Source of the DNA: a virus | Strand: one strand, 5' to 3' | IMG/VR virus record: IMGVR_UViG_3300042197_004918 | Coordinates: 109,818-173,817 of that record | DNA length: 64,000 nt | Part shown: piece after piece, positions 1 to 64,000 of the stretch | How positions within the stretch are numbered: the stretch's first letter is position 1 | Layout: each line of letters starts with the position of its first letter | Notes under the pieces: generated by a model | Databases searched by the model: none | The model's input: only the letters and a program-made list of their open reading frames with translations | Told to the model about the DNA's origin: nothing | Position numbers and translations under genes: made by a program

Positions 1-174
1 GCTTCCATCGGGCATCATTCCTCTCACACAAATTCCCCATCCCAGGTCGTCTTCTTCCCATTTTTCCAAAGTGATATGTTTCTTTAATTCGTATTCCTCA
101 TTATAGTCATACACTTGGGTCCCTGACCTAAACCACGAAGAAGGTTCTTTTACTGTAAGTTTTACGTATTTCAT
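1..174 (-). CDS. hypothetical protein, cut by window edge
   Basis: Reading frame open from ATG at 174 leftwards off the window (58 residues seen, starting MKYVKLTVKEPSSWF). Its start overlaps the stop of the GIY-YIG gene (ATGA), so it belongs to the same minus-strand operon. Rich in Trp and acidic residues; no family recognised and the C-terminus is not in the window. Confidence 0.6.
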   Translation of the reverse strand, partial: MKYVKLTVKEPSSWFRSGTQVYDYNEEYELKKHITLEKWEEDDLGWGICVRGMMPDGS

Positions 175-428
175 ATCAATATCAATGCCAACTTTTCTTT
201 TCTCGAAAGTTTCTTTATTTGGTGTTCACGCTTTAATGCTTCGGATTTGGTTTTTAACTCTTCTGAATACACTAATGTCACCGGTGTTCTTCGTCGAGTA
301 TATTTAGCGCCCTTCCCACGATTATGAGTCTTTACTCGTTTTTCCAAATCATCGGTGTAGCCACAATATAATGTGTTATCTACACATCTCAGTAGGTATA
401 CAAAGTAAACTTTTGTGATATTATTCAT
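171..428 (-). CDS. GIY-YIG domain nuclease (YhbQ/UPF0213-like)
   Basis: An 85-residue single-domain protein. The GIY-YIG core is visible as YFVYLLRC (residues 8-15) followed by LYCGYTDDLEK (20-30), then the conserved Arg/His helix with VKTHNRGKGAKYTRRR. This length and layout match the small UPF0213/YhbQ family, related to GIY-YIG DNA nucleases; no DNA-recognition domain is attached, so it need not be a homing enzyme. Start overlaps the upstream gene's stop by 8 nt (ATGAATAA), implying coupled translation in the thyA operon. Confidence 0.85.
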   Translation of the reverse strand: MNNITKVYFVYLLRCVDNTLYCGYTDDLEKRVKTHNRGKGAKYTRRRTPVTLVYSEELKTKSEALKREHQIKKLSRKEKLALILI

Positions 429-621
429 TTATTCCTGCGAACTCTTCCGCTCCAGAACTTACATCGGAATAAAAAAACCTTGTGTTTCCGTGGACATTAA
501 GTTCCAAATTTCTTTCTAAATCCATCCTTGAACAATTCTCAAGGGTTGAATAAATTTGGTCAGTTGACTTCTGAAACAGTCGAATAGTGGTATCTCTGAC
601 GATTGATATGTTATTCCCCAT
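421..621 (-). CDS. hypothetical protein
   Basis: 66 residues from ATG at 621 (an in-frame ATG three codons upstream at 630 is possible). Both ends overlap neighbouring genes, as is usual in this operon. The C-terminal half is acidic and Ser-rich. No family recognised. Confidence 0.55.
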   Translation of the reverse strand: MGNNISIVRDTTIRLFQKSTDQIYSTLENCSRMDLERNLELNVHGNTRFFYSDVSSGAEEFAGINE

Positions 622-817
622 ATAAAGCATAAACTAGGTTTAAATCTGATATTGTCCGAACGGCACTTTCGATTGGAATTGAAATAGATTGTGCTTCTAT
701 TCTATCCATTGTTTCTTTTGAAATTTCGTATAAGCATCTATTTGTCGAATTATGGTCTACCGAGTGGCTAAATTTTTCAAATACCCTATCAATTCGTCTG
801 TTTGCTGACAGTTTCAT
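611..817 (-). CDS. hypothetical protein
   Basis: I chose ATG at 817 rather than the longer frame from 853, because it forms an exact ATGA overlap with the stop of the upstream gene. The 68-residue product (MKLSANRRIDRVFEKFSHSV...) is basic at the N-terminus and mixed helical after that. Unknown function. Confidence 0.6.
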   Translation of the reverse strand: MKLSANRRIDRVFEKFSHSVDHNSTNRCLYEISKETMDRIEAQSISIPIESAVRTISDLNLVYALYGE

Positions 818-1107
818 TTCATGTCTATGTAATGGAACACTAGCCCTGCCCATTCATCTTGAAGAAAATCGACTTCATCCGAATTTAATCTCGAAGAAAT
901 GGTTTTTGGCATATCAAGATAATCGGGGTAATCAAACGAACAAGCAAGGTCATCACTTAACGACTCACATTCACGTTTGGTTAACAACCTCATGCCATGT
1001 TCTGTAGCATATTCCTTTATTATTCGTTTTCCATTTCGATTAAACCACTCAACTGCCTTTTTGAGAGTTTTAGTGACTCGGCCGTAAGGATAGTCGGATG
1101 ATTTCAT
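814..1107 (-). CDS. hypothetical protein
   Basis: 97 residues lying directly downstream of thyA with an ATGA overlap at 1104-1107. N-terminal half basic and helical (KTLKKAVEWFNRNGKRIIKEY), C-terminal half acidic. No motif recognised. Confidence 0.65.
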   Translation of the reverse strand: MKSSDYPYGRVTKTLKKAVEWFNRNGKRIIKEYATEHGMRLLTKRECESLSDDLACSFDYPDYLDMPKTISSRLNSDEVDFLQDEWAGLVFHYIDMK

Positions 1108-2222
1108 ACAGCCACCGCCGCTTTAATTGCATCCTGCGGATGGTATCCGGTCAATTCTATGTCTTCAAATTTTATATCAAATATGGATTTGCCCGGAGTC
1201 TTAATCGTCACTCTTGGAAGTTCTCCGGGATGTCTTCCCAGTTGAGTCTTGGACTGTTCGACATGATTCTCATACAAGTGTAGGTCAGCTATACTTGCTA
1301 CCAACGTTCCTACCACCATGTTTAGTTGATTTGCTACCAGATGGGTTAATAGGGCGTAGAATGCGTCATTATAAGGCTTTCCTAAGAAAATATCGTTTGA
1401 CCTCATCGAATAGTAACAATTCAATCGCCTGGTAGGAATGTTATGATACTTTCTTTCTCCCTCCGAACCGTTTCCGGTGAAAGGTTTATCTTTTGGCCAA
1501 CACTTTTCGTGAAGCAATCTGTTTTGTTCATCCAACGTCAGCTCTTCCGTCCCAAATTGAATATAGTTGTGACAGGCAGGAAGAACCGCATCTTCCTTTC
1601 GGTTACTGTGGAACGGGTGCCATGCTGAAATGATTATCCTACGACTGTCTGGGTTTGTTTTTAAATCGTTTAAGGCGGTTGACAACTGGTCGATTTCGAT
1701 ACTGTCTTCTTCATACGACATATCCGCGCCTGCCTGCCACGTTCTAGCCGGAAATCTCCGCCACAGACCACCGTAAGCAAACTTTCCCACGCTACCGAAT
1801 CGAAATGCAAAGATTTCGTTGTCAACAATCCGTTGTTCAAATTCTTTTTGTGTAAACGGTCGGTTACTTCTAGCACCAATATCCATGCCATAAAATGTTC
1901 CTCCCTCGGTGCAAATTGCCATACCGTTTTCTTCATAATGTTTGAGATATGACTGATACGGCCACTCCGTCCAGAAAGTCACTCCGTTTTGAAGCAAATA
2001 ACGGATGTTTGTGTCTCCGTGAATCATCCACAAAAGTTCGTGAACCACACTTTTCCAATACATCTTCTTTGTGGTCATCAAAGGAAATCCCTGATTCAGG
2101 TCAATGTGTGTCTGCCGGCCCCATACCTTACGGGTATCAATTCCTGTTCTGTTTGAGGATTTTCTACCGTTTGAAAATACATCGAATAACAATGCAAAGT
2201 AATCTGATTCGTATTTATTCAT
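1104..2222 (-). CDS. thyA: thymidylate synthase (ThyA type)
   Basis: Converts dUMP to dTMP using methylenetetrahydrofolate. Seen in the sequence: RTG near residue 25 (folate/phosphate arginine), SRRIIISAWHP at 193-203, catalytic Cys217 in LPACHNYIQF, SNDIFLGKPYND and ADLHLYENH near the C-terminus. The Asn in PYND corresponds to the residue that selects dUMP; dCMP hydroxymethylases carry Asp there, so ThyA is the better call. At 372 residues it is longer than the ~264-residue bacterial enzyme because of insertions between the N-terminal core and the Cys region. ATG at 2222 is chosen since it gives an 8-nt overlap with the gene upstream. Encoded in one operon with DHFR and dCMP deaminase, making a complete dCMP-to-dTMP route with folate recycling. 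Confidence 0.96.
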   Translation of the reverse strand: MNKYESDYFALLFDVFSNGRKSSNRTGIDTRKVWGRQTHIDLNQGFPLMTTKKMYWKSVVHELLWMIHGDTNIRYLLQNGVTFWTEWPYQSYLKHYEENGMAICTEGGTFYGMDIGARSNRPFTQKEFEQRIVDNEIFAFRFGSVGKFAYGGLWRRFPARTWQAGADMSYEEDSIEIDQLSTALNDLKTNPDSRRIIISAWHPFHSNRKEDAVLPACHNYIQFGTEELTLDEQNRLLHEKCWPKDKPFTGNGSEGERKYHNIPTRRLNCYYSMRSNDIFLGKPYNDAFYALLTHLVANQLNMVVGTLVASIADLHLYENHVEQSKTQLGRHPGELPRVTIKTPGKSIFDIKFEDIELTGYHPQDAIKAAVAV

Positions 2223-2409
2223 ATTCTTCTTTAATAATCTCCAAAAGACTTTGTAGTTCGTCTTTATCAATGCCACCGTTCATATAGGCCACGAACGGAT
2301 AGTAACCTTTTTTAATCTCAACTGTGGCAGCACTGTTCTCATATACATCAGTTTTCTCTATGAGACTCCACTGATGGCCGCCGATATACTCCCATTTTCT
2401 GTTTTTCAT
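2215..2409 (-). CDS. hypothetical protein
   Basis: 64 residues between thyA and another small gene, overlapping both (8 nt and ATGA). Aromatic N-terminus (KWEYIGGHQWSLIE) and an acidic C-terminal helix. No family recognised. Confidence 0.6.
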   Translation of the reverse strand: MKNRKWEYIGGHQWSLIEKTDVYENSAATVEIKKGYYPFVAYMNGGIDKDELQSLLEIIKEEYE

Positions 2410-2600
2410 AAAATCGGATTAACGTCACGATTTAATTGGACTATAAACGCAACATCAGCTGTATAGGCAGCTTTGGATAATGGGTCTATGAACAGCATAT
2501 ATGGAGAATTGAGTTCCCAACCTGCTTTTGCTAAAAATTCGTTGATATACTCGACGGCTTCTTTCCCAGCTTCCACTCGTTCACTCGTTCTCATATTCAT
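2406..2600 (-). CDS. hypothetical protein
   Basis: 64 residues; start at ATG 2600, or ATG 2594 two codons in. N-terminal helix with acidic and basic residues, then a hydrophobic stretch around YMLFIDPLSKAAYTADVAFIV. Unknown function. Confidence 0.55.
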   Translation of the reverse strand: MNMRTSERVEAGKEAVEYINEFLAKAGWELNSPYMLFIDPLSKAAYTADVAFIVQLNRDVNPIL

Positions 2601-2610
2601 AAATCAACGG

Positions 2611-2859
2611 TTATCTTTTAACAAATTTACTAAATTTTCGGTATTCATTCGCGTGGTCGTAAGAGTCGAACGACATACGTTTGTCACAATCAAGACATCT
2701 TACCACCACCCAATATTTATCATCCATAGGATCAAAATTTCCCGTATTTGAATCATAATGTGCATCAACACTCTCATGTGAACATTCGGCTTGAAGATTT
2801 CTCAACTGAACATTGAGTTTATCAATTTTCTTGATGACGGATTCAATTTTCGTATTCAT
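2611..2859 (-). CDS. small protein with possible zinc site
   Basis: 82 residues. N-terminal coiled-coil-like helix (KIESVIKKIDKLNVQLRNLQ) followed by CSHES and, 30 residues on, RCLDCDK; the two Cys/His groups could bind one zinc ion. Many small phage proteins have this helix plus zinc-finger layout. Function unknown. Confidence 0.6.
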   Translation of the reverse strand: MNTKIESVIKKIDKLNVQLRNLQAECSHESVDAHYDSNTGNFDPMDDKYWVVVRCLDCDKRMSFDSYDHANEYRKFSKFVKR

Positions 2860-3142
2860 AAATCATCTTTTCCACTTTTGCCCACTCTTCGTTGGACTTT
2901 TTAGCAACAGCAAGTTCTACAGCCATGTGGCCTGCGGCCACTTCTATCTGAGCTTCCACGGAATTCATCTTTTCGGTGAATCCAAGGGAGAACCTTTCGT
3001 CCGATTTTTCCATCCTATCCTTTAATTCCATCAATCTGTCAAATTCTGCAATCCAGAAGTTGGCGGAGGATTTAATCATGGTGTCGGATTCGCCTTGGTC
3101 TATTAACCTCTCACGGGATTTCTTTGTAAGTGTCTTTTTCAT
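2843..3142 (-). CDS. hypothetical helical protein
   Basis: 99 residues, almost entirely charged amphipathic helix (LMELKDRMEKSDERF, KMNSVEAQIEVAAGH, EEWAKVEKMIYEYEN). It overlaps the downstream gene by 17 nt and the upstream one by 4 nt. Probably forms a coiled coil; partner unknown. Confidence 0.6.
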   Translation of the reverse strand: MKKTLTKKSRERLIDQGESDTMIKSSANFWIAEFDRLMELKDRMEKSDERFSLGFTEKMNSVEAQIEVAAGHMAVELAVAKKSNEEWAKVEKMIYEYEN

Positions 3143-3612
3143 TCGGTGAAGTATTCTCTGACGGTGTTTTCTAGTATTTTTCTGAGCTGTGGTGGGATGT
3201 TGTATTTTTGAGAGTTGATTTCGATGGATTTTCTTATATTTCCATCTTTATTCCGCATCGTAGCAGCTTTCCAGTCGGCCAACATTTCCAATACGTCAAC
3301 CAACGTCATGTCTTCTACACCATTCGGCCAGTGTTCAGGGTGATGACGGTTCTTTGAATAATGGTGGGTTATGGCCGGGCGGACTTCATCCAACAATTTC
3401 TTATATTCATCGCTTCCATAAACAGTTTCACCTAATTTGTGAGTGTTAGCTGCGAAGATTTCAAGTTCCGGTTCTTCAAACTTGGAATTATCGTGGTTTT
3501 CTCCACGGATGATTAAATCGGTAACGAACAGATTGAGGTTTTTCTGAACGGTTCTTACGTGTTTATGAGTCTCGGCCAAACAATGGCTAATCTCATGGTC
3601 TGTAGCTTTCAT
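3139..3612 (-). CDS. DUF5662-like protein (HD-like histidine-rich)
   Basis: 157 residues with His/Asp groups typical of the phage and bacterial DUF5662 family: HVRTVQKNL, GENHDNSKFEEPE (45-57), ITHHYSKNRHHPEHW and MTLVDVLEMLADWKAAT. The spacing (HD, then HH, then H-x2-D-like) resembles a metal-binding HD-type phosphohydrolase core, but activity for this family is not established. Sits between the DHFR gene (1 nt apart) and small helical genes in the nucleotide-metabolism operon, so a role in nucleotide turnover is possible but only inferred. Confidence 0.75.
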   Translation of the reverse strand: MKATDHEISHCLAETHKHVRTVQKNLNLFVTDLIIRGENHDNSKFEEPELEIFAANTHKLGETVYGSDEYKKLLDEVRPAITHHYSKNRHHPEHWPNGVEDMTLVDVLEMLADWKAATMRNKDGNIRKSIEINSQKYNIPPQLRKILENTVREYFTE

Positions 3613-3613
3613 A

Positions 3614-4084
3614 TCACCGACTATATTTCACAACACGATGTCCGTCAAATTCTTTTACCACCGACTGTGTAGGCAATAAATGTTCAAACGGAGGCATGAA
3701 TGTGTCGCCTTCATATTTCCCCGCGACGTGTGTGACGTAAAACTCGGTGATTCTATGTAAGAACTGTTCGTAAATCTTGGCGCCGCCACAGATTATAACA
3801 TCTTCCGGTGCTTCGTCGGCAACTATTTTACCACAACTTACAATAAACCACTCTTCAATCGTGGTGTCGCCCTTCATCCAATTCTCCGTATTGGATGCTA
3901 CTACAATATGTCTCTTCGGGAGGTATCCCCTACCAAAAGATTCGTAGGTTTTTCTCCCAACCAAAATGGTTTTATCCATAGTGATTGATTTGAACCATTT
4001 AAAATCCTCTTGGATTGACGGCCAAGGAAGCCTTCCGTTTAACCCCAAGACTCTCCCCTCTGACATGGCAGCAACAGCAATCAT
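3614..4084 (-). CDS. folA: dihydrofolate reductase
   Basis: Reduces dihydrofolate produced by thymidylate synthase. 156 residues, the usual size. Visible motifs: IAVAAMSEGRVLGLNGRLPWP (N-terminal strand and Met20-type loop), Asp27 in QEDFKWFK as the proton donor, VGRKTYESFG for NADPH binding, IICGGAKIYEQFL, YVTHVAGKYEGDTFMP. Start ATG at 4084 overlaps the stop of a 51-residue gene just upstream (ATGA). Confidence 0.95.
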   Translation of the reverse strand: MIAVAAMSEGRVLGLNGRLPWPSIQEDFKWFKSITMDKTILVGRKTYESFGRGYLPKRHIVVASNTENWMKGDTTIEEWFIVSCGKIVADEAPEDVIICGGAKIYEQFLHRITEFYVTHVAGKYEGDTFMPPFEHLLPTQSVVKEFDGHRVVKYSR

Positions 4085-4236
4085 TCGAGTGCGACCATTT
4101 TCTTAGATACACCGTTGGTGTTATAGGCGTAGTTAATCGTTTCCACATCCTTCTTGGAAAGAAGGTATTCAACGTTATCCACTCTGTCACCTGTGACTGA
4201 ATCTACAAGTTTGTATTTTTCGTAGTTTTTTTCCAT
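4081..4236 (-). CDS. small hypothetical protein
   Basis: 51 residues (MEKNYEKYKLVDSVTGDRVD... ending in SKKMVALE), with an exact ATGA overlap with the DHFR start, which supports it as a real gene. Charged, soluble, no family recognised. Confidence 0.6.
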   Translation of the reverse strand: MEKNYEKYKLVDSVTGDRVDNVEYLLSKKDVETINYAYNTNGVSKKMVALE

Positions 4237-4239
4237 ATC

Positions 4240-4638
4240 TTATGTAGTTTTAATTGTCATTACTCTATACACCGACTCAAACCCATTGACGTCAGCAATC
4301 TTAATCACCAAATCTTTTTCCGTTGAGAAATAGTGAGTCACAAACTTAAATTTTGAAGACTTATCTTTGAATCCCTTCTCAAGAGCCTTCTGTAAGAACT
4401 CCGTGAACTCTGCTTCAGATAATTCGGTTTTCTTTGCTTTATCTACAGCCGGTTCTTCTGACTCGATACCAGATAAAAACGCATCAACCTTCTTGTCGTC
4501 GTGAAACACTCTATCTCTTAAAATAGATACTAATGCTTCTCTACTCTCCGACTGGTCAATTTTTTCAAGAGTCGGATCCTTAGAAATTTCTTTGGTGAGT
4601 TTGAGTTTTACTTTGGTTGCGAGGGTTTTCAATTCCAT
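4240..4638 (-). CDS. hypothetical protein with own promoter
   Basis: 132 residues from ATG 4638 (MELKTLATKVKLKLTKE). The longer frame to 4665 would run through the promoter and is rejected. Mostly charged helix with an acidic central linker (SEEPAVDKAKKTELSEAEF), then a C-terminal beta-like half. The promoter TTGACT-N16-TATCAT ends 6 nt before the ATG, so the transcript should start at or next to the start codon. Function unknown. Confidence 0.65.
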   Translation of the reverse strand: MELKTLATKVKLKLTKEISKDPTLEKIDQSESREALVSILRDRVFHDDKKVDAFLSGIESEEPAVDKAKKTELSEAEFTEFLQKALEKGFKDKSSKFKFVTHYFSTEKDLVIKIADVNGFESVYRVMTIKTT

Positions 4639-4644
4639 AGAAAC

Positions 4645-4672
4645 ATGATAGTAGATTTCTGCCAAAAGTCAA
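4645..4672 (-). promoter_or_regulatory. sigma70-type promoter, leaderless configuration
   Basis: On the minus strand TTGACT (4672-4667), 16-nt spacer, TATCAT (4650-4645), then 6 nt to the ATG at 4638. Expected start of transcription is at the start codon. Confidence 0.7.
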
Positions 4673-4685
4673 TTCCGTAATTACT

Positions 4686-5288
4686 TCAATCCCAAAGGTT
4701 TCTGAAGTATTTTCCGAAAAGTTCAAATCCCTCGTCAACTCTTTTTTCGTGATTGAAAACAGGTGACCAATCAATAGGGCGTTCATCCGCTGCTTTGAAT
4801 GTAGTTCCTCTTTCCTCAACCGAAACCACAATTTGACGTTTATCGTATCCGGGTGGATAAATTGGGTCAACGTCATCCCCATGATGTTCCATAGACCAGA
4901 TGATTTTGTCTAAAATAGCTTCCCACTTTTCGTGAGCAGTGGGCGTCACGGTGACATCCTTAATAAAGTCGAAATAAAGCTGCTGAGTTGCATTCAAGTC
5001 GTCAGCCTCAGTGCAAAAATACACAGGATGTCCACTTAGATTGTCTCTAAGCTGTTTAAGTCTCGGTAAAGACCACTTTGAACAGTGAGAATAGAAGTCA
5101 AAAGACTCTTCGGACGGAAATCCATCACGAATCGACTGCCCCTTTTTTCTAAACCAATATGAAATGTCATTCCACCACCATTTCGGTGTGTATTGGATCC
5201 GTTCCCACCACTTTAGCGGAGTAAAATCAAACCCAAATGCTGAAACATAATCTCCGACTTTTAATTCTTTTCGTTTAGCCATAACCAT
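4686..5288 (-). CDS. conserved-looking phage hypothetical, Trp-rich
   Basis: 200 residues. Starts MVMAKRKELKVGDYV; ATG 5282 is an alternative start. The N-terminal third is rich in Trp (KWWERIQYTPKWWWNDISYWF), the middle holds WSLPRLKQLRDNL, and the C-terminal half has a helix WEAILDKIIWSMEHH. A Trp-containing helix of this last kind recurs in large-phage proteins of unknown function. No catalytic motif seen. Confidence 0.65.
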   Translation of the reverse strand: MVMAKRKELKVGDYVSAFGFDFTPLKWWERIQYTPKWWWNDISYWFRKKGQSIRDGFPSEESFDFYSHCSKWSLPRLKQLRDNLSGHPVYFCTEADDLNATQQLYFDFIKDVTVTPTAHEKWEAILDKIIWSMEHHGDDVDPIYPPGYDKRQIVVSVEERGTTFKAADERPIDWSPVFNHEKRVDEGFELFGKYFRNLWD

Positions 5289-5293
5289 TTATA

Positions 5294-5593
5294 CTACGAC
5301 TCATCCTCAATGTCAATACCTTCGTTATAATATGAATATTCACAACACGGATACTCTCTACCAAGTTCATCGGTGTGGACCCATACCATGCCTTCTTTTA
5401 TCCACTTGAACTCCTTTTCTGGAGGATTTTGTCCCACATTTAATCCGTCATAAGTAGCATCCGGGTTCTCCGGCGTAAGTTCTCGGTTACAGCTACATCC
5501 ACGAGAAACACAGTTTTCACAAAAATCTCCGTTTCCTGGCATATAAGACCACACAGCCATTTCCTTTGCACACGTATCACACAGTTTTTTCAT
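5294..5593 (-). CDS. zinc-ribbon-like small protein
   Basis: 99 residues. N-terminal CDTCAKE and, after 18 residues, CENCVSRGCSC provide two CxxC pairs plus extra cysteines, fitting a zinc ribbon or related metal site (residues 5-35). The acidic C-terminal part is unrelated. Function unknown. Confidence 0.65.
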   Translation of the reverse strand: MKKLCDTCAKEMAVWSYMPGNGDFCENCVSRGCSCNRELTPENPDATYDGLNVGQNPPEKEFKWIKEGMVWVHTDELGREYPCCEYSYYNEGIDIEDES

Positions 5594-5594
5594 T

Positions 5595-6077
5595 TTAAGT
5601 TAAACGTATGTATTTTATCTCTTCCGACGAAAGCTTTTGTTTAACAGATTCCCAAATTTTTGACTTCTTTTCTTTAAGAGCATCTCTCTTCTGTTTTAAC
5701 GTCAACTTCTTCTGTTCTACGACTGACTTATGTTTGGATACCTCTCTATCAAATTCTTTTTTAAAATCCGCTTCCCATAACCATCTAGTAGGAAACGAGT
5801 TATCGCAACCGTAAGGTTCTGGTAAAGATGCATAATCCCCACCTACGGTTATTTCCGTCTTATACTCGACTATATCAAAATCTCCGTCGTGGCCGTCTTC
5901 TCCATATCCACAGTTTCCGTAGTCAATCCAACCTTTTTTGTTGATATTCGGAAGCATGACGTTAACAATTTCATAAAATCGGTCATTTATTTTCGATATT
6001 ATCTCATCATATCTTTGACAAGTTATCTTTGGATTATACAACGACTCGAAATCTTTTTTTGTTATCGTATTATTCAT
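5595..6077 (-). CDS. hypothetical protein, C-terminal coiled coil
   Basis: 160 residues from ATG 6077, which overlaps the upstream stop by 8 nt (ATGAATAA, as at 421-428). The middle holds a Gly/Asp-rich patch (YGNCGYGEDGHDGDFD); the last 50 residues are a Lys/Glu-rich coiled coil. A similar pairing of coiled coil with an 'NDGD'-type patch occurs in the proteins at 50276 and 54061, in reversed order, so they may be distant relatives. Confidence 0.6.
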   Translation of the reverse strand: MNNTITKKDFESLYNPKITCQRYDEIISKINDRFYEIVNVMLPNINKKGWIDYGNCGYGEDGHDGDFDIVEYKTEITVGGDYASLPEPYGCDNSFPTRWLWEADFKKEFDREVSKHKSVVEQKKLTLKQKRDALKEKKSKIWESVKQKLSSEEIKYIRLT

Positions 6078-6447
6078 ATGTTTCTTCAAAGTGAGTGTAT
6101 CCGGCCTTTTTTAACTTCTCAAGTCCCTCGTTTAAGTCAGCGGTATATTCATAGGTGCTTTCCATAGACTCGTGAAATCCATTCGGAATAAATCTACCAA
6201 AATTCTTCAAACCCGAGTTGTAATAGAAATCTTTGAACTCACCTTTCTTGATTATCCCCAAAATATATTGAGGTGGCCCACCGTATGCGGCCCTGAGATA
6301 TTGAACTGCAAGGGTCAATTTTTTAGACTTCGCTTCGGCTTTTATCGAATTGTTACTCAGTGACTCTTCATACTCAGCAACATCCTTATGTCGGCGCCTC
6401 ACTTCGGCAAGCAAATCTCCGATTGGTATTTTTGATAAATCTTTCAT
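6070..6447 (-). CDS. hypothetical protein
   Basis: 125 residues with an N-terminal charged helix (DLLAEVRRRHKDVAEYEESL), then GPPQYILGIIKKGEFKDFYYN. Overlaps the dCMP deaminase stop by 4 nt. No family recognised. Confidence 0.6.
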   Translation of the reverse strand: MKDLSKIPIGDLLAEVRRRHKDVAEYEESLSNNSIKAEAKSKKLTLAVQYLRAAYGGPPQYILGIIKKGEFKDFYYNSGLKNFGRFIPNGFHESMESTYEYTADLNEGLEKLKKAGYTHFEETYE

Positions 6448-6998
6448 ATTTCGTAAATCTTTCCATCTAACATAGTCTTGACCCCCAACTTAGCACTCAC
6501 AACTCTGACTTTGATGTGGGATTCATAAATCATCAAGTCGCTTCTTGCTCCACTAGCCGCCCACTTCTCTCGTGCAGCCTCTAATGAAAGCCCATGTTCC
6601 CACTCCTCGTGCAAAACTATCTCTGAAATTCCTGATTGGATTATGGCCCGAGTGCAATCGCTACACGGAAGTCCCTGTGTGTATAGAGTTGTTCCTAAAG
6701 TAGATATACCATTTCTGGCACAGTGGTAGATGCTGTTCCTCTCCGCGTGTTCTGCCCAAAAATACTTTTCGGGTCTTTCGTGTCGTTCGGGGAAAGTGTC
6801 TATAACTCCTCGACAAAATCCGTTATATCCCTCACTTATTACCGCATTGTTTCTTACAATTACCGCACCAATCTTTGTCATCTTATCCTTGCTTTTTGAA
6901 GCAATAAGATATACGTGTCTCAAAAACAATTCATCCCAATTTGGGATTTTCCAATCAGAATGGTCCACTATATCCCTCCATAATGTCCTGTCCAGCAT
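6444..6998 (-). CDS. dCMP deaminase family protein
   Basis: Deaminates dCMP to dUMP, the substrate of the thymidylate synthase downstream in the same operon. Zinc ligands are clear: HAE at 84-86 and PCSDC at 111-115; GYNGFCRG at 58-65 is the typical nucleotide-binding segment. 184 residues from ATG 6998 (preceded by GGGAG). A GTG at 6968, preceded by a strong GGAGG at good spacing, is a credible alternative start and would shorten the 44-nt overlap with the gene upstream. The C-terminal extension beyond the core is of unknown use. Confidence 0.92.
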   Translation of the reverse strand: MLDRTLWRDIVDHSDWKIPNWDELFLRHVYLIASKSKDKMTKIGAVIVRNNAVISEGYNGFCRGVIDTFPERHERPEKYFWAEHAERNSIYHCARNGISTLGTTLYTQGLPCSDCTRAIIQSGISEIVLHEEWEHGLSLEAAREKWAASGARSDLMIYESHIKVRVVSAKLGVKTMLDGKIYEI

Positions 6999-7167
6999 GA
7001 AACGTCTCCCACCATTCTGAATATTGTTGAACTTGATTCTCGTGGATAAGGTCATTCAAAGCACATTTTAAAGCCTCTACGTTGGCTACATCTTCGGTTG
7101 TGAATCCATGACTATCCACGAGGTCAATGATTTCTTCGACGAGCTGATATGGTGATTTCTCTGTCAT
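6955..7167 (-). CDS. small acidic hypothetical protein
   Basis: 70 residues, acidic N-terminal half (EKSPYQLVEEIIDLVDSHG). First gene after a leaderless-type promoter; it overlaps the start of the dCMP deaminase gene by up to 44 nt, so translation of the two may be linked. Confidence 0.6.
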   Translation of the reverse strand: MTEKSPYQLVEEIIDLVDSHGFTTEDVANVEALKCALNDLIHENQVQQYSEWWETFHAGQDIMEGYSGPF

Positions 7168-7173
7168 AAAGGT

Positions 7174-7201
7174 ATCTTACATCCGAACAATGCTCGGTCA
7201 A
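7174..7201 (-). promoter_or_regulatory. sigma70-type promoter, leaderless configuration
   Basis: TTGACC (7201-7196), 16-nt spacer, TAAGAT (7179-7174), then 6 nt to ATG 7167. It overlaps the stop end of the metallophosphoesterase gene and probably drives dCMP deaminase and downstream genes. Confidence 0.65.
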
Positions 7202-7860
7202 CTTTTTTCATTAACATGGTGGTCAACTTCTTTGATTTTTTTCTTGGACATTACACTCTTAATGTCATCGAAGGAATATGGTCCGAGATTTCCATCCCAT
7301 CCGATGTCCAGTATCAACCCTTCCTTAGCGTCTGCCCTGGTAGCAGGAAAGCTATAGTGACTGTGTCCACAAAGCATGAATGCACCTTCCTTCATAAAGT
7401 TCCACACAGAAAGAGGGTAGTGCATCATAATCAAAATCTGTCCATCAAGAAGAAGTTCTTGATAGTCTCCAAGAAAAATTACGTTCTTATAACGAAACGG
7501 CGTGACCTTAATATCCTCTCCATACTTCGCGAAAACTTCCCTCCGATAGACAGATTCCACCGGATTGTTATGGTTCCCCCACAACATATAGATGTTCTGG
7601 CAATTAATCCGTGAAAGATACCCCTCAAATTGAGACTCTTTTGTGTTTAAACAAAAATCTCCGATGAAGAACAACTTATCTTCTGGCTTAACCTTCTCGT
7701 TCAGTGTTGAGATGATATAATCTGTGCATTCATCTACGTTTTTGTGACCCCTCTTCTCCCAAACAAACGGTTTGTTATGTCCGAGGTGAAAGTCGCTACT
7801 AAACCAGACCTTAGAATTTTCTTCGGTCTTCATCTTCATCATGTGTGATATGTTTGACAT
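7198..7860 (-). CDS. metallophosphoesterase
   Basis: Calcineurin-like phosphoesterase; all metal-binding blocks are present: SDFHLGH (22-28), GDF, GNHN, MHYPL and CGHSH. Substrate is not evident; phage members of this family include nucleic acid and cyclic-nucleotide hydrolases. 220 residues from ATG 7860; a TTG further up at 7899 is rejected because it is the -35 box of the promoter. A second, different enzyme of this family lies at 29518. Confidence 0.9.
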   Translation of the reverse strand: MSNISHMMKMKTEENSKVWFSSDFHLGHNKPFVWEKRGHKNVDECTDYIISTLNEKVKPEDKLFFIGDFCLNTKESQFEGYLSRINCQNIYMLWGNHNNPVESVYRREVFAKYGEDIKVTPFRYKNVIFLGDYQELLLDGQILIMMHYPLSVWNFMKEGAFMLCGHSHYSFPATRADAKEGLILDIGWDGNLGPYSFDDIKSVMSKKKIKEVDHHVNEKS

Positions 7861-7870
7861 TGTTTCTTCT

Positions 7871-7899
7871 AATGTAACACTCCGTTTGTAAATAGTCAA
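7871..7899 (-). promoter_or_regulatory. sigma70-type promoter
   Basis: TTGACT (7899-7894), 17-nt spacer, TACATT (7876-7871). The metallophosphoesterase ATG lies 10 nt past the -10 box, giving a leader of only a few bases. Confidence 0.65.
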
Positions 7900-7944
7900 C
7901 GATATTAAATCGACAATCTTTCAGTGAATGTGTAATGTGTTGAT

Positions 7945-8382
7945 ATGGATACAGTCCCACCACCAAGTTTTGTAAAAAACCGATACAAACCGGTTACTCA
8001 ACGATTTGATGGGTCGTTTCATAAATTTGGGCCAGAGATGACTAAGCTGTTATCCGCCTATCCGTCGGAAAATCCTATTTGGTATGTGATTGGAGAAGAA
8101 TTCATAACCTCATACAAGTTAGTTAGAAGCGACGCACAACTTCTCGACCCCTGGAATCGTCCGTTTCCTGATGAAATGATTTCTAAGATGGTCACAGTGG
8201 AACTTCCCGAAAAACACGTAAAAATTCCAACCACTGTCAGTGGAACACTGTATATGTGCAATGTTTATGTGCGGGATTTAAATCAATTGGAGATCGACTG
8301 TAACGATTGTATAGGCAGAAACGAGTGTATAGAATGTAATAAAACTCGTCGGAAAATTGTCGTATTTCCAAAAATGAATTGA
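7945..8382 (+). CDS. hypothetical protein with Cys cluster
   Basis: 145 residues, first gene of the plus-strand block and divergent from the metallophosphoesterase (45-nt shared upstream region). The C-terminus holds CNDCIGRNECIECNK, a CxxC-x5-CxxC zinc-finger-like cluster. Rest has no recognisable motif. Confidence 0.65.
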   Translation: MDTVPPPSFVKNRYKPVTQRFDGSFHKFGPEMTKLLSAYPSENPIWYVIGEEFITSYKLVRSDAQLLDPWNRPFPDEMISKMVTVELPEKHVKIPTTVSGTLYMCNVYVRDLNQLEIDCNDCIGRNECIECNKTRRKIVVFPKMN

Positions 8383-8383
8383 A

Positions 8384-8390
8384 TATTTAT
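8384..8390 (+). promoter_or_regulatory. TATTTAT box, 4 nt before start codon
   Basis: Candidate phage late -10-type element preceding ATG 8395. No -35 box is visible. Confidence 0.45.
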
Positions 8391-8394
8391 TGGC

Positions 8395-8769
8395 ATGAAC
8401 GAACTTTTGAAGAGTATCTTTATCGTGTCGATTTCCGTGGCATTATCAATGCAATGGTGTCATTCTCATTTTGATAAACGGCTGCCACCAGCTAGAACTG
8501 ACTCGCCAGCGCCAAAAAACATCCCTGCGTCAAAAATGATGACAGTGACAAACTACCTTACCATCACGAATTACGTCACGGTAACGAATATCGTCGAAAG
8601 TGTGCCAGCGGAGAAGAAATCAATCCTTTCTCCAGGAATACCGCTTCAGCAAGACACCCAATCGGTTTCATCCGTTGACATTCAACCACCGATTGAAAAC
8701 GAAACTCGTCTCCGTAAGATAGCCAAAGAGTTGACAGACATCTTAGATGAGGTTAAGATAAAGAAATGA
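8395..8769 (+). CDS. membrane-anchored or secreted small protein
   Basis: 124 residues. Residues 1-20 (MNELLKSIFIVSISVALSMQ) form a signal peptide or single membrane anchor. A short repeat follows in the middle (VTNYLTITNYVTVTNIV), then a charged C-terminal helix. One anchor plus periplasmic helix is also how inner-membrane spanins look, but there is no adjacent lipoprotein, so this is only a possibility. Ends in an ATGA overlap with the NTase gene. Confidence 0.6.
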   Translation: MNELLKSIFIVSISVALSMQWCHSHFDKRLPPARTDSPAPKNIPASKMMTVTNYLTITNYVTVTNIVESVPAEKKSILSPGIPLQQDTQSVSSVDIQPPIENETRLRKIAKELTDILDEVKIKK

Positions 8770-9785
8770 TAAAGTTAAAACCTATCGCGGAATCTATTAT
8801 TAAGGAGGGAGGAAAGCTCTTTGGAGCCAGAGCTCAACGTGTTTCCACGGCTGAAATGAACGCGGTTTTCAATGAAATTCAACAGGTCCTAAAACCCAAC
8901 TTTCAGAGAATGGAACTTTCCCGTGCGCTGAAGACAAAAGCAGACCACGGTGACATCGACATCGTGATTTTAAATCGAGACAAACTACTGATGATGGACG
9001 TTCTAAAGAAAGCGTTCGGAGACAGAATAGAAGACCTCAGTAGAAATGGAAACATATACAGCATCCTTTATAGATCTCCAGCAATAGGAAAAACCGTCCA
9101 CATTGATTTTCTGACCGCAGCCTCACCGGAGGCTTTCGATTCACAATGGGAATATCTAAGCTATAACGATTTCAGCGGAATCTTAGGAGTCTTCGCTCGT
9201 AGAATGAAGTTCATTTACGGGACACATGGTTTTTTTAAAATCTACATAGACAAAAAAGGAACGCACCATCACGTTTTTATAACAAATGATTTGAGAAAGG
9301 GGCTCAAGATATTGGGTTACACTGATATTAAGAAATATGACGACATAAGTTCGGTGGATGACATAGTTTCCTTCATAATAGACTCTCCGCTGTTCGCCAG
9401 CGAGGATTATGTGGGTCAAACCATGAATCACAGTGATAGAAAGAGAGTCCGTTCGGGTAGACCAACGGCCGATTACATCCGTAATAAGTTGATTTCTCTT
9501 AACATCCCTCGGAAGATAACCGACGAAGACTACTTCTTCAAGAAGCTTTATCCCGATGATTATACCAAATATTTAAAGAAGTGTGAGGAGATAGAATCGA
9601 CCGTCATACCAAAGAGTAAATATAACGGAGGATGGTTGATGGCTAATTTTCCAGAAATAAAGCCCGGTCCGTTTGTAGGGAAGGTTATTAAATTCTGGTT
9701 CGACACCTTTGGGGATAAACTGGATGATGTGGATGAAAGTGAACTTAAAAGAATTACGGCTGAATTCTTGAAGAAGAATACGTGA
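8766..9785 (+). CDS. nucleotidyltransferase-fold protein with packaged-protein-like leader
   Basis: 339 residues. LSRALKTKADHGDIDIVIL (51-69) carries the D63-x-D65 metal pair of the pol-beta NTase superfamily, and VHIDFLTA supplies a likely third acidic residue. It resembles phage and bacterial proteins of unknown substrate with this fold. The N-terminus MIKLKPIAESIIKEGGKLF looks like a capsid-targeting leader: amphipathic with [ILV]-x-E sites (IAE, IKE) as recognised by T4-type prohead proteases. Overlaps the gene upstream by 4 nt. Confidence 0.75.
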   Translation: MIKLKPIAESIIKEGGKLFGARAQRVSTAEMNAVFNEIQQVLKPNFQRMELSRALKTKADHGDIDIVILNRDKLLMMDVLKKAFGDRIEDLSRNGNIYSILYRSPAIGKTVHIDFLTAASPEAFDSQWEYLSYNDFSGILGVFARRMKFIYGTHGFFKIYIDKKGTHHHVFITNDLRKGLKILGYTDIKKYDDISSVDDIVSFIIDSPLFASEDYVGQTMNHSDRKRVRSGRPTADYIRNKLISLNIPRKITDEDYFFKKLYPDDYTKYLKKCEEIESTVIPKSKYNGGWLMANFPEIKPGPFVGKVIKFWFDTFGDKLDDVDESELKRITAEFLKKNT

Positions 9786-9816
9786 ATAAATAACGTCGGC
9801 AATCCGTGGTAGACTA

Positions 9817-9823
9817 TATTTAT
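9817..9823 (+). promoter_or_regulatory. TATTTAT box before tail/decoration gene
   Basis: Lies 14 nt before ATG 9838, unusually far for this motif; between them is GGGAG, one of the few good ribosome binding sites in the window. Confidence 0.45.
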
Positions 9824-9837
9824 AGGGAGATATAGAT

Positions 9838-12516
9838 ATGGCAAACGTAAAAATCTCCAATTTATCCGCCACCTGGACATCCTCAGCTGAGCTGACGGCT
9901 ATTAAGATGGACGTGACCGACACGGCTTCGTCAGGTTCAAGCAAACTCATGGACCTACAGTTAGGTTCGGTGAGCAAGTTTTCCGTCAGAAAAGACAGCG
10001 TAGTTACTGCTACATCATTTGTCGGTGGTCATACCGGGTCATTAGTAGGAACCTCCAGTTTTGCGGTAAGTTCAAGCACCGCTCAGTATAGTTCGACTGC
10101 GAGCTATGCTTCATCGGGCATCAGTGCGAGTTTTGCACAACAAAGCAATCAATCAGTGACGTCAAGCCACTCTGTAAGTGGTCTTAGCTCAAGTTATTCT
10201 TCATATAGTGGTCAGAGTAATACTTCGTTGAGTTCAAGTCAATCCAACTGGTCAAACACCGCAAGTTATGCTCTGAATGCGGGCAGCAGCGCAGGAACAA
10301 CTTTGAACAGCGGTAGCTCCTATAATATCACAGCATCTTGGTCAGTTTCATCGAGTTATGCGTTAAATTCTTCGGTAGGAACTACACTTGAAAGCGGAAG
10401 TTCTTACAATATAACCTCGTCGAGATCGATTTCTGCAAGCTTCGCTCACTCCGCTAGTTCGGCTATGACAGCAAGTTTTGCTTTAAGTGCAATTGCATCT
10501 CTTTCTTCGGGGAGTTCTTACAATATAACTGCCAGCCGTGCGGTCACTGCGAGTTATGTTCTGTCTTCCAGTTATGCTATCACAGCAAGCTTCGCTGAAC
10601 GGTATGCACCATACTGGCCTTCAAATGTAGAAATTTCTGGTGCCGGCCTAACTCCATCACTTAACAATGTGGTGAATTATGTGGCAACAAGTGGGTCATT
10701 TAGTTTATTCGCGAGTGCTCTAGGGAACACCCCTCAGTATTTTAAATGGTATATCAACTCCTCTTCATTATTACAACAGGGAACAGCGAGTGCATACAAT
10801 GTCACTTCTTCTATGAAGAATCCCAACAGCGGCATTTATACGTGCCAGGTGACCAACAGTTATGGCTCAGCGACTTCACAAAACTTTCAAGTTCAAGTCC
10901 TCGATCCTGTGGAGTTAGTGTCAGAAACTGCTCCAACTCCAACTCCCTCGGTCAACTCAATGGTCTATTTCATCGTGAGTGCGACTGGAGACCTTATCCG
11001 TTACAGGTGGAAGAAACGTGGAACAACGCCGGCTTTAGACACCTATGTTGTAGACGGTGTGCCTAGTATTCTTAATGAGGGTTATGCATCTTCAACGTTA
11101 ACCATCCAAGCCATAAGTCCAGAATCCGAGGGGTCTTATTTCTGTGAAATATCAAACAGCGTCAGTAACACATCTTCCTCAAATATGTTGATTTATGTTA
11201 CAGCACCTACAATCGTGACACAACCGGAAGATTTGGATACATTTGGAATGGCCACGGTATTGGCAACCGGCTCGGCCATCAGTTATTCGTGGCAATATAA
11301 TGGCATTGATATAGTCGAACAGACCGCAGCGACTTTGAATTTATCCACTGCTGTCAACGCTAATTATTTTACTCAGCCGATGATGGATCAATTATACTCC
11401 TTACGGTGTAAGGTCTATAACGGAGTCGGATACAACCTTAGCGATTCTATTCAAGTCAAACCGTTTAAGAAGGCCGGTGTCGCACTATCAGGTCACGCTG
11501 GGTCTGCCACGAGAACCGATCACTTTGTCGTCGCAATAGATGCTGCCTCTCAAATCATAGCCCCAGTGGGAACAACGTATGCAGTCGTTAAAAACAACGT
11601 TAACGTGGGTTCCGATGTCACTGCTTTGGGAGAGTCTACGCCAAAACTTACTCTCCATAACGTCCAATCGTCGGACGCGGGAACATATGCTGTAAGTGCC
11701 AGTTTCAATGGACTTAGTGTTACAAGTGACGCGATATCTCTGACCATTGCCGAGAATGCTAGTTATCATAACGCGTTTCCTTTGATCAGGTATGTTTTTG
11801 ACGATGAAACTCATACATTAGTCGCGGACTATGGAATGTCGCTTGGAACCACATATAACGGCCCCAACGGCACACCTCCAGGAACTTATTACATAGGTCG
11901 CGCCATCCGCCAGTCTCAGAACTTCACTGCATACGACCAGGCCGATTTGAATGGAAGTGTTTCATGTCCCGATCACGCGCCGTTTCCGACCACGTTGGGT
12001 TTTCCAACTTCCACGGTCACAATTACTGGCCGAAACATATCCGGCTCGTCTTCCTCGGGTTCTACAAGCATATTTTACCAATACGCTTACTCATACACGT
12101 TCGCCTCTTGCCCAACCAACTCTGTTAGCACTCCTAATCCGTGGCCGTGCGTCCACCCTGACACGTTGGCAGACACCTGCTCGGGTGGACAAACAGCCAC
12201 GTCGGCTGCCAATCTAATGACCGTCACCGTAATGAGTTTTGGTAATCTTGGAATTACCGTCCATCCGACTGGTAGCCAGTCAAAAGCCACCGGAAGCGCC
12301 GTGGTGCTTAGAACCGTCGGAACTGCCGGTGGCGCAGACCTACACTACAGATGGTATAGGAACGGTGTAAGAATCCCTGACTCTGATTCAAGCCTCTATT
12401 CTATATCCAGCGTTGCACTGAGCGACTCGGGCTCTTATTATTGTATTGTCGGTGCTAAATCCACACTGTCTTATAGAACGATGCAGTCGTCTGCATCTAT
12501 ACTTAACGTGGTGTAA
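9838..12516 (+). CDS. Ser-rich, Ig-like multidomain virion protein
   Basis: 892 residues. Residues ~1-260 are Ser/Ala/Thr-rich with degenerate repeats of the type (S/T)ASYAL, SGSSYNIT and ASFA, which form beta-helical or fibrous rods in phage tail proteins. Then come about five Ig-like (I-set) domains, recognised by the pairs F/YxW ... GxYxC: YFKWYINSS/SGIYTCQV, RYRWKKRG/EGSYFCEI, SYSWQYNG/YSLRCKV, a Cys-less copy with DAGTYAVSA, and HYRWYRNG/SGSYYCIV at the C-terminus. Before the last one is a Cys-containing insert without known fold. Such Ig domains in Hoc-like decoration and tail-fibre proteins are known to bind carbohydrates on cells or mucus. Strong SD (GGGAG) fits a highly expressed structural gene. 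Confidence 0.85.
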   Translation: MANVKISNLSATWTSSAELTAIKMDVTDTASSGSSKLMDLQLGSVSKFSVRKDSVVTATSFVGGHTGSLVGTSSFAVSSSTAQYSSTASYASSGISASFAQQSNQSVTSSHSVSGLSSSYSSYSGQSNTSLSSSQSNWSNTASYALNAGSSAGTTLNSGSSYNITASWSVSSSYALNSSVGTTLESGSSYNITSSRSISASFAHSASSAMTASFALSAIASLSSGSSYNITASRAVTASYVLSSSYAITASFAERYAPYWPSNVEISGAGLTPSLNNVVNYVATSGSFSLFASALGNTPQYFKWYINSSSLLQQGTASAYNVTSSMKNPNSGIYTCQVTNSYGSATSQNFQVQVLDPVELVSETAPTPTPSVNSMVYFIVSATGDLIRYRWKKRGTTPALDTYVVDGVPSILNEGYASSTLTIQAISPESEGSYFCEISNSVSNTSSSNMLIYVTAPTIVTQPEDLDTFGMATVLATGSAISYSWQYNGIDIVEQTAATLNLSTAVNANYFTQPMMDQLYSLRCKVYNGVGYNLSDSIQVKPFKKAGVALSGHAGSATRTDHFVVAIDAASQIIAPVGTTYAVVKNNVNVGSDVTALGESTPKLTLHNVQSSDAGTYAVSASFNGLSVTSDAISLTIAENASYHNAFPLIRYVFDDETHTLVADYGMSLGTTYNGPNGTPPGTYYIGRAIRQSQNFTAYDQADLNGSVSCPDHAPFPTTLGFPTSTVTITGRNISGSSSSGSTSIFYQYAYSYTFASCPTNSVSTPNPWPCVHPDTLADTCSGGQTATSAANLMTVTVMSFGNLGITVHPTGSQSKATGSAVVLRTVGTAGGADLHYRWYRNGVRIPDSDSSLYSISSVALSDSGSYYCIVGAKSTLSYRTMQSSASILNVV

Positions 12517-12548
12517 TTTTATAAAGTCCGTTCAACTATATATTGAAT

Positions 12549-12719
12549 ATGAGATATTTCACAGGCATGGTACCACTCCAACCAATCGGAGGACTCGTCA
12601 CAAACAACCCAGCTACGACCGTTCAGGAACAAGCTGATAAACAGAAGCAAGAAGCGGCCATCAAAGAGGCCATGAGGCAGACACAGTTGGAAAAGGAAGA
12701 GAAGAAGAAAGCCAGATAA
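12549..12719 (+). CDS. small structural-type protein
   Basis: 56 residues (MRYFTGMVPLQPIGGLVTNN...), Pro/Gly N-terminus and a Lys/Glu/Gln coiled-coil C-terminus. Begins 32 nt after the Ig-like gene and ends 5 nt before the next gene. No clear family. Confidence 0.6.
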   Translation: MRYFTGMVPLQPIGGLVTNNPATTVQEQADKQKQEAAIKEAMRQTQLEKEEKKKAR

Positions 12720-12724
12720 AGCGT

Positions 12725-13234
12725 ATGGACGAAGATGTGAGAGAATACGGTTGTTTAATGGCGTATATCGAACCGGCTTCTGCGAATAAAGTGGTGGAGC
12801 TTGGAAAAAAGATTATACCTCAATCAATTCTCTACGAGGTTCCTGGTGAAGAATATGGTAGAGAGACAGAACCTCACGTCACCATAAAGTATGGTTTCAC
12901 CCGAGATTTGACCGACGAAGAAGTAAAGAAAATCATCGGAAAAACAAAATCATTCTCCGTAGTCGCTGAAGGCCTAAGCACGTTTGATGGTAAAGAATTT
13001 CAAGTTGTAAAATTTGATATTCGCAGGGATGGGGTATTGTTATCCATGCGTAAGCTATGTGACGCATTTCCAAATAAAGACTCGCACCCCGACTTCCATC
13101 CTCACATGACATTGGCATACACAAAGCTAAAGTCATTCCCACACAAAAAGACCGGTCTATCTCTATCCTTTCGAGTAAACAAATTTGTCTACTCTCCTAT
13201 AACTGGAAAAAAGAGAGACTATAACCTATCTTAA
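12725..13234 (+). CDS. 2H phosphoesterase (LigT/2'-5' RNA ligase-like)
   Basis: 169 residues with the two catalytic signatures H51-V-T53 (in EPHVTIKYG) and H127-M-T129 (in HPHMTLAYTK). The 2H family hydrolyses 2'-5' and 2',3'-cyclic phosphodiester bonds. Phage members include the anti-CBASS enzyme Acb1, which destroys cyclic oligonucleotide signals, and others that act on RNA ends. Substrate cannot be told from the motifs. It sits among structural genes rather than with the RNA-repair genes; the hairpin just downstream may end its transcript. Confidence 0.88.
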   Translation: MDEDVREYGCLMAYIEPASANKVVELGKKIIPQSILYEVPGEEYGRETEPHVTIKYGFTRDLTDEEVKKIIGKTKSFSVVAEGLSTFDGKEFQVVKFDIRRDGVLLSMRKLCDAFPNKDSHPDFHPHMTLAYTKLKSFPHKKTGLSLSFRVNKFVYSPITGKKRDYNLS

Positions 13235-13236
13235 TG

Positions 13237-13260
13237 TGATGCCCAAATATATGGGCATCA
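13237..13260 (+). terminator. perfect 9-bp hairpin after the 2H gene
   Basis: TGATGCCCA - AATATA - TGGGCATCA. Fully paired but not followed by a run of T, so it could be a weak terminator, an attenuator or a 3'-end stabiliser. Confidence 0.5.
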
Positions 13261-13298
13261 ATGAGATAAAAACTTTACTTTAAGCAGGCATGAGTTAG

Positions 13299-13305
13299 TA
13301 TTTAT
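13299..13305 (+). promoter_or_regulatory. TATTTAT box, 5 nt before start codon
   Basis: Precedes ATG 13311, directly after the hairpin that closes the 2H phosphoesterase gene. Confidence 0.45.
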
Positions 13306-13310
13306 TCAAA

Positions 13311-13862
13311 ATGAGTAACGATACCACAAAGTTTTATGTAGAGAGTGGGAACTGGAGAGGTTGCATCTCTTTGCCGGTGAAGAGGTCTGAGGTATCTAAC
13401 TATGATTATATTGAAGCTGCCACCAGAGCAATGGAAGCGGTGTTCGATGAACGAAAAGAGATAGGCAAAGAGTTTGAAATTATAAGTCTGCTCGATAAAT
13501 CAGGAAAAGATTACTTCGACTCAGAGTTCACCGGACAGTTGAGTGATGTTCCTGAATGTCTCTTCGGATTGCTTACTGCCTGCTTCCTTGAAAAAGATGT
13601 AAACAATCAGGAAAATTGGTGGTATTTCCTATCAAGTAAGATTTTCGCCAATGCTGGACAACATAGAAACGTTTCCCTTGCTACTGCGGTAGAGAAACAG
13701 TATTCCAAAGAGGTAAATGAGTTTAAAGCCAGAGAGGAAGAGCTCATAGATTTAGACAAGCGGGGAGAAATGGATGCCCGGATAGCGGAAGCGAAAAAGA
13801 AGATGAAGAAAAAATCTCCTCCCAAAAAGGACTCCGGAAATGAATCTGATAATCAGTTGTGA
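13311..13862 (+). CDS. hypothetical, possible virion-associated protein
   Basis: 183 residues. Globular acidic N-terminal two thirds (NWRGCISLPVKRSEVSNYDY...), C-terminal basic tail with KKKMKKKSPPKK. Preceded by a TATTTAT box like the structural gene at 9838, so late expression is inferred. No family recognised. Confidence 0.6.
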   Translation: MSNDTTKFYVESGNWRGCISLPVKRSEVSNYDYIEAATRAMEAVFDERKEIGKEFEIISLLDKSGKDYFDSEFTGQLSDVPECLFGLLTACFLEKDVNNQENWWYFLSSKIFANAGQHRNVSLATAVEKQYSKEVNEFKAREEELIDLDKRGEMDARIAEAKKKMKKKSPPKKDSGNESDNQL

Positions 13863-14133
13863 ATTGACTGCCCCTCCCAGTGAGATTGGAGCCTTCCGAA
13901 ATCTCACTCTTTATGCGACGATTTTCAAAAAAATGGATTGTCTCATAGAAGCCGAACCAGATGAAGTTGATTTTTACTACAACTGGCTGAAACGAAATTA
14001 TGCCTACGATTTCGTCAAACAGTTTGTGAAGAAACGTGAAGTCACGGGAATAAGATTGAATTACGATAGAATCCAACGTCTCACATTCAACAACTTAAAT
14101 GATATGATATTCGTAGTGAGTATGGCAAAATGA
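13840..14133 (+). CDS. hypothetical protein
   Basis: 97 residues, overlapping the preceding gene by 23 nt. Mixed alpha/beta, with a basic stretch FVKKREVTGIRLNYDRIQR. Unknown function. Confidence 0.55.
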   Translation: MNLIISCELTAPPSEIGAFRNLTLYATIFKKMDCLIEAEPDEVDFYYNWLKRNYAYDFVKQFVKKREVTGIRLNYDRIQRLTFNNLNDMIFVVSMAK

Positions 14134-14134
14134 C

Positions 14135-14163
14135 TTGACAAAAAAACGGACTGTTTGTATATT
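14135..14163 (+). promoter_or_regulatory. sigma70-type promoter, leaderless configuration
   Basis: TTGACA (14135-14140), 17-nt spacer, TATATT (14158-14163), 6 nt to ATG 14170. One of the best consensus matches in the window. Confidence 0.75.
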
Positions 14164-14169
14164 GCTGTA

Positions 14170-14340
14170 ATGGATAATGCCCGCCTTAAAGAAATCGTCC
14201 TCAAGTTGATGGATGATAAGCAGAAATCTACTTTGGTATGTGACCACGGAGATTATAAAGTGATGTTCCCATACTGTATTATGCAGCATCTAAACGAATT
14301 GGAGGATCTTTATGCAGATGAAACTTCGCAAGAAAGTTAA
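14170..14340 (+). CDS. small hypothetical protein
   Basis: 56 residues from ATG 14170 (MDNARLKEIVLKLMDDK...); the frame is open from 14155 but that would lie inside the promoter. Charged and helical; the C-terminus overlaps the zinc-ribbon gene by 23 nt. Confidence 0.6.
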   Translation: MDNARLKEIVLKLMDDKQKSTLVCDHGDYKVMFPYCIMQHLNELEDLYADETSQES

Positions 14341-14518
14341 ACTTTACAATATCAAGGAACGTCCCGACGGAAACTGGAAACTATGTCCACTTTGCGACTC
14401 GGAATTGGATTCTTGCCATATCGGAGTATTTTGTTCAAGTAAAAAATGTCGTTATGTAGATGGTATCGCTTTTTTGACCAAAGGCGAATACAAAAAATTT
14501 AAAGATAAAATCGAATAA
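14318..14518 (+). CDS. zinc-ribbon small protein
   Basis: 66 residues from ATG 14318 (another ATG two codons up). Basic N-terminus (MKLRKKVKLYN), then CPLCDSE ... CSSKKC, a CxxC...CxxxxC zinc ribbon suited to nucleic acid binding. Unknown function. Confidence 0.65.
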   Translation: MKLRKKVKLYNIKERPDGNWKLCPLCDSELDSCHIGVFCSSKKCRYVDGIAFLTKGEYKKFKDKIE

Positions 14519-14556
14519 TTTAGCGGTTTTCAAAATTTCGTAATATGTATTGGATA

Positions 14557-14643
14557 ATGAACGTAGAATCGTATTTACCGTCACTGTCTGTGTGGGCACC
14601 AGTTGCCCTCGGGAGTGCTGTATTGTCAGCCCCTCTCGGGTAA
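14557..14643 (+). CDS. possible 28-residue hydrophobic peptide
   Basis: MNVESYLPSLSVWAPVALGSAV... ending in PLG. Hydrophobic and just before the terminator at 14674. No coupling to a neighbour, so this may be chance. Confidence 0.25.
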   Translation: MNVESYLPSLSVWAPVALGSAVLSAPLG

Positions 14644-14673
14644 CCTTTCTAACGGCATATCTTTACATAAGGA

Positions 14674-14700
14674 CCGTTGGAAAAACTTCCAACGGTTTTT
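14674..14700 (+). terminator. strong rho-independent terminator
   Basis: CCGTTGGAA - AAAC - TTCCAACGG followed by TTTTT. Ends the first plus-strand block ahead of the tRNA island. Confidence 0.9.
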
Positions 14701-14729
14701 GACGTTTTTGGGATGGTTGAAGAAAGTAG

Positions 14730-14757
14730 TTGACGGATTTGAAAAGAAGTGTAAGAT
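14730..14757 (+). promoter_or_regulatory. promoter of the tRNA island
   Basis: TTGACG (14730-14735), 16-nt spacer, TAAGAT (14752-14757). It lies between the terminator at 14674 and the first tRNA at 14901, with no CDS following, so it probably drives the stable-RNA operon. Confidence 0.6.
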
Positions 14758-14809
14758 AGTAACAGTTGAATTTGAAACAAGACGTTCGGTTGAAACTCCG
14801 AACCGTAGA

Positions 14810-14870
14810 GGCAGAGTCTAAAAGACAGAGCCGGTCGGGCTAGTCCCGGTCACCACACGATAGGTCTGCC
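14810..14870 (+). ncRNA. structured leader of the tRNA operon
   Basis: An outer stem GGCAGA/TCTGCC encloses two hairpins (GTC-TAAAA-GAC and CGGG-CTAGT-CCCG), a three-way junction about the size of a reduced tRNA. No anticodon or T-arm can be assigned. It could be an RNA processing signal or an independent small RNA. Confidence 0.35.
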
Positions 14871-14900
14871 GACTAACCCCCGGAAAATAAAAGGGTCAAC

Positions 14901-14974
14901 GCGGGTATGATGTAATGGTAGCCTATAACTTTGCCAAAGTTGATGCGAGGGTTCGATTCCCTTTACCCGCTCCA
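14901..14974 (+). tRNA. tRNA-Gly(GCC)
   Basis: Acceptor GCGGGTA/TACCCGC, anticodon loop TTGCCAA, T-arm GAGGG-TTCGATT-CCCTT, CCA encoded. Confidence 0.92.
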
Positions 14975-14981
14975 GTAAATT

Positions 14982-15055
14982 GTTGTGTAAGTGGATTTAA
15001 CCACCTTGACAACGGATATAAACCCCTTAACTGGGTTTTCCAATGTAGTCACAAC
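14982..15055 (+). ncRNA. three-way-junction spacer RNA
   Basis: GTTGTG pairs with CACAAC, enclosing hairpins GTGG-ATTTAA-CCAC and AAACCC-CTTAACT-GGGTTT; the latter has a 7-nt loop. Looks like a tRNA reduced to two arms. Could be a decayed tRNA or a processing element. Confidence 0.35.
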
Positions 15056-15070
15056 GATTTATCAATTAAT

Positions 15071-15144
15071 GCGGAATTGTTGTAATGGTAGCGATTCTGA
15101 TTTACACTCAGACAGAGGGGGTTCAATTCCCTCATTCCGTACCA
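15071..15144 (+). tRNA. tRNA-Val(TAC)
   Basis: Acceptor GCGGAAT/ATTCCGT, anticodon stem TCTGA/TCAGA with loop TTTACAC, T-loop TTCAATT, CCA encoded. Confidence 0.9.
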
Positions 15145-15235
15145 ATTAATTTGTTAACAAAGAAAGCCGAAACCCTTCTGGTATGGGAGCGTTTTTATCG
15201 GGGGTAAAAGTCCCAACTATCACCGCATTTTCAAT
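15145..15235 (+). other. tRNA spacer, no gene seen
   Basis: 91 nt between tRNA-Val and tRNA-Glu. No tRNA or ORF recognised; contains G-rich and C-rich segments that could pair (GGGGGTAAAAGTCCC). Confidence 0.5.
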
Positions 15236-15312
15236 GGCCCCGTCGTCTAAGGTGGGTAGGACTTTTGATTCTCAATCAAAGAAACTCGGTTCGACCCCGA
15301 GCGGGGCTACCA
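15236..15312 (+). tRNA. tRNA-Glu(CTC)
   Basis: Acceptor GGCCCCG/CGGGGCT, TCGTCTAAGG D-arm typical of Glu, anticodon stem TTTGA/TCAAA with loop TTCTCAA, T-loop TTCGACC, CCA encoded. Confidence 0.9.
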
Positions 15313-15477
15313 AATTTAAGGCAAAGCATCCTTTAATCCCAAACCGCACGTAAAGCGGGGATGGAAGCTTGACAGCTGGAGAGAAAGCACCAATTTTAAT
15401 GGTCGGCGTATGACACCTCTACAACGGGTTGCTCTGTTGAACAGTGAATAATTACGAGGATCCCCGGCCGCCAACTT
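15313..15477 (+). other. structured spacer
   Basis: No ORF or tRNA. Hairpins can be read: CATCC...GGATG enclosing CCGC-ACGTAAA-GCGG, and AGCT-TGAC-AGCT. Part of the transcribed stable-RNA island. Confidence 0.4.
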
Positions 15478-15559
15478 AAATCACGGAAGTTAGGGTTCGA
15501 GGTCCTTGGGTCTTCTTGTAGGGAGGACACTTAATGTAAGTGGAAGCATACCGTGATTT
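15478..15559 (+). ncRNA. 82-nt RNA closed by perfect 9-bp stem
   Basis: AAATCACGG (15478-15486) is exactly complementary to CCGTGATTT (15551-15559). Inside is GGTTCGAGGTCC, a T-arm-like hairpin, but no anticodon arm can be assigned. tRNA-sized, tRNA-like or decayed tRNA. Confidence 0.4.
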
Positions 15560-15569
15560 GAAGTTTTTT

Positions 15570-15644
15570 GGGGGATTAGTGATAATGGTAGCACGACTGA
15601 TTTGCACTCAGTAGGTACTGGTTCGATTCCTGTATCCTCCACCA
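15570..15644 (+). tRNA. tRNA-Ala(TGC)
   Basis: Acceptor GGGGGAT/ATCCTCC, anticodon stem ACTGA/TCAGT with loop TTTGCAC, T-loop TTCGATT, CCA encoded. Confidence 0.9.
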
Positions 15645-15645
15645 A

Positions 15646-15718
15646 CCGTTCGTAGGATAATGGCTATTCCGCCTGCTTTGGGAGCAGGATATTGTGAGTT
15701 CGAGTCTCACCGAGCGGA
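15646..15718 (+). tRNA. tRNA-Pro(TGG), CCA not encoded
   Basis: Acceptor CCGTTCG/CGAGCGG with the C1-G72 pair usual for Pro, anticodon stem CCTGC/GCAGG and loop TTTGGGA. A73 is followed by CAG rather than CCA. Confidence 0.9.
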
Positions 15719-15726
15719 CAGCGTAG

Positions 15727-15778
15727 CGCCGGGTTGGGTATTGCTCCAACGGTAATGTGTTAGTGTTAACGCCCGGCG
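15727..15778 (+). ncRNA. 52-nt tRNA-like hairpin
   Basis: CGCCGGG pairs with CCCGGCG over 7 bp, but only 38 nt lie between, too few for a tRNA. Possibly a decayed tRNA. Confidence 0.35.
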
Positions 15779-15787
15779 GTCACGTAT

Positions 15788-15861
15788 GCTCAAGTGATGT
15801 AATTGGAAAACATCTTTGTCTCAAAAACAGAGTTTTGTGGGTTCAACTCCCACCTTGAGCA
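15788..15861 (+). tRNA. tRNA-Leu(CAA), copy 1
   Basis: Acceptor GCTCAAG/CTTGAGC, anticodon stem TTTGT/ACAGA with loop CTCAAAA, T-arm GTGGG-TTCAACT-CCCAC. Only A-CC is encoded before the first base of the next tRNA (15864). The variable region is short for Leu. Near-identical D-arm to the copy at 19808. Confidence 0.75.
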
Positions 15862-15863
15862 CC

Positions 15864-15943
15864 GTTCAGTTGATGAAAATCGTAGGGAAACATCTGGGAC
15901 GAAAATCTCGGTTTTGTAGGTTCGACTCCTACACTGAACACCA
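15864..15943 (+). tRNA. atypical tRNA, anticodon uncertain
   Basis: Acceptor GTTCAGT/ACTGAAC, good T-arm (TTCGACT) and CCA. The anticodon stem CTGGG/CTCGG leaves an 8-nt loop ACGAAAAT (or 6 nt if A-T pairs), so the decoding triplet could be GAA or CGA. No U33 is placed normally. Confidence 0.6.
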
Positions 15944-15947
15944 TAAT

Positions 15948-16022
15948 GGTCACGTAGCCCAATTGGCAGGAGGCGCAACGTCGAGAACGTTGACAGTGTG
16001 AGTTCAAATCTCACCGTGACTA
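15948..16022 (+). tRNA. tRNA-Leu(GAG) with C33
   Basis: Acceptor GGTCACG/CGTGACT, anticodon stem CAACG/CGTTG with loop TCGAGAA, placing C instead of T at position 33. Same D-arm type (GTAGCCCAATTGG) as the TAA and TAG Leu tRNAs. Tail A-CC-G, CCA incomplete. Confidence 0.75.
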
Positions 16023-16031
16023 CCGTATTTT

Positions 16032-16119
16032 GGGCAAGTATCCAAATGGTGAAGGAGACTGACTGTAAATCAGTTGCCATGTGCTAAACTTACAGGTTCG
16101 AGTCCTGTCTTGCCCACCA
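16032..16119 (+). tRNA. tRNA-Tyr(GTA), copy 1
   Basis: Acceptor GGGCAAG/CTTGCCC, anticodon stem ACTGA/TCAGT with loop CTGTAAA, long variable arm as expected for bacterial Tyr, CCA encoded. Confidence 0.93.
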
Positions 16120-16324
16120 AACATCAAGCTCCCTTGAATTACACAACCTATGCATGGGTCAACGAAATGGTGTATTAACCGATTGGCTCGGTCGGCCTCT
16201 GATGTCTTTGATTTAAACAGACTAGCGTTTTCGGCTAGCCTGGCAGAGTGAGATAGATACCGTAGTAGGGCACGAGGCGGAGAACATCAGTGAAATCCTC
16301 ACAAAACCATTTCGTAAGTATAAT
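16120..16324 (+). other. structured spacer
   Basis: 205 nt without tRNA or ORF. ACATCA/TGATGT and TACAC/GTGTA nest around inner helices, and CTAGC-GTTTTCG-GCTAG forms a separate hairpin. Probably transcribed with the tRNAs. Confidence 0.4.
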
Positions 16325-16402
16325 GGCTACGTAGCCCAATTGGAAGGAGGCGTCTCATTTAAAACGAGAACAGTGCAGGTTCGAGTCCTGTCGTAGCTAC
16401 CA
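16325..16402 (+). tRNA. tRNA-Leu(TAA)
   Basis: Acceptor GGCTACG/CGTAGCT, anticodon loop TTTAAAA on stem TCTCA/CGAGA (one A-C mismatch next to the loop), T-arm GCAGG-TTCGAGT-CCTGT, CCA encoded. Confidence 0.85.
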
Positions 16403-16606
16403 TTTTTGATTTCGGGTGTATATGACACAACGAATTACGTATATTTGTGTCAAAATGTGGAATGGATTGGGCACGAAACTCCGAATTGCACTGACCAATC
16501 ACACTCGAATTTTGAATCTATGTTGGGGCACGGTAGGCTCCGATGTAAGTAGAGGTCGCGGGTGGTGCCCTCGGATGGGTTCAAGTCCCAGACCACCAAA
16601 TTTCAT
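16403..16606 (+). other. spacer with tRNA-like acceptor/T-arm fragment
   Basis: No ORF. At 16561-16597 GGTGGT pairs with ACCACC around GGG-TTCAAGT-CCC, i.e. an acceptor stem joined straight to a T-arm; GGGGCAC/GTGCCCT (16525-16571) is an alternative 7-bp pairing. Likely tRNA remnant. Confidence 0.4.
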
Positions 16607-16681
16607 AGGGATATAGCTCAATGGCGGAGCAACACAATGACATTGTGAAGGTTGCTGGTTCAAGTCCAGTTATCCCTACCA
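16607..16681 (+). tRNA. tRNA-Val(GAC)
   Basis: Acceptor AGGGATA/TATCCCT, TAGCTCAATGG D-arm, anticodon loop ATGACAT, T-loop TTCAAGT, CCA encoded. Confidence 0.85.
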
Positions 16682-16933
16682 GATTGAAGAAAATTGTGCT
16701 AGATTTAAGCGGTAAACGTAACCGGCTCTCCTAAAGGAAGGGAAATTTTAAATCACTTCAACATTTTGTAGATGAGCGGTGGAGAAGTGCCACTAGAACA
16801 TGAGTAGTGCGTAAATAGGTGTGTGATGTCCCGACAGTGGAATAAACGGAAACGGCCGTAACAACGGTGTAGCCGCCACGACGTAGAAAATACGCCATGA
16901 AGATTAAATTCTTTCCATCTACAATCCCTTTAT
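16682..16933 (+). other. structured spacer
   Basis: 252 nt without ORF or tRNA. Several GC-rich inverted repeats can be read (for example ACGG...CCGT around 16850). Nothing recognisable by family. Confidence 0.4.
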
Positions 16934-17010
16934 GGTCACGTAGCCCAACGGCAGGAGGCGGGAGTCTTAGAAGCTCTACAGTGGGGGTTCAAATCCCTCC
17001 GTGACCACCA
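16934..17010 (+). tRNA. tRNA-Leu(TAG)
   Basis: Acceptor GGTCACG/CGTGACC, anticodon stem GGAGT/GCTCT with loop CTTAGAA, CCA encoded. Its 3' half also encodes, on the other strand, the C-terminus of the HNH protein. Confidence 0.88.
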
Positions 17011-17431
17011 TTTTGTTTTTTCTTCTCCAGTTTGGTGTTATGGAATGGCAATTAGGACATAGAAGTTTTAAGTTTTGGTTTTGATTATTTTTCTTGTTTC
17101 CATCCACATGATGAACCTCAAGCGTTATTGGTTCTCCCAACCAATCCGCAGTCGAGCATCGTTCGCATTTTAATCCTCTCTCTTTAATGAGACAGTTTCT
17201 ACGAGCGGTTGCGGAAGAATAATCTTCTAAAGATTTCAAAGATTTACCCTTATTCCACAGTTGATGTGAAAAATGACTTATATCAAGATTCAATCGTTCA
17301 ATATGAAGTTTAACGGACCCCTGAGTCCCGCCGGCTTGAACTAATCCAAGATTTTTCAAAACTTGACTATAAGCACGACTTTTGGAAACAGCAACTTTTA
17401 ATTCTTCGTCTGAGTATGTTCTTTTTTTCAT
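16976..17431 (-). CDS. HNH homing endonuclease, antisense, ending inside tRNA-Leu
   Basis: 151 residues from ATG 17431, which follows a TATTTAT box by 4 nt. CERCSTADW, then LEVHHVDGNKKNNQNQNLKLLCPNCHS gives a complete HNH motif with the second zinc CxxC. The N-terminal part (YSDEELKVAVSKSRAYSQVLKNLGL) is a helix-turn-helix-like DNA-binding segment. The final residues (VTEGFEPPL) are the antisense translation of the tRNA-Leu(TAG) T-arm and anticodon region, and the stop codon lies in the tRNA. Freestanding endonuclease of the kind that drives gene mobility. Confidence 0.88.
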   Translation of the reverse strand: MKKRTYSDEELKVAVSKSRAYSQVLKNLGLVQAGGTQGSVKLHIERLNLDISHFSHQLWNKGKSLKSLEDYSSATARRNCLIKERGLKCERCSTADWLGEPITLEVHHVDGNKKNNQNQNLKLLCPNCHSITPNWRRKNKMVVTEGFEPPL

Positions 17432-17435
17432 ATCA

Positions 17436-17442
17436 ATAAATA
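17436..17442 (-). promoter_or_regulatory. TATTTAT box of the HNH gene
   Basis: Minus-strand TATTTAT, 4 nt before ATG 17431. Confidence 0.45.
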
Positions 17443-17487
17443 TGAAACGGTAGACGAATAACACAATATTTATGTGTCAACCATTTT

Positions 17488-17731
17488 GAAAACGTGAGCG
17501 TGATAAAACGCAATGGGAACTAGACCACAACGAACCGGGAAGAAATGAAAGGTCGATAAACTATAGTTCTCATGTCGATTGAGGCGGTGCGATAATCCGA
17601 TGGCGAGCGGACGCTCGTTGTGATTGGAAACAATCATACTATGGGGAACTAAGCGGTGATATATCACAAGGCACCCATAGCGCAGGGCCAGTCTTAGACA
17701 CATACGGGTCCGAACCCCGTCGTTTTCACCA
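17488..17731 (+). tRNA. interrupted tRNA with ~150-nt insert in anticodon loop
   Basis: 5' acceptor GAAAACG (17488-17494), D-stem GCG/CGC and anticodon stem ATGGG (17513-17517). 3' anticodon stem CCCAT (17674-17678), a 25-nt variable region, T-arm ACGGG-TCCGAAC-CCCGT, acceptor CGTTTTC, A73 and CCA at 17729-17731. Spacing of T-arm, acceptor and CCA is exactly canonical. The ~150-nt insert between the two anticodon half-stems carries helix GAACTA/TAGTTC, as a group I-type intron core would, but I could not trace a full P3-P9 core. Amino acid cannot be assigned. Confidence 0.5.
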
Positions 17732-17740
17732 TTTTGAAGT

Positions 17741-17785
17741 AGTAGGCTTAGAAGCAGCCATCTTTAATCAGCGAATCGAAACGCT
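17741..17785 (+). ncRNA. 23S rRNA GTPase-centre-like element, copy 1
   Basis: 17745-17762 reads GGCTTAGAAGCAGCCATC, identical to the universally conserved helix 43 segment of 23S rRNA (E. coli ~1062-1079, thiostrepton loop with A1067). It is followed by TTTAA and a hairpin CAGCG-AATCGAAA-CGCTG where helix 44 would be. The rest of the rRNA is absent. Confidence 0.6.
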
Positions 17786-17969
17786 GGCGACGACGCCTCC
17801 GTGCAACACCGACATTACGATTGGATGTTGTGAACGAGGTGATACATAAGAAGATATAGAGAGATAATAGTCTTGTGTATTGCCGTCCAGTATCTCCGCA
17901 GAAAGTAAACGGATACTCCGTAACTGGTAAGGTCCAATTATTCCTTGGCGTAAAAGCAGACTTCAATAT
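17786..17969 (+). other. spacer RNA downstream of GTPase-centre-like copy 1
   Basis: About 180 nt without ORF or tRNA between the 23S-like element and tRNA-Pro; hairpins such as GGATACT-CCGTAACT can be drawn but no family is recognised. Confidence 0.35.
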
Positions 17970-18044
17970 CCATCCGTCGCCTAACTTGGTATGGCATCTC
18001 ATTTGGGGTGAGAAATAATCTCGGTTCAAATCCGGGCGGGTGGA
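17970..18044 (+). tRNA. tRNA-Pro(TGG), copy 2
   Basis: Acceptor CCATCCG/CGGGTGG, anticodon stem TCTCA/TGAGA with loop TTTGGGG, T-arm CTCGG-TTCAAAT-CCGGG. Tail A-CC-T, CCA incomplete. Confidence 0.85.
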
Positions 18045-18058
18045 CCTGATTAGAAGAA

Positions 18059-18100
18059 AGTAGGCTTAGAAGCAGCCATCTTTTAAAAAGTGACGAGTGG
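18059..18100 (+). ncRNA. 23S rRNA GTPase-centre-like element, copy 2
   Basis: The first 25 nt (18059-18083) are identical to copy 1 at 17741, including the 18-nt helix 43 match; sequence then diverges (TTTTAAAAAGTGACG). A CGTAAC stretch occurs 50 nt on (18131), where a helix-44-like loop might be. Confidence 0.55.
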
Positions 18101-18320
18101 AAAAAGTATCTGTTGCAACAGAGAAATAAGCGTAACGGGTTTGTCAAGTCCCCGACGTATAACCACAGGGAATATAAATCCAAAAAACGATGTAAATAGT
18201 TACGGTGGGACAAGCAAGGTTGACCAACTAATGTAGAATAACGAGTGTCTAAGGGGTTCTACAAATGACTATTTTACCCTTTAACAGTCTTTGGCGTCAT
18301 AGCATACTTCTAATCTTTAT
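18101..18320 (+). other. spacer RNA
   Basis: 220 nt between the second 23S-like element and tRNA-Trp. TCTGTTGCAACAGA is a perfect hairpin; no tRNA, ORF or family recognised otherwise. Confidence 0.35.
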
Positions 18321-18391
18321 AGCGTGGCTACTGGGTAGTGCGGAAACTCCAAATCTCTGCTTCGTCGGTTCGATTCCGACTCACGCTGCCA
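18321..18391 (+). tRNA. tRNA-Trp(CCA)
   Basis: Acceptor AGCGTGG/TCACGCT with G73 as in Trp tRNAs, anticodon loop CTCCAAA on stem GGAAA/TCTCT (one mismatch), T-arm GTCGG-TTCGATT-CCGAC, CCA encoded. Confidence 0.8.
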
Positions 18392-18422
18392 GTGGTGTCA
18401 GTAACACAAAACTATTGATTAT

Positions 18423-18536
18423 CGCAGTTAGGGCAAAGATACGAGCCGCCACGGTATGGACTGTGGAGGGGTGTGTGAGACGAGATTTGACGCTGGAATC
18501 TATCACTGTTAACAGGTTAAAGTCCTGTAGCTGCGA
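18423..18536 (+). tRNA. tRNA-like gene with 45-nt variable region
   Basis: CGCAGTT/AGCTGCG acceptor, D-stem GGC/GCC, anticodon stem CCACG/TGTGG with an 8-nt loop GTATGGAC, then ~45 nt before a canonical T-arm ACAGG-TTAAAGT-CCTGT and A73; tail CC-T. Either a degenerate tRNA or one with an expanded loop and inserted variable domain. Anticodon not assignable. Confidence 0.4.
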
Positions 18537-18546
18537 CCTTAATTTT

Positions 18547-18619
18547 CGGGATGTAATGTCAGTGGCAGACGGCCGAGCCTGGAACTCGGAGGTCGCAGGT
18601 TCGAGTCCTGTCATCCCGA
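18547..18619 (+). tRNA. tRNA, probably Pro(TGG), with C33
   Basis: Acceptor CGGGATG/CATCCCG, anticodon stem CCGAG/CTCGG with loop CCTGGAA; centred triplet is TGG, preceded by C at 33. C1-G72 and A73 fit Pro. T-loop TTCGAGT; tail A-CC-G. Confidence 0.65.
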
Positions 18620-18686
18620 CCGTGTGAGTGTGCATACAGAACTAATCGGGACAAATGCCGAAAAGTAATCCGAGTTCACATATAAT

Positions 18687-18758
18687 GGTCTGTTCGTCTA
18701 TCGGCTAGGACGATGCCCTTTCAAGGCGTAAAGATGGGTTCGATTCCCATACGGACTA
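18687..18758 (+). tRNA. tRNA-Glu(TTC), CCA not encoded
   Basis: Acceptor GGTCTGT/ACGGACT, TTCGTCTATCGG D-arm typical of Glu, anticodon loop CTTTCAA, T-arm ATGGG-TTCGATT-CCCAT. A73 followed by CAG. Confidence 0.92.
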
Positions 18759-19018
18759 CAGTTTAACACGGTCGATCTATAGCGGGTGTAGAAATACATC
18801 TGAGGAAGTTCGCGCCACTAAAGCAGTTGATTGGGAGAATCGGCCGAGAGCAGAAATGCCGGTCGCAAAGACAGCCGATTCGTTAATACCACACAATAAG
18901 TGCAAGCCAAACAGAGCCGAGGGTAGTGCTTCCCGTTATGGTAGGCTCGGGTTGGTGCATAGTCAAATTATAGAATAAAACAGAAGCGCGGCTACATGAT
19001 ATGTTAAACCATTTTTGA
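18759..19018 (+). other. structured spacer
   Basis: 260 nt without ORF or tRNA. GCCGAGGGTAG...GTAGGCTCGGG and GATTGGGAGAATC-type inverted repeats suggest folded RNA. No family recognised. Confidence 0.4.
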
Positions 19019-19047
19019 TTGACTTGTCGTTTGAGATGTCCTATCAT
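19019..19047 (+). promoter_or_regulatory. sigma70-type promoter, leaderless configuration
   Basis: TTGACT (19019-19024), 17-nt spacer, TATCAT (19042-19047), 6 nt to ATG 19054. Confidence 0.75.
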
Positions 19048-19053
19048 TTTATT

Positions 19054-19293
19054 ATGAATACTTCATCTATTGCAGAAACTTGTTCTTTTTGTAAAAACCC
19101 GGCTGCAGGATACAATATCATGGGAGATTTTTGCAGTGGACATAAAGAACTGTTTGTCAGAGATTGGACAAAACAGACTTTGTATGACCTATTACTTGAA
19201 TACCCGAATGAACGGGTGGATGGTTTGGTGAAGTTGTTCAATGGATATAAAAACTTCACAACACGCTGGCCCGATGGTAATATCGTTGGATGA
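19054..19293 (+). CDS. hypothetical protein with zinc-like site
   Basis: 79 residues from ATG 19054. CSFCKNP ... DFCSGH gives a CxxC/CxxH metal site near the N-terminus. Overlaps the next gene by 4 nt. It interrupts the tRNA array together with the following gene. Confidence 0.65.
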   Translation: MNTSSIAETCSFCKNPAAGYNIMGDFCSGHKELFVRDWTKQTLYDLLLEYPNERVDGLVKLFNGYKNFTTRWPDGNIVG

Positions 19294-19802
19294 AGAAATA
19301 TCAAATGTATCTCAACGTAGGGGATTGGTCTGGTGATGGTCACGAAAAACACGACCGAGTTTTGGTTGAATCCAACCTTCCGGTTGCCGACGTCCAACAG
19401 GCATACAAGGATTCTTGTAAGTTGACCGGAGTTCAACTCAACGGTAATGAAGATTATACCGGTATTAAACGCGATTGGATGGCCGCTAGAGAAGTCCAGC
19501 TTCTCACCGAGTATGAGGAATCAAAAATTACTCCAAAACAATTTGAAGTGTTACAAAAACACGGATTGAAGTCGAAAATGATAGCCAAGTGGAACGGAGA
19601 AGATGATGCCGAAGAAACTGCTGAAGGTGGATATTATATCTACGGTGTCGATGCGTATGTCAAATTTTGGATATGGTTCACATCACTCTCCAACAAAAAA
19701 CTAAAAATTACCGAAATTCCTGACGATGAAAACATCCCCAATATCAACGGATACTGGGATAAAAATCTCAACGCGGGATTTGGATATGGAATTTATTCTT
19801 AA
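19290..19802 (+). CDS. hypothetical protein
   Basis: 170 residues, soluble alpha/beta. MKKYQMYLNVGDWSGDGH and a central segment TEYEESKITPKQFEVLQKHG can be noted; no family recognised. Ends 5 nt before tRNA-Leu(CAA) copy 2. Confidence 0.6.
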   Translation: MKKYQMYLNVGDWSGDGHEKHDRVLVESNLPVADVQQAYKDSCKLTGVQLNGNEDYTGIKRDWMAAREVQLLTEYEESKITPKQFEVLQKHGLKSKMIAKWNGEDDAEETAEGGYYIYGVDAYVKFWIWFTSLSNKKLKITEIPDDENIPNINGYWDKNLNAGFGYGIYS

Positions 19803-19807
19803 CTAAT

Positions 19808-19884
19808 GGTCAAGTGATGTAATTGGAAAACATCGTTTACTCAAAATAAACGTTTTGTGGGTTCAACTCCCATCTTGACTACCA
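19808..19884 (+). tRNA. tRNA-Leu(CAA), copy 2
   Basis: Acceptor GGTCAAG/CTTGACT, anticodon stem GTTTA/TAAAC with loop CTCAAAA, CCA encoded. D-arm identical to copy 1 at 15788 (TGATGTAATTGG). Confidence 0.82.
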
Positions 19885-20503
19885 ATTTCTTTGCTCGTCG
19901 GTAGTTTCGTCCGTTCTCAAGTCCGACCTTTTTAAGAGCTTGGTGGATATTTTCCGAAGATTTTAACGATTCAATCAACTCTTCATCAGAAACATTTCTT
20001 TTGATTTTATTTCTTCCACCATAAGTGGGTGTTATGGAATGACAGTTCGGACACAACAATCTTAGATTTTCACGAGTATTGTTTCTTCTGTCTCCGTTAA
20101 TATGGTCTAATTGAAGAGACAGTTTAACCCCATTCCAACTATCAATTCCACACAAACATTTGTCGGATTGTTCAGATGAAATCAAAGATTTGATAACGTT
20201 TTTACTTAAAAGTTCAAATGGAGTTTTGGAAATTCTATCGTCTAAAGATTTCCGAGAAGCTATAACCGCCTTAATTCTATCATCGTTTGTAAAAACTTTT
20301 CGTCTTGAGTCAAACCCCGAAACGAATCCTCTGCCGGGGGATGATTTACCTGTCAAGGTTTTAGACACCTTTTCGTTTATCTCCTTTCTCTTATTTTTGG
20401 TTGCAAACGACCTAGAACATTTAATAGAACAGAATCGTCCGCTTCCAATAATAATTGAAAAGTCGGAATTACAATTTTCACAAGATTTTATCACAGAGTT
20501 CAT
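19841..20503 (-). CDS. HNH homing endonuclease, antisense, ending inside tRNA-Leu
   Basis: 220 residues from ATG 20503, 6 nt after a TATTTAT box. N-terminal zinc finger CENCNSDF ... CSIKC, then NUMOD-like basic helices, an HNH core LQLDHINGDRRNNTRENLRLLCPNCHS and a C-terminal helix-turn-helix segment (SDEELIESLKSSENIHQALKKVGL) like the one at the N-terminus of the 16976 protein. The last ~14 residues (VVKMGVEPTKRLF) are read from the antisense of tRNA-Leu(CAA). A nuclease cutting tRNA-Leu alleles that lack the insert is the natural guess. Confidence 0.88.
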   Translation of the reverse strand: MNSVIKSCENCNSDFSIIIGSGRFCSIKCSRSFATKNKRKEINEKVSKTLTGKSSPGRGFVSGFDSRRKVFTNDDRIKAVIASRKSLDDRISKTPFELLSKNVIKSLISSEQSDKCLCGIDSWNGVKLSLQLDHINGDRRNNTRENLRLLCPNCHSITPTYGGRNKIKRNVSDEELIESLKSSENIHQALKKVGLENGRNYRRAKKLVVKMGVEPTKRLF

Positions 20504-20509
20504 ATAGAC

Positions 20510-20516
20510 ATAAATA
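20510..20516 (-). promoter_or_regulatory. TATTTAT box of the second HNH gene
   Basis: Minus-strand TATTTAT, 6 nt before ATG 20503. Confidence 0.45.
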
Positions 20517-20547
20517 TATCTCTGTAGGTTCAAAAGCAAAAATATTT

Positions 20548-20623
20548 GCGGATGTAGCTCAACTGGCAGAGCGCTTGCCTTCCAAGCAGGCTGTTGTGGG
20601 TTCAACTCCCATCATCCGCTCCA
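20548..20623 (+). tRNA. tRNA-Gly(TCC)
   Basis: Acceptor GCGGATG/CATCCGC, TAGCTCAACTGG D-arm, anticodon stem CTTGC/GCAGG with loop CTTCCAA, CCA encoded; its final A is the A of the next gene's ATG. Confidence 0.93.
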
Positions 20624-20790
20624 TGAATACTAATCAGAAACGAATTAAACACGAGGAGGATTACATAAACTTCCTCGAAAAACGTCTCGGTAGTATGAAT
20701 TTCAAAAGGAATTCTTCTCCGGAAGAAATTGAAAAAACTGAAGCAAAACTCAAGAAAGCAAAGTTGGTTTTGAGAGTTTTGAAGAAGTAA
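20623..20790 (+). CDS. small basic coiled-coil protein starting in tRNA CCA
   Basis: 55 residues (MNTNQKRIKHEEDYINFLEK...). Lys/Glu-rich helix. The ATG overlaps the CCA end of tRNA-Gly (CCATG), so there is no leader of its own. Function unknown. Confidence 0.6.
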   Translation: MNTNQKRIKHEEDYINFLEKRLGSMNFKRNSSPEEIEKTEAKLKKAKLVLRVLKK

Positions 20791-20793
20791 ATT

Positions 20794-20881
20794 GGACGGT
20801 TATCCCGTAGGGGTAGCGGTACGCGCTGTAAACGCGTTGCCTTAACAGGCTCGGGTGGTTCAACTCCATCACCGTCCACCA
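20794..20881 (+). tRNA. tRNA-Tyr(GTA), copy 2
   Basis: Acceptor GGACGGT/ACCGTCC, anticodon stem ACGCG/CGCGT with loop CTGTAAA, long variable arm, CCA encoded and shared with the ATG at 20881. Confidence 0.93.
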
Positions 20882-21018
20882 TGAAAAAAATAAATCGCCT
20901 AAACGAACCTAAGAAAGATAAAACAAAGGTGAGGGTTCCTCAATGGACTCTGGCACTGATGGTTGCTGGTGTGATAAGTAAGGATTCGGTCGTTGAGACA
21001 TTAAAACAATCAAAGTGA
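20881..21018 (+). CDS. small protein starting in tRNA CCA
   Basis: 45 residues (MKKINRLNEPKKDKTKVRV...): basic N-terminus then a hydrophobic helix LALMVAGVISKDSVVETL. Start codon is the last base of tRNA-Tyr plus TG. Unknown. Confidence 0.55.
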   Translation: MKKINRLNEPKKDKTKVRVPQWTLALMVAGVISKDSVVETLKQSK

Positions 21019-21038
21019 GACTTTATCTAAGTAGTGAC

Positions 21039-21045
21039 TATTTAT
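21039..21045 (+). promoter_or_regulatory. TATTTAT box, 4 nt before start codon
   Basis: Precedes the lipoprotein gene at 21050. Confidence 0.45.
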
Positions 21046-21049
21046 AGTT

Positions 21050-21619
21050 ATGAACAGATTCAAGTTTCTTTCGGTATTTCTTTTAACTTCGTTAATCCTC
21101 TTAACGTCGGTATTTTTTACTGGATGTGAGAACGGGTCCGCTCAAACATCGACAAAGTTACCGTCAGCTCCTTCAAAGGTTTATACAGCGGATGAGCTGC
21201 AAAATTTAATGTTTAAAAACGGTATAAACACCGGAACATTCTTACTTGCCGACAAAAACTACGTATTAACTACAAGGGAGTGGATTAGGTCTGACTTTTC
21301 CCGTGGTCTGACAGCATTTCAGTTTCAGATGGGGATAGACAAGTGGGTGGCTGAAACAAATGATTGTGATAAATTCGCCACTGCTGCGACATTTTATGCT
21401 AAGTGGCTGAGTCATTCATCCCCGAACAGAAATGTTAGAGCATCCCTCGCTTTTGGTGAACTGCACTATTCGAGGGAGAGTGACGGACGTGCCCACGCTA
21501 TAAATTTCTTCGTAGTTAATGAAGGGGAACTCAAACTCGTGTTCTATGAACCACAAAATCATAAAATCGTGAATTTGACCAAGGGTGAACAATTTAGTGT
21601 ATTCTTCTGGAGACTATGA
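21050..21619 (+). CDS. lipoprotein with transglutaminase/papain-like core
   Basis: 189 residues. Signal peptide with a run of Leu/Ser/Val and lipobox-like FFTGC (Cys26), so an envelope lipoprotein. The mature part holds ETNDCDKFATAA, GRAHAINFFV and FYEPQN, matching the Cys-His-(Gln/Asn) order of papain/transglutaminase-like folds. A cell-wall or envelope role during infection is inferred. Stop overlaps a second, tiny lipoprotein gene (ATGA). Confidence 0.75.
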   Translation: MNRFKFLSVFLLTSLILLTSVFFTGCENGSAQTSTKLPSAPSKVYTADELQNLMFKNGINTGTFLLADKNYVLTTREWIRSDFSRGLTAFQFQMGIDKWVAETNDCDKFATAATFYAKWLSHSSPNRNVRASLAFGELHYSRESDGRAHAINFFVVNEGELKLVFYEPQNHKIVNLTKGEQFSVFFWRL

Positions 21620-21738
21620 AAAAACTCATTTTAATAATCGTATTTTCGTCAGTATTGATGGCCTGTAAGACGGCCGACGTGTTTCCACCAAGGAACATCC
21701 CAAAGCCCCCTGTAGAGTTCTCTAGTATTGACAAATAA
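21616..21738 (+). CDS. 40-residue Pro-rich lipoprotein, possible outer-membrane spanin
   Basis: MKKLILIIVFSSVLMAC: a lipoprotein signal with lipobox VLMAC, then a mature peptide of 24 residues with four prolines in FPPRNIPKPP. Size, lipobox and Pro content are those of Rz1-type o-spanins. The partner i-spanin is not adjacent, so this remains a suggestion. The stop region contains the next promoter. Confidence 0.6.
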   Translation: MKKLILIIVFSSVLMACKTADVFPPRNIPKPPVEFSSIDK

Positions 21739-21755
21739 TCAATCTACTGTATAGT
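21728..21755 (+). promoter_or_regulatory. sigma70-type promoter, leaderless configuration
   Basis: TTGACA (21728-21733), 16-nt spacer, TATAGT (21750-21755), 6 nt to ATG 21762. The -35 box lies in the last codons of the lipoprotein gene. Confidence 0.75.
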
Positions 21756-21761
21756 GTTCTT

Positions 21762-22124
21762 ATGGATGAGAACGAAGTATTGAACGAGATTTTTGGTCAG
21801 ACGCCCTTGTGGAAGGGTAAATATAAAATCAAGTGGTGTGAACTGTGTCGGACTTCCATCATCGTGTGTGAAGAGTGTAAGAACAGTTCTTGTAACGGCG
21901 GCGGATGTAAGGAGTGTGACGAAGCATTTTCGTCCTTCGCTAAGGCCAAGACAACCATTGAAGAATATCTCACCGAAGAAGAAATATACGCATACCACAA
22001 AGCGATGTATTTGAAGGAGTTTATACAAACGTCACTCGGTAAGGGTGAAAATGAAATTGACTTTGAACGGATGAATAGAGACGGTGAACTTTCCGAAGTA
22101 ACGCGAAAGATGTTTTTGAAGTAA
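21762..22124 (+). CDS. Cys-cluster protein
   Basis: 120 residues. CELC ... CEECKNSSCNGGGCKEC (26-54) holds eight cysteines, enough for two zinc ions in a treble-clef or RING-like arrangement; the C-terminal half is helical and acidic. Unknown function. Followed by tRNA-Arg 6 nt after the stop. Confidence 0.65.
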   Translation: MDENEVLNEIFGQTPLWKGKYKIKWCELCRTSIIVCEECKNSSCNGGGCKECDEAFSSFAKAKTTIEEYLTEEEIYAYHKAMYLKEFIQTSLGKGENEIDFERMNRDGELSEVTRKMFLK

Positions 22125-22130
22125 TTTAAT

Positions 22131-22203
22131 GGGTCTATGGTGAAATTGGACATCATAGGAGTTTCCTAAACTTTTGTTTCCGGTTCGAGTCCGGATAGAC
22201 CTA
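22131..22203 (+). tRNA. tRNA-Arg(CCT)
   Basis: Acceptor GGGTCTA/TAGACCT, anticodon stem GGAGT/ACTTT with loop TTCCTAA, T-arm TCCGG-TTCGAGT-CCGGA. Tail A-CC-G. Confidence 0.85.
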
Positions 22204-22210
22204 CCGCGCG

Positions 22211-22294
22211 GGTTTCGGTTGGGTGCCCCAAAGGACGGGATTAACTCCGTCAGAGGCCCATGTGGTCGAGGGAGTTGATTGAAACCAACTCCAA
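22211..22294 (+). ncRNA. tRNA-like structured RNA
   Basis: GGTTTCG can pair with TGAAACC (22279-22285); inside are GACGG-GATTAACT-CCGTC (8-nt loop) and, partly exclusive, GGAGTTG-ATTGAAAC-CAACTCC. No T-arm. Possibly a decayed tRNA. Confidence 0.3.
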
Positions 22295-22308
22295 ACCGTT
22301 TTAATTTT

Positions 22309-22506
22309 ATGAACATGGATCGTATGTTAGATGAAGGTGGTTACACCTTAGACGAAGAGTTATTTATAGCAAATCACTCTTCCATAGAAATATGCGAACT
22401 GTGTGGTGACTATTTTGCTATTCATCCCGACTACTGTTATGTCGGACGCAATAATTTCGTAGAATTGACCTTTGGAGGACGATTCTACTGTCAGAAGTGT
22501 AAGTAA
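22309..22506 (+). CDS. small zinc-ribbon protein
   Basis: 65 residues (MNMDRMLDEGGYTLDEELF...). CELCGDYF ... FYCQKCK forms a CxxC/CxxC zinc site separated by ~30 residues. Sits between tRNA-Arg and tRNA-Ser. Unknown. Confidence 0.6.
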   Translation: MNMDRMLDEGGYTLDEELFIANHSSIEICELCGDYFAIHPDYCYVGRNNFVELTFGGRFYCQKCK

Positions 22507-22508
22507 TT

Positions 22509-22599
22509 GGATGGTAAACCCGAAAGGTTTGGGAACTGCCTCGAAAACAGATTGCTGGGCTTAAAACCCAGTGGGCTTCGATTGCTCTGCCATCCGCCA
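22509..22599 (+). tRNA. tRNA-Ser(CGA)
   Basis: Acceptor GGATGGT/GCCATCC with G73, anticodon loop CTCGAAA, variable-arm hairpin CTGGG-CTTAAAA-CCCAG typical of Ser, CCA encoded. The anticodon stem is imperfect. Confidence 0.85.
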
Positions 22600-22602
22600 G
22601 AT

Positions 22603-22869
22603 ATGGAAACAATAAGATTGTGTGCTCGAGTAGTGGACAACGGCGATAAATCCGTTAATTTAGTTGACTTGCTCGTTGGGTCAAAATTGACAAAGAGCAA
22701 ACGAGAGGCGAGAGATTTAATCTCTTCGGGTGGAGCTTACATAAACGGCGTCCGAACCACTGAAAATAGAGATATATCTACGGATGATTTGATTGGTGAT
22801 GAAATAGTTCTCCGTAAAGGTAAAAAAACACATTTTGTTCTAAAGTTCTTAAATATAAGAGGTAAGTAA
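22603..22869 (+). CDS. stand-alone S4 RNA-binding domain (TyrRS C-terminus-like)
   Basis: 88 residues from ATG 22603; upstream in-frame sequence is tRNA-Ser. VNLVDLLVGSKLTKSKREARDLISSGGAYINGVRT is the S4 fold with the KSKREARDLI helix, followed by ILRKGKKTHFVLKF-like C-terminal strands as in bacterial tyrosyl-tRNA synthetases. Only the tRNA-binding domain is present, no catalytic core. Two tRNA-Tyr genes occur in the same island, so binding to phage or host tRNA-Tyr is a reasonable inference; S4 domains also bind rRNA. Confidence 0.85.
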   Translation: METIRLCARVVDNGDKSVNLVDLLVGSKLTKSKREARDLISSGGAYINGVRTTENRDISTDDLIGDEIVLRKGKKTHFVLKFLNIRGK

Positions 22870-22889
22870 AACCGATAGGTTTGGTCATT

Positions 22890-22977
22890 GGAATGCAAAA
22901 CCTCAAGGCGAGGTCGGTGATTGGAAATCACCTGGACGCCCTAAACCAGCGTTGAGATTCGAGTTCTCTACATTCCG
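22890..22977 (+). tRNA. tRNA-Ser(GGA), CCA not encoded
   Basis: Acceptor GGAATG/CATTCC, anticodon stem GGTGA/TCACC with loop TTGGAAA, long variable arm, G73 as in Ser, then CAG. Most of it overlaps an antisense endonuclease gene. Confidence 0.85.
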
Positions 22978-23637
22978 CAGTATTATTTCCAGATATTTTT
23001 CTGAAGTTCTGTCGTTGAAGTGTTTTTGGTCAGAAATATCTATGACTACTAACTTGATGCTGTTTTCCAAACAAGATTTAACTTTCTTTTTATCATTCTT
23101 GACGGTGGAAACCAGTTTATCTTTTCCAAAAATCGGTTTATAATGAAAAATACCGTTCAATTCAAAAGCCAATCTCAAAGAGGGAATATAAATATCCAAC
23201 TCGGAGTTTATGTCTTTTCTCTGATTAAATCTAATCTCTAATGTTGGAAAAGTTTTTTTAAGTTTCTCTTCCAAATATTTTTCAAGTTTAGATCTCCTAC
23301 AACCACACGATTTTCTAACAAAATGTTCATTATTATACTTTGCTGCACAAGAATTTGAACAGAATTGATTTCCGGTTTTTGACCTCTTAATGAGAGAATT
23401 CTTTCTATAAAAAGAAAGGTCACACACTTTACACTTCACGATTTTTCCTTTATTTAGAGCAACATTTCTACAATCCGTTCCACAGTATTTTAAAATTTTC
23501 CTATATCCACATTTCTCCGACCATTTGATGTCGTTTTTCTTTCCGTAAAATTGGGCATGGCAATTTTCACATTCCAACTTTAATTTTTCCGTGGATTTGG
23601 CAGAAGAAAATTCCTCATCCGTGTAAAGCTTAATCAT
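22903..23637 (-). CDS. EDxHD/Vsr-like homing endonuclease, antisense to tRNA-Ser
   Basis: 244 residues from ATG 23637. N-terminal zinc fingers (CENCHAQF, KYCGTDC, CKVCDLSF, CSNSC) for DNA binding; the nuclease core ELDIYIPSLRLAFELNGIFHY ... IKLVVIDISD matches the PD-(D/E)xK/EDxHD family related to Vsr and I-Bth0305I. The C-terminal ~25 residues (for example LGRPGDFQSPTSP) and the stop lie within tRNA-Ser(GGA). TATTTAT box 4 nt before the start. Confidence 0.82.
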   Translation of the reverse strand: MIKLYTDEEFSSAKSTEKLKLECENCHAQFYGKKNDIKWSEKCGYRKILKYCGTDCRNVALNKGKIVKCKVCDLSFYRKNSLIKRSKTGNQFCSNSCAAKYNNEHFVRKSCGCRRSKLEKYLEEKLKKTFPTLEIRFNQRKDINSELDIYIPSLRLAFELNGIFHYKPIFGKDKLVSTVKNDKKKVKSCLENSIKLVVIDISDQKHFNDRTSEKYLEIILRNVENSNLNAGLGRPGDFQSPTSP

Positions 23638-23641
23638 GTTA

Positions 23642-23648
23642 ATAAATA
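23642..23648 (-). promoter_or_regulatory. TATTTAT box of the EDxHD gene
   Basis: Minus-strand TATTTAT, 4 nt before ATG 23637. Confidence 0.45.
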
Positions 23649-23683
23649 TCAAGGAATTTTCCGAAAACACGGCTTACCGCCTG

Positions 23684-23902
23684 CTACTTCATTATGGAAA
23701 CCATGTAGTCGCCAGTCAAAGATGGGGTGTAATAACTATTCGTATTTCCACGTTTCTCATATAATGGAATGAAAGTGTTTCCGTCTTTATCAGTGTAACC
23801 TTTCCTTACAAGTCTGTAATATTCTTTATTGACTTGGACGTTGTATGGGTCTGAACATGAGACAAACAATAGGGTGGTGAGGACCAAAAAAATCTTTTTC
23901 AT
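23684..23902 (-). CDS. small lipoprotein
   Basis: 72 residues. MKKIFLVLTTLLFVSC is a classic lipoprotein signal with lipobox LFVSC (Cys16). The mature part is polar and Tyr-rich with no recognised domain. Envelope-located; could act in superinfection exclusion or lysis, which is only inferred. Confidence 0.75.
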   Translation of the reverse strand: MKKIFLVLTTLLFVSCSDPYNVQVNKEYYRLVRKGYTDKDGNTFIPLYEKRGNTNSYYTPSLTGDYMVSIMK

Positions 23903-23907
23903 CAAAA

Positions 23908-23914
23908 ATAAATA
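23908..23914 (-). promoter_or_regulatory. TATTTAT box of the lipoprotein gene
   Basis: Minus-strand TATTTAT, 5 nt before ATG 23902; lies back to back with the box at 23936. Confidence 0.45.
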
Positions 23915-23935
23915 TCTCGTTATGATTCTAACACA

Positions 23936-23942
23936 TATTTAT
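23936..23942 (+). promoter_or_regulatory. TATTTAT box, 4 nt before GTG
   Basis: Precedes GTG 23947; divergent from the minus-strand box at 23908. Confidence 0.45.
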
Positions 23943-23946
23943 AAAC

Positions 23947-24198
23947 GTGGAAGATAAAGACATCAAACAATTAGGTGTATATCTCGACTTGTGTGGAGAA
24001 CGTGAGTTTTTATTAAGTGCGGTCTGGTTATCTTTCAGATACAAGGAAATTCATCCAGAGTGGAACGTCAATCAGTGTTTTGAACAAGCAATTTGGGATG
24101 TTATGGTGAGTGAAGCCAAGCGTGAAACTAAACTCGATTTAAGGTCAACTGTGGAGAAGATAAACCAAATCCAAAGCTTGTGTTCCACCAAAAAGTAG
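23947..24198 (+). CDS. hypothetical protein
   Basis: 83 residues, GTG start fixed by the TATTTAT box. Helical and acidic (GEREFLLSAVWLSFRYKEIHPEWN). No family recognised. Confidence 0.6.
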   Translation: MEDKDIKQLGVYLDLCGEREFLLSAVWLSFRYKEIHPEWNVNQCFEQAIWDVMVSEAKRETKLDLRSTVEKINQIQSLCSTKK

Positions 24199-24199
24199 G

Positions 24200-24228
24200 T
24201 TGACAAGTATTATAATTACACGTATGAT
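24200..24228 (+). promoter_or_regulatory. sigma70-type promoter, leaderless configuration
   Basis: TTGACA (24200-24205), 17-nt spacer, TATGAT (24223-24228), 6 nt to GTG 24235. The position of the promoter fixes the GTG start. Confidence 0.75.
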
Positions 24229-24234
24229 CTCTAC

Positions 24235-24741
24235 GTGCAGACATTTCTACCATACTCGGATTTTTCAAAATCAGCAAATTGTTTAGATGACCGCCGGCTT
24301 GGAAAGCAGAGAGTAGAGGGTTATCAAATTCTAAAATCTCTAAGCATCGGCCCGTATCAACGTTTCCACAAAGATGCTTGGGTAGCTTGTGACGAGAGAA
24401 CGTATAATTCGTTAAAATCATTGAAAGTCAAGAAGTTGGTTAGAAAAACTCCTTGGTATAATCATCCAGCCACAAAAATGTGGGCGGGGTCTGAGGGTTC
24501 TCTAAAAGAATACACAGTTACCGTATGTTCAGTTTGGACCAGCCGTGGATTCAAGGATACGATTACCGATAAACTCAATAGTGTCCCGAATTCTTCTATA
24601 AAGAGTAAAACTCCAAGTTGGATTGGCGATGAGTCGTTCCACGCTGCCCATCGTTCTAATTTGTTAAGAAAAAACAAAGTATGGTATTCTAAGTTTAATT
24701 GGAAAGAATCGGACGATTTACCTTATGTCTGGCCAAAGTAA
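24235..24741 (+). CDS. pyrimidine dimer DNA glycosylase/endonuclease V-like
   Basis: 168 residues. MQTFLPYSDFSKSANCLDDRRLGKQRVEG at the N-terminus, HPATKMW and a C-terminal PSWIGDESFHAAHRSNLLRK fit the Pyr_excise (T4 endonuclease V-related, MSMEG_6728-like) family, with the N-terminal residue and Arg/Glu groups as catalytic site. Members remove UV-induced dimers, though this larger subfamily is poorly tested. GTG start. Confidence 0.8.
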   Translation: MQTFLPYSDFSKSANCLDDRRLGKQRVEGYQILKSLSIGPYQRFHKDAWVACDERTYNSLKSLKVKKLVRKTPWYNHPATKMWAGSEGSLKEYTVTVCSVWTSRGFKDTITDKLNSVPNSSIKSKTPSWIGDESFHAAHRSNLLRKNKVWYSKFNWKESDDLPYVWPK

Positions 24742-24814
24742 GATTCTGAAAGAAAAGGCTAGACGAAACGGATTTCAGTGGTATAGTTATTTTGTAGTGA
24801 GAATGGTTCCGTAG
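24725..24814 (+). CDS. possible 29-residue peptide
   Basis: MSGQSKILKEKARRNGFQWY and nine more residues; overlaps the preceding gene's end and ends inside tRNA-Cys. Basic; may be chance. Confidence 0.25.
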   Translation: MSGQSKILKEKARRNGFQWYSYFVVRMVP

Positions 24815-24884
24815 CCAAGATGAAATAAGGCGTCTGTTCCGCAAGGACAGAAAATCGGTGGTTTAATTCCATCCGGGACCTCCA
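24805..24884 (+). tRNA. tRNA-Cys(GCA) with C33
   Basis: Acceptor GGTTCCG/CGGGACC, U73 (T) as in Cys tRNAs, CCA encoded. Anticodon stem CTGTT/GACAG with loop CCGCAAG puts GCA at 34-36 and C at 33. If the stem is extended the loop becomes CGCAA. Confidence 0.65.
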
Positions 24885-24887
24885 GTC

Positions 24888-24962
24888 GGGCAGGTCGTCT
24901 AGTGCTTAGGATATTCCCCTTCGCGGGGAAAGACGAAGGTTCAAATCCTTCCCTGCCCACCA
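24888..24962 (+). tRNA. tRNA, probable Arg(TCG)
   Basis: Acceptor GGGCAGG/CCTGCCC, anticodon stem TTCCC/GGGAA with loop CTTCGCG, T-arm GAAGG-TTCAAAT-CCTTC, CCA encoded. The D-arm GTCGTCTAG looks Glu-like, so identity is less certain than the fold. Confidence 0.75.
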
Positions 24963-24999
24963 GTATATGAAAACAAAACTGTAGAATTGTAAAGAAGTC

Positions 25000-25224
25000 G
25001 TGTTTCACTTCAACAAGGGTCACCTGGCCAATCCAGAGATTCCTATGTGGGTGTTAAAAACAAAAGGCGAAAGCTACTATGTGAATCACGTCACCGCGAG
25101 TTGTTCTTGGACAACCAAGGAAACTCCCGACAATCCTACAACCAAAGGTTCTTTGAAGTTTAAGAACGTGGATGTGGAAATCAGTGAAGATAGAGAAGCG
25201 ACAATTTTTGCGTCTGTAGTTTAA
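25000..25224 (+). CDS. conserved-looking small phage protein
   Basis: 74 residues, GTG start. Segments NPEIPMWVLKTKGESYYVNHV and TTKGSLKFKNVDVEI look beta-rich and conserved-type. The stop lies inside the next tRNA. Function unknown. Confidence 0.65.
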   Translation: MFHFNKGHLANPEIPMWVLKTKGESYYVNHVTASCSWTTKETPDNPTTKGSLKFKNVDVEISEDREATIFASVV

Positions 25225-25284
25225 TGGTCAGAACTGGCGCCTCTAAAACGCCGTGTGTGGGTTCGACTCCCATTGGACGCACCA
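25210..25284 (+). tRNA. candidate amber suppressor tRNA (CTA)
   Basis: Acceptor GCGTCTG/TGGACGC, D-arm GTTT-AATGGTCAG-AAC, anticodon stem GGCGC/ACGCC (C-A mismatch at the loop) with loop CTCTAAA, T-arm GTGGG-TTCGACT-CCCAT, CCA encoded. With T33 the anticodon reads CTA, which decodes UAG. If the loop is shifted by one it would read TCT (Arg), but that breaks the stem. Confidence 0.65.
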
Positions 25285-25526
25285 TGTTTGAAAAAATTAA
25301 CGAACTGTTTAGTGCTTTGGAGAAAGAGTTCCCATATTCAACTATGGGAGTAGATTTTAAGGGACGCCATGCCATAACGAGGGAGAGAGATGGAGTATTA
25401 GTTGTCTCTGTTTGGTCCAAGGGTTCAGTCTATCCAATAGGCGTTGACCCTAAAGATTTTGAAGATATTAACAAGTTTGTGGCCGATTCGAGAGTGATAG
25501 TGGATGGATGGAAGAAATCTGGTTGA
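25284..25526 (+). CDS. hypothetical protein starting in tRNA CCA
   Basis: 80 residues (MFEKINELFSALEKEFPYST...). The A of its ATG is the last base of the CCA of the CTA tRNA. Beta-rich middle (HAITRERDGVLVVSVWSKG). No family recognised; the stop overlaps the promoter of the large RNA. Confidence 0.65.
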   Translation: MFEKINELFSALEKEFPYSTMGVDFKGRHAITRERDGVLVVSVWSKGSVYPIGVDPKDFEDINKFVADSRVIVDGWKKSG

Positions 25527-25550
25527 CGGAATCGGAAAGTCTGATATAGT
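25523..25550 (+). promoter_or_regulatory. promoter of the large ncRNA
   Basis: TTGACG (25523-25528), 16-nt spacer, TATAGT (25545-25550). No start codon follows; transcription from ~25557 would run through the ~1-kb structured RNA. Confidence 0.7.
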
Positions 25551-25556
25551 TATTTC

Positions 25557-26540
25557 AAGGTTAGTTGAGTGAACACGAAAGACCTTAGATTAAAAACTCA
25601 ACTGTATGATTGATACACAAATTAATCCGTTTACTGGTGACGATAGTGCGGTAAGACCGATGTGGGGTTGATTTAATCCACGTAGTTTTGAGGTGACTTA
25701 TCATCCTCACGTTTTGTTGATTGTTCTTTGTAAGTAGAATTTGGGAGGCCTGACTCCCTTCAAGATAAACCGTCGTAAGACGGCTAAAGCAGAAACCCCC
25801 TAACGGGACTGCGCCACAGTAATGTGGACACTCAGGCAACTGACGAATCAGTGTCTTTCACTCAAAAGGTGGAAGTATGTCTGAAGCTGGATTGGTAAAT
25901 GGTGATTGAGGGTAACACTGTAAATCATCTACTAACGGTACCGCCGAGCACTACTAATTCCTAACGGAACAGCCAAGAATAAGATTCAAGTCAAACGTAT
26001 AGATACAAGTCCGCAAGCAAGTGTTTATATGTAGAATGATAGAGAGTGGCCCAGGGTAACCGAGGACATAATCTTGAAATTCGGTGAAGTATCCGCAAGA
26101 GAAACACAAATGGTGTGTGGTATATTGGTTCCCAAAAGGAATTGATGTCACAAGCAACGCACGTCATTGTTAGGTGCATATTATATCATTGTTAGATAAA
26201 CTATATACAAAAAAGCCAAGTCGTTGCTTGTGTTCGTCGAAAAGAACGTAACTCTGAGGCCGTAAGGTAACTCAGACAACGAAGCGCTCGCAAGGTGTTA
26301 GTTGTTGATCCGAGTTTGGACGTGGTCCGCAAGACCTAATTGCTCGCAAGGCAACCGTTTGAATAGAGGTTGATTAGATGGACATTAAAGATGAAAAGCC
26401 GCATCTCTAAAAAGGCCGTTCTGTCAAATACAGACATAAACCGTAAGGTTGTGGATGTGGATACGTTGGGAAAGCAGCCCGCAAGGTTGTAATAATCCAA
26501 TCAAAGGTTGACACGAAACACTGTAGTCTCAGGTTTCATT
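25557..26540 (+). ncRNA. giant ornate RNA (GOLLD/ROOL-like candidate)
   Basis: About 980 nt with no ORF of note, own promoter, between tRNAs. Many helices can be read directly: AGTTGAGT/ACTCAACT at the 5' end, CCGTC-GTAA-GACGG, CCAC-AGTAAT-GTGG, an 11-bp perfect helix CACAAGCAACG/CGTTGCTTGTG (26149 and 26222), GGTC-CGCAA-GACC, AACC-GTAA-GGTT and several more capped by GCAA or GTAA. Size, ornate folding and place in a phage tRNA array are the known features of the GOLLD and ROOL RNA classes, which form large RNA multimers; class membership is not shown here. Confidence 0.6.
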
Positions 26541-26542
26541 TT

Positions 26543-26631
26543 GGATGGGTGGCGGAGCCCGGTTTATCGCGCTAGTCTTGAAAACTAGAGAGGCCTAAAA
26601 ACCTCCGTAGGTTCAAATCCTACCTCATCCG
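26543..26631 (+). tRNA. tRNA-Ser(TGA), CCA not encoded
   Basis: Acceptor GGATGGG/CTCATCC, anticodon stem CTAGT/ACTAG with loop CTTGAAA, long variable arm, G73, then CAG. Confidence 0.92.
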
Positions 26632-26636
26632 CAGTT

Positions 26637-26728
26637 GGAAGTTAGCCAAATATTGGTTTGTTGGAGCTGTTTGCTAAACAGTGCCGGTGTAAAAGCCGGT
26701 GAGGGTTCGATTCCCTTGACTTCCGCCA
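26637..26728 (+). tRNA. tRNA-Ser(GCT)
   Basis: Acceptor GGAAGTT/GACTTCC, anticodon stem GCTGT/ACAGT with loop TTGCTAA, variable arm GCCGG...CCGGT, G73, CCA encoded. Last tRNA of the array. Confidence 0.92.
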
Positions 26729-26744
26729 TCCCGCAGTAGGCATT

Positions 26745-26777
26745 CTCCGATGACGTAATTGTTGTCGGAGGATTTTT
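26745..26777 (+). terminator. rho-independent terminator of the tRNA/ncRNA island
   Basis: CTCCGATGAC - GTAATT - GTTGTCGGAG (10 pairs, two G-T) followed by GATTTTT. Confidence 0.88.
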
Positions 26778-26812
26778 CATGTCCAAATTGGACGTAATCT
26801 TAGTTGTTGTGA

Positions 26813-26819
26813 TATTTAT
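26813..26819 (+). promoter_or_regulatory. TATTTAT box, 5 nt before start codon
   Basis: Precedes the metallopeptidase gene at 26825, after the island terminator. Confidence 0.45.
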
Positions 26820-26824
26820 TCTGT

Positions 26825-27193
26825 ATGGAAACCGACTTAAAGGGAATTGTAAAAGAATTTGGTGTATTTATAGTCAAGAAATTGTCTATCACCAAACCGT
26901 TTAAGATAGAGTTGACGAACAACCGGGAAGGTCTTAAAACCTATGCTTATTACGACCCAAAGACCGGATTGGTTAGGGTGTATAAAGGAAATCGTTCCAA
27001 AGCAGATATTCTCCGTTCCATTGCACACGAGATGGTTCACCACCAACAGAACCAAAATGGTAAGCTCACACAAGACCCCAAAAATCCTATTCCCGACATC
27101 GGCGGCGAAATCGAAGACGAGGCCAATGCAGTTGCTGGTCAGTTAATCAAAGAATTCAGTTACGCTCACGAAGATTTCAAGTTGTATGATTAA
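26825..27193 (+). CDS. small zincin metallopeptidase
   Basis: 122 residues. SIAHEMVHHQQ (67-77) is a full HExxH zinc site, and EIEDEANAVAGQLIKEF downstream supplies the third acidic ligand; the layout is like SprT/IrrE-type or phage virion zincins. The N-terminus (METDLKGIVKEFGVFIV) has an [ILV]-x-E leader pattern like the packaged-protein candidates. Overlaps the next gene by 8 nt and shares its TATTTAT promoter, so the two may be co-packaged or act together. Confidence 0.8.
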   Translation: METDLKGIVKEFGVFIVKKLSITKPFKIELTNNREGLKTYAYYDPKTGLVRVYKGNRSKADILRSIAHEMVHHQQNQNGKLTQDPKNPIPDIGGEIEDEANAVAGQLIKEFSYAHEDFKLYD

Positions 27194-28232
27194 GCTGGTA
27201 GAACAACTTCTATCAGAGTCCTTGTTGACCGAGATTAGTGAGAACACCTCTCTCTATCACCGGAGCTATAAGAAAATGGAGCCGGGCGAGATAATCAAAC
27301 CACACATAGCGGATGGAGGACTCTCATATAAATTCTCCGAATTAGCTTTGGAAGAAGAACGAAAACTTACCGCACCTAATGCACCTAGTAGACTCAACTG
27401 TGTTTTCAGTAGTTTAATACCGAGAAGTCGATTTGTTGACAAGGGGTATCTATACCGAATTAAACCGATTGGGAAAATATTCCTAGCAGACAGCACTCTG
27501 ATAGACGTTATCACCGAAAAATTTGAACGTGAGTATTACGACCGCATTGGTAGATATGACCAACAAGAACGTAAGCACTATGAAGAAGATTTCAAGAAAA
27601 AACCATCAATGCTTCTACAGTTCCTTCCATACGATGCGAATTATTATTGGAAGGGTTACGTTCCTGAATTTTCAAAACACGGAAAACAAGCTCTAAGGGA
27701 TATTGAAGTTTTGAGCGACAGTGCCAAGGTTTTAGAAGTTGTCCAAGAATCCGAGAAATCTACACCTTTTGTGGTCGGAGATATTGTGGAAGTTACCGAA
27801 CCAAAAAAGATTCGTGCGTCGTTGACGATTTACTTCAACTCGAAATATGAAAAAAAGGACGAACCGAAGGCCAATCTATCCACCGACGAAATGGCAGATT
27901 TGTTGCATAAAATAAAGAACCAAGTTTTTGACGGGGTTGACCCAGAACCATCGAAGTATTCCGACAGCACCTACGATTTCTTAGGTCATCTTAAAAAAGG
28001 AGCCCGTCTAAGGGTAATCAATTTAGCCAGCAGCATTAGAGGCGGCGACGGACGGTCGCAGATAAATACGGGAAGAAAATATGAGTCTCTAATGTTCGAC
28101 TTCTTTTTGGATGGTAAAGAAATTCATCGGGGTGCTAAGAAGAACGATAAAAACATAACCCACAGATTTCAAATGTATAGACTCAACAATGAATCTGTTC
28201 CCGATGTAAGCAAATATCTAAAGAAGGTCTGA
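27186..28232 (+). CDS. ADP-ribosyltransferase-like protein with capsid-targeting-like leader
   Basis: 348 residues. Leader MIKLVEQLLSESLLTEISEN has two [L]-x-E sites. Then LYHRSYKKMEPGEII (23-37), VFSSLIPRSRF and YLYRIKPIGKIFLAD, which resemble the H-Y and STS-like strands of ART folds; the catalytic Glu is not obvious. The C-terminal half is unrelated and basic. In T4, head-packaged Alt/ModA-type ARTs modify host RNA polymerase; the same idea is inferred here. Could be another fold. Confidence 0.55.
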   Translation: MIKLVEQLLSESLLTEISENTSLYHRSYKKMEPGEIIKPHIADGGLSYKFSELALEEERKLTAPNAPSRLNCVFSSLIPRSRFVDKGYLYRIKPIGKIFLADSTLIDVITEKFEREYYDRIGRYDQQERKHYEEDFKKKPSMLLQFLPYDANYYWKGYVPEFSKHGKQALRDIEVLSDSAKVLEVVQESEKSTPFVVGDIVEVTEPKKIRASLTIYFNSKYEKKDEPKANLSTDEMADLLHKIKNQVFDGVDPEPSKYSDSTYDFLGHLKKGARLRVINLASSIRGGDGRSQINTGRKYESLMFDFFLDGKEIHRGAKKNDKNITHRFQMYRLNNESVPDVSKYLKKV

Positions 28233-28235
28233 CAG

Positions 28236-28424
28236 TCAGATATTTCTTCTAATCTCGACCCGCGATGATTCTTTGAGATATTTCCACGCTTGGGATTTTA
28301 ATTGTCTATCCGACAAATCATCGTTCTTGTCAAGAATTCTCACATAAACTGGCTTGTCGTTAATTTCAAAACAAACTTCGTGAGTGGTGAGTCTTCTAGG
28401 GTAATCGTATTCTGAGTATGTCAT
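28236..28424 (-). CDS. small antisense-oriented hypothetical protein
   Basis: 62 residues, the only minus-strand gene between 24 and 45 kb. Has its own promoter. Sequence MTYSEYDYPRRLTTHEVCFE... with charged C-terminus; no family recognised. Confidence 0.6.
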   Translation of the reverse strand: MTYSEYDYPRRLTTHEVCFEINDKPVYVRILDKNDDLSDRQLKSQAWKYLKESSRVEIRRNI

Positions 28425-28432
28425 AAACTCTG

Positions 28433-28460
28433 ACTATACCTCTGAGTTTTTGTTTGTCAA
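28433..28460 (-). promoter_or_regulatory. sigma70-type promoter, minus strand
   Basis: TTGACA (28460-28455), 16-nt spacer, TATAGT (28438-28433), 8 nt to ATG 28424. Confidence 0.75.
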
Positions 28461-28465
28461 TCTAC

Positions 28466-28493
28466 TTGACAGATTCACGATTTGATTTATGAT
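28466..28493 (+). promoter_or_regulatory. sigma70-type promoter, leaderless configuration
   Basis: TTGACA (28466-28471), 16-nt spacer, TATGAT (28488-28493), 6 nt to ATG 28500. Its -35 box is only 5 nt from the -35 box of the divergent minus-strand promoter. Confidence 0.75.
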
Positions 28494-28499
28494 TCAACC

Positions 28500-29027
28500 A
28501 TGCGAATCGAACCTTCTAAAATTTCAAACTGGTCCAAAGCCACGAAAACCAAGCCCGTCAAGGCAAAACCCCTTATCAGTCTCCTCGTTGATAAATCCAT
28601 CACAAGTAAATTTCTGGTAGATACCCTTGAGGGAAACGAACCCCTTGGTGCAGGGGTTGTGATTTGTGTAGGTGAAGCCGGCGATGTTTGGCAACAATCT
28701 CCTAAAAAACTTCTCCAAAAATACAACGTAACCAGTATTGACGACGAAGGGTGGTTGCTTTGTGAACCTAAGCCGGAAAATTTAGTTGATTGTATCAAGG
28801 TTCAGAACTTTTCCGACCTCCCGTTCGCGGTTGCTCCTCCTAGCGATGAAATGTATAAAGCCTACGATTTCTATGTGATAGGTTTGTGGGGTGCCACTGT
28901 CGATGGGTTTGGAAAATGTGTCCAATGGGGGGATAGTGGAGATTATCTATGTCGAAATCAAACCGACCACTCCGACGTATGGATTGTAAAGAAAAAAATC
29001 TTCGATAATACGTATTCAATTCTATGA
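28500..29027 (+). CDS. hypothetical, PGDYG-like C-terminus
   Basis: 175 residues from ATG 28500, fixed by the promoter. C-terminal WGDSGDYLCRNQTDHSDVWIV ... FDNTYSIL resembles the PGDYG domain (found near nucleotide- or sugar-modifying phage genes); the first half is basic then beta-rich. Coupled by ATGA to the deoxyribosyltransferase-like gene. Confidence 0.55.
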   Translation: MRIEPSKISNWSKATKTKPVKAKPLISLLVDKSITSKFLVDTLEGNEPLGAGVVICVGEAGDVWQQSPKKLLQKYNVTSIDDEGWLLCEPKPENLVDCIKVQNFSDLPFAVAPPSDEMYKAYDFYVIGLWGATVDGFGKCVQWGDSGDYLCRNQTDHSDVWIVKKKIFDNTYSIL

Positions 29028-29521
29028 ATGTAGTTTATTCTGACCAACCTATTGCCGCGTTGGCATTGATTAGTCCATCGGTGTTTCTGGCAGGCCCCAC
29101 TCCCAGAGACGCAGAGACTAAATCCTGGAGGCCTGATGCTCTTGATTTGTTTTCAAAACACCCTCTTGCCAGAGACATAAGCATTTTTATCCCAGAGAGA
29201 AGTTCTAAGGAATATCAGGATAATTATTATGACCAGGTGGAATGGGAAAAGCGGGGGTTGACTTATGCGAGTATAATTTTGTTTTGGGTTCCTAGAAAGA
29301 TTGACAAGATGCCTGCATTTACAACGAACGTAGAATTCGGTTTTTACTTGGGCACCAGAACCAACGATGTTTTATATGGTAGACCCGATGATTCCGAGAA
29401 AAACAAGTATTTGGATTGGTTATATACATCGGAAACTAAACGGAATCCAATCAATACATTGGACGTTCTCATTTCAACTACAATGGAAGAACTAATTAAA
29501 CGATACAAACACAACACATGA
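29024..29521 (+). CDS. nucleoside 2-deoxyribosyltransferase-like
   Basis: 165 residues. SVFLAGPTPR (19-28), SWRPDALDLF, SIFIPERSS, DQVEWEKRGLTYASIILFWVPR and TNVEFGFYLG make up the Nuc_deoxyrib_tr fold, in which the Glu of VEFG is the usual nucleophile. Such enzymes exchange bases between deoxynucleosides and fit nucleotide salvage; related folds cleave NAD-like N-glycosidic bonds. Overlaps both neighbours by 4 nt. Confidence 0.8.
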   Translation: MNVVYSDQPIAALALISPSVFLAGPTPRDAETKSWRPDALDLFSKHPLARDISIFIPERSSKEYQDNYYDQVEWEKRGLTYASIILFWVPRKIDKMPAFTTNVEFGFYLGTRTNDVLYGRPDDSEKNKYLDWLYTSETKRNPINTLDVLISTTMEELIKRYKHNT

Positions 29522-30123
29522 ATAAATGGATTACTGCCGATTGGCACCTTGGAGAGACGCGGTTTGACATCATGCAACGTCCATTTAACGACGTTAATGT
29601 CCATTGTGAGACTATCATAAAAAACCACAATGCAGTCGTGGCTAAGGACGATATTGTGTATGTAGTGGGCGACGTTATTTACCAAAAGTCGGACCCGGAG
29701 GTTTATCTTCCAATGGTTTCCAAGATGAACGGCGTCAAGACTCTGATTAGAGGGAATCACGACGCTCCTTTCAGCGAAGAACAGTTTAAGCCCCATTTCA
29801 AAGGTGGAATAATCGGTGACGGTGACGGGGTTCCGCTTCTTATAGATGGCGTCAAGTGTTACGCGACTCATTATCCGTCCGCCGGCAAGTCAGACGCTTT
29901 CAATCTAGTCGGACACATTCACGGTGCATGGAAGGTTCAGTTAAATTGTCTTAATGTAGGGATCGACGTTCACCACTTCTATCCCGTCCCATTCAGCAAC
30001 ATATCCTTCTACGTCAATGCCATTACTAAATTTTACGATAATGACGTATTCGCTGCATATCTCGATGTAAATTCGACATTCAGAGAAGCCCGTGGTAAAA
30101 AATCATCATACTTGAAAAGATAA
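29518..30123 (+). CDS. metallophosphoesterase
   Basis: 201 residues. ADWHLGE (7-13), GDVIYQKSDPE, RGNHD, ATHYPS and VGHIHG supply the metal ligands. Short phage type; substrate unknown. Distinct in sequence from the enzyme at 7198. Operon position after a deoxyribosyltransferase-like gene hints at nucleotide hydrolysis. Confidence 0.9.
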   Translation: MNKWITADWHLGETRFDIMQRPFNDVNVHCETIIKNHNAVVAKDDIVYVVGDVIYQKSDPEVYLPMVSKMNGVKTLIRGNHDAPFSEEQFKPHFKGGIIGDGDGVPLLIDGVKCYATHYPSAGKSDAFNLVGHIHGAWKVQLNCLNVGIDVHHFYPVPFSNISFYVNAITKFYDNDVFAAYLDVNSTFREARGKKSSYLKR

Positions 30124-30126
30124 TTT

Positions 30127-30330
30127 ATGAAAAGTGAATCCTCGTGGGAAGACCACAAGCCAGAAGGAAGAAATTTCAAAAACAAAGACGTAGATGTGCG
30201 TGGATATTCCCCTAAATACGACGCATACTATAATGTGAAGACGGGAGAATGGTTTGAAGAAAATTGTGGACACGAAGACTGTGAGTTTTGTAAAGATAGG
30301 CCGGAAAAACACATAAGGCCAAAGGCTTGA
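30127..30330 (+). CDS. small Cys/His protein
   Basis: 67 residues, hydrophilic. CGHEDCEFCK near the C-terminus may bind zinc. The stop codon TGA lies within the next promoter's -35 box. Unknown function. Confidence 0.6.
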   Translation: MKSESSWEDHKPEGRNFKNKDVDVRGYSPKYDAYYNVKTGEWFEENCGHEDCEFCKDRPEKHIRPKA

Positions 30331-30355
30331 CACTTTTGGACTTTTGTCCTATAGT
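30327..30355 (+). promoter_or_regulatory. promoter of the NAD+ synthesis operon
   Basis: TTGACA (30327-30332), 17-nt spacer, TATAGT (30350-30355): near-consensus. Unlike the other promoters it leaves a ~67-nt leader. Confidence 0.8.
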
Positions 30356-30368
30356 TATTCTCAGACAG

Positions 30369-30394
30369 TAAATCCTGATTTTGATAAGGGTTTA
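30369..30394 (+). promoter_or_regulatory. leader hairpin upstream of NMNAT-Nudix
   Basis: TAAATCC - TGATTTTGATAA - GGGTTTA. The apical part CC-TGATTT-T-GAT...GGG recurs in the leader of nadV at 31430. Confidence 0.5.
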
Positions 30395-30428
30395 GCAGTC
30401 AGAAAACATAACAGATTAAGATACGATT

Positions 30429-31400
30429 ATGAAAGAAAAACAAGCAGATGTTACAGCGTGCGGCGTAATAGTCGCCAGATTCCAACTCCACGAACTCCAC
30501 GATGCTCATCGTGATTTAATCCAAAGCGTCATTGATAGACACGAACGGGTTATTATCTTCTTGGGACTTTCGCCCCTAAAAAATACCGTCAACAATCCCC
30601 TTGAATTCAAACAACGCAAGGCGATGATTGAAGAAGAATTTAAGGGTTGCACCAAAAACATCGAAATTCACTACGTTGACGATAATCGTGACGACCACGT
30701 TTGGTCGAAGAATCTCGACAAACAATTGGCCAAGTGGTTGAACCCCGGACAGAAGGCAACTCTTTATGGCAGTCGGGACAGTTTTCTAAAGTGCTACCAC
30801 GGAAAGTATCCGGTCTGTGAACTCGAATCGGATTATTTCGTTTCGGCCACTGACATTCGGAAGAAAATCATCAACAATTATCCGCCAACGAAGGATTTTC
30901 GTGCTGGTCTGATTGCTGCTACCGGGTTGAAATACCCGACAGCATTTCAAACAGTGGACGTGGCCGTGGTGAACGATAAAGGTGAAATTCTCCTCGTCAA
31001 AAAGCCCGGAGAAGCGCAATGGAGATTCATTGGTGGATTCAGCGACCCCCGTAGTTTGAGTTTGGAAGAGGATGCTCGCCGAGAGATTCACGAAGAAACG
31101 GGAGTTGCTACTGGAGACCCGATTTATCTCGGAAGCACTCTCATTGATGACTGGAGATATAGACGGGAAACGGACAAAATTAAGACCGCTTTCTTTGTCA
31201 CAAAATATCTCTATGGGGCACCTCAAGGCGCTGATGATGTTGAGGTTGCTGGGTGGGTTAATCTCGCTGACCTCGTTAAAAACCAGAACATTGTTCCGGA
31301 ACACACGGTTTTGCTCAAAATGTTAATTGATAAATATTTGGGCAACGTTGAACTGTATAAGAAATTCAACGAACGTATGGCCGACGGATTAATGCCTTGA
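30429..31400 (+). CDS. bifunctional NMN adenylyltransferase / Nudix hydrolase
   Basis: 323 residues. N-terminal NMNAT: VIVARFQLHELHDAH (13-27) with the HxxH site, and VSATDIRKK (138-146) as the ISSxxxR motif; makes NAD+ from NMN and ATP. C-terminal Nudix domain: box from Gly203 to Gly225 with REIHEETG, expected to hydrolyse ADP-ribose or similar. The same fusion is known from cyanobacteria and from Vibrio phage KVP40 (NatV). Together with NadV it forms the nicotinamide-to-NAD+ route described as NARP2, used by phages to restore NAD+ emptied by host defences. Confidence 0.95.
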   Translation: MKEKQADVTACGVIVARFQLHELHDAHRDLIQSVIDRHERVIIFLGLSPLKNTVNNPLEFKQRKAMIEEEFKGCTKNIEIHYVDDNRDDHVWSKNLDKQLAKWLNPGQKATLYGSRDSFLKCYHGKYPVCELESDYFVSATDIRKKIINNYPPTKDFRAGLIAATGLKYPTAFQTVDVAVVNDKGEILLVKKPGEAQWRFIGGFSDPRSLSLEEDARREIHEETGVATGDPIYLGSTLIDDWRYRRETDKIKTAFFVTKYLYGAPQGADDVEVAGWVNLADLVKNQNIVPEHTVLLKMLIDKYLGNVELYKKFNERMADGLMP

Positions 31401-31425
31401 CTTTCGGTGATGGCGGTGATAACAT
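31397..31425 (+). promoter_or_regulatory. possible promoter of nadV
   Basis: TTGACT (31397-31402), 17-nt spacer, TAACAT (31420-31425). The -35 box overlaps the stop of the NMNAT-Nudix gene. Confidence 0.5.
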
Positions 31426-31429
31426 AAAT

Positions 31430-31452
31430 GTGACCTGATTTAGATGGGTCAC
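31430..31452 (+). promoter_or_regulatory. leader hairpin upstream of nadV
   Basis: GTGACC - TGATTTAGATG - GGTCAC. Stem differs from the 30369 hairpin but the closing CC, loop TGATTTwGAT and following GGG are kept. Confidence 0.5.
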
Positions 31453-31484
31453 GGAAACTAAAATAGAAAGATAAAGATAACTCT

Positions 31485-32918
31485 ATGAATGCTAACGAAA
31501 ATATTATCCTTTTAACGGATAGCTACAAAGTCGGACACCACAATATGTATCCGACAGGCACACAGAATGTTTACAGCTACTTTGAGAGCCGTAAAGGTGC
31601 CAAATTCAACGAAACCGTCTTCTTCGGGCTCCAAGCATACTTGAAAAAGTATTTTGCTGGAGTCGTCGTGACTCAGACCGACATTGACAAGGCGGACGAG
31701 TTTTGCAAAGAACACTTCCTTGGAATGAATTTCTTTAATCGTGCCATGTGGCAACGTATTGTTGACGTTCACAATGGAAAACTTCCTCTCCGGATTATGG
31801 CTGTCAAAGAAGGAACTCCCGTTCCGGTCGGCAACGTCTTGATGACGGTTGAGGCCACGGACGAGACGATTAACCCTGAGACTGGTAACGCTTATTTCGC
31901 TCCTCTTACAAATGTGTTTGAAACCATCTTGACTCACGTTTGGCACCCAAGCAATGTCGCCACTATCAGTCGGGACATCAAGAAACACTTGAAGGCTGGT
32001 TTCGATAAAACGGTTCCCGACGAATTGGGTTGGTTACTTGACTATATGCTCCACGATTTCGGTTTCCGTGGAGTAAGCTCGGTTGAATCGGCTGGAATGG
32101 GTGGTGCAGGACATTTGGTTAATTTCAAGGGAACAGATACCCTCGTCGCAATCACTTATGCCCGGCGTTATTACAACACAACTGAAATGGTGGCTCACAG
32201 CGTTGCTGCCACGGAACACAGTGTTATGACCGCAGAAGGGCCTGCTGGCGAGTTTAAGGTGGTTGAGAAGTTGATTAAAGACTATCCCGCCGGCATCCTT
32301 TCGGTTGTCAGCGACAGTTACGACATTGAGAACGCCATCAGACAGTATGGAACTACATACAAAGAGGCTATCCTTGGACGAAATGACGGTGCTAAGTTTG
32401 TTATTCGTCCGGACAGCCCTCGGTTTGAGGACGATACGCCGGCAGCACAAATTCTATGGATTGCTCAGGAGCTTGAGAAGTATTTCGGTGCTACGGTGAA
32501 CGGTAAAGGATACAAGATGCTTCACCCGAAAGTTGGTATCATCTACGGAGATGGACTCAGCCGAGATGAAATCATCGAAGCAATCGACACGCTTATTGTG
32601 AATGGATACGCCGCAAGCACTTGTGTCTTCGGTATGGGTGGTGGATTGTTACAGAAACACAATCGGGACACTCAACGAAACGCTTTCAAGTGTTCGGCTC
32701 AGAAGCGTGGAGACAAGTGGGTTGAAATCTTCAAAGACCCAAAGGACAAGACCAAGGCATCGAAACGTGGTCGTCTCGCACTTGTCTTGGAAAACGGCCA
32801 GTATAAGACCGTGTTGGAGAGTGAAGCGAAAGACAATCTCTTGGAAGTCGTTTTTGAGAACGGTGTTTTGACCCGAGATATGACGTGGAACGAAGTTCGT
32901 AACAACGCAAAAGTATGA
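31485..32918 (+). CDS. nadV: nicotinamide phosphoribosyltransferase
   Basis: 477 residues, full length for NAMPT/NadV. LLTDSYKVGHHNMYP at the N-terminus, DFGFRGVSS, GTDTLVAITYARRYY, TEHSVMTAEG, VVSDSYDIENA, VIRPDSP and YGDGLSRDEI are the hallmark blocks for nicotinamide, PRPP and phosphate binding. Makes NMN from nicotinamide and PRPP, the step before the NMNAT encoded just upstream; the PRPP synthetase at 34907 can supply PRPP. Stop overlaps the next start by 4 nt. Confidence 0.97.
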   Translation: MNANENIILLTDSYKVGHHNMYPTGTQNVYSYFESRKGAKFNETVFFGLQAYLKKYFAGVVVTQTDIDKADEFCKEHFLGMNFFNRAMWQRIVDVHNGKLPLRIMAVKEGTPVPVGNVLMTVEATDETINPETGNAYFAPLTNVFETILTHVWHPSNVATISRDIKKHLKAGFDKTVPDELGWLLDYMLHDFGFRGVSSVESAGMGGAGHLVNFKGTDTLVAITYARRYYNTTEMVAHSVAATEHSVMTAEGPAGEFKVVEKLIKDYPAGILSVVSDSYDIENAIRQYGTTYKEAILGRNDGAKFVIRPDSPRFEDDTPAAQILWIAQELEKYFGATVNGKGYKMLHPKVGIIYGDGLSRDEIIEAIDTLIVNGYAASTCVFGMGGGLLQKHNRDTQRNAFKCSAQKRGDKWVEIFKDPKDKTKASKRGRLALVLENGQYKTVLESEAKDNLLEVVFENGVLTRDMTWNEVRNNAKV

Positions 32919-33193
32919 AACCAATTACTGCTGAAGAAGCGAGAAAGTTGTCTATGACTTCCAAAGAGTCTTTGGCTTCAAAGTTTATCATTGACATTTA
33001 CGCTTCAATTGCTTGTAAAGCTGAACTTGGTCATAATCAATTGTCGTATCCGATAAATAATACAAAAATCGACGAAGTTATCCTAAGTATAGTCATTTCA
33101 AAGTTAAAAGAACTTGGATATAAAGCAGAACACAGTTCTGGAAGTGATTGCCGTGACGGCGATTCTTGGAACAACCTTAACATCTCTTGGTGA
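32915..33193 (+). CDS. hypothetical protein
   Basis: 92 residues, coupled to nadV by ATGA. Alpha/beta with ILSIVISKLKELGYKAEHSSG and a C-terminal DSWNNLNISW typical of many small phage proteins that end in an IxW strand. Unknown. Confidence 0.65.
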   Translation: MKPITAEEARKLSMTSKESLASKFIIDIYASIACKAELGHNQLSYPINNTKIDEVILSIVISKLKELGYKAEHSSGSDCRDGDSWNNLNISW

Positions 33194-33196
33194 ATT

Positions 33197-34153
33197 ATGA
33201 CTAAACATTGGAATCAAACTAAAATAATCAATTCTTCCGACGAGAACGTGAGGAAGTATGTATTTACAAACGTCAATGCTGTGGCCGAGGCGGTTCTATA
33301 CAAATACCCCACGTATGTAGAGAGAACGGTAATCTGCTGTTCCACTCAATCTGGATGTCCCGTTGGATGTAGGTTCTGTGGTGCAGGAGATAATTTTGTC
33401 AGGTCGTTAACGACAGACGAGATTGTGAGTCAGCCGGAACAACTGTTGAGGGATACCGGTGTGGACGTATCTTCGATTGACCGTCTTCAAATCATGTTTA
33501 TGAGCATGGGAGAACCTATGTTAAATTGGAAGAATTTGAAGCCCGCATTGTATGAGTTGTATAAGAAGTTTCCAAAAGCACGACTTCTTATCAGCACATC
33601 CGCTCCGAGGGTTTTTGAAAACTTCGAGGATCTCTGTAAAGTTTCAATTGACATCCCTACGATTGGTTTACAGTTTTCGGTTCACGAAAGCACGGACGCG
33701 GCTCGTAAAAAGCTCATCCCAAGCGCCACTCAGACATTGGATGAAATTGCCATGAGCGGAGAAGATTGGTCTATTGCCACTCAACGCCGTCCGTTTTTCA
33801 ATTATTGTGTTCACCCCAACAATAATACTCAGGAAGACGTGAATCGTTTGACGAAACTTTTCCTTCCTAGTATCTGGGAAGCAACTCTCTCTGTAATTTG
33901 CGAACGAGACGAACACGTAGCGGCGGCTAATGAACGTCAGAGGAAACTTGCTCAGGACTTCTCCGAGAAGATGTTAAAATCGGGTTACAATGTCAGAGTA
34001 TTCAATCCTGCCGGGCAGGATGATATTGGAGGAGGTTGTGGACAATTATGGTTTGTCCAAGACTGGATGAAAAAACATCCGGAATTGACCAAACATACGG
34101 CTGGTTACGGTCTTGATAAGGTCCACACACCGAAATCAGTTGACTTTGTATAA
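33197..34153 (+). CDS. RlmN/Cfr-family radical SAM protein, short form
   Basis: 318 residues. [4Fe-4S] motif C54-x3-C58-x2-C61 in SGCPVGCRFCG, MSMGEPMLN, FSVHESTDAARKKLIP and the C-terminal CGQL with Cys281 (the methyl-carrying cysteine) are all as in RlmN, which methylates A2503 of 23S rRNA and A37 of some tRNAs. It lacks the ~70-residue N-terminal domain of E. coli RlmN. Whether it acts on rRNA, tRNA or both is unknown; the nearby tRNA repertoire makes tRNA a candidate. Lies inside the NAD operon. Confidence 0.9.
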   Translation: MTKHWNQTKIINSSDENVRKYVFTNVNAVAEAVLYKYPTYVERTVICCSTQSGCPVGCRFCGAGDNFVRSLTTDEIVSQPEQLLRDTGVDVSSIDRLQIMFMSMGEPMLNWKNLKPALYELYKKFPKARLLISTSAPRVFENFEDLCKVSIDIPTIGLQFSVHESTDAARKKLIPSATQTLDEIAMSGEDWSIATQRRPFFNYCVHPNNNTQEDVNRLTKLFLPSIWEATLSVICERDEHVAAANERQRKLAQDFSEKMLKSGYNVRVFNPAGQDDIGGGCGQLWFVQDWMKKHPELTKHTAGYGLDKVHTPKSVDFV

Positions 34154-34167
34154 AACCGATATACACT
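34140..34167 (+). promoter_or_regulatory. sigma70-type promoter, leaderless configuration
   Basis: TTGACT (34140-34145), 16-nt spacer, TACACT (34162-34167), 6 nt to ATG 34174. Confidence 0.7.
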
Positions 34168-34173
34168 GATAGT

Positions 34174-34434
34174 ATGTTACACTTTCACGGCCAATTCAAA
34201 GAATCCAGATTCGCGTGGGAACTCTGTATGTTCCATAAACTACGAGAATTTTCAGATGGATTGACTCTGGTGGATTTCGACGTTAATTACGATAAATACG
34301 TCGGCGACCACACGCCGAAATTTGAGGTTCTTCTCGTGTTGTTCAACTATGTGATTGTCGATTTCTCAATCTATAACATTTATCATGCAGACCATGAGGC
34401 CTATCAGAGCAATCATCGACCGGGCGGTTTTTAA
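34174..34434 (+). CDS. hypothetical protein
   Basis: 86 residues; aromatic-rich (HGQFKESRFAWELCMFHKL), with a hydrophobic stretch LLVLFNYVIVDFSIYNIY. Not clearly a membrane protein. Unknown. Confidence 0.55.
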   Translation: MLHFHGQFKESRFAWELCMFHKLREFSDGLTLVDFDVNYDKYVGDHTPKFEVLLVLFNYVIVDFSIYNIYHADHEAYQSNHRPGGF

Positions 34435-34567
34435 TTCCGTCTCAGACGCAGTTAATGAATATGAGGCCGACGAAGACGATATATGGTTCACCTTTATGTC
34501 CATTGATGACATTTATGACGACGCTTTGTTGATTCCACACTTTTACGTGAAGGACTTAAATTCCTAA
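34394..34567 (+). CDS. small acidic protein, duplicate pair member A
   Basis: 57 residues (MRPIRAIIDRAVFNSVSDA...). Start ATG 34394 aligns with the start of the next gene; ATG 34385 is an alternative. Shares R-x-IID-x-VF-x5-AVNEYE-x5-WFTF with the gene at 34580. Confidence 0.6.
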   Translation: MRPIRAIIDRAVFNSVSDAVNEYEADEDDIWFTFMSIDDIYDDALLIPHFYVKDLNS

Positions 34568-34579
34568 GTAACACTTATT

Positions 34580-34759
34580 ATGGCTGTCAGAACAATAATT
34601 GATGAAGTAGTTTTTTCTCCCGTCGCAAATGCAGTCAATGAATATGAGGGATGTGAGCATGAGGTGTGGTTCACATTTTTGTTAAACGACGAAGCGGATG
34701 AGAATTTTACAGATTTGCTGAATCTGATTCAACACATTTATGCAAATTCCAACGGCTGA
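34580..34759 (+). CDS. small acidic protein, duplicate pair member B
   Basis: 59 residues (MAVRTIIDEVVFSPVANAVN...). Clear paralogue of the preceding gene, in tandem. Function unknown. Confidence 0.65.
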   Translation: MAVRTIIDEVVFSPVANAVNEYEGCEHEVWFTFLLNDEADENFTDLLNLIQHIYANSNG

Positions 34760-34910
34760 ACGAGCGGTCGAAAGAATGGTTTTAGACAACTATTCTTTAG
34801 ACGATTACGATTTTATCGCAGATGAAAGAGATGACTTGAAAAGAATCGTCTCCGATGGTAGTCTTGAAGCAGTGATATTGACAGCGGTGAGTGACTTTTT
34901 ATACACATGA
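34740..34910 (+). CDS. small acidic protein
   Basis: 56 residues (MQIPTAERAVERMVLDNYSL...). Overlaps the preceding gene by 20 nt and the prs start by 4 nt (ATGA). Acidic helix. Unknown. Confidence 0.6.
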   Translation: MQIPTAERAVERMVLDNYSLDDYDFIADERDDLKRIVSDGSLEAVILTAVSDFLYT

Positions 34911-35875
34911 ACACATTAAAAATATTCAGTGGAACCTCTAATCTACCCTTGGCTAAATCTATTGCTGAGAACTTGTCTTTGAAGTTAGGAGACATTTATC
35001 ATCACAATTTTCCAAGTGGAGAGAGTTATTGTCAATTCAAAGAAAGCATTCGTGGAAACGATGTATTTCTGATTCAGGGCATAACCAATCCGGCGAACGA
35101 GAGTCTGATGCAATTGCTTGTCATGGCAGATGCGGCTAGACGTTCAAGTGCTTCACGTATCACCGCAGTTGTTCCTTATTTTGGGTATGCTAGACAAGAC
35201 CGTAAGGACAAAAATCGTGTTCCTATCAGTGCGAAGTTAGTGTTGGATTTAATCGAGGCTGCCGGTATTAACCGAGTGTTGACTATGGACCTCCACAGTC
35301 CTCAAATCTGTGGCTTCACAAATCTGCCGTTTGACCATCTGACGTTTGAACCGGTCCTTTCCAATCACATCAAATTGTGTTTTCCTAACAGAACAAATCT
35401 CGTCATTATGGCTCCCGACGTTGGGGCGGTGAAACGGGCTGAAAAATACGCAGAAACTCTTGGGTGTGAATTCGGATTCATAAGTAAAAAACGTCTCGGT
35501 GATGAATCGGTTGAATTTCAGAGTATTGTCGGCAACGTGTCTGGAAAATCTGTGGTTATCATTGATGATATGACGGAAAGCGCCGGCACTCTGATTCAAG
35601 CCGCTCAAGCGTGTAGGGCAAACGGAGCAGTTGAGATAATTTGCGCCGTGTCACATGGCTGTTTCACGGATGTTGGTCGGCAAAGACTGTGTGAGGCTAT
35701 GCCGCCGGCTGGGCCAGGATTAATTGACGGGTTTATCCACAGCGACTCCGCTGACGTTGTGTGGAAGGAAAAATGCAAGCCATTGGAAATTCAATCTTTA
35801 AGCGTTGACAAGTTATTCGCTTCGGCTATCAACAACATCCATAACAATGAAAGCGTAAGTGAGTTATTCGTATGA
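34907..35875 (+). CDS. prs: ribose-phosphate pyrophosphokinase (PRPP synthetase)
   Basis: 322 residues. FSGTSNLPLAKSIAENL, FPSGESYCQF, QGITNPANESLMQLLVMADAARR, VPYFGYARQDRKD, MDLHSPQICGFT, and the PRPP loop VVIIDDMTESAGTL are all present. Makes PRPP from ribose 5-phosphate and ATP, the co-substrate of NadV, so phage NAD+ synthesis is not limited by the host PRPP pool. Slightly shorter flexible loop than E. coli Prs but catalytic residues kept. Confidence 0.96.
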   Translation: MNTLKIFSGTSNLPLAKSIAENLSLKLGDIYHHNFPSGESYCQFKESIRGNDVFLIQGITNPANESLMQLLVMADAARRSSASRITAVVPYFGYARQDRKDKNRVPISAKLVLDLIEAAGINRVLTMDLHSPQICGFTNLPFDHLTFEPVLSNHIKLCFPNRTNLVIMAPDVGAVKRAEKYAETLGCEFGFISKKRLGDESVEFQSIVGNVSGKSVVIIDDMTESAGTLIQAAQACRANGAVEIICAVSHGCFTDVGRQRLCEAMPPAGPGLIDGFIHSDSADVVWKEKCKPLEIQSLSVDKLFASAINNIHNNESVSELFV

Positions 35876-36093
35876 AATACGTATTTTTATACCGTATTGC
35901 CAGGAAAACCCGCGACATATATGGGACGGTTTCTGTTTTTAAGGAAATTGTGGACGGCGACGACATTTTTAGTCGAATGCAAGAAGTGATTGACGAACAC
36001 AACAAAAACACCTTCAATGGGACGTTCGGAGGACTTCCAAAAAAAGCACAATTCTTTCCTATTAAAAGATACGAACCATCATACTGTATATGA
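35872..36093 (+). CDS. hypothetical protein
   Basis: 73 residues, coupled by ATGA to prs and to the RNA ligase gene. Basic N-terminus MKYVFLYRIARKTRD. Unknown function. Confidence 0.65.
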   Translation: MKYVFLYRIARKTRDIYGTVSVFKEIVDGDDIFSRMQEVIDEHNKNTFNGTFGGLPKKAQFFPIKRYEPSYCI

Positions 36094-36719
36094 TAGAATA
36101 CCCCTCCATAATCAATTCAAGTAAAGCTCCCCGAGAACACTGCGTCGCATTCGACAAGTTGGACGGTTCCAACATCCGTGCCAAGTGGACGCAGAAGCAT
36201 GGCTTTTCTTTATTTGGAACCAGAACACAGCTCATAGACGAAAAGACGGCTTTTTGGGGAGAAGCGGTTACGTTGTTTAAGAGTCATCAATCCGAACCTC
36301 TGGATAAAATCTTTCGTTCCGACAAAGCATATCGTAACGAACGTGAAATCATTGTCTTTGGAGAGTTTGTCGGGGAAAACTCTTTTGCTGGACACCATGA
36401 AACAGAACCTCATAAGGTGGTGGTTTTTGATATATTGGTTGGACATAAAAATCAATCATTTGTCAAACCCCGTCAATTTTTAGATTTTGGTTCAATTGTT
36501 GAGATTCCAAAGGTCATCTATGAGGGAAACCTCAACGAAGACTTGATTGCATCGGTTAGACGCAACGATTTCGGTCTTAAAGAGGGGGTAATTTGCAAAG
36601 GTTCCACCACGCGAGGTGCATATCGTGGAAAAATTTGGATGTGCAAGATTAAGACACAAGAATACCTTGACAAGTTAAAAGGCCGTTTTGGAAAAGATTG
36701 GGAAAAATACGGCGAATAG
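36090..36719 (+). CDS. RNA ligase family protein
   Basis: 209 residues. Nucleotidyl-lysine motif K23-L-D-G in AFDKLDGSNIR, then IVFGEFVGENSFAG (motif III region), EGVICKG (motif IV) and MCKIKT (motif V). This is the adenylyltransferase core of Rnl2-like RNA ligases with no C-terminal domain. Expected to seal nicked RNA, for example tRNAs cut by host anticodon nucleases; it may also act on another nucleic acid. Confidence 0.85.
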   Translation: MIEYPSIINSSKAPREHCVAFDKLDGSNIRAKWTQKHGFSLFGTRTQLIDEKTAFWGEAVTLFKSHQSEPLDKIFRSDKAYRNEREIIVFGEFVGENSFAGHHETEPHKVVVFDILVGHKNQSFVKPRQFLDFGSIVEIPKVIYEGNLNEDLIASVRRNDFGLKEGVICKGSTTRGAYRGKIWMCKIKTQEYLDKLKGRFGKDWEKYGE

Positions 36720-36720
36720 A

Positions 36721-36727
36721 TATTTAT
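36721..36727 (+). promoter_or_regulatory. TATTTAT box, 7 nt before start codon
   Basis: Precedes ATG 36735. The ATG at 36726 overlaps the box itself and is therefore not preferred. Confidence 0.4.
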
Positions 36728-36734
36728 GATAAGA

Positions 36735-36989
36735 ATGAGATACCTTCTCTATCTTACGGTGGCCGTCCACTTCATCGCCGTGGTGGGAAACCTCGCTTCA
36801 GTTGTTTATTTACTAATCTACAGCCCGTGGTATATATGCTTTCCAGCAATAACCTTCATAGTTGACCTCGGAGTTAATAATTGGAAGTGTCCACTGACCA
36901 TGTTGGAAAATTCAATTCGTATAAAACTCGGTATGCCCGTCATACGTGGGTTTATTGGACATTACTTCTTACCTAAAAAAGACGGTTGA
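36735..36989 (+). CDS. DUF2784-like membrane protein
   Basis: 84 residues. Two hydrophobic helices (LLYLTVAVHFIAVVGNLA and VVYLLIYSPWYICFPAITF), then WKCPLTMLENSIRIKLGMP ... FIGHYFL, the pattern CPLTxxEN...FIxHYL of DUF2784. Function of that family is unknown. The preceding TATTTAT box suggests late expression. Confidence 0.7.
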   Translation: MRYLLYLTVAVHFIAVVGNLASVVYLLIYSPWYICFPAITFIVDLGVNNWKCPLTMLENSIRIKLGMPVIRGFIGHYFLPKKDG

Positions 36990-37013
36990 CATTGTTATAC
37001 TATGTGTTAGACT
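36986..37013 (+). promoter_or_regulatory. sigma70-type promoter, leaderless configuration
   Basis: TTGACA (36986-36991), 16-nt spacer, TAGACT (37008-37013), 6 nt to GTG 37020. The stop of the membrane protein gene is part of the -35 box. Confidence 0.75.
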
Positions 37014-37019
37014 ATTAAG

Positions 37020-37214
37020 GTGAGTTTGAAACGTTACGATGTAAAGTCTCTTTACAGAGACAAGAACCTTAGACGATACCTTTTATGCGAAGGGACTCGT
37101 GTGTGTATGTTGAGAGAAGACATCGTAGTTTCGATTGAAGTAATTTATCAAATGTATGATAGATTTCAATCAAAAGGATTAAAACTCCCAGACGGATATT
37201 GTTATGAACATTGA
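37020..37214 (+). CDS. hypothetical protein
   Basis: 64 residues with GTG start, basic N-terminal half (MSLKRYDVKSLYRDKNLRRY). Unknown. Confidence 0.6.
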   Translation: MSLKRYDVKSLYRDKNLRRYLLCEGTRVCMLREDIVVSIEVIYQMYDRFQSKGLKLPDGYCYEH

Positions 37215-37500
37215 ATTTCTTAAAGACAGCGTTGAACTCGCCACGTTCGTAGAATCGTGTAGAAAGATTGACGACGTGAATCACGAAAACGAAGAAGACA
37301 GACATTTCTTCGACAGAATCTACCAGGCTCCCGACGGAAAGACTTATTCCGTTGAATGTGTTCTTAGAAAAGGAATTAAGACAAAATCGGAGTTTCGTTC
37401 CCACCGAAGAGATTTCAAACACACCGAACCATATATCGTGTTATTCCATGAGGTTGTGCCAGTTGAAGTAACAGAAACCGTTTGGGAATGTGTAGATTGA
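37204..37500 (+). CDS. hypothetical protein
   Basis: 98 residues; overlaps the preceding gene by 11 nt and the next start by one base (TGATG). Charged, beta-rich C-terminus ending PYIVLFHEVVPVEVTETVWE. Unknown. Confidence 0.6.
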   Translation: MNIEFLKDSVELATFVESCRKIDDVNHENEEDRHFFDRIYQAPDGKTYSVECVLRKGIKTKSEFRSHRRDFKHTEPYIVLFHEVVPVEVTETVWECVD

Positions 37501-37706
37501 TGAAAAATTACAAACAGACATTGCCAGTGAAGATTTGTGAGGATGATAGAACTCCTCTATGTCAGCATTTGGATGAAATCACCGGGGAGTCCTGTGACAA
37601 ACTTTCGGTTGTGGAGAATTTTATCTCAGAAGGAGAAGAAACCAACCGAATTCACATAATTTTCCTTTGTAATAAACACGCAGACCTTAGACACAAAAAC
37701 TTATGA
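37500..37706 (+). CDS. small Cys/His protein
   Basis: 68 residues from ATG 37500. CQHLDEITGESCDK and FLCNKHAD could form a treble-clef-like zinc site. Coupled by ATGA to the Pth2 gene. Confidence 0.6.
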   Translation: MKNYKQTLPVKICEDDRTPLCQHLDEITGESCDKLSVVENFISEGEETNRIHIIFLCNKHADLRHKNL

Positions 37707-38158
37707 AAACAGACTTAGCTTTATACATCTTGATGAGAAACGACTTGGCCAGCATGAATGCAGGCCGTTGTATGGCACAGGCCTCTCATGCTTCAAACGC
37801 ATTTATTCACAGATTCGGAAAAAACTCCACCGTGAAGGAGTGGCAGAAACAGACCAATCAGGGATTCGGCACCGCGATTGTTTTGTCGGCTGACGAATTT
37901 CAGATTCGGTTGACCAACCAAAAACTTTTCGAGGCTGGTTTCGCGATTCGAGACTATTTGATTGACCCCGAATACTCTTACATTGTTCAAGATGAATTCA
38001 TTGAACTTATTGCTGAAGATAAACACGTTCTGGAACCAGTCCGCAAGGATGATGGAACGTGGATTGCATGGAGAAAAGAGATGACCTGTTTCTACGCATT
38101 TGGTGACAGAAACAATCCCGTGTTCAAGGAACAATTCTCTGGATTAAAACTCTTTTAG
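37703..38158 (+). CDS. peptidyl-tRNA hydrolase, Pth2 family
   Basis: 151 residues. LYILMRNDLASMNAGRCMAQASHASNAF (7-34) matches the N-terminal signature of Pth2 (DL-x-M-x2-GK-x-AAQxxHA), with variable C-terminal strands. Pth2 frees tRNAs trapped as peptidyl-tRNA, useful in a phage that supplies its own tRNAs. The conserved Lys of the GK pair is Arg here. Archaeal/eukaryotic-type Pth2 is uncommon in bacteria but known in large phages. Confidence 0.8.
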   Translation: MKTDLALYILMRNDLASMNAGRCMAQASHASNAFIHRFGKNSTVKEWQKQTNQGFGTAIVLSADEFQIRLTNQKLFEAGFAIRDYLIDPEYSYIVQDEFIELIAEDKHVLEPVRKDDGTWIAWRKEMTCFYAFGDRNNPVFKEQFSGLKLF

Positions 38159-38162
38159 AACC

Positions 38163-38852
38163 ATGCACCCTCAAAGAATATTTTTGATAAGACATGGTGA
38201 AAGCGTCGGCAACGCCAATAAGGAGATTTACAAGACCGTTCCTGATTACGCGGTGAGATTGACCGACCGAGGTATAAACCAAGCCACCGTCGTAGGAAAA
38301 AAACTCTCAGAGATGTTATCGGATCCGTGTGCGGTTTATTACAGCCCGTTTCTTAGAACCATCGAAACCACCAATCACATTCTGGGGGAATTGAAGAAAT
38401 CCTCTCTGGTAGATAAGGAATTTGTTCGAGAAGATGCACGACTAAGAGAACAAGAATGGCACTCGGTTCTTCCTCTATCTGAACATAAAATTCAATACGA
38501 GAAAGACAGGATTTCTTTCGGAGTGTTTCATTATCGGTTCCCGAATGGAGAGAGTCCTGCCGACGTTTATGACCGTGCCGGGTCTTTTGTAGAAAATATG
38601 TATAGGGATTTTGAGGATCCATATTTCCCACAAAATGTGTTGGTTGTCACACATGGTATGACCATGCGGATACTGTTAATGAAACTGTTCAATAAAACCG
38701 TTGAAGAGGTGGATTCTTGGGTAAACCCACCTAACTGCACAGTGTGGGGAATAGACTACGACGAACAGACAGAACGGTTAAATTTTGACTTTTCGACAAT
38801 CAGACGTCGTGAAATAAAACATAGCTACAGACTAAAATTAATTGATTTATGA
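38163..38852 (+). CDS. histidine phosphatase family protein
   Basis: 229 residues. LIRHGESVGNAN (8-19) with the catalytic His, LTDRGINQA, YYSPFLRTIET, REQEWHSV and VVTHGMTMRILLM complete the phosphoglycerate-mutase-like site. Broad family of phosphomonoesterases; substrate unknown. Coupled to a HAD-like phosphatase by ATGA. Confidence 0.9.
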   Translation: MHPQRIFLIRHGESVGNANKEIYKTVPDYAVRLTDRGINQATVVGKKLSEMLSDPCAVYYSPFLRTIETTNHILGELKKSSLVDKEFVREDARLREQEWHSVLPLSEHKIQYEKDRISFGVFHYRFPNGESPADVYDRAGSFVENMYRDFEDPYFPQNVLVVTHGMTMRILLMKLFNKTVEEVDSWVNPPNCTVWGIDYDEQTERLNFDFSTIRRREIKHSYRLKLIDL

Positions 38853-39265
38853 AAAACTGGACACAGATGATTTATGACCTACGGGTTCAAAAAGAGATCC
38901 GAGGGTGGGAAAAGCTCTATTGGGCGATTGACCTTCACGATACGGTCATAACCGGAAAATATAACAAGTTTAACCACGGAGCCACCTTATTTCCTGGTGC
39001 AAAGAAAACCTTGGATTATCTCTACAATAGGAAAGACCATGCGACGATTCTATGGACGTCCAGTTATAGTGAAGCTGCAAACGATGCGCTTTCTCTGTTC
39101 AACCTGAAGTTCAATTATTTCAACGAAAATCCAGAGTGTCCGAACTCGGATTTGTGTGATTTCAACCGGAAATTCTACTTCAATTTCCTATTGGATGACA
39201 AAGCTGGTTTCGACCCACACTCAGATTGGGAAGAGATATACACAGCACTTCTAAAAAATCCTTGA
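38849..39265 (+). CDS. HAD-like hydrolase
   Basis: 138 residues. AIDLHDTVI (26-34) as motif I (Asp-x-x-Asp variant), LWTSS as motif II and FLLDDKAGFDP as motif IV; the size is small, without a cap domain. Probably a phosphatase acting on a nucleotide or nucleic acid end; phage HAD phosphatases often work in RNA 3' repair. Confidence 0.8.
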   Translation: MKNWTQMIYDLRVQKEIRGWEKLYWAIDLHDTVITGKYNKFNHGATLFPGAKKTLDYLYNRKDHATILWTSSYSEAANDALSLFNLKFNYFNENPECPNSDLCDFNRKFYFNFLLDDKAGFDPHSDWEEIYTALLKNP

Positions 39266-39283
39266 TTTACCCCAAGTGTGGTC

Positions 39284-39290
39284 TATTTAT
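39284..39290 (+). promoter_or_regulatory. TATTTAT box before the packaged-protein cluster
   Basis: 8 nt before ATG 39299. A weak -35-like TTGATT lies 16 nt upstream of TATTTA. Confidence 0.45.
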
Positions 39291-39298
39291 ATGGATAG

Positions 39299-40534
39299 AT
39301 GACTACACTAGAAGAAATCCTATTAAGCGAGGGCATTACCTACAAGCCCGGTGACATAATTGTGGGTATGACTAAACGTGACACTTTCAAATCCGTTCAC
39401 TCGGATGCCGTCGAAGGGCATCAACAATTAGTAGATAAACACAGGACTTTTAATACCCGCGATCTCGCTTGGAGATACAATAAAATAACCAAAGAGTTGT
39501 TTTTCTGGGACGCTAACGTGATGTTGAATCTTAAAGAAGCCGTCAAACAATACATTAACGACTTAGGATTCCAAATCTCCGGAGTCAAAAACATTTATAG
39601 TTACGATAGGGATTCTTACGAATTTAAGAAGGCGGGTTATCACTCTCATGGAGGAAGTCATTCGTTTTATGACCCGGATGCCGAGGCTATCGCTGAGGCA
39701 CCAATGGATACGTTTCAGACCATTGGAGACTTTGAAAAAGGCGCATCTTTCCGAGATAGACGTGACAGAGACATCATCAAACATCCCGTTACACTCACCA
39801 AGGTCAAGGATTTCTTCAAAAACACGTCCGTCGATTTCGATTTCTATTTCGTTAACCTGCCCGGTCGCAGACAGTTTGCTGAAAAGGGTTTGGTAAAACA
39901 AGAATTTTTATTTGAACCATATCCGAAGGGATTGGGTATAACTCCGGAACAGTTGAGGAATGGTTCAATTAACGATAATAACATAACAGTGTTCTTCGTC
40001 GGCAACAGTGCTGGTGAAAAGGTTCCAATGACCGCGTGGACGATGGCTCACCGGTTCGGTCACGCAATAAGACGTGAATACGCATTCGTTCAGCTGACTA
40101 ACTGGTTGGAAGGACAATTCGAGGAAGTTCTCAGAGAGTATAATCTCGATAAAGGGAAAACGTCCGGTGGTTATGATTACCGAAACTATGATAGAGACGG
40201 AGGCCCTTCACGTTTACCAGATATTCATAGACTCGTCAAAGCCAGTCTCTTCAACCAAATCGGAACAATGAGAAGTGCCCGTGAAGGAAAAATATCCCGA
40301 TATTTCGAGTTTTACTACGAACTGTTTGCACAGTATCTCAAGGACGGTAAAATCACTCTTAATAGACTCAAACCTCACATACGAAAGAAGTATGGTGCGT
40401 ATGGGAGAGAAGAAATGGCTTACACTAAGCACGTTGAACACGTAAACGAAAGAATACATAGTATAGAACGAGATTTCGGTTACTATGCAGAAGATGCGTT
40501 GGGAGAGCTTGTGGGCAAAGTGTTCATAATGTAA
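39299..40534 (+). CDS. putative head-packaged protein A with zincin-like HRFGH
   Basis: 411 residues. Leader MTTLEEILLSEG has LSE, a typical prohead-protease site. Residues ~20-135 form a module shared with the protein at 41658 (WRYNKITKELFFW, YHSHG, FYDPDAEAIAE). The C-terminal half holds MTAWTMAHRFGHAIRRE (244-260), which looks like a zinc peptidase helix (HExxH) in which Glu is replaced by Arg, followed by FEFYYELFAQYL as possible third ligand. Likely catalytically altered or a binding fold. First of four genes with such leaders. Confidence 0.6.
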   Translation: MTTLEEILLSEGITYKPGDIIVGMTKRDTFKSVHSDAVEGHQQLVDKHRTFNTRDLAWRYNKITKELFFWDANVMLNLKEAVKQYINDLGFQISGVKNIYSYDRDSYEFKKAGYHSHGGSHSFYDPDAEAIAEAPMDTFQTIGDFEKGASFRDRRDRDIIKHPVTLTKVKDFFKNTSVDFDFYFVNLPGRRQFAEKGLVKQEFLFEPYPKGLGITPEQLRNGSINDNNITVFFVGNSAGEKVPMTAWTMAHRFGHAIRREYAFVQLTNWLEGQFEEVLREYNLDKGKTSGGYDYRNYDRDGGPSRLPDIHRLVKASLFNQIGTMRSAREGKISRYFEFYYELFAQYLKDGKITLNRLKPHIRKKYGAYGREEMAYTKHVEHVNERIHSIERDFGYYAEDALGELVGKVFIM

Positions 40535-41661
40535 TGAAGAGTTTCAAACAAATTATTTTTGAGAATATGCCTGTGGCGAAGATAAAACATCTTTACGGAG
40601 CAGTTCCGCTGGATAAATTGATTTCAAAGAAAGCGAAGGAGTTGGTTAATGAGTCAATCCATCCTGCTGATAGATGGGTTGGAGTGGTGGACCATAACGG
40701 TTCGGTTATACTCCCGCCCAATCAAGATGGAGATAGGCAACACTATCATTACGGACTCGAAGGACATTTATATAGATTTTCATACTGGCCACATAAAAAG
40801 GAAGTGAGTTGGTGGAATTTTCCATCCGATGAGGAAGAACTTGCTGTGAAGGTAGAGGATTATCTGATAAGAAAAGGATACCCGGTTGACAGACACGTTG
40901 ACTATACTGGAAGAAAAATACGAGACACGTTGAATGAATCAATGTTTCCCAAAGACTTCGATAGACACTCTCTCGGAAGTTGTATGGCCGCTGCTGCCAT
41001 GGCTACTGACTATCTGTTATCAAAAGGCCGTTCCGATTTCAAAGTAGTTGAGGGTTGGGTTTCTTTGGATCCTAATCAAGAGGAAGAGGATTTCTCCCCT
41101 CACACATGGATACAATTCAATAACGGCAAAATCTTTGACCCAACGAAGAAACAATGGGCCGCGTGGGGATTTGACCCAAATGAAGTCCGGTTTGAAAGTA
41201 TCAAAAAGACCTACACACCAGAAGAATACCAATCGGTTTGCCAACGTCAGCCCGATGATGTCTCCGAGTTTAAGAAAATGGCTGAAGCGACTATGATTAA
41301 CGATGAGATTCCTGAGAAGGTGTATCATGCCACCTATCGTGCTCTGCTCGACGAAATACTTGATGGAGGTATAGTTCCTGGAGGTAAAGACATCCAGAAT
41401 TTCGATTGGTCAGGGAAGTATGTATATCTCGCTGAGACTCCTGAGAATGCAATATCGTTCGTTGAAAATGCCGAGAATGAGAGTATTCCGGAAGAATGGT
41501 TGGATGATATTGTCGTATTGGAAGTGGATATGTCTAAACTAGATTTGACGAATATGGCTCCGGATGAAAACTGGAATCCATCCATTGAAGACGGCGAAGA
41601 GGGATACCGTTCTTTTCAATATAATGGCATTGTGCCACCGGAGGCTATAAGGGTGTTATGA
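40534..41661 (+). CDS. putative head-packaged protein B: papain-like plus ART-like
   Basis: 375 residues. Leader MKSFKQIIFENM (IFE site). Residues 49-120 are a shorter copy of the shared module (YRFSYWPHKKEVSWWN, VEDYLIRKGYPV). Residues ~146-205: GSCMAAAAMATDYLL with C150, SPHTWIQF with H190 and DPT with D202, the order of a transglutaminase/papain-like protease. C-terminal ART-like domain: YHATYRALLDEILDGGIVPGG (264-284), VYLAETPENA, VVLEVDMSKL, GIVPPEAI. Would combine cleavage or deamidation with ADP-ribosyl transfer or removal; activities are inferred. Confidence 0.65.
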   Translation: MKSFKQIIFENMPVAKIKHLYGAVPLDKLISKKAKELVNESIHPADRWVGVVDHNGSVILPPNQDGDRQHYHYGLEGHLYRFSYWPHKKEVSWWNFPSDEEELAVKVEDYLIRKGYPVDRHVDYTGRKIRDTLNESMFPKDFDRHSLGSCMAAAAMATDYLLSKGRSDFKVVEGWVSLDPNQEEEDFSPHTWIQFNNGKIFDPTKKQWAAWGFDPNEVRFESIKKTYTPEEYQSVCQRQPDDVSEFKKMAEATMINDEIPEKVYHATYRALLDEILDGGIVPGGKDIQNFDWSGKYVYLAETPENAISFVENAENESIPEEWLDDIVVLEVDMSKLDLTNMAPDENWNPSIEDGEEGYRSFQYNGIVPPEAIRVL

Positions 41662-43598
41662 TAAAACTCAAAGACATTGTATCTGAATTAGACTATCCGT
41701 TAGCAGGAAAGGAAGACCTTCAATCCTACGGTGGTATGGCCGGATGGAAAGGTAAGATTGTCTATATGTCTCCTGACAAATTTCTTAGACTTGCTGCTCC
41801 TCTCCCCGATTGGGCAATCAACAAGGAAGGTCTAAAGAAGATAGAAGATAGAATGAAAGGTCAACTTCCTCTGGACTTCTGTGTATTGGAAGTCAATATG
41901 AAGACGAGAACGGTGACTGGTCACGAGGGCCGTCATCGTTGTATGGCAGCAAAGAAATTGGGAATTGAAAAGGTTCCTGTGTTGATTTACACCGGAAGCA
42001 GTTTTGACCGCGTTCCGCAGTGGGACCAATCTACTCACGATGATGTAGATAAGGCTGAGTTTAAACCACAATTAAAGGAGTCTACTGATGGAAACCTTAT
42101 CGTTGGTTCAATATCTAAAGATGGGGAGAATAGAATCATATCTTCCGATAAAGTCAAAATGCATCTGGATTTATACAAGTTACATCCGGAATTTGATAGA
42201 AAGAATTGTGAAAGTTGGAGGTATAATAAAGAATTGAAATCGCTGTTTTTCTGGCACAAATTCGTTGAAACAAAGTATTCAGAACCCGTGAAGGAATACT
42301 TGAAAGGTAAGGGGTTTGAAGTGAATAAAGTTACGTCAATAAACGCTTTACCTGATGCTGGTATGAGACCGGGATACGATAAACAAAAGGCCTTATATCA
42401 ATCTCATGGAGCTGTCAGCAAGTTTTATCGGGACCCAGATGGAGAACCAATCGCTGAGTCTGTAGATTCCACATTTAAGATGTATCACGGAGGTTCTCGG
42501 TGGTCATATCTCCCAGACGAAATACAGCCTGGTAAAAAGAATCACTATGAAGCTGGTGTAGGCATCTATTTTACAAATTCATACAACACGGCTAGAAGGT
42601 ATGCTAAGGGCGGTAAGGTGGTTCACTTGGTTGAGATTGACAAACAATTTAAAGATATTGACGATGTAACTGTTCCGGTGGGTAAACTCACAGAGTTTGT
42701 TAAAAATGTCCCGCAACTGACATCGAAGAATGATATTATACGTGACATCAACGCATATGCAACTCGTGTTGGGAAAACCGAGATTCCGTTATCCATATTA
42801 AACAACCTCGTGGTCAATTATCAGGCGGCAAGAGGAAAATCGGGAGTTTACATTGCCAAGTTCTTTTCAGAAAACGGTGCTGATGGACACGTTCAAGAAC
42901 AGAGTGGTGGTGAAATTTGGTTGGTGGTGTTTAATCCAAAGATTCTAAAGTCAGTGAAGGTTGTGAATCCAAAAGAAATCAATTCCGACTCACAGTTTAT
43001 GCTACCCGGCAGTTTAACGGAAGAACGTGATTTAGATTATGACGTCGCTGAGGATTTCATGCGGAGAAGAGATGAAGAATTGATGTATCTATGTCGTGCT
43101 CTCAAAAACAGCGGCGGTAAGGGTAGAGTGACGTGGAAAACTATTCCGGCGACCCTACTGAAACGAGTCTGGCTTCAGTTTGGAAAATACAATAGGATAA
43201 ATTCCAACGATTTAGATAAGATAGCTGACCAAATACTCACCAATATAGCCAGATTGAGAGCTTCCACTGAAATGATGGGCCATGCTCAAATCGGTAAAGA
43301 AGATATTGAGGATGAAACCGGATATGAATTTACAGAGGAAGAGTGGGACGACTGGATGACTTCTTATTTTACAGATTTGAACGGAAGTTGGTTGTTGAGT
43401 GATTATGGATTGCCCAAACTTGAGTCAATCTACCCATTGATTTTTAATGCGAAGACGGATGAGGAAAAATTGTATGCGTGTGATAAGGCGTTAAACGTGA
43501 TTCACCAACGAAACGACTTGGCTTCGATGTTTGTCGAGGGTGGAAGCAAAACCTTGTTGGATGTGGCCCGCCAAGGTGGTTACACAAGTGATACTTGA
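41658..43598 (+). CDS. putative head-packaged protein C: ParB-like plus ART-like
   Basis: 646 residues. Leader MIKLKDIVSELDY (VSE site). Residues ~35-112: ParB/Srx-like domain with VTGHEGRHRCMAAKKLGIEKVPVL. Residues ~147-268: the module shared with protein A (SWRYNKELKSLFFW, YQSHG, FYRDPDGEPIAES). Residues ~272-430: ART-like domain with MYHGGSRWSYLP, GVGIYFTNSYNTARRYA and a C-terminal GEIWLVVFNP. The last 200 residues are helical and unknown. Resembles 'polyvalent' proteins that phages and plasmids deliver into cells. Overlaps protein B by 4 nt. Confidence 0.7.
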   Translation: MIKLKDIVSELDYPLAGKEDLQSYGGMAGWKGKIVYMSPDKFLRLAAPLPDWAINKEGLKKIEDRMKGQLPLDFCVLEVNMKTRTVTGHEGRHRCMAAKKLGIEKVPVLIYTGSSFDRVPQWDQSTHDDVDKAEFKPQLKESTDGNLIVGSISKDGENRIISSDKVKMHLDLYKLHPEFDRKNCESWRYNKELKSLFFWHKFVETKYSEPVKEYLKGKGFEVNKVTSINALPDAGMRPGYDKQKALYQSHGAVSKFYRDPDGEPIAESVDSTFKMYHGGSRWSYLPDEIQPGKKNHYEAGVGIYFTNSYNTARRYAKGGKVVHLVEIDKQFKDIDDVTVPVGKLTEFVKNVPQLTSKNDIIRDINAYATRVGKTEIPLSILNNLVVNYQAARGKSGVYIAKFFSENGADGHVQEQSGGEIWLVVFNPKILKSVKVVNPKEINSDSQFMLPGSLTEERDLDYDVAEDFMRRRDEELMYLCRALKNSGGKGRVTWKTIPATLLKRVWLQFGKYNRINSNDLDKIADQILTNIARLRASTEMMGHAQIGKEDIEDETGYEFTEEEWDDWMTSYFTDLNGSWLLSDYGLPKLESIYPLIFNAKTDEEKLYACDKALNVIHQRNDLASMFVEGGSKTLLDVARQGGYTSDT

Positions 43599-43622
43599 CT
43601 TCTAGGAAATTTTTAGTAAACT
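43595..43622 (+). promoter_or_regulatory. sigma70-type promoter of the CCA-enzyme gene
   Basis: TTGACT (43595-43600), 16-nt spacer, TAAACT (43617-43622), 10 nt to ATG 43633. The stop TGA of protein C is part of the -35 box. Confidence 0.6.
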
Positions 43623-43632
43623 CTTATAGATT

Positions 43633-45063
43633 ATGTTAATGAAAGATTTATTGTTGGAAGGTATAAAGGAAACCGCTGCGTTGGATTATCTGACGCAGTT
43701 GGTTAAATCTGGCCCATTTAAGGGCAGGGTGTTCCTCGCGGGCGGAGCTGTCCGAGACATGGAACTCGGCAAAGACCCAAAGGATTTAGATGTAGTTGTC
43801 ACCGGAGGAATTGAAGCTGGGATGGAGTTTGCACGATGGGCGACTCGTCAGATGGGGAACTATAAAACGGATTCAAATCCCGTCGTCTTTCCACAATACG
43901 GAACCGCGAAGTTCACTTTACAGGGAATTACCCACAACGGAATTGATTTGAGTGATATAGACATCGAAGCTGTTGCTACCAGAAAAGAAAAATACTCTGA
44001 TGGCAGTCGTAAACCGGAGGTGACTTCTGGCGACTTGGCCGATGACGTAAATCGTAGAGATTTCACGGTCAACAGTCTATTGAAAGACTTGACCACGGGT
44101 GAAATTCTGGATTTGACCGGCAAGGGTAAAGACGACATCCGTAAGGGTATAGTTCAGACTCCCCTTAATCCAGACATAATCTTCACGGAAGACCCGCTTA
44201 GGATTTTGAGGGCCGCTAGATTTGCTATCAAATACGATTGGGATTTGCCATTGTTCATGGTGAGGGCCATGAAACGCAATTCCGCGAAGCTGAAAAACAT
44301 CAGTTTTGAAAGAATCAGAGACGAACTTGATAAGATGTTGCTGACCGGTTCTCCACACCGAGCCATCAAACTTTTGAAAATTACAGGTGTCTTGGAATAC
44401 GTTGTTCCTGAATTTAAGGCAGCCTACAAGATGACCCAAAACATACACCATAAGCACGACGTGTTTGCACATTCTATGGATGTATTAAGTAAAACCAAGC
44501 CTGTTCTTGTTCAACGGTTGATGGGACTTTTCCACGACATCGGTAAAACGGTGACTCGTAGCGTAACTCCTACGGGTGTTCATTTCTATGGCCACGAATA
44601 CGAGGGTGCCAAGATGGTTGCTGAGATAATGAAGAGGATGAAATACCCAAATGAGCTTATTAAGCAAGTTGTCCTTGGAGTCAACAGCCACATGAGGCTC
44701 AAATCTGGTGGACCGGATTCCTTTAAGTTAAGCGATAAGGCTTTGAGAAAGTTCAAGGTTGAGATGGGTGACGAAATAGAGAACATTTTGGATGTTATCC
44801 ACGCCGACAATATCAGTCACAGTGAGGCATCTAGTATGCCGGCTCAAATAGATAATATCAGAGAAAGGTTGTCTAACCTGTCAATCACAGCTGAGAAGCC
44901 AAAACTTCCGATAACCGGTGAGGATTTAAAACTAGCAGGAATTAAGCCAGGACCAATTTACTCTGAAATAATGAGTGCGGTCTTGGAGAAGTGGTATGAG
45001 AATCCGTCTATATCCAAAGAGGAGGCTTTGAACATCGCTAGAGAACTTTCCAAGAAAGTTTAA
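43633..45063 (+). CDS. CCA-adding enzyme / poly(A) polymerase family, with HD domain
   Basis: 476 residues. LAGGAVRDMELGKDPKDLDVVVTG (35-58) with D51-x-D53 metal pair, RRDFTVNSL, EDPLRILRAARFAIKY and SFERIRDELDKML are the head and neck motifs of class II CCA enzymes. HHKHDVFAHSMDVL ... LFHDIGK is a C-terminal HD phosphohydrolase domain as in E. coli-type enzymes. Completes or repairs tRNA 3' CCA ends; about nine tRNAs in the window lack a full encoded CCA. The start MLMKDLLLEGIKE carries an LLE site like the packaged-protein leaders, so the enzyme might even be injected. Confidence 0.92.
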   Translation: MLMKDLLLEGIKETAALDYLTQLVKSGPFKGRVFLAGGAVRDMELGKDPKDLDVVVTGGIEAGMEFARWATRQMGNYKTDSNPVVFPQYGTAKFTLQGITHNGIDLSDIDIEAVATRKEKYSDGSRKPEVTSGDLADDVNRRDFTVNSLLKDLTTGEILDLTGKGKDDIRKGIVQTPLNPDIIFTEDPLRILRAARFAIKYDWDLPLFMVRAMKRNSAKLKNISFERIRDELDKMLLTGSPHRAIKLLKITGVLEYVVPEFKAAYKMTQNIHHKHDVFAHSMDVLSKTKPVLVQRLMGLFHDIGKTVTRSVTPTGVHFYGHEYEGAKMVAEIMKRMKYPNELIKQVVLGVNSHMRLKSGGPDSFKLSDKALRKFKVEMGDEIENILDVIHADNISHSEASSMPAQIDNIRERLSNLSITAEKPKLPITGEDLKLAGIKPGPIYSEIMSAVLEKWYENPSISKEEALNIARELSKKV

Positions 45064-45212
45064 TAGTGAATGTCTGGAGTATCTGATGGTTTGGGTGAAG
45101 ACGACTTGGATTCAAAATACATCCAAAGTATTCCTACGGAGTATATGATTCCGAAGAATACAGTCAATCCCATACACACGGATAACATAGCTAAAAGTCT
45201 TAGAGCGTTCAT
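45060..45212 (-). CDS. small membrane protein
   Basis: 50 residues (MNALRLLAMLSVCMGLTVFF...): one long hydrophobic helix, then a Ser/Pro-rich polar tail. Last gene of a three-gene minus-strand operon; its stop overlaps the end of the CCA-enzyme gene tail to tail. Confidence 0.6.
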   Translation of the reverse strand: MNALRLLAMLSVCMGLTVFFGIIYSVGILWMYFESKSSSPKPSDTPDIHY

Positions 45213-45213
45213 T

Positions 45214-45429
45214 TTAAGGTTCTTCGTTTAACTCCTTCAACTCTTCTTCTGTAAGAGTGGATTCTAACGCACGACGTTTGTTAACCAGTCGCCGATGTTC
45301 CATTTTCAGGCACAGCAATTTGATTTCAAGGTAGATTCCATAAAGAAACATTGAAAGTCCAGACACGGCAATACAGAGGATTATTGCCCATAGCATCCAA
45401 CCAAACCAGTATGCGGATGGTAAATTCAT
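45214..45429 (-). CDS. small membrane protein
   Basis: 71 residues with one membrane helix (WFGWMLWAIILCIAVSGLSMF) and a charged cytoplasmic C-terminal helix ending EEELKELNEEP. Overlaps the upstream gene by 4 nt. Unknown; a holin-like or exclusion role is conceivable. Confidence 0.6.
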   Translation of the reverse strand: MNLPSAYWFGWMLWAIILCIAVSGLSMFLYGIYLEIKLLCLKMEHRRLVNKRRALESTLTEEELKELNEEP

Positions 45430-45641
45430 TTCGGATTTTCAGCAGGGCTGATAATCTCCACTCGCATCTTTTTCTTTTCAATGAAGGCTTCGTCAATAAG
45501 GTATTGGACTAGGCTATCGGCGGTGGATTTGAAATCGTAAAAAGGGACATTGGCGTTATTGTATATCTCCAGCTTGTCTTCGTGAATGTTGATTCTGTGA
45601 CCGAACAATACAATTTCCTCTACGGTTTTTTCTTTTTTCAT
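45426..45641 (-). CDS. hypothetical soluble protein
   Basis: 71 residues, first gene of the minus-strand trio. Charged, alpha/beta (VLFGHRINIHEDKLEIYNNANV). Unknown. Confidence 0.6.
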   Translation of the reverse strand: MKKEKTVEEIVLFGHRINIHEDKLEIYNNANVPFYDFKSTADSLVQYLIDEAFIEKKKMRVEIISPAENPK

Positions 45642-45652
45642 AAGATTCTATG

Positions 45653-45680
45653 AGTATAAGATGTTCCTCTGATTAGTCAA
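45653..45680 (-). promoter_or_regulatory. sigma70-type promoter, minus strand
   Basis: TTGACT (45680-45675), 16-nt spacer, TATACT (45658-45653), 11 nt to ATG 45641. Confidence 0.7.
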
Positions 45681-45763
45681 GTCGATTCGACTACTGCAAT
45701 AAATATTGACTCACATATCGAATACATTGACAATACGGATATTTCTTTGTAAGCTTTATCAAA

Positions 45764-46111
45764 ATGAGATTAGCAATAATAGGTTCACGCAGTTTTACAA
45801 ATATTGATTTGGCCGAACAGGTTTTTGTTTCATTTTTCCCAAAAGGAAAAGTTTCTTTAATTGTTTCCGGTGGCGCCAAAGGTGCGGATTTGATTGGAAG
45901 AGAAATTTCCAAAAGACATTCAATCGAACTTCTTGAGTTTATACCAGATTGGGAAAATTTAGGAAAGTCCGCCGGATTTATAAGAAATCGGCAAATAGTA
46001 GAATCATCCGACATGGTGCTTGCGTTCCACGATGGAATCAGCCGAGGAACACAAAACTCTCTGGACGTTTCCAGACAATTAAAGAAACCATCATTAATTT
46101 GGTTTTTCTAG
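45764..46111 (+). CDS. SLOG-domain protein (YspA-type)
   Basis: 115 residues: RLAIIGSRSF (2-11), VSGGAKGADLIGREISKRH (33-51), AGFIRNRQIVESSDMVLAFHDG and SRGTQNSLDVSRQ make a complete Rossmann-like SLOG fold related to DprA/YspA. SLOG proteins bind nucleotides or NAD-derived ligands and act as sensors or nucleosidases. TTGACA at 45728 lies upstream with a weak -10. Confidence 0.85.
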   Translation: MRLAIIGSRSFTNIDLAEQVFVSFFPKGKVSLIVSGGAKGADLIGREISKRHSIELLEFIPDWENLGKSAGFIRNRQIVESSDMVLAFHDGISRGTQNSLDVSRQLKKPSLIWFF

Positions 46112-46112
46112 G

Positions 46113-46140
46113 TTGACTTTTTTTCCGTCGGTGTTAATAT
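46113..46140 (+). promoter_or_regulatory. sigma70-type promoter, leaderless configuration
   Basis: TTGACT (46113-46118), 16-nt spacer, TAATAT (46135-46140), 6 nt to GTG 46147. Confidence 0.75.
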
Positions 46141-46146
46141 CATTCT

Positions 46147-46722
46147 GTGAGTAAGAAATTTTATTCGTGGATGAAGAATGGGTCGAACGTGAGGAAGGTT
46201 AAATCTCTTTACACGTTGAGGCCATACCACAATTGGAAACATATTGAGAAGTGCCTCTCGTTTTTCGATAAACGATTGCAACCTCATGCGACCGATGAAT
46301 TGTTGTTTGCTGTAGTTTATCACGACGCGATATACAATCCAGGATCGAATACCAATGAGGAGGATAGCGTGTCACTGGCAAAATTGGACCTGTCTGGTCT
46401 TGAGTTAAATCTGAACAAAATCTCAGACCTCATTATTTCAACTAAGCACCGCTATCATACATCTTTCGCTGATGACGATGAGACACAGTGTATGCTTGAT
46501 GTAGATTTGTCCATACTGGGTTCTCCGAGAGACGAGTATATCGAATACGCTCAGTCAATACGTGAGGAGTATTTGTTTGTAAATTATCCCACGTTCTCAA
46601 AGGCGAGAATAGATTTCTTACAAAAGATGCTTTCGAGAAAAGTGATTTTCAACAAACTCACGGAATTGGAATCCGTAGCGAGAACAAACTTATATGATGA
46701 AATCGTGCATCTATCCCGGTAG
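46147..46722 (+). CDS. HD-domain phosphohydrolase
   Basis: 191 residues, GTG start set by the promoter. YHNWKHIEKCL, VVYHDAIYNPGSNTNEEDSV, IISTKHRYHT and MLDVDLSILG are the metal-binding HD blocks of the predicted HD family seen in phages and bacteria. Substrate probably a nucleotide. Overlaps the CoA synthase gene by 26 nt. Confidence 0.88.
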   Translation: MSKKFYSWMKNGSNVRKVKSLYTLRPYHNWKHIEKCLSFFDKRLQPHATDELLFAVVYHDAIYNPGSNTNEEDSVSLAKLDLSGLELNLNKISDLIISTKHRYHTSFADDDETQCMLDVDLSILGSPRDEYIEYAQSIREEYLFVNYPTFSKARIDFLQKMLSRKVIFNKLTELESVARTNLYDEIVHLSR

Positions 46723-47821
46723 TTTTGACCCACTCACTCTAGGACACCTTGACATAATCTCTCGTGCAGCCAATATGTTCGAGACTGTTTATGTTGCAGT
46801 GGGCATCAATAAATCAAAAACGGGAGCATTTACCGTAGATGAAAGAACGTCTCTCATAACCGAGGCCACCAAACGAATTCCGAACGTCAAAGTGGTTCAA
46901 TTCAGTGGATTATTGGCAGATTATTGTTATGAATTGGGTTGCAAAGTTGTGATAAAGGGAGTCCGAAATTTTCAAGACTTTGACTATGAACGGTTGTTGA
47001 ATGATGTCGGGCATACACAACAACGGGGAATCGAAACGATTACACTTTTCGCTAAGACAGAACTATCCCATGTCAGTTCTTCCGCTGTGAAGGAGTTGGT
47101 TAAATACAATGGGTTGATAGATGGATACGTCTCACTTAATGTAAAAGAAGCACTTGAGGCCCGTTGTATGAGTCAGTATGTGCTGGGTGTCACAGGAGAA
47201 ATAGGGATGGGGAAATCCTTCTTTTCTAAAAAAATGGTGGAGATTGGAAATACGTCGTTTCATTCCATGACCAAAGAAATCGACCTGGATAAGATAGGCC
47301 ACGATATTCTTCACGTTAGAACCGAACCGGTTTATCTTGAACTCCGAGAAAACATCATTAAAGAGTTTTCCCTCGGCGGCGACGTTATTGACCGAAAACT
47401 CTTAGGTTCAATCGTGTTCAACGATTCGTCTGCGCTTGATAAATTGAATGCTATGATGAGGATTCCAATGTTGACCCGTATAAGGAAAGAAATGGGCACA
47501 TGGAAAGGATTGTTAATTTTAAATGGTGCTTTATTGGTCGAATCCAACCTGTTGTCCCTCTGTAATAACAATGTGGTCTTGGTATCTTCCAGTGAAGAAA
47601 ATCAATTGAAGGTATTGAAGAACAGAGGGATGTCGGACGAACAGATTTCACGGAGAATTCGGAGTCAGCTCACCAATTCTAAGAAACTGGAGAAGATTAA
47701 GGAGTCGATAAACATTTCCGGCCACGGTGAGGTTGTGGTGATAACGGATATTTACGACAATGACTCGGTTTCCAATGTAATTAATCACATTTCCACGAAC
47801 GCGCTCAGGAAAATCCCTTGA
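46697..47821 (+). CDS. fused CoA synthase: CoaD-CoaE (PPAT plus dephospho-CoA kinase)
   Basis: 374 residues from ATG 46697. N-terminal ~150: CIYPGSFDPLTLGHLDII (4-21), GLLADYCYEL, IKGVRNFQDFDYE and HVSSSAVKELV are PPAT (CoaD) motifs, joining ATP to 4'-phosphopantetheine. C-terminal ~210: LGVTGEIGMGKS with P-loop 167-174, DLDKIGHDIL, and LLILNGALLVESNLLS ... VLVSSSEENQLKVLKNRGMSDEQISRRI are CoaE motifs, phosphorylating dephospho-CoA. The two last steps of CoA synthesis are fused as in animal COASY, here in a bare two-domain form. The reading frame is continuous. Phage use is unknown; it may sustain CoA or alter CoA/NAD pools. Confidence 0.9.
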   Translation: MKSCIYPGSFDPLTLGHLDIISRAANMFETVYVAVGINKSKTGAFTVDERTSLITEATKRIPNVKVVQFSGLLADYCYELGCKVVIKGVRNFQDFDYERLLNDVGHTQQRGIETITLFAKTELSHVSSSAVKELVKYNGLIDGYVSLNVKEALEARCMSQYVLGVTGEIGMGKSFFSKKMVEIGNTSFHSMTKEIDLDKIGHDILHVRTEPVYLELRENIIKEFSLGGDVIDRKLLGSIVFNDSSALDKLNAMMRIPMLTRIRKEMGTWKGLLILNGALLVESNLLSLCNNNVVLVSSSEENQLKVLKNRGMSDEQISRRIRSQLTNSKKLEKIKESINISGHGEVVVITDIYDNDSVSNVINHISTNALRKIP

Positions 47822-47845
47822 CAATCGGAGTAAGATGTATAGAAT
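47818..47845 (+). promoter_or_regulatory. sigma70-type promoter, leaderless configuration
   Basis: TTGACA (47818-47823), 16-nt spacer, TAGAAT (47840-47845), 6 nt to ATG 47852. The CoA synthase stop lies in the -35 box. Confidence 0.75.
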
Positions 47846-47851
47846 GTATGT

Positions 47852-48409
47852 ATGTCTAAAACAGTTATTACATTCCTATCCATCGGAGCAGTTTTGCTCG
47901 TCACCGCAATCGTGTTGGTTCTGAGCGGCGTCTCAATCTACAACGACGCAGCATCAGTAAAGAACACCTATGAAATGAAGGTTAAGTCGAACGAAGCAGA
48001 GTTCGATAATATGTGGAAAAAGATTCAGCAAGTCGCTCAAGTCCCTGACGCACAGAAGGAAGCATTCAAGGAAGTCTATTCCTCTTACGCAAGTTCACGG
48101 ACGTCTCCGAATCAAGGTCAGATGATGGCGTGGATAAAGGAATCCGTTCCAAATTACAACGGAGAGATTTATACACAATTGATGAATGTTATCACGGGGT
48201 CAAGAGACGGATGGACCATGAGACAGAACGAACTTGTGGACGTGGCCCGGCAGTATAACGCCAATCTTGTGGTTTTCCCAAAGAACATCTTATTGAAAAT
48301 GTTTGGCTTTGAGAAGATTGAACCAAAGGTAATCACGTCTTCAAAGACAGAACAATCGTTCAAGACCGGTAAGGACGACGACGTGGAACTCTTTAACAAG
48401 AAGAAGTAA
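47852..48409 (+). CDS. LemA-like membrane protein
   Basis: 185 residues. N-terminal membrane helix (VITFLSIGAVLLVTAIVLVL), then SIYNDAASVKNTYEMKVKSNEAEFDNMWKKIQQVA, a long helical bundle like LemA family proteins. C-terminal tail polar and charged. Followed by two further membrane proteins without a break, probably one membrane complex. Confidence 0.7.
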   Translation: MSKTVITFLSIGAVLLVTAIVLVLSGVSIYNDAASVKNTYEMKVKSNEAEFDNMWKKIQQVAQVPDAQKEAFKEVYSSYASSRTSPNQGQMMAWIKESVPNYNGEIYTQLMNVITGSRDGWTMRQNELVDVARQYNANLVVFPKNILLKMFGFEKIEPKVITSSKTEQSFKTGKDDDVELFNKKK

Positions 48410-48442
48410 ACTAAACTAACTAAACTAAACTAACTAAACTAA
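48407..48442 (+). repeat. 14-bp tandem repeat, 2.6 copies
   Basis: Unit TAAACTAAACTAAC. It contains the stop codon of the LemA-like gene and ends exactly at the next ATG. Stops occur in all three frames. A related ACTAACTAAACTAAA stretch is at 50287, inside the start of another gene. Confidence 0.85.
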
Positions 48443-48892
48443 ATGAATATCATCAACTTTATCAGAGGCATGGATACCGAGTCTCGTGTATTGTCAGTCA
48501 CCGTTGCTGTGTTTTTGTTTTGGGTGCTGTGTCTCAACCACACGGAACCATTTAACGTCGCCGTGACATATAATTCTCTCAATGGAAATATCGGATTTCA
48601 AACAAACGGTGGGTGGCATCTAACGTCTCCGTTTGTCAGAACATCAGAAATTCCATGCCGTCCAGGCCGAGTTTCTCTAAACTCTCATCGACCTGGGTCA
48701 TCCGTAATAGACGACAAGATTGTTAAATTCATCTTAACTCCCGATGCGTTGACCGAGTTTGTGAAACTGGAGGGGTTTAGATACTCCTACACGCATAACT
48801 CACTCACGGCTTACGCGTTTTCTGGAAAGAAGTTTCCGTTCTTTGAGATAGTGGATGAATACAAGTCATCGGAAAAAACTCCTAAACAGTAA
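48443..48892 (+). CDS. membrane-anchored protein, SPFH-like start
   Basis: 149 residues. One hydrophobic helix (VLSVTVAVFLFWVLCL), then VAVTYNSLNGNIGFQTNGGWHLTSPFVR, similar in pattern to the N-terminus of SPFH/prohibitin proteins (G-W-H-x-x-x-P). Too short for a full SPFH domain. Partner of its membrane neighbours. Confidence 0.55.
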   Translation: MNIINFIRGMDTESRVLSVTVAVFLFWVLCLNHTEPFNVAVTYNSLNGNIGFQTNGGWHLTSPFVRTSEIPCRPGRVSLNSHRPGSSVIDDKIVKFILTPDALTEFVKLEGFRYSYTHNSLTAYAFSGKKFPFFEIVDEYKSSEKTPKQ

Positions 48893-48897
48893 TCCTC

Positions 48898-50082
48898 ATG
48901 TATCTGTTTTACATATTTTCGCTCATCCCTCTCATAATTGGATTAGTGTTCTGGCTCCGGTCAGATAAAATAATCTGGCAAGAGTGGGTAGGTGCATCGG
49001 TTCTCGCATTCGCAATCTCTGGTGTGACACACCTAGTTGCTGCAAAAGGAATGACCGATGACAGAGAGACGTGGAGCGGACAGGTTTCTGCTGTTCAATA
49101 TATTCCTCGTTGGAAAGAGTATTACGAAGAAGCGATATACAGAACAGAATATTATTCCGAAAACGAAACCAGAACTAGAACGGTTGGTTCGGGAAAAAAT
49201 TCAAGAACGGAAACCTACACCGTCAGCGTCCAAAAAAGTCGGAGAGTGTTCGACCACTGGGAATCCCGGCGTAGGTGGCATGAAGCTAAGTGGCACTGTG
49301 AAACCGACTTAAATCAATCATTTTCTATCTCGGAGGGAGATTACAATAGAATCGTGTCGAGGTTCGGGAAGACTGAACCGAAGCCGGGCAGAAGGAGAAC
49401 GGGTGAACATGCATCCCGTATGTTGGAAGGCGACCCGAATGACCATTGGAGTGTCAACGTAAATCGTTGGTGTGAACCCGTCACTGACAGCAGAACATTT
49501 GAAAATCGAATCAAAGCGGCTCCAAGCGTATTCTCCTTTGTCAAGGTTCCAACTAACATAAACGTGTTCCCATACCCAAACAACAAGGATGTTTTTCATT
49601 CCGACCGACTATTGGGCGAAGCGAGAAAGATTGACTGGCTGAAGTTCGACCAACTCAATAGTTTCCTGGGTGCTAGAAAAAAGGTAAACCTGATAATGGT
49701 TGGATTTAAGGATGCGGATTCAATGATAGCTGAATATCAGAAAGCTGCGTGGATTGGTGGGAAGAAGAACGACATAGTTCTAATGTATAATTTGAACTCC
49801 GGGTCTACTAAACCATCTTGGACAAGAGTGTTCGGTTGGAGTGAGTCGGAACTGTGTAAGCGAAACTTGGAGACAATTCTTCTTTCTAATCCAATTGATG
49901 ACACAATCCTTGAACGTATTAACAAAGAGGTGAGCACCAACTACACCATCAAGGATTGGTCCAAATTTGATTATTTGACCATCGAACCGAGAACGTCTCA
50001 CTTTGTTTGGTTCTTCGCGATTCTCATCTTGACTCAGACGGGGTTGTATGTATACTTCCATCGTAACGAATTCTCAAAATGA
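48898..50082 (+). CDS. large membrane protein with soluble central domain
   Basis: 394 residues. Two N-terminal membrane helices (FYIFSLIPLIIGLVFWL; VGASVLAFAISGVTHLV), a ~300-residue soluble domain with Arg/Trp-rich segments (RRVFDHWESRRRWHEAKWHC), and a C-terminal helix (FVWFFAILILTQTGLYVYF). No known domain. The trio 47852-50082 probably forms an inner-membrane assembly. Confidence 0.65.
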   Translation: MYLFYIFSLIPLIIGLVFWLRSDKIIWQEWVGASVLAFAISGVTHLVAAKGMTDDRETWSGQVSAVQYIPRWKEYYEEAIYRTEYYSENETRTRTVGSGKNSRTETYTVSVQKSRRVFDHWESRRRWHEAKWHCETDLNQSFSISEGDYNRIVSRFGKTEPKPGRRRTGEHASRMLEGDPNDHWSVNVNRWCEPVTDSRTFENRIKAAPSVFSFVKVPTNINVFPYPNNKDVFHSDRLLGEARKIDWLKFDQLNSFLGARKKVNLIMVGFKDADSMIAEYQKAAWIGGKKNDIVLMYNLNSGSTKPSWTRVFGWSESELCKRNLETILLSNPIDDTILERINKEVSTNYTIKDWSKFDYLTIEPRTSHFVWFFAILILTQTGLYVYFHRNEFSK

Positions 50083-50279
50083 GAGTAGTCCTAAGAAAAA
50101 ACAAAAAGATAGACGGTGTGGACTACATCAAGCATGAAGAGTTTATACTCAAGGGGTTTCACTGGACGGATGTGGTTGGAAGCGATATGTATTATGTCGA
50201 ATCCAAATCAGGCAAATTCCACACGGTAGAACCGAACCTTTTCGATTTCGATTGTAGAGATTTAAAACCAAAACTATGA
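50079..50279 (+). CDS. small hypothetical protein
   Basis: 66 residues, ATGA-coupled at both ends. Basic N-terminus MRVVLRKNKKIDG, beta-rich. Unknown. Confidence 0.6.
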   Translation: MRVVLRKNKKIDGVDYIKHEEFILKGFHWTDVVGSDMYYVESKSGKFHTVEPNLFDFDCRDLKPKL

Positions 50280-50701
50280 ACAACACAGAACTAACTAAAC
50301 TAAAAAAGACCCTCGCTAAGAAGGCTGAACAATTCAAGAAAGCTCAATCCGAATCGTTCAGAGAAATGTCATCCGTGATTTTTGATGCGTTTCCGGAAGT
50401 AAAAAGTTTTGGATTCCGTGGATATACTCCCGGATTCAATGATGGTGATGAATGTCTGTTCACCTGCGACTTGAGTTATCCAATCGTAAACGGGTATGAC
50501 TCTAATATGTGTGACTGGGTTGACGACACGGAACGGACGGAGAAAGAAACCAGTGCTGCAAACGAGCTTGCAGATGAAGTCGGAAAAGTGTTGTCCGAGA
50601 TTCCGAAGGATTTGATTGCTGGCGTGTTTGGTTCAAGTGGATTCACCGCCACGATTACGAGGGATAAAATCACAGTAGAAGATTACGACTGTGGGTATTA
50701 A
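50276..50701 (+). CDS. coiled-coil plus 'NDGD' domain protein
   Basis: 141 residues. N-terminal Lys-rich coiled coil (KLKKTLAKKAEQFKKAQ), then FPEVKSFGFRGYTPGFNDGDECLF. The same order, coil then FNDGD, occurs at 54061. Unknown. Confidence 0.6.
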   Translation: MNNTELTKLKKTLAKKAEQFKKAQSESFREMSSVIFDAFPEVKSFGFRGYTPGFNDGDECLFTCDLSYPIVNGYDSNMCDWVDDTERTEKETSAANELADEVGKVLSEIPKDLIAGVFGSSGFTATITRDKITVEDYDCGY

Positions 50702-50706
50702 GTTAT

Positions 50707-51063
50707 ATGCGACTTCCAACATTCAATAACGAATCGTTTACTAAAGATTTTCCTGTTCACCCAGGACGATATATTCGGCGGTTTGGGCATTTCCCACATG
50801 AGGAACTTATGACCGTGGTTAAAAAGGGTCCATTGGATTTGGTTTACATATTAGGAAGAACGGAACAAGACGAAGACTACCTTCGACGCCAGGACGCATC
50901 CTGCGGTGCGTCTTACTGTAAATTTGTTCCAGCGAAAGTGACTGAGGTTTGTTATGCAGAGGGATGGCATGCTGCACAGTATGCTGCTCAAAAACTGTTG
51001 GGTTCTTATTTTCCGTCATATTGGAATGATGACACGGTTTCAAAGGAGTTAGCGGAAAAATGA
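50707..51063 (+). CDS. hypothetical protein
   Basis: 118 residues, His/Tyr-rich N-terminal half (FPVHPGRYIRRFGHFPHEEL), ending in WHAAQYAAQKLLGSYFPSYW. No family recognised. Confidence 0.6.
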   Translation: MRLPTFNNESFTKDFPVHPGRYIRRFGHFPHEELMTVVKKGPLDLVYILGRTEQDEDYLRRQDASCGASYCKFVPAKVTEVCYAEGWHAAQYAAQKLLGSYFPSYWNDDTVSKELAEK

Positions 51064-51072
51064 AACTCCTAG

Positions 51073-51101
51073 TTGACATCTATAATATCCAGATGTAAGA
51101 T
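51073..51101 (+). promoter_or_regulatory. sigma70-type promoter, leaderless configuration
   Basis: TTGACA (51073-51078), 17-nt spacer, TAAGAT (51096-51101), 6 nt to ATG 51108. Confidence 0.75.
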
Positions 51102-51107
51102 TCTAAT

Positions 51108-51617
51108 ATGTCTAAGCCATACATTCATTCACAGAGCTCGGCCCGTAAATACGGTGGGGTTCCCGAAGATTATCTTGAGATTCATGCTTTTATGGATTGT
51201 TCAAAGGGATCGATGGCCGATAACAGACACAGAGCTTTGACGCATAACTCTTGGTTCCTCTCTAACATCTTGGAACGTATCAACTTTTCCAACTCTAATC
51301 CGATGTTGCCGAACGGAACATTTCCGACTATTACAAACAGTGAAGGAAAGGTCGTCTCCGTTAGAGATATTGGCGAGCAACACATTCTTGAGGATTATGC
51401 AGGCCGTTTTATCCCTTCGGCTCAAGACTTTCTCTGTGAAATGGAATATAAACCTTGGATGCAAAATGGGAAGGGTACCCCTCCCAGCTTTGAAAAGATT
51501 GAGAAACATCGGAAGGTGAGAGTCCTTGATGAACTCGGGAAAGACCATCCATTTAACAAACCGTTGGTTATTGAAGAACAGCCAAAAATTAGCGTCAGAG
51601 GAACACTTTTAGATTAA
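51108..51617 (+). CDS. DUF6915-like protein
   Basis: 169 residues. IHAFMDCSKGSMADNRHRALTHNSWFLSNILERI and VRDIGEQHILEDYAGRFIPSAQDFL form a His/Asp-rich core seen in many phages and annotated as a domain of unknown function (DUF6915, from memory). The conserved His and Asp suggest metal binding. First gene after its own promoter. Confidence 0.7.
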   Translation: MSKPYIHSQSSARKYGGVPEDYLEIHAFMDCSKGSMADNRHRALTHNSWFLSNILERINFSNSNPMLPNGTFPTITNSEGKVVSVRDIGEQHILEDYAGRFIPSAQDFLCEMEYKPWMQNGKGTPPSFEKIEKHRKVRVLDELGKDHPFNKPLVIEEQPKISVRGTLLD

Positions 51618-51623
51618 AACATT

Positions 51624-52028
51624 ATGAAAAACTCATTACCACCAATATATTCGGGAGGATTCAAATTATTGACCCAAAAAGACCTTGAGACTTTGGGGAT
51701 CAAAGCTCAATTTGATAAACAAGCGTCTGATTCTTACAACCGTTACAGAGATTTCGTTAGAACCTATTATCCGCATAATGCCGCTTTGGCCGAGGTAATG
51801 GTTGATAGCGAATACAACGACAACACTTACGATAACCAAATTCAGATGTTGGTCGTTTATGATGAAAATGGCGACGAACTCGTTCCAAATAAAGATACTG
51901 CCAGGAAGTGCAGAGAAGAAATGAGAATGTTGGGGATGCCAGGTGGAAGATACGATTCGAGTGAACCAGAGGAATCATTCTTTGTTCAAATGGATCCAAA
52001 GTTTCCCGACCTCTACGTTAAGGTTTAA
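51624..52028 (+). CDS. hypothetical protein
   Basis: 134 residues, alpha/beta, acidic (YNDNTYDNQIQMLVVYDENGDELV). Its stop overlaps the ATP-grasp start by one base. Unknown. Confidence 0.65.
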   Translation: MKNSLPPIYSGGFKLLTQKDLETLGIKAQFDKQASDSYNRYRDFVRTYYPHNAALAEVMVDSEYNDNTYDNQIQMLVVYDENGDELVPNKDTARKCREEMRMLGMPGGRYDSSEPEESFFVQMDPKFPDLYVKV

Positions 52029-52876
52029 TGAAAGTCCGCTGGATAGTCGAAAACTTCACCGATTCTGAAGATTATCGCAATCTAATTCAATCGGTAAGAG
52101 ACTCTGGCCGTGACTGTTTTGTAATCGGTCGGCACAACCACTTTGACTTCGACCCAACCTCATTTAAATCAAATGAGTGCATCATGTTCTTGGGGTCCAT
52201 TCAGATGACTAAGAACGTCACCGATAGGCTTCCTTCCGGGTGTTTCCCGATTTCCTATAATACGTGGAAGAACTACTTGTGTTCATCCTACTACCCACCG
52301 TTGAAGAATCATCTCTTTAACGATAACTTTGAATTCACCACAATCGGTGAGTTTAGGGCAAATTTCTTTGAATTTTATAGAAAGTTTGGAAAAGAAGCAA
52401 TGGTATTCATCCGACCGGATACCGGAGAGAAATCGTTTCAAGGCCAACTCCTAGACATTCAAGACTTTGATAAATTTTGGGGAAGTTCACAGATTCAATC
52501 GGACGACCCGACTGAAAAGATGATAGTGTCTTCACCGAAGAATATAAACGGTGAGTGGCGGTTTGTGTGTTCAAAGTATAATGGTGGAGAAATCATTGCA
52601 CAGTCCACGTATCAGTATCAAAAGAAAAGAACACTTATACCGTCTGCTCCTGTTGGGGCGACCAATAAATGTTTGGAAGTTCTCAAAGAGGGATATTATC
52701 CAGATTCAGTGTTCTGCGTGGACATCTGTGAGGACAATGATGGAAATTTCTGGTTGCTTGAACTGACCTCGTTTTCTTCCGCTGGTTTGTATGCCACTGA
52801 TAAACAGAAGGTTGTGAACCGCGTCAACGAAATTGTTGAAATGGAATATAAAAATCACGTTGACATTTTGGTTTAA
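52028..52876 (+). CDS. ATP-grasp domain protein
   Basis: 282 residues. FIRPDTGEKSFQGQLLD, IVSSPKNINGEWRFVC, GEIIAQSTYQYQ and FCVDICEDNDGNFWLLELTSFSS build the ATP-grasp carboxylate-amine ligase fold (metal-binding DxxE...E/N near the C-terminus), like the DUF4343 type in phages. Acceptor unknown; could modify a protein or peptide. Confidence 0.82.
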   Translation: MKVRWIVENFTDSEDYRNLIQSVRDSGRDCFVIGRHNHFDFDPTSFKSNECIMFLGSIQMTKNVTDRLPSGCFPISYNTWKNYLCSSYYPPLKNHLFNDNFEFTTIGEFRANFFEFYRKFGKEAMVFIRPDTGEKSFQGQLLDIQDFDKFWGSSQIQSDDPTEKMIVSSPKNINGEWRFVCSKYNGGEIIAQSTYQYQKKRTLIPSAPVGATNKCLEVLKEGYYPDSVFCVDICEDNDGNFWLLELTSFSSAGLYATDKQKVVNRVNEIVEMEYKNHVDILV

Positions 52877-52894
52877 GGTGATAGGATTATCTCA

Positions 52895-54052
52895 ATGAAC
52901 AAACTCTACGACACGCTCTACACGATTGATTCCACCGGTAAGACCCGTGTGTGGAGACAGGAACAACAGGGAAACAAGTATCGAACCATCGCTGGGGTGA
53001 AGGGTTCGGATAACATGGTCACGAGCGAATGGACTTTGTGTGAGGGTAAAAACGTGGGTAAGGCTAACGCCACGTCGGGTGAGAGTCAAGCCGAGGCCGA
53101 AGTTTTGGCTAAATATAAGAAACAACTCAAGACGGGGTATGCTAAGTCTGAAAAGGATGCTTCAAAGGGAACTTCTTACGTTGAACCGATGTTGGCAAAG
53201 GAACTGAATGATTACATCACAAAGATTGACTTCTCAAAGGGTGTGTTGGTTCAAAACAAATACAACGGCGCTCGTTGTGTCGCCACGTTGGAAGATGGTA
53301 AGGTGGTGCTGAAGTCTCGTAAAGGAGAACTGTGGGTCAGCGTCCCACATATCAATAAAGACCTTGAGAAATTCTTTAAGAACTATCCAAATGCGGTTCT
53401 TGACGGAGAACTCTACAATTATGACCTTCGCGAAAAATTGAATGAATTGATGAAGTTGGTCAGAAAAACAAAGGACATCACAGCGGAAGAACTTCGCAAG
53501 AGTGAACAGATGGTTAGGTTCTACGTTTACGACGGTTATGGAACCGACGTTAAGACGCTCAATCAAGAGGTTGATTACGTTATCCGTAAAGCGTGGATTG
53601 ATGAAGTTTTGCCCGATTACTCTACCTATTACCGTCAGGTCAAGACAACACTTGTTCGCTCCATGAAGGAGGTTGACAAACTTTATGGAACCTTCTTGGC
53701 AGACGGTGAGGAAGGTGCAATCATCCGTATGCCGCACTCTCCATACGAGAACAAACGCAGTAAATTCCTTTTGAAGTATAAGCCCGTGGACGATGACGAA
53801 GCGGTTATCGTGGAATTAATTGAAGGAACAGGGAACTGGTCCAAGACGGCCAAGACTGCTACTTTGAAGTGGAAGGGAATGACGTTTGACGCAACCTTCC
53901 TCAAGAGCTACGAACTCGGCGTTGAACGCCTCAAAAATAAGAAGGATTGGGTTGGTAAGACGGTCACGTTCCTTTACACTGGACTGACGGGATTGGGAAC
54001 GCCCAATTACGCCAGAATTGACCCGGAGAATTGCTTTAAAAACGACAGATAA
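52895..54052 (+). CDS. WGR-domain ATP-dependent DNA ligase
   Basis: 385 residues. N-terminal WGR-like domain (1-82): YDTLYTIDSTGKTRVW ... EWTLCEGKNVGKANATS. Ligase core: nucleophile K122 in KYNGAR (K-x-N-G instead of K-x-D-G), LDGELYNYD, EEGAIIRMP, FLLKYKP, then an OB-fold with WVGKTVTFLYTGLTGLGTP. Seals DNA nicks; the WGR domain, best known from PARPs, may bind DNA ends. The Asp-to-Asn change in motif I is unusual though G and R are kept. Confidence 0.92.
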   Translation: MNKLYDTLYTIDSTGKTRVWRQEQQGNKYRTIAGVKGSDNMVTSEWTLCEGKNVGKANATSGESQAEAEVLAKYKKQLKTGYAKSEKDASKGTSYVEPMLAKELNDYITKIDFSKGVLVQNKYNGARCVATLEDGKVVLKSRKGELWVSVPHINKDLEKFFKNYPNAVLDGELYNYDLREKLNELMKLVRKTKDITAEELRKSEQMVRFYVYDGYGTDVKTLNQEVDYVIRKAWIDEVLPDYSTYYRQVKTTLVRSMKEVDKLYGTFLADGEEGAIIRMPHSPYENKRSKFLLKYKPVDDDEAVIVELIEGTGNWSKTAKTATLKWKGMTFDATFLKSYELGVERLKNKKDWVGKTVTFLYTGLTGLGTPNYARIDPENCFKNDR

Positions 54053-54060
54053 ACAAAACC

Positions 54061-54462
54061 ATGAGAGACATTAACACAATAAAAACCGAACTGGCTCAAC
54101 TCAACCTTCAGATTCAAAATCTCACGGAGAGAACCAAGGTAAATTTCAAATCCGACCTAAAGGATTTACTTGAGGAATACAAGGGGAAGTTCGACCGGTT
54201 GGATATTGGTCTAAACAACCACGAATTCAACGACGGTGACGCCACGTATTTCGGCCTTCATTACGAAGACATGACGTTGGTTTATTCCGATGAACTTGGA
54301 AATGAAAGTGAACAGTCATCTTACGGAGATAAAGACAACCCAGACATGGAAGCAATTCGTATGAAGTTCGTTGAATTGTTTAAAGCATACGACCTCGGCG
54401 ACCTCTACGAATCTCTCTACGGTGATGACTACGAATCCGTCACAATCGAAGCTCTGAGATAA
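54061..54462 (+). CDS. coiled-coil plus 'NDGD' domain protein
   Basis: 133 residues. Coil TIKTELAQLNLQIQNLTER, then IGLNNHEFNDGDATYFGLHYED. Probable distant relative of the 50276 protein. Unknown. Confidence 0.6.
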   Translation: MRDINTIKTELAQLNLQIQNLTERTKVNFKSDLKDLLEEYKGKFDRLDIGLNNHEFNDGDATYFGLHYEDMTLVYSDELGNESEQSSYGDKDNPDMEAIRMKFVELFKAYDLGDLYESLYGDDYESVTIEALR

Positions 54463-54463
54463 T

Positions 54464-54721
54464 ATGTTTGAACATCTAAAAAAATACACGGATGCGGAAG
54501 ATATACTAAGAAATTCCGTGGCCTTCGATGTCTCGGACGTTTTTCTGAAATCCGCCTTGACCATTGAACGGAAAAATGTAGGAAAAATAAACGAGAAGAC
54601 CATAGTTGTTCTCCCTTACAACGAAACTGGACTGGAAGAATATCCTGAGTTCAACTTCAAGATTAGCCGTGAACAACACGATGACCTAGTGGAACGATTC
54701 AGAGTTATTCAGGAAATATGA
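54464..54721 (+). CDS. hypothetical protein
   Basis: 85 residues, alpha/beta; ATGA-coupled to the next gene. Unknown. Confidence 0.6.
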   Translation: MFEHLKKYTDAEDILRNSVAFDVSDVFLKSALTIERKNVGKINEKTIVVLPYNETGLEEYPEFNFKISREQHDDLVERFRVIQEI

Positions 54722-54957
54722 ATAACACTGAAACGGAGTGTTTGGCGTTGTCGAAAATTCCAAAGGATTTCCTTGATAGAGTAGATTGGGGATTATACGG
54801 TGGAAGGGTCCAATTTTACATAAAAGGCGTAGATGGAACTCTTGCTCAACTTGGGTCAGAACTCCCCGATGAGGTCAGTCTTCGGAAAGTAATAGCTTAT
54901 GCCGATGTGGAACATAAACGGCTTGTTAAAAGACATGAAAAAAGTAAACAGTGGTAA
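54718..54957 (+). CDS. hypothetical protein
   Basis: 79 residues, with beta strand GLYGGRVQFYIKGVDG and a basic C-terminal helix. Unknown. Confidence 0.55.
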   Translation: MNNTETECLALSKIPKDFLDRVDWGLYGGRVQFYIKGVDGTLAQLGSELPDEVSLRKVIAYADVEHKRLVKRHEKSKQW

Positions 54958-55393
54958 CGATACTCCCCGGACTGATGAAGAATGTTTCTCTGGACCTTAT
55001 GGTTCGGAGGTTTTCGTCCCGGCAAATTTCGCTAGACAGCTTGAACGAGAACTAATTATCGCTCTCTCAAAACTCAAAGAGTGTGAACGACAAATAGTTC
55101 AGTTGGAGACTGAGAATATGAGAATCAACGAAGATAAACTTAGGTTGGATTGGCTTCAATACGGTCACGGAGTAGTCGCATTGTCGAAATCCGCTGGAAA
55201 AATAGTATTCTCTGCTAATTTTGAAGAACAAGACTGGGACGAACATGAAGATGTTCGGAAAGCAATAGACGTTGTTAAAAACACGAGTCCTAAATGCCCC
55301 AAGTGTGGAAGTCACACCCAACTCTGGGTGAATCAAGACACTAAGAAGTTGACTTGTCATAGGTGGGGATGTAATAATGTAGAACTTGAATGA
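54935..55393 (+). CDS. coiled-coil zinc-ribbon protein
   Basis: 152 residues from ATG 54935. A central coiled coil (LERELIIALSKLKECERQIVQ) and a C-terminal zinc ribbon CPKCGSHTQLWV ... CHRWGC. This layout is common in phage proteins of unknown role. Confidence 0.65.
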   Translation: MKKVNSGNDTPRTDEECFSGPYGSEVFVPANFARQLERELIIALSKLKECERQIVQLETENMRINEDKLRLDWLQYGHGVVALSKSAGKIVFSANFEEQDWDEHEDVRKAIDVVKNTSPKCPKCGSHTQLWVNQDTKKLTCHRWGCNNVELE

Positions 55394-55932
55394 GTGACCT
55401 TATGTTTAACGAGGTTCCCATCGTTGGGAATGAATACTCCAAAGGAGACTGGCAGAAAATTGCAGTTCACGATACCAATGTCATCAAAGGTTTCTTTGGC
55501 GACTATAGATTTCTTTCCAACTTCTACGATTCGCCGGTCTATTACGAGGGGTTGTTATATCGTTCATCGGAGTGTGCATATCAAGCAGCAAAACTTCTTC
55601 CACATTATCGTTCAGCTTTACAGTCGGTGTCAGCAGCAACTTCTAAGAAGATTTGGAAAAGTTTCGGTGAGGATTCTTTATACGACAATTGTGCTGAAGA
55701 GTGGGATGAACGAAAATATGATGTAATGTCTTCCATCGTGTTTGAAAAATTTTTGAGGAATAAAGTTCTTCGTCATAAACTTAGTTCGACAGGAGATAGA
55801 CATTTAGAAGAAACAAATTGGTGGAAGGATGTTTGCTGGGGAGTGGATATTAACCTCGGCGGTAAAAACTGGTTGGGAATCATACTGATGAATACCAGAT
55901 ATTTCTGGGAAAATAGACCGAAGGAATTGTAA
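55390..55932 (+). CDS. NADAR (YbiA-like) ADP-ribose N-glycosidase
   Basis: 180 residues. FFGDYRFLSNFYDSPVYYEG (35-54), SSECAYQAAK, KIWKSFG, WDERKYDVM, KFLRNKVLRHKLLSTGD-type block and WWKDVCWGVD ... NWLGIILMNTR are the NADAR signature. NADAR proteins cleave N-glycosidic bonds, and members remove ADP-ribose from guanine bases, which would undo DNA ADP-ribosylation by DarT-type defence toxins; others act on riboflavin intermediates. Fits the ADP-ribose theme of the genome. ATGA overlap upstream. Confidence 0.9.
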   Translation: MSDLMFNEVPIVGNEYSKGDWQKIAVHDTNVIKGFFGDYRFLSNFYDSPVYYEGLLYRSSECAYQAAKLLPHYRSALQSVSAATSKKIWKSFGEDSLYDNCAEEWDERKYDVMSSIVFEKFLRNKVLRHKLSSTGDRHLEETNWWKDVCWGVDINLGGKNWLGIILMNTRYFWENRPKEL

Positions 55933-55933
55933 T

Positions 55934-56152
55934 ATGAAAGCGTATAAAATAGAGTTACTCGTCGTTGATTTTGATGAATTAGGTAAAGATGGTATAATTC
56001 GAGAAATTGAGAACGCCAATTATCCAAACGACTGTCTCTCGCCGAGGGTAAAATCGGTGACTGAGAGGGATATTGGAGCGTGGCACGACGACCATCCGCT
56101 CAACAAATTTGCCACGATGGATAATGCATATAAGGAGATTTTCGACAAATGA
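55934..56152 (+). CDS. conserved-looking small phage protein
   Basis: 72 residues. YKIELLVVDFDELGKDGI, NANYPNDCLSP and IGAWHDDHPLN look like a compact conserved domain; I have no function for it. ATGA-coupled to the next gene. Confidence 0.65.
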   Translation: MKAYKIELLVVDFDELGKDGIIREIENANYPNDCLSPRVKSVTERDIGAWHDDHPLNKFATMDNAYKEIFDK

Positions 56153-56655
56153 AACTAATAGATTTGATAAAGTCGGTTGATTTGGAGAAGGTATATCTAT
56201 ACATATCCAAGATGGATGAGGATGGAACGGAGTCTGATATAAAGGATGTCCGTAGGTGTTACGGAAAGACCGTCGAAGAGATGTTGTCCAATACCACCGT
56301 GGCGACAACCGACGTAATTCTTGTCAAAAATGAAGTCGATTGGTATTACGACTACTTGATTGAAAATCCCGAAGAAACAAAAAAGACTACGGATGTAAAA
56401 TATCTTCCGGATGGAACACTGGACAAAAACCATTACACATACATAAACATCAACTTGAAGGATTCGTCGGGAGAGGAAACCGGAATCGGGAACCAGCCGT
56501 GGGCAGAATTGATTTCTATGGAAATAGAAAACACTGTCGGGCTTTCTAACGAGGCATTGCTTGGAGAAATTTTGTGGGAAATCACCTTCCACGGATTTTC
56601 TGAAATTAAGGTCAAGAATTTCTGGGAAGACCTTTCGAGAAACGTTCCTCAATAA
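56149..56655 (+). CDS. hypothetical, DUF6557-like
   Basis: 168 residues. The C-terminal WAELISMEIENTVGLSNEA and EILWEITFHGFS resemble a phage/plasmid domain of unknown function (DUF6557, from memory). No catalytic motif evident. Confidence 0.6.
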   Translation: MKLIDLIKSVDLEKVYLYISKMDEDGTESDIKDVRRCYGKTVEEMLSNTTVATTDVILVKNEVDWYYDYLIENPEETKKTTDVKYLPDGTLDKNHYTYININLKDSSGEETGIGNQPWAELISMEIENTVGLSNEALLGEILWEITFHGFSEIKVKNFWEDLSRNVPQ

Positions 56656-56664
56656 AACAAGTCA

Positions 56665-56692
56665 TTGACATTCACGGTATCCATGATAGAGT
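56665..56692 (+). promoter_or_regulatory. sigma70-type promoter, leaderless configuration
   Basis: TTGACA (56665-56670), 16-nt spacer, TAGAGT (56687-56692), 6 nt to ATG 56699. Confidence 0.75.
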
Positions 56693-56698
56693 GGTTAC

Positions 56699-57103
56699 AT
56701 GGACCGTATCATACAAAACGCAGTTAAGATAACCGAAGACGGTGTAGTGACTTACTTGATTTCTGCCAACAGACATCATTACGATAAATACACCTTCAAG
56801 GATGGTTCTTATATAGCTGTTGATGGGGGAAACGATTATATCCGACGGGGTTTTGGTGGTGACACCGAATCAAAGGACATTGAAGATTACAACTTGTCCG
56901 ATACATCCACAAAACAGGAAGTTCTTGACAAACTTTTGTGGGGAACTTTGGGGGAAAACCGAAAGGGGCCGCTCCGTTACGTTCCCATATCAACGCTTAC
57001 ACAACAGCACCTTAGAAACATTCTACGGGATGACCTTTACGGGAAATTTTCGTATCCTCTCTCCGCGATTCACAAAACGGCAATTCAATCCTTAATACAA
57101 TGA
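56699..57103 (+). CDS. hypothetical protein
   Basis: 134 residues. RIIQNAVKITEDGVVTYLIS and DGGNDYIRRGF near the N-terminus are beta-rich; the middle is acidic. Phage-type conserved hypothetical. ATGA-coupled to the cupin-like gene. Confidence 0.65.
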   Translation: MDRIIQNAVKITEDGVVTYLISANRHHYDKYTFKDGSYIAVDGGNDYIRRGFGGDTESKDIEDYNLSDTSTKQEVLDKLLWGTLGENRKGPLRYVPISTLTQQHLRNILRDDLYGKFSYPLSAIHKTAIQSLIQ

Positions 57104-57573
57104 AATTCTTTTCAAAAGCCAAAGAGATACGGTCTAGGACAGGAGAACTCCATTTCGAGAGATTTGCTGTGGTGGAACTTCCGTTCTTCGCCATCTATAT
57201 TCACAGAATTCATAAAGCGGATAAAGATCCGCACCTTCACAGTCATCCGTGGAATTTCGCTACAGTCACATTGAAGGGAAGGTATCTTGAGAAATACCTA
57301 AGCACCGACCTCTTTTGTGAAAATCAGGAGGTTGAACGATTGAAACGTCCCGGTTCATTTGCAACTGCGAACAGAAACTATTTCCACAAGATTGAAGAAA
57401 TTTTAGATGGGCCGGTTCACACTTTGTTTGTGACGTGGGGGTTTTCTAAAAATTGGCACTATCTTGTAAATGACAGTAGGATCGAATCCTCGACCTACAG
57501 GCACCTAAAACATTCAGCAATACCGAACGACGTTAATACCGCCGTAAGTGGAAGCAATTATTCTATAAAATGA
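57100..57573 (+). CDS. cupin-like protein
   Basis: 157 residues. IYIHRIHKADKDPHLHSHPWNFATVTLKGRYLEKY (45-79) has the HxHxHPW and G(X)Y of a cupin metal site; a second His group is in NYFHKIEE and VHTLFVTWG. Could be a small-molecule or nucleotide-modifying cupin; substrate unknown. Confidence 0.75.
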   Translation: MKFFSKAKEIRSRTGELHFERFAVVELPFFAIYIHRIHKADKDPHLHSHPWNFATVTLKGRYLEKYLSTDLFCENQEVERLKRPGSFATANRNYFHKIEEILDGPVHTLFVTWGFSKNWHYLVNDSRIESSTYRHLKHSAIPNDVNTAVSGSNYSIK

Positions 57574-58358
57574 AAACAATTCGACAGAACGCATTTGAAA
57601 CGAACAGCAGTTCAACCCACAGTATCACCATAAATGATAAGTCTGGTGTGTTTGAAAGTATTTCTCCCGACTACGACGGAGTGATCCGTCTTACGGGTGG
57701 AGAGTTTGGTTGGGGGTGGTCTAAACACGACGATGCTGTAACCAAGGCCAATTACTGTGCCGTGGTCGCTTTGGACGATGAATTCAAGACTCAACTCTTG
57801 ATTGATACGATTAAGAATCACACTGGTGCTAAATCCGTGGAGATTATCTGTAGTTCCGATTGGGATGACGATAACCGTTCTTATATTGACCATCAGAGTC
57901 ATGGTCGTGCAGAACTTGCGTTCTCGAATGAAGATACTCTCAAGAACTTTATTTTCGACAGGAAGAGCGTATTGTTCCTCGGTAACGATAATGGTGGAGA
58001 ACCGCCTAATTTCTACGATATGGATGTTGATAAGATGTCTCACGTTGTAGAGCTTGAGGGTTCTTCTGGGAAATACTACATGCATCCAGAAAATATAACT
58101 GACAGAACTAAGGTGTGGGATGCGGTTATGTCTGTTTATGAACAGGGAAGCGCCTATTCCGGTGAAAGGTTTGGTTCCGAAGGACGTTCTTGGGAAGTAG
58201 ATTGGCGTAGGGGAATTGATATGGATTCCAAGACACTTAAATTACACAAAACTAAGCCCGTGTATTCCGATGGTGACGACCGCCGATGGTTGAGAACCGA
58301 AGTTCTCGACGAAATGTATTTGAGGTTCACAATCAGAAACCGATTTCAGAAAAAATAA
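57570..58358 (+). CDS. conserved hypothetical (RQNxFETNSSSTHS family)
   Basis: 262 residues. The N-terminal IRQNAFETNSSSTHSITI is a sharply conserved signature found at the start of many phage and bacterial proteins of unknown role; its exposed Ser/Thr-His cluster looks catalytic or modified. The remainder is acidic alpha/beta. Confidence 0.7.
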   Translation: MKTIRQNAFETNSSSTHSITINDKSGVFESISPDYDGVIRLTGGEFGWGWSKHDDAVTKANYCAVVALDDEFKTQLLIDTIKNHTGAKSVEIICSSDWDDDNRSYIDHQSHGRAELAFSNEDTLKNFIFDRKSVLFLGNDNGGEPPNFYDMDVDKMSHVVELEGSSGKYYMHPENITDRTKVWDAVMSVYEQGSAYSGERFGSEGRSWEVDWRRGIDMDSKTLKLHKTKPVYSDGDDRRWLRTEVLDEMYLRFTIRNRFQKK

Positions 58359-58362
58359 AGTT

Positions 58363-58740
58363 ATGGCACTATACGGAAGAGGAAAATATCCATTTATCGA
58401 CTTAATCAACAAATTCGTTGGTAAGCCGCATGTTCAGGCATATCTCGTATACAAGAGAAATAAGTGGTTTGACGAAGACTTGTTCGACAAACCCAAAAAG
58501 TGTTGCGTCGAACAATGGTTGTATAACGAAGGCGCGAACGAAATCAGCAGAGAACTTAGTGGGTTTGTCGCCGGCATGACTTTTAATGAAAAACCTTACC
58601 CAGATGTGGACCAAGTTATAGCTCAACAAGAGTTGTTTACAGAAATTTGTAAAATTTGGAATGATATGGAGACGAGTGGCGCATGGGATAAAGACGAAGA
58701 ATGGGCACATAAATCCGATATGGTCAGTAGTCGAATATGA
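58363..58740 (+). CDS. hypothetical protein
   Basis: 125 residues, helical, with KKCCVEQWLYNEGANEISREL. ATGA-coupled to the next gene. Unknown. Confidence 0.6.
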   Translation: MALYGRGKYPFIDLINKFVGKPHVQAYLVYKRNKWFDEDLFDKPKKCCVEQWLYNEGANEISRELSGFVAGMTFNEKPYPDVDQVIAQQELFTEICKIWNDMETSGAWDKDEEWAHKSDMVSSRI

Positions 58741-58979
58741 AACCTATGTTAAACATAGTAGAAGTTGATAAACAGATTCAAACCGTAAACGCCAGGTATG
58801 CCAAGGGTTACGAGGGCACACTTGACTTTAACTTCGGATATATTACCGCACTAAAAACCCACAATCTAATCTCTGAAAGGGATTATGAAAATTTACTATT
58901 GGTTCACGCCAGTCCTAAAAACGCAGATTGTAGATACAGCATTTCTAAATCGGGGAAATTAATAGACTACGAAAGTTAG
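58737..58979 (+). CDS. hypothetical protein
   Basis: 80 residues. LDFNFGYITALKTHNLISERDYENLL looks like a small helical domain. Stop is just ahead of a leaderless-type promoter. Unknown. Confidence 0.6.
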   Translation: MKPMLNIVEVDKQIQTVNARYAKGYEGTLDFNFGYITALKTHNLISERDYENLLLVHASPKNADCRYSISKSGKLIDYES

Positions 58980-58982
58980 GTG

Positions 58983-59011
58983 TTGACTTTATTTAATCCT
59001 CCAGATACAGT
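58983..59011 (+). promoter_or_regulatory. sigma70-type promoter, leaderless configuration
   Basis: TTGACT (58983-58988), 17-nt spacer, TACAGT (59006-59011), 7 nt to GTG 59019. Confidence 0.65.
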
Positions 59012-59018
59012 GTTATCT

Positions 59019-59183
59019 GTGAGTGAAAACCATATAGGTCAGAAAGCTTGGAACCGATTAAGTCGGAAGCAGAAACTCGCCATCGTGAAGAACCGAGACT
59101 CTGGGAGAAAATTGTTTGAATCCTTCTCCAAAGAAAGGTTTGCCCGTCTCTACCCAAATTCAAAGAAAAATGGAACTCCTTAA
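59019..59183 (+). CDS. small basic protein, GTG start
   Basis: 54 residues from GTG 59019 (SENHIGQKAWNRLSRKQKLA...). The frame is open from 58980, but that part contains the promoter. Very basic; may bind nucleic acid. Overlaps the radical SAM start by 14 nt. Confidence 0.55.
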   Translation: MSENHIGQKAWNRLSRKQKLAIVKNRDSGRKLFESFSKERFARLYPNSKKNGTP

Positions 59184-60084
59184 CAAATACAAAAACGGCA
59201 ATTACACCGTCAGCATCTTTGATGATGGAACAAAGGAACGAGAGTTTGAGGAAACTCCGAATCCAGTTTGGCCAGAGTCTATGGATGTTAAAGTGACGGA
59301 TTACTGTGATGCTGGATGTAAATTTTGCCATGAAATGTCCACTACGTCGGGCAAAGAAGGCAACTTGAACGTCGGGTTGAATCTATTTCGAGATTTACCC
59401 GCAGGAACAGAAATCGCAATTGGCGGTGGAAACCCTCTCTCTTGGGGAGGATTGGATAGATTTGTTTCCACGATGTCGGATCGTGGTGTTATATGCAACA
59501 TGACCGTGAACAGCGTTCATGTTAAACGATATGATTCACGAATCGGATGGTTCACCGATGGACAAAAGGGATTTAATAAGGGCAAAATTCACGGATTAGG
59601 TTTGAGTTATTTTAAACCACTTTTCAAGGATTGCCTCGAAATCACTAAAGTCGTTCCACACGTCGTTTTCCACCTTATTATGGGAATTCATACGCTCGAG
59701 GATTTAGACCTCATTGCGTCACGGGTTAGTAACCCCAAGGTTTTGTTGCTTGGATATAAACAGTATGGTCGGGGAGAGAACTTTTATTCAAAGGCAGTGT
59801 CCGATAACATCCAACAGTGGTATTACCGGTTACACGAGTTTTTCCGTAAAGACGGATTAACTATCAGCTTCGATAACCTTGGGATTAAACAAATGAATCT
59901 CAAACGGTTCTTTAACAAGGAAGAATGGGAAAAGTTTTACATGGGTGATGATGGGAAGTTCACTTGTTACGTTGACTTGGTGAAGAAACAGTATGCGACT
60001 TCATCAACGTCGAAGGAACGATTTGATATTCTACCGGAAGATACCACACAGTCTATATTTAAACGAATTCGTAATGAACAATAA
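59170..60084 (+). CDS. radical SAM protein of unknown reaction
   Basis: 304 residues from ATG 59170. VTDYCDAGCKFCHEM holds C46-x3-C50-x2-C53 for the [4Fe-4S] cluster; IAIGGGNPLSWGG is the SAM-binding GGNP-type motif. No SPASM cluster; only the last Cys in FTCYVD is left. The family is not RlmN, viperin or QueE by motif spacing. Followed within 11 nt overlap by a zinc-ribbon protein that could be a partner. Confidence 0.85.
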   Translation: MELLNKYKNGNYTVSIFDDGTKEREFEETPNPVWPESMDVKVTDYCDAGCKFCHEMSTTSGKEGNLNVGLNLFRDLPAGTEIAIGGGNPLSWGGLDRFVSTMSDRGVICNMTVNSVHVKRYDSRIGWFTDGQKGFNKGKIHGLGLSYFKPLFKDCLEITKVVPHVVFHLIMGIHTLEDLDLIASRVSNPKVLLLGYKQYGRGENFYSKAVSDNIQQWYYRLHEFFRKDGLTISFDNLGIKQMNLKRFFNKEEWEKFYMGDDGKFTCYVDLVKKQYATSSTSKERFDILPEDTTQSIFKRIRNEQ

Positions 60085-60268
60085 CATAATCCATTGTTGC
60101 ACCTGCGGTAAGCAAGTCATTAGTTGGTGTAAACCTTCGAGATTCGATAAGGAAGTCACAACTATGGAAGGTGCTAAAGCAGCTTTCAATCGAAACGAAG
60201 TGTTTTGTGGATATTGTGCAGAGGAATTGGATGAAAATGGGTTGTTTCCAGATGAAAGATGTGAATAA
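60074..60268 (+). CDS. zinc-ribbon protein
   Basis: 64 residues from ATG 60074: CCTCGKQVISWC ... FCGYCAEEL, two CxxC pairs. Overlaps the radical SAM gene. Similar small RNA polymerase RPB10-like zinc ribbons exist, but the similarity is only in general shape. Confidence 0.65.
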   Translation: MNNNIIHCCTCGKQVISWCKPSRFDKEVTTMEGAKAAFNRNEVFCGYCAEELDENGLFPDERCE

Positions 60269-60575
60269 ACCGATTGACTTTCTTGGAAGGTGTAATAGAA
60301 TCTTAGATATGAGTAAACAACCGAGAGATAAAGTATTGACCACCCACACGTTTGTATTCAATGACCGTGATAATAGCGGCGAGGGGCTTTCCATTGATAC
60401 CTCCTTTCTGGATAATGGTGACGATAAAGATAATATCTATTTGAATCAACGGATTACTCTCCAAAGTTACTGTAACTCAGCGTCTTTCGAGCTGTTCGGT
60501 GCGTGTCTCACTTCCGAAAAACTTCGTAAGTTGGCCGATGAGTTGGATTCGCAAAAAGCAAAACTAACACGTTAA
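60252..60575 (+). CDS. hypothetical protein
   Basis: 107 residues from ATG 60252 (MKDVNKPIDFLGRCNRILDM). Acidic middle, then beta strand and C-terminal helix LTSEKLRKLADELDSQKAKL. Unknown. Confidence 0.6.
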   Translation: MKDVNKPIDFLGRCNRILDMSKQPRDKVLTTHTFVFNDRDNSGEGLSIDTSFLDNGDDKDNIYLNQRITLQSYCNSASFELFGACLTSEKLRKLADELDSQKAKLTR

Positions 60576-60576
60576 T

Positions 60577-60825
60577 ATGAATATATCAGACAGTATTAAG
60601 GCGTCGTGGCCGGCACACCAATTTTTCATCCGGCGTGAAATCTGGGAACAGTTGGTTGTAAATCCAGAGCAACTCAAGTATCCATGGCGTATTACCTTAC
60701 TGTCAGATTATGTCGTTGACCGATGTGGGAAATTAGTGAAATCCAGAACATCGAAACTAAAAAAGAGATTTACTGCAAAAGATATTCGCAATTTCGATGG
60801 CGTCATAATCAACAACATCAATTAA
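60577..60825 (+). CDS. hypothetical protein
   Basis: 82 residues, basic C-terminal half (KSRTSKLKKRFTAKDIRNF). Directly upstream of the Thg1 gene. Unknown. Confidence 0.6.
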   Translation: MNISDSIKASWPAHQFFIRREIWEQLVVNPEQLKYPWRITLLSDYVVDRCGKLVKSRTSKLKKRFTAKDIRNFDGVIINNIN

Positions 60826-60826
60826 T

Positions 60827-61666
60827 ATGGACAAATTCTCAAAAGACCCGCTGGGCGAAAGAATGAAAGGACAGTATGAAGTCCGTTCAAGACAGCTTCT
60901 TCCTCGACGGACATATACCATCATTAGATTAGATGGTAAGGCTTTCCACACTTATACCCGTGGTTTGAACAAACCATTTGATAGGGATTTAATTGATGAC
61001 ATGGACGCAGCCGTGGTAAAGATTTTACCGGAAATCCAAGGTGCTCAGTTCGCATACGTTCAGAGTGATGAAATCAGTATTCTTTTGACCGACTTTGCTA
61101 AGGAGAACACCGACGCTTGGTTCGATGGAAATGTGCAGAAGATGGTGAGTGTGTCAGCGTCTCTGATGACGGCTTATTTTAACAGAGAAAGATATTTGAG
61201 ATGTGGAAACGGTCACAGTGCAGCTCAACCGACTGCTGACTTGGATACCATCGAAGATATGCCGTTGGCCACATTCGATTCTCGGGTGTTCACAATCCCA
61301 GATAGGATTGAGGTTATGAATTACTTCATCTGGAGAAACAATGATGCTGCCCGTAATTCTATTTCAATGGTCGCACAGAGTCTTTACAGTCACAAAGAAC
61401 TCCACGGTAAATCTTCTTCTGACAAACAGGAGATGATTTTCAGAAAAGGAATCAATTGGAGTGAATATGATAAGTCTCTCAAAAACGGACGACTGATTGT
61501 CCGAGAGGAATATCGGATAGATAATCCGTGTTGTGAGATAAATTTATCAGACGGAAAACCATCCGAACCGATGATGAGAACGAAGTGGTCAGTTAAATCC
61601 GCAGAAAAATTCACCCAATCAAAAGATTCGTTGTTAAGCATGATACCTACTTATGAGAATTCCTAA
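60827..61666 (+). CDS. Thg1-like 3'-5' tRNA polymerase
   Basis: 279 residues. IIRLDGKAFHTYTRGL (32-47) with the first metal Asp36, YVQSDEISILL (78-88) with the second acidic pair D81-E82, and WFDGNVQKMVSVSAS are core Thg1 motifs. Eukaryotic Thg1 adds G-1 to tRNA-His; bacterial and phage Thg1-like proteins repair truncated tRNA 5' ends by templated 3'-5' addition. With the CCA enzyme and RNA ligase this gives the phage enzymes for both tRNA ends and internal breaks. Confidence 0.92.
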   Translation: MDKFSKDPLGERMKGQYEVRSRQLLPRRTYTIIRLDGKAFHTYTRGLNKPFDRDLIDDMDAAVVKILPEIQGAQFAYVQSDEISILLTDFAKENTDAWFDGNVQKMVSVSASLMTAYFNRERYLRCGNGHSAAQPTADLDTIEDMPLATFDSRVFTIPDRIEVMNYFIWRNNDAARNSISMVAQSLYSHKELHGKSSSDKQEMIFRKGINWSEYDKSLKNGRLIVREEYRIDNPCCEINLSDGKPSEPMMRTKWSVKSAEKFTQSKDSLLSMIPTYENS

Positions 61667-61787
61667 ACAAAAATACTTCGTCACGTTCGACCCAAAAGAA
61701 CTTATTATATGGGGAGTTGGGTTGTCTGTAAGTGGATCTATGTCAGACGCGGCAGTAAATCTCTCAGACCAGGGGTTGATTTGCTGA
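61653..61787 (+). CDS. short ORF overlapping Thg1 stop
   Basis: 44 residues (MRIPKQKYFVTFDPKELIIW...). Either a small gene or the front part of the gene in the next frame (61781-61972), which it overlaps. Confidence 0.4.
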   Translation: MRIPKQKYFVTFDPKELIIWGVGLSVSGSMSDAAVNLSDQGLIC

Positions 61788-61972
61788 AAACTAAAACCAT
61801 CCAGTGTGGTAAGGATTTCTTTACAACCGTATATGAAGACGGTCACTGTAAAGACATGACATGGGCAATAGTGAACGGCACACCATCCTTTATCCACGAA
61901 GACCTTTTTATCGGAAATATTCAATCGACCAAGTTTAGAAAGAAAACCTTTACCATTGAGAGGCCACGATGA
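61781..61972 (+). CDS. hypothetical protein, start uncertain
   Basis: 63 residues if it begins at TTG 61781, which has AGGGG 5 nt upstream; ATG 61709 in the same frame is the alternative. Ends FRKKTFTIERPR and is ATGA-coupled to the first of two paralogous genes. A frameshift joining it to the 61653 ORF is possible. Confidence 0.45.
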   Translation: MLKTKTIQCGKDFFTTVYEDGHCKDMTWAIVNGTPSFIHEDLFIGNIQSTKFRKKTFTIERPR

Positions 61973-62181
61973 AGACAGAATTTAGGATCGTATTTAACGG
62001 ACACATCTTCAAGATTCAAAAAAAAGTAAAAAGTCAATTCTATGTGCCGTTTATTATTGACAAATATCTTTGGATAGACGTAGGACTTCACGGTTATGGA
62101 ACAATCTTTGAGGCCCGTTCGTATTTGGCCTCTCTCGAAAACCACGAAGAGAAATTAACCGATTGGAAGGTGGTAGAATGA
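61969..62181 (+). CDS. tandem paralogue A
   Basis: 70 residues. FRIVFNGHIFKIQKKV at the N-terminus and EEKLTDWKVVE at the C-terminus match the next gene (FRIMTNGIKFKIQRSS ... DRKLTEWTEV). Beta-rich; unknown. Confidence 0.65.
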   Translation: MKTEFRIVFNGHIFKIQKKVKSQFYVPFIIDKYLWIDVGLHGYGTIFEARSYLASLENHEEKLTDWKVVE

Positions 62182-62405
62182 AATTCAGAATAATGACCAA
62201 CGGAATCAAATTTAAGATTCAAAGAAGTTCCGTGGAAGGAATCTTCTTCAAAGAAGAAGTTTGGAACGATTTGGGACGTCCGGTGCTAGGTTGTTCAGCG
62301 ATTTTCACAAAGTATTATGACACGCTGAGTGATGTCAGAGTTGATTTTGATAAATTCGTAGAACATGACCGCAAGTTGACGGAGTGGACGGAGGTAAGCG
62401 TATGA
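62178..62405 (+). CDS. tandem paralogue B
   Basis: 75 residues from ATG 62178, ATGA overlap with paralogue A. Same N- and C-terminal blocks, different middle. Confidence 0.65.
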   Translation: MKFRIMTNGIKFKIQRSSVEGIFFKEEVWNDLGRPVLGCSAIFTKYYDTLSDVRVDFDKFVEHDRKLTEWTEVSV

Positions 62406-62602
62406 TACCCGTCGAAGGAGAAAAACATCTGCCAAAATATCTCGTCAAACACGCGAGAGATTTCTGTGAAAGTATCAATGCCATTGAAATCCATAACATC
62501 GCGGGGCTTGGAGAAGGTGATTACAGAATCATGTATTGGATAATGGAAGGCGAGAAGAGAAAAATGGAAGCAATCATATTGAGAGTTCCACACCAAGACT
62601 AA
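62402..62602 (+). CDS. hypothetical protein
   Basis: 66 residues from ATG 62402 (ATGA overlap). Helical N-terminus KYLVKHARDFCESINAIE. Unknown. Confidence 0.6.
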   Translation: MIPVEGEKHLPKYLVKHARDFCESINAIEIHNIAGLGEGDYRIMYWIMEGEKRKMEAIILRVPHQD

Positions 62603-62605
62603 CCT

Positions 62606-62875
62606 ATGGACGAAATCAAATATAAACACCGCTGGAACGAGATTGACGAGAGATTCAATAAGTGGTTTGTTGGAGACTCTTGGGATAAACAGGTAAAGTT
62701 TCTGTCCACCGAGATTAGCGACGCCTTCGCTCTCTCCAAAAAACAGGTCAAAGACATTTTCGTTACTTTCCACGAAGTTTATAGAGAAAACCGAACTATC
62801 AGTTTTAATTGGAAAGACTATCAATTTCCAACACTGGTAGCTATAACCGCAAATTACGTTAAATTCAAAAAATAA
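62606..62875 (+). CDS. hypothetical protein
   Basis: 89 residues, aromatic and charged (HRWNEIDERFNKWFVGDSW). Unknown. Confidence 0.6.
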   Translation: MDEIKYKHRWNEIDERFNKWFVGDSWDKQVKFLSTEISDAFALSKKQVKDIFVTFHEVYRENRTISFNWKDYQFPTLVAITANYVKFKK

Positions 62876-62882
62876 TACCACT

Positions 62883-63200
62883 ATGCTAATAATAGATGTA
62901 AACACGGAAAGTATGTATCGGTCGTATGTAAATTGTATGACGGATATAATTTGGGACAATACTCGTTCAGGTGGAGTTGTCACAGACGGCACAAATGAAT
63001 TCAAACATATGGTGGAGTGCCTTTGTTATGAAAGATTTGAAGAGATTCGAGAAATGTTTAAAGATGGTTATACCCGTATGTTGATTCCAGAGGTTATGGA
63101 TTGGATTGACAATTCCACCGAAGTTGATATTATGTTAAGAGTGTTCGGAAGGAACGGTGTCCTTTTGGGAGCATTAACAAAGTCACAACTCAGCTATTGA
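62883..63200 (+). CDS. hypothetical protein
   Basis: 105 residues, helical middle (ECLCYERFEEIREMFKDGY). Unknown. Confidence 0.6.
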   Translation: MLIIDVNTESMYRSYVNCMTDIIWDNTRSGGVVTDGTNEFKHMVECLCYERFEEIREMFKDGYTRMLIPEVMDWIDNSTEVDIMLRVFGRNGVLLGALTKSQLSY

Positions 63201-63204
63201 ACAT

Positions 63205-63399
63205 ATGTCAAATGGAAAGGGAGACAGTCCGAGAAACTGTTTCAGCAAAAAATTCAAGGATAACTACGACGCCATTAACTGGGGTAGAGCTAAAACCATT
63301 GATGAATACTGTGGTTCTCCGGAAGGCACTTTCAAGAAGTTTGTTAAAGAGCAATCCGAATTAGAGAAATTTAACCTCAATCGGAACCGAAAGTTATGA
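63205..63399 (+). CDS. conserved phage protein (KGDSPRNCFSKKF type)
   Basis: 64 residues. The N-terminus NGKGDSPRNCFSKKFKDNY is a signature widespread in phages, usually annotated hypothetical. ATGA-coupled to the HNH-like gene. Confidence 0.7.
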   Translation: MSNGKGDSPRNCFSKKFKDNYDAINWGRAKTIDEYCGSPEGTFKKFVKEQSELEKFNLNRNRKL

Positions 63400-63680
63400 A
63401 CTGTGTGTTCTGCAAAAGAGACGTTACCACTCGTGGCCACCACATAGTTCCGAAATGTAAGGGTGGAAAAGAAATCGTGGAAGCGTGTGAATCTTGTGAA
63501 GACTTCATTCACAACACATGGACACACAACGAGTTACGTGACATTTACAATAACGTAGAAACCATAGTGAACAACGAAAAGTTCTCTAAATTTTTGAAGT
63601 GGTTATTGAAACAACCAAAGGATACAGTATTTAAGTCTTCTATATCAAACAATAGAACACGTAAGGGTAAATATACATGA
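63396..63680 (+). CDS. HNH-like protein
   Basis: 94 residues. CVFCKRD, GHHIVPKCKGGKE and ACESCEDFIHNTWTHNEL give a Cys-rich HNH-type motif with paired His. Lacks the usual Asn block in clean form; nuclease or simply a zinc protein. Confidence 0.7.
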   Translation: MNCVFCKRDVTTRGHHIVPKCKGGKEIVEACESCEDFIHNTWTHNELRDIYNNVETIVNNEKFSKFLKWLLKQPKDTVFKSSISNNRTRKGKYT

Positions 63681-64000
63681 CACTAAACGCACTACCAACC
63701 CCCGCAGCTTATACCACAGACGAGGTCCGAGATATGTATCTCAACCACATGAGAGTTCTGGTTGATTATTGGCACAACGAATCTCGGTGTGAGACTGAAC
63801 GTGAACGTATGGAAGGATTAGTGTTCAGTATCCTTGTGATGTTAGACGGTGGTTCAGCTTCGTTGCCCTCGGTTGACCTTTGTTTGTCTCCTCATCCAAC
63901 TGATAAAGAATATTTGACTTCCATTGGAGAAAAACACTTTGAGGCCGGTATGATAATCAACAACTGCCAATTACACGAACTTTGGTTTAAGAAAAAATAA
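63677..64000 (+). CDS. hypothetical protein
   Basis: 107 residues, complete (TAA is the last three bases of the window). RDMYLNHMRVLVDYWHNESRCETERERMEG and LDGGSASLP are phage-typical conserved segments of unknown role. ATGA-coupled to the HNH-like gene. Confidence 0.65.
   Translation: MTLNALPTPAAYTTDEVRDMYLNHMRVLVDYWHNESRCETERERMEGLVFSILVMLDGGSASLPSVDLCLSPHPTDKEYLTSIGEKHFEAGMIINNCQLHELWFKKK

Follow-up and report, generated by a model that had tools for sequence, protein, structure and literature searches.

Three tRNA genes of a large phage lend the last A of their encoded CCA to the start codon of a small downstream gene, and we give a probability of roughly one half to the reading that tRNA 3′ processing frees near-leaderless mRNAs for such genes ("tRNA punctuation") in a phage with leaderless translation. 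The window analysed was a stretch of 64,000 nucleotides, bases 109,818-173,817 of a 173.8-kb IMG/VR record that encodes tail-sheath, tape-measure, DNA polymerase and RNR proteins. ARAGORN placed the 3′ ends of tRNA-Gly(TCC), tRNA-Tyr(GTA) and tRNA-CTA at 20623, 20881 and 25284, all reading ...CCA, and each of these bases is both the A of CCA and the A of ATG, such that one base is common to each tRNA/ORF pair. The frames opened at the shared A contain 55, 45 and 80 codons, respectively. A sequence-only reading of this DNA had described three ATGs using the last A of a tRNA CCA, and the ARAGORN ends and ORF starts agree with it to the base at all three positions. The features at these junctions, and at a fourth one, are:

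20548..20623, + strand: tRNA-Gly(TCC) with encoded CCA, its last A being the ATG A of ORF1 (ARAGORN; Rfam RF00005, 66.9 bits)
20623..20790, + strand: ORF1, 55 aa, a conserved small charged protein (KHEEDYxxFLEKRL...), supported by homologues and codon usage
20794..20881, + strand: tRNA-Tyr(GTA) copy 2, beginning 3 nt past the ORF1 stop, its last A being the ATG A of ORF2 (ARAGORN)
20881..21018, + strand: ORF2, 45 aa, supported by a weak homologue in relative G002 and codon usage
22508..22599, + strand: tRNA with a long variable arm, by eye tRNA-Ser(CGA), with encoded CCA (Rfam 37.3 bits, E 1.1e-4)
22603..22869, + strand: S4-domain protein, 88 aa, like the tyrosyl-tRNA synthetase C-terminal domain (Pfam PF22421, 2.7e-15)
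25210..25284, + strand: tRNA-CTA (amber-reading), overlapped by a gene at both ends, its last A being the ATG A of ORF3
25284..25526, + strand: ORF3, 80 aa, supported by codon usage

The S4-domain gene represents the fourth such case, starting 3 nt past the CCA of a tRNA that was not seen by ARAGORN (Rfam match 22508-22596, CCA at 22597-22599). The occurrence of CCATG is unremarkable in itself, as about 1.5 would be expected by chance among 24 tRNAs (1/16 each). In the island's non-coding DNA, a reading frame of at least 45 codons follows 7% of ATGs, one of at least 55 follows 6% and one of at least 80 follows 1.4%. CCATG tRNA ends in IMG/VR and GTDB genomes are mostly without a long ORF, and 92 such ends taken from other viruses in IMG/VR lead into 45 codons or more in 18% of cases, a proportion below that of random ATGs. 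By chance one would not expect all three CCATGs of the phage to lead into ORFs of 45-80 codons. Codon usage ranked ORF1 and ORF3 above all 221 of 221 out-of-frame (shadow) ORFs of the phage and ORF2 above all but 0.9% of them, and by these measures ORF1-3 look like real coding genes. No ORF3 homologue was found in the relatives or phages searched, its single-sequence AlphaFold model was poor (pLDDT 43), and scans of IMG/VR for close relatives using ORF1, ORF3, the S4 gene and the 27186 gene gave no match. Elsewhere, a dNMP kinase gene (L051) and an HNH gene (L034) also start at CCATG. A partial literature search found no report of a tRNA CCA lending its A to a start codon.

Shine-Dalgarno (SD)-like sites precede 9 of 134 long ORFs in the phage (0.07, compared with 0.03 in a control stretch). 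Promoter-like TTGACA-N16/18-TANNNT sequences end 6 nt before the ATG, forming a sharp peak in the phage itself (G000; 15 genes versus ~1 at each other offset); the same peak lies at 6 nt in relatives G010 and G011 and slightly further away in G001, and it is absent from G017, G019, G022 and LR756501 (W01). With the promoters placed there, the first transcribed base should be the A of the ATG or one close to it, which would make these genes leaderless. The TANNNT box of actinobacterial leaderless promoters also lies ~6 nt before the ATG; WhiB, a marker of an actinobacterial host, is absent from the phage. Bacterial leaderless mRNAs carry the AUG at or near their 5′ end and no SD (PMC9031893), and while the TANNNT position in the phage is like that of leaderless genes, the 5′ ends for ORF1-3 would stem from tRNA processing and not from a promoter. 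Among 221 genes, 115 start between -30 and +25 nt from an upstream stop and 36 have a leaderless-type promoter; of the remainder, 4 have an SD as their sole context and 66 are without an explanation. The starts of ORF1-3 have no SD, no TANNNT box and no upstream stop near enough for coupling, and the tRNA 3′ end occupies the place of the usual start context.

Relatives were found via a tRNA nucleotidyltransferase of the phage and not via the ORFs, with identities of 90% (G001), 76% (G004), 68% (G002 and G003), 64-65% (G010 and G011) and 51% (the 735-kb phage LR756501). ORF1 homologues occur in G002 (57% over 35 aa) and G011 (72% over 40 aa); they align from Met1 and differ mainly at third codon positions. 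The place of ORF1 directly behind a tRNA is kept in all three phages, with the identity of the tRNA changing from tRNA-Gly(TCC) at offset -1 to tRNA-Leu(TAG) at +4 in G002 and tRNA-Leu(GAG) at +6 in G011. ORF2 has a weak homologue in G002 (44% over 25 aa, E 0.005), which starts 1 or 4 nt past tRNA-Arg(CCT). A Sir2 gene of G002 (Pfam 1.1e-48) has its start codon in the CCATG of tRNA-Arg(TCT), offset -1, and this start is supported because the Sir2 PHROG profile aligns with the protein residue 5 to residue 5. Other starts behind tRNAs fall at +1, +3, +4 and +4 in G002 and mostly at 4-7 in G010 and G011, so that offsets from tRNA A76 span -1 to +7 across G000, G002, G010 and G011 and involve a minority of genes. 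The sequence-only reading had looked to relatives for conservation of CCATG and had counted a tRNA lacking its ORF as evidence against it; G002 and G011 have other partners and other offsets, and in G002 and G003 tRNA-CTA is present with no ORF3 behind it. Neither the shared A nor the tRNA partner is conserved, and the recurring trait is a start codon at an offset of -1 to +7 nt relative to the 3′ end of a tRNA. Because most starts in relatives fall after the CCA, the overlap itself is not selected for, and the changing tRNA-ORF pairing speaks for a general rule of placement and against a specific switch.

Spacing between tRNAs and start codons was compared across records. In the six nearest records, an ATG that opens at least 45 codons lies no more than 10 nt from the discriminator for 20 of 141 tRNAs; random intervals predict 6.2, and none of 200,000 simulations reached 20. 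Starts at 11-30 nt follow 7 of the 141, and in five other records the corresponding counts are 5 of 128 (up to 10 nt) and 32 of 128 (11-30 nt); the Fisher tests (p 0.005 and 3e-6, respectively) apply to a grouping chosen after the data had been seen, and some short ORFs counted in the relatives may be non-genes. The close relatives G001 and G004 show no abutting start among 25 tRNAs, in records that sample other regions. The contrast between record groups is thus support for the placement rule, not proof of it. In G017, an SD user, starts behind tRNAs lie mostly at 13-27 nt and carry AGGAG-like motifs. The simpler idea that lack of SD sites gives abutting starts was rejected, as W01 and G019 are also without SD yet have spacings of ~8-20 nt.

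The enzyme used to find relatives bears on how the tRNA ends could be made:

43633..45063, + strand: CCA-adding-type tRNA nucleotidyltransferase (Pfam PolyA_pol 1.2e-19, PolyA_pol_RNAbd 9.3e-16, HD)

Its best NCBIfam model is CCA tRNA nucleotidyltransferase, with a score below the cut-off, and an enzyme of this type could restore the CCA of tRNAs cut ahead of it or inside it. Nine of 25 phage tRNAs have CAG, CCG or CCT in place of an encoded CCA, implying that CCA addition is needed. A search for a tRNase Z (RNase Z family) gene in the incomplete record of the phage found none, and a host enzyme would consequently be needed; one weak RNase Z match fell below the cut-off and corresponds to an Apyc1-type MBL protein (anti-Pycsar homologue). 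In a number of bacteria tRNase Z is impeded when the CCA is encoded, or cleavage takes place downstream of the CCA, and E. coli RNase BN reportedly leaves the CCA on the tRNA. If the host enzyme did likewise, the three overlapping ORFs would lose their A, and starts at +1 to +7 would not. Two papers (PMC4681348, PMC3848588) report that most CCA-encoding tRNAs of Streptomyces coelicolor are cut between the Cs, with repair by a nucleotidyltransferase proposed, and that cuts between the Cs of CCA also occur in Propionibacterium acnes, with repair presumed.

Under tRNA punctuation, tRNAs and small genes would be co-transcribed and the tRNAs excised by RNase P and a tRNA 3′ endonuclease. A 3′ cut at the discriminator or within the CCA would leave the mRNA AUG at most a few nucleotides from the new 5′ end; a cut between the Cs would yield CAUG on a near-leaderless mRNA together with a repairable tRNA. 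The freed mRNAs would then be translated like the other SD-less, leaderless genes of the phage, and the nucleotidyltransferase could restore the CCA of the cut tRNAs. The CCATG overlap would be the tightest form of the rule, putting the start behind the tRNA where a leaderless promoter would put it.

The main rival is plain genome compaction, which we regard as less probable though a serious contender: the CCA would supply an A just as stop and start codons overlap in TAATG or ATGA, SD-less translation would occur on mixed transcripts, and tRNA processing would be irrelevant to the mRNA. The genome is compact throughout, with those 115 of 221 starts adjoining a stop, and tight packing is not special to tRNAs, which counts against punctuation; the ORF1 stop lies only 3 nt ahead of tRNA-Tyr, upstream genes also run into tRNAs, and the variable offsets and changing partners fit the same picture. 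However, a folded tRNA ending 3 nt before an AUG should block 30S loading on uncut RNA, the SD-using G017 is spaced more widely, and abutting starts track leaderless promoters across records.

The sequence-only reading had further proposed that processing and translation compete, with a cut after the CCA giving the tRNA and destroying the AUG and another cut, or none, giving the protein, such that each gene would read out the maturation of its own tRNA. At three places the shared A does mean that the position of the cut decides the outcome, and, since the ORFs sit at the processing point, 3′ cleavage should bear on their expression. A specific switch is nevertheless improbable: the pairing is not conserved, most homologues are without the shared A, and the premise that a tRNA end and a start codon cannot come from one molecule need not hold, as CCA can be re-added, judging from the nucleotidyltransferase, the tRNAs lacking CCA and the actinobacterial cuts. 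Least probable of all is that ORF1-3 are not translated from CCATG, either because a different start or promoter is used or because they are no genes, for although the ORF1 and ORF3 frames stay open into the tRNA and ORF3 has neither a homologue nor a good structural model, codon usage is gene-like, the ORF1 alignments begin at Met1 with mostly third-position changes, and no SD or promoter was seen at any other start in frame.

Two further features concern the 5′ side of the tRNAs:

18764..19006, + strand: probable phage-encoded RNase P RNA (Rfam RNaseP_arch, 34 bits, E 2.5e-8 to 3e-9)
25000..25224, + strand: 74-aa gene with a GTG start and a TAA stop (25222-25224) inside tRNA-CTA, 68% identity in L165/L166

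The TAA of the 74-aa gene occupies positions 13-15 of tRNA-CTA, both gene and overlap are kept in G002 and G003, and further genes of G002 also end inside tRNAs. RNase P cutting would remove this stop codon and give a nonstop mRNA, a sharper conflict than the shared A. The RNA at 18764-19006 scores below the gathering threshold of 84 but contains the core motifs GAGGAA and ACAGAA and lies in the same island as the tRNAs; it is probably a phage-encoded RNase P RNA serving tRNA 5′ processing. Another RNase P RNA candidate is present in G022.

In animal mitochondria, protein genes lie directly against tRNAs, RNase P and RNase Z define the mRNA ends by cutting the tRNAs out, the mRNAs are leaderless or nearly so, and CCA is added afterwards. 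The phage is similar in that genes adjoin tRNAs (-1 to +7 nt, four phages) and CCA could be supplied after transcription by the predicted enzyme; it differs in that its tRNAs mostly encode CCA, a minority of genes abut tRNAs, many genes have their own promoters and processing is predicted. The S. coelicolor and P. acnes reports (PMC4681348, PMC3848588) also describe leaderless mRNAs, and a similar cut inside the CCA would free a CAUG mRNA here; in the portions available, however, their CCA cuts are not tied to a downstream start codon, and these are actinobacteria, which may not be the host group of the phage. Huge phages with arrays of tRNAs and with CCA-adding enzymes, in which SD sites are few, are known (PMC7162821). 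Within the annotated phage collection the closest record is LR756501 (735 kb), which lacks both the leaderless-promoter peak and genes abutting tRNAs. The arrangement is part of a wider layout in the lineage.

A broader proposal, which we hold more tentatively than the main reading, is that a bacterial virus cuts out the tRNAs that it encodes, perhaps using an RNase P RNA and a CCA-adding enzyme of its own, and so makes leaderless mRNAs for small genes, the cut at or inside the CCA setting the start codon; this would be punctuation outside organelles. The tRNAs of large phages would then gain a second role as cut marks turning polycistronic RNA into leaderless mRNAs, the expression of genes without SD sites and promoters would become testable, and CCA repair and gene expression would be predicted to be coupled in these phages. 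For a reporter comparison of the tRNA-Gly-CCATG-ORF1 junction, CCAATATG is named as the altered CCATG version. A 23S-like motif and a GOLLD RNA were also found.

Judged from its match to a covariance model, an RNA of the window is probably a phage-encoded RNase P RNA, and a second probable one lies in the related virus record G022:

18764-19006, + strand, probable RNase P RNA (Rfam RNaseP_arch, 34 bits, E 2.5e-8)
G022 30306-30535, - strand, second probable RNase P RNA

The candidate in the window is flanked by tRNA-Glu and a protein gene, and its RNaseP_arch match spans the entire model, including the universal core motifs, with a score under the curated Rfam cut-off. Among the papers searched, none described an RNase P RNA in a phage.

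The stop codon of the 74-aa gene preceding tRNA-CTA lies within that tRNA (25210-25224, + strand), an overlap kept in the relatives G002 and G003, so that excision of the tRNA would leave a nonstop mRNA. TAG is a rare stop in this phage (17 of 237 ORFs) despite its amber-reading CTA tRNA, which was also called in G001, G002, G003, G011 and the 735-kb phage LR756501. Two genes of G002 begin at tRNA ends: one, DprA-like, has its start 3 nt downstream of a tRNA, and the start of the other, a Sir2 gene, falls on the CCA of a different tRNA:

L165 (G002) 7596-8144, DprA-like gene
L165 (G002) 11371-12111, Sir2 gene

Further elements were identified:

16459-16598, + strand, low-scoring match to tmRNA (13.4 bits, E 0.02)
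17745-17762 and 18063-18080, + strand, GGCTTAGAAGCAGCCATC
L165 (G002) 9077-9094, GGCTTAGAAGCAGCCATC, behind tRNA-Pro(TGG)
22603-22869, + strand, stand-alone S4 domain resembling the tyrosyl-tRNA synthetase C-terminal tRNA-binding domain
26108-26535, + strand, GOLLD RNA (211 bits)
L004:17883-18737 (record base 37883), outside the window, Apyc1 homologue (Pfam 2.9e-31)

The match to tmRNA is probably due to chance. Both window copies of GGCTTAGAAGCAGCCATC (0 expected), which we take to be identical to the L11-binding/GTPase-centre loop of 23S rRNA, lie a short way 3′ of a tRNA or tRNA remnant, and the motif was also found in 72 IMG/VR contigs. Apyc1 is an anti-Pycsar phosphodiesterase. The GOLLD RNA, present in G002 and G003 too, is immediately 5′ of two tRNA-Ser genes, and the island holding the S4-domain gene has two tRNA-Tyr genes.

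Follow-up and report, generated by a model that had tools for sequence, protein, structure and literature searches.

Background

The fusion of CoaD, a pantetheine-phosphate adenylyltransferase (PPAT), to CoaE, a dephospho-CoA kinase, is familiar from animals. The eukaryotic enzyme, COASY, carries an N-terminal region of about 200 residues ahead of its PPAT domain (PMC2765170). In the same work the aspartate of the DXD motif is given as the general base of dephospho-CoA kinase, and Arg140 of the mycobacterial enzyme is among the residues holding the phosphates of dephospho-CoA (PMC2765170). In snow viromes coaD and coaE have been reported as abundant viral genes, as separate genes (PMC11097641), and for NAD+ a phage reconstitution pathway, NARP1, has been described (PMC12774641). 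When the literature was searched for a CoaD–CoaE fusion from bacteria or phages, no report turned up, and a bacterial-type fusion in phages is apparently undescribed in the literature.

Here we analyse such a gene, coaDE, in a window of 64,000 nt comprising bases 109,818–173,817 of a 173,817-base IMG/VR record (IMGVR_UViG_3300042197_004918). All coordinates below are those of the window unless another record is named.

Results

The coaDE gene (46697..47821, + strand) gives a stop-free translation of 374 aa within the open frame 46694..47821. An alternative first ATG is found at 46694, but we favour 46697 as the start since the phage relatives begin with MKSC. The CoaD (PPAT) domain covers residues 4-156 (46706..47164, +) and scored 163.7 bits (3e-48) with the NCBIfam equivalog TIGR01510, for which the NCBI curated cut-off is 103.3 bits. 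The CoaE domain follows at residues 161-340 (47177..47716, +) and scored 72.4 bits (4.3e-20) with the equivalog TIGR00152, also above its cut-off (65.55 bits). Pfam detected CTP_transf_like at residues 5-133 (1.7e-19) and CoaE (PF01121) at residues 161-335 (2.2e-19), both above the gathering score. In a sequence search against solved structures the CoaD half matched bacterial PPATs with up to 134.7 bits, with 43-44% identity to the chains 3f3m and 4nah, and the CoaE half matched the kinase domains of Thermotoga, Aquifex and mouse COASY. Hence coaDE is a bacterial-type CoaD followed by a divergent CoaE in one uninterrupted frame.

A structure model of coaDE was built from five fusions (mean pLDDT 74.6, pTM 0.58). 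Residues 1-127 of the model match PPATs, the best being 5o08 (Z 18.2, 2.3 Å over 123 residues), and residues 158-370 match dephospho-CoA kinases, with Z 17.4 for 2grj and Z 16.7 for the mouse COASY kinase domain 2f6r. The C-terminal part of CoaD and the linker (126–158) have a pLDDT under 50, so the model is read for the folds of the two halves and not for the mutual arrangement of the domains. When BFVD was searched with the model there was no good full-length two-domain match, and a stand-alone phage dephospho-CoA kinase was matched with a TMt of 0.71. With both domains above curated cut-offs and both folds modelled, the proposal in an earlier note on this DNA, that a single ORF holds both PPAT and dephospho-CoA kinase, was borne out.

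Further we searched for relatives of the fusion. The earlier note knew of no phage with it, which holds for INPHARED, where not one of 50,697 records matches 80% of its length at a single locus, but not for IMG/VR, where several other fusions were detected. Full-length fusions were found in L001 (IMGVR 3300046092_000154; 61% identity to coaDE, with 52% for CoaE against 72% for CoaD), in L006/L007 (IMGVR 3300002138_000052 and 3300002143_000074; 53%) and in L053/L054 (IMGVR 3300031884_000002 and 3300050821_023966; about 36%). The fusions of the latter two are 37% and 38% identical, respectively, to the L001 protein, and the 353,772-base contig 3300031884_000002, a phage, has both terminase and tail sheath. 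The Pseudomonas silesiensis plasmid pPL1 (1.17 Mb) also carries a full-length fusion (34% over 95%), and a 181-kb IMG/VR contig (L112) has one that is 83% identical to that of pPL1. As neither terminase nor tail sheath was found in this 181-kb contig, it may be a plasmid. The same full-length architecture in independent contigs rules out chance or chimeric assembly as the source of the fusion.

CoaD-like matches to coaDE were detected in 64 of the INPHARED records, some of which are apparently host DNA filed as phage. One is Microcystis phage MaAM05 (MW495066.1), where coaD lies beside rplA, rplK, nusG and secE and the DNA is probably that of the host. In Myxococcus phage Mx1, positions 4501-8131 hold CoaD, a second nucleotidylyltransferase and NAMPT in one cluster. 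The nearest case in INPHARED is the 735-kb phage LR756501, with coaD and coaE as separate genes overlapping by 4 bases.

To cover bacteria, six-frame searches with the coaDE protein (P0001) were run on 200 genomes from the phylum of a Campylobacter and on 192 other genomes, and a six-row fusion profile was run against 386 diverse genomes, a set that overlaps the 192. The fusion was found in none of these about 580 sampled genomes, and the best matches in both kinds of search were of CoaD length only. We inspected 17 genomes, mostly picked for long open frames, and in all 17 the CoaD frame stops after CoaD; bacterial CoaE was mostly found in frames of about 200 aa. The two-domain relatives that the earlier note had suggested looking for among viral and bacterial proteins are found in phage contigs and in a Pseudomonas plasmid. 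We reject the idea that coaDE represents a commonplace bacterial fusion, as the top matches in the bacteria sampled were all CoaD-sized, and the searches support that coaDE is not a recent pick-up of one. One bacterial sequence (L031) has an apparent fusion of another kind, Nudix–CoaD without CoaE, in a single 340-residue open frame.

Trees were made for 48 CoaD domains and 39 CoaE domains, with midpoint rooting and limited bacterial sampling. Six fusions (that of the window, L001, L006, L053, L054 and L055) form one clade in each tree, with support of 98/93 for CoaD and 100/99 for CoaE. The same three lineages appear in both, namely the plasmid, L053/L054 and the clade of the window fusion, and the branching order inside the last differs between the trees. 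A single origin, with one old and maintained fusion, seems likely; the limited bacterial sampling and the midpoint rooting make this likely rather than proved. The separate genes of LR756501 are not supported as the unfused ancestor, as the CoaE of this phage does not come out as sister of the fusions; the branch of its CoaD could not be placed owing to its length. For most fusion pairs dN is well below dS, though dS is mostly saturated and the comparison is indicative only. The CoaE domain evolves faster than CoaD, and dN/dS reaches 0.52 for CoaE of L053/L054. In all, coaDE is a member of an old family with few known representatives, which come from large phages and plasmid-like DNA.

We then compared the catalytic residues. 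The nucleotidyl-transferase motif TxGH is present as T14-L-G-H17 (46736..46747, +), with His17 aligned to His18 of E. coli CoaD, and G16 and H17 show no variation among the six fusions. An SSS motif at residues 127-129 (47075..47083, +) aligns with the SSS stretch of the E. coli enzyme. By alignment the equivalents of E. coli CoaD H18, K42, R91, E99, S128 and S129 are kept in all six fusions. The equivalent of Arg88 is Lys in five of the six fusions, coaDE among them, and Lys is also found at this position in some bacterial CoaDs. One might imagine that coaDE makes dephospho-CoA, CoA or a related conjugate for some other use, for example as an RNA 5' cap, or that it acts on an unusual substrate. 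CoaD does make a nucleotide conjugate and nucleotide-linked genes lie nearby, but with active-site residues that are largely canonical we regard this as very improbable.

In the CoaE domain the P-loop GVTGEIGMGKS spans residues 164-174 (47186..47218, +), and its G164, T166, G167, G170, G172, K173 and S174 do not vary in the six fusions. The DxD motif D196-L-D198 (47282..47290, +) follows; D198, the presumed general base, aligns with Asp33 of E. coli CoaE and is kept in six of six. At the position of E. coli Arg140, the LID arginine, the gapped alignment places Val in coaDE, Asn in L001 and Arg in L006, L053, L054 and L055, and so the LID arginine of coaDE seems to be missing. It should be noted that we take E. 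coli D33 and R140 to be the equivalents from the present alignment. Computation shows the presence of both domains and of most catalytic residues, and points to common descent and maintenance of the fusion.

These findings bear on whether the kinase half is still an enzyme of CoA synthesis. It could be that, of the two halves, CoaD alone still works as a CoA enzyme, and that the CoaE half has drifted into a structural or regulatory role or into a kinase of altered substrate. The faster evolution of CoaE, the apparent loss of the Arg140 equivalent in coaDE and L001 and a poorly conserved C-terminal part would fit this, as would the many phages that have CoaD alone. On the other hand the P-loop and D198 are unvaried in the six fusions, TIGR00152 scores above its cut-off and the kinase fold is kept, and we therefore consider such a drift rather unlikely.

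The remainder of the IMG/VR record contains a tail sheath, a baseplate hub, a UvsX-like recombinase and a DnaB-like helicase, along with a clamp loader, a DNA polymerase and a ribonucleotide reductase. Given the sheath, baseplate and replication genes and the 24 tRNA genes in the window, the record is a large myophage. A terminase (phrog_2 match) was looked for in the record and not found, and the record may be incomplete. One of the tRNA genes (25210-25284) has a CTA anticodon and may be an amber suppressor, with ARAGORN labelling it tRNA-Pyl, and an ORF at 60827-61666 resembles tRNA-His guanylyltransferase (Thg1) by eye.

Directly upstream of coaDE is a gene for an HD-superfamily phosphohydrolase (46147..46722, +; phrog_19425, 5e-23). 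Its last 26 nt lie within the beginning of coaDE, as compared to an overlap of 32 nt in L001 and L006. This upstream gene stops with TAG. Further upstream are a SLOG-family (YAcAr) protein (45764..46111, +; PF10686, 2e-9) and a CCA-adding enzyme (tRNA nucleotidyltransferase; 43633..45063, +), the latter syntenic in L001 and L006. The order CCA-adding enzyme, HD phosphohydrolase, coaDE is thus shared by three records that are one lineage. The protein encoded at 41658-43598 resembles an ADP-ribosyltransferase (ART-PolyVal) only weakly, with a score that stays under the curated cut-off.

The window also has an NAD+ salvage set of NMNAT-Nudix, NAMPT and PRPP synthetase genes (30429-35875) and a NADAR gene (55390-55932). 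Among the seven searched records with a fusion, NAMPT (PF04095) was found only in the coaDE record, the 354-kb phage and pPL1, the others being short fragments; with three of seven, NAD+ synthesis is no constant companion of coaDE. The earlier note had proposed a programme of cofactor control from coaDE together with NAD+ synthesis, but NAMPT is common in phages (1,910 of the 50,697 INPHARED records) and tells us little about CoaDE. All seven records have NADAR, as compared to a match in 461 of the INPHARED records, and in L054 it lies directly upstream of the fusion (3474-4004 of that record) with a 4-base overlap.

Discussion

The reading we favour, and hold to be probable, is that coaDE is a bifunctional CoA synthase that takes 4'-phosphopantetheine to CoA and refills the CoA pool independently of the host enzymes. 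The CoaD domain would adenylylate 4'-phosphopantetheine with ATP to dephospho-CoA, and the P-loop kinase domain of CoaE would use a second ATP to phosphorylate dephospho-CoA at its 3'-OH, such that the penultimate and last steps to CoA would take place on one chain. During a long and demanding infection the phage could in this way draw on 4'-phosphopantetheine of the host, delivered by the upstream pathway or by turnover of CoA or ACP, to replenish CoA, with a supply that would not depend on the host's own CoaD and CoaE. Both enzyme activities, and a benefit to the phage, are inferred here.

The encoded steps are also exactly those that lead from 4'-phosphopantetheine back to CoA. By analogy with phage NAD+ reconstitution (PMC12774641), one may thus speculate that coaDE rebuilds CoA after a host defence has split it to 4'-phosphopantetheine, and the presence in this phage of NAMPT, NMNAT-Nudix, PRPP synthetase and NADAR, the last in all seven fusion records searched, could be seen in that light. 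We find this doubtful. A literature search for a CoA-depleting anti-phage defence found none, the NADAR and NAD salvage enzymes have targets different from CoA, and jumbo phages have many genes of the NADAR and NAD-salvage type. Further, as four of the seven NADAR records are close kin, they amount to about four independent lineages. It would be similarly unlikely that coaDE stands at the centre of a CoA reconstitution pathway together with the NAD+/ADP-ribose genes and perhaps the HD phosphohydrolase. If CoA reconstitution were true, it would predict an anti-phage defence of the CoA-depleting kind that is undescribed.

That the fusion has been maintained suggests that mobile elements are under selection to supply CoA, an aspect of phage metabolism that has had little study. 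It raises the testable question of whether phages need to defend or refill the CoA pool of the host.

Comparison with known systems

Like eukaryotic COASY, coaDE has PPAT followed by dephospho-CoA kinase on one chain, and the kinase domains share their fold. In contrast, the PPAT domain of coaDE is of bacterial type; NF001985 (PRK00777), which we take to be the archaeal/eukaryotic-type PPAT, gave 15 bits (cut-off 104; 0.019) against the 163.7 bits of TIGR01510. Nor does coaDE have the N-terminal region of COASY, as CoaD starts at residue 4. The likeness to animal COASY pointed out in the earlier note stands for the domain order, kinship is not supported, and the two are probably separate fusion events.

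Each half of coaDE is by curated score a member of the bacterial families, CoaD (TIGR01510) and CoaE (TIGR00152), but in the sampled genomes bacterial CoaD is never fused to CoaE. The Caulobacter and Brevundimonas phages, the Lak phages, Mx1 and LR756501 encode the same pathway steps in separate genes, unlike coaDE. Since these other phages have CoaD alone, or overlapping coaD and coaE as in LR756501, phages appear to acquire the CoaD and CoaE steps repeatedly. NARP1 is similar in being a phage-encoded rebuilding of a nucleotide cofactor, and the window holds NAMPT and NMNAT-Nudix as well, but the cofactor is another one. Separate viral coaD and coaE (PMC11097641) and the domain order of COASY were thus already known. 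What is apparently new is the bacterial-type CoaD–CoaE fusion in phages. It seems to have arisen separately, and large phages as well as a Pseudomonas megaplasmid have retained it as one unit.
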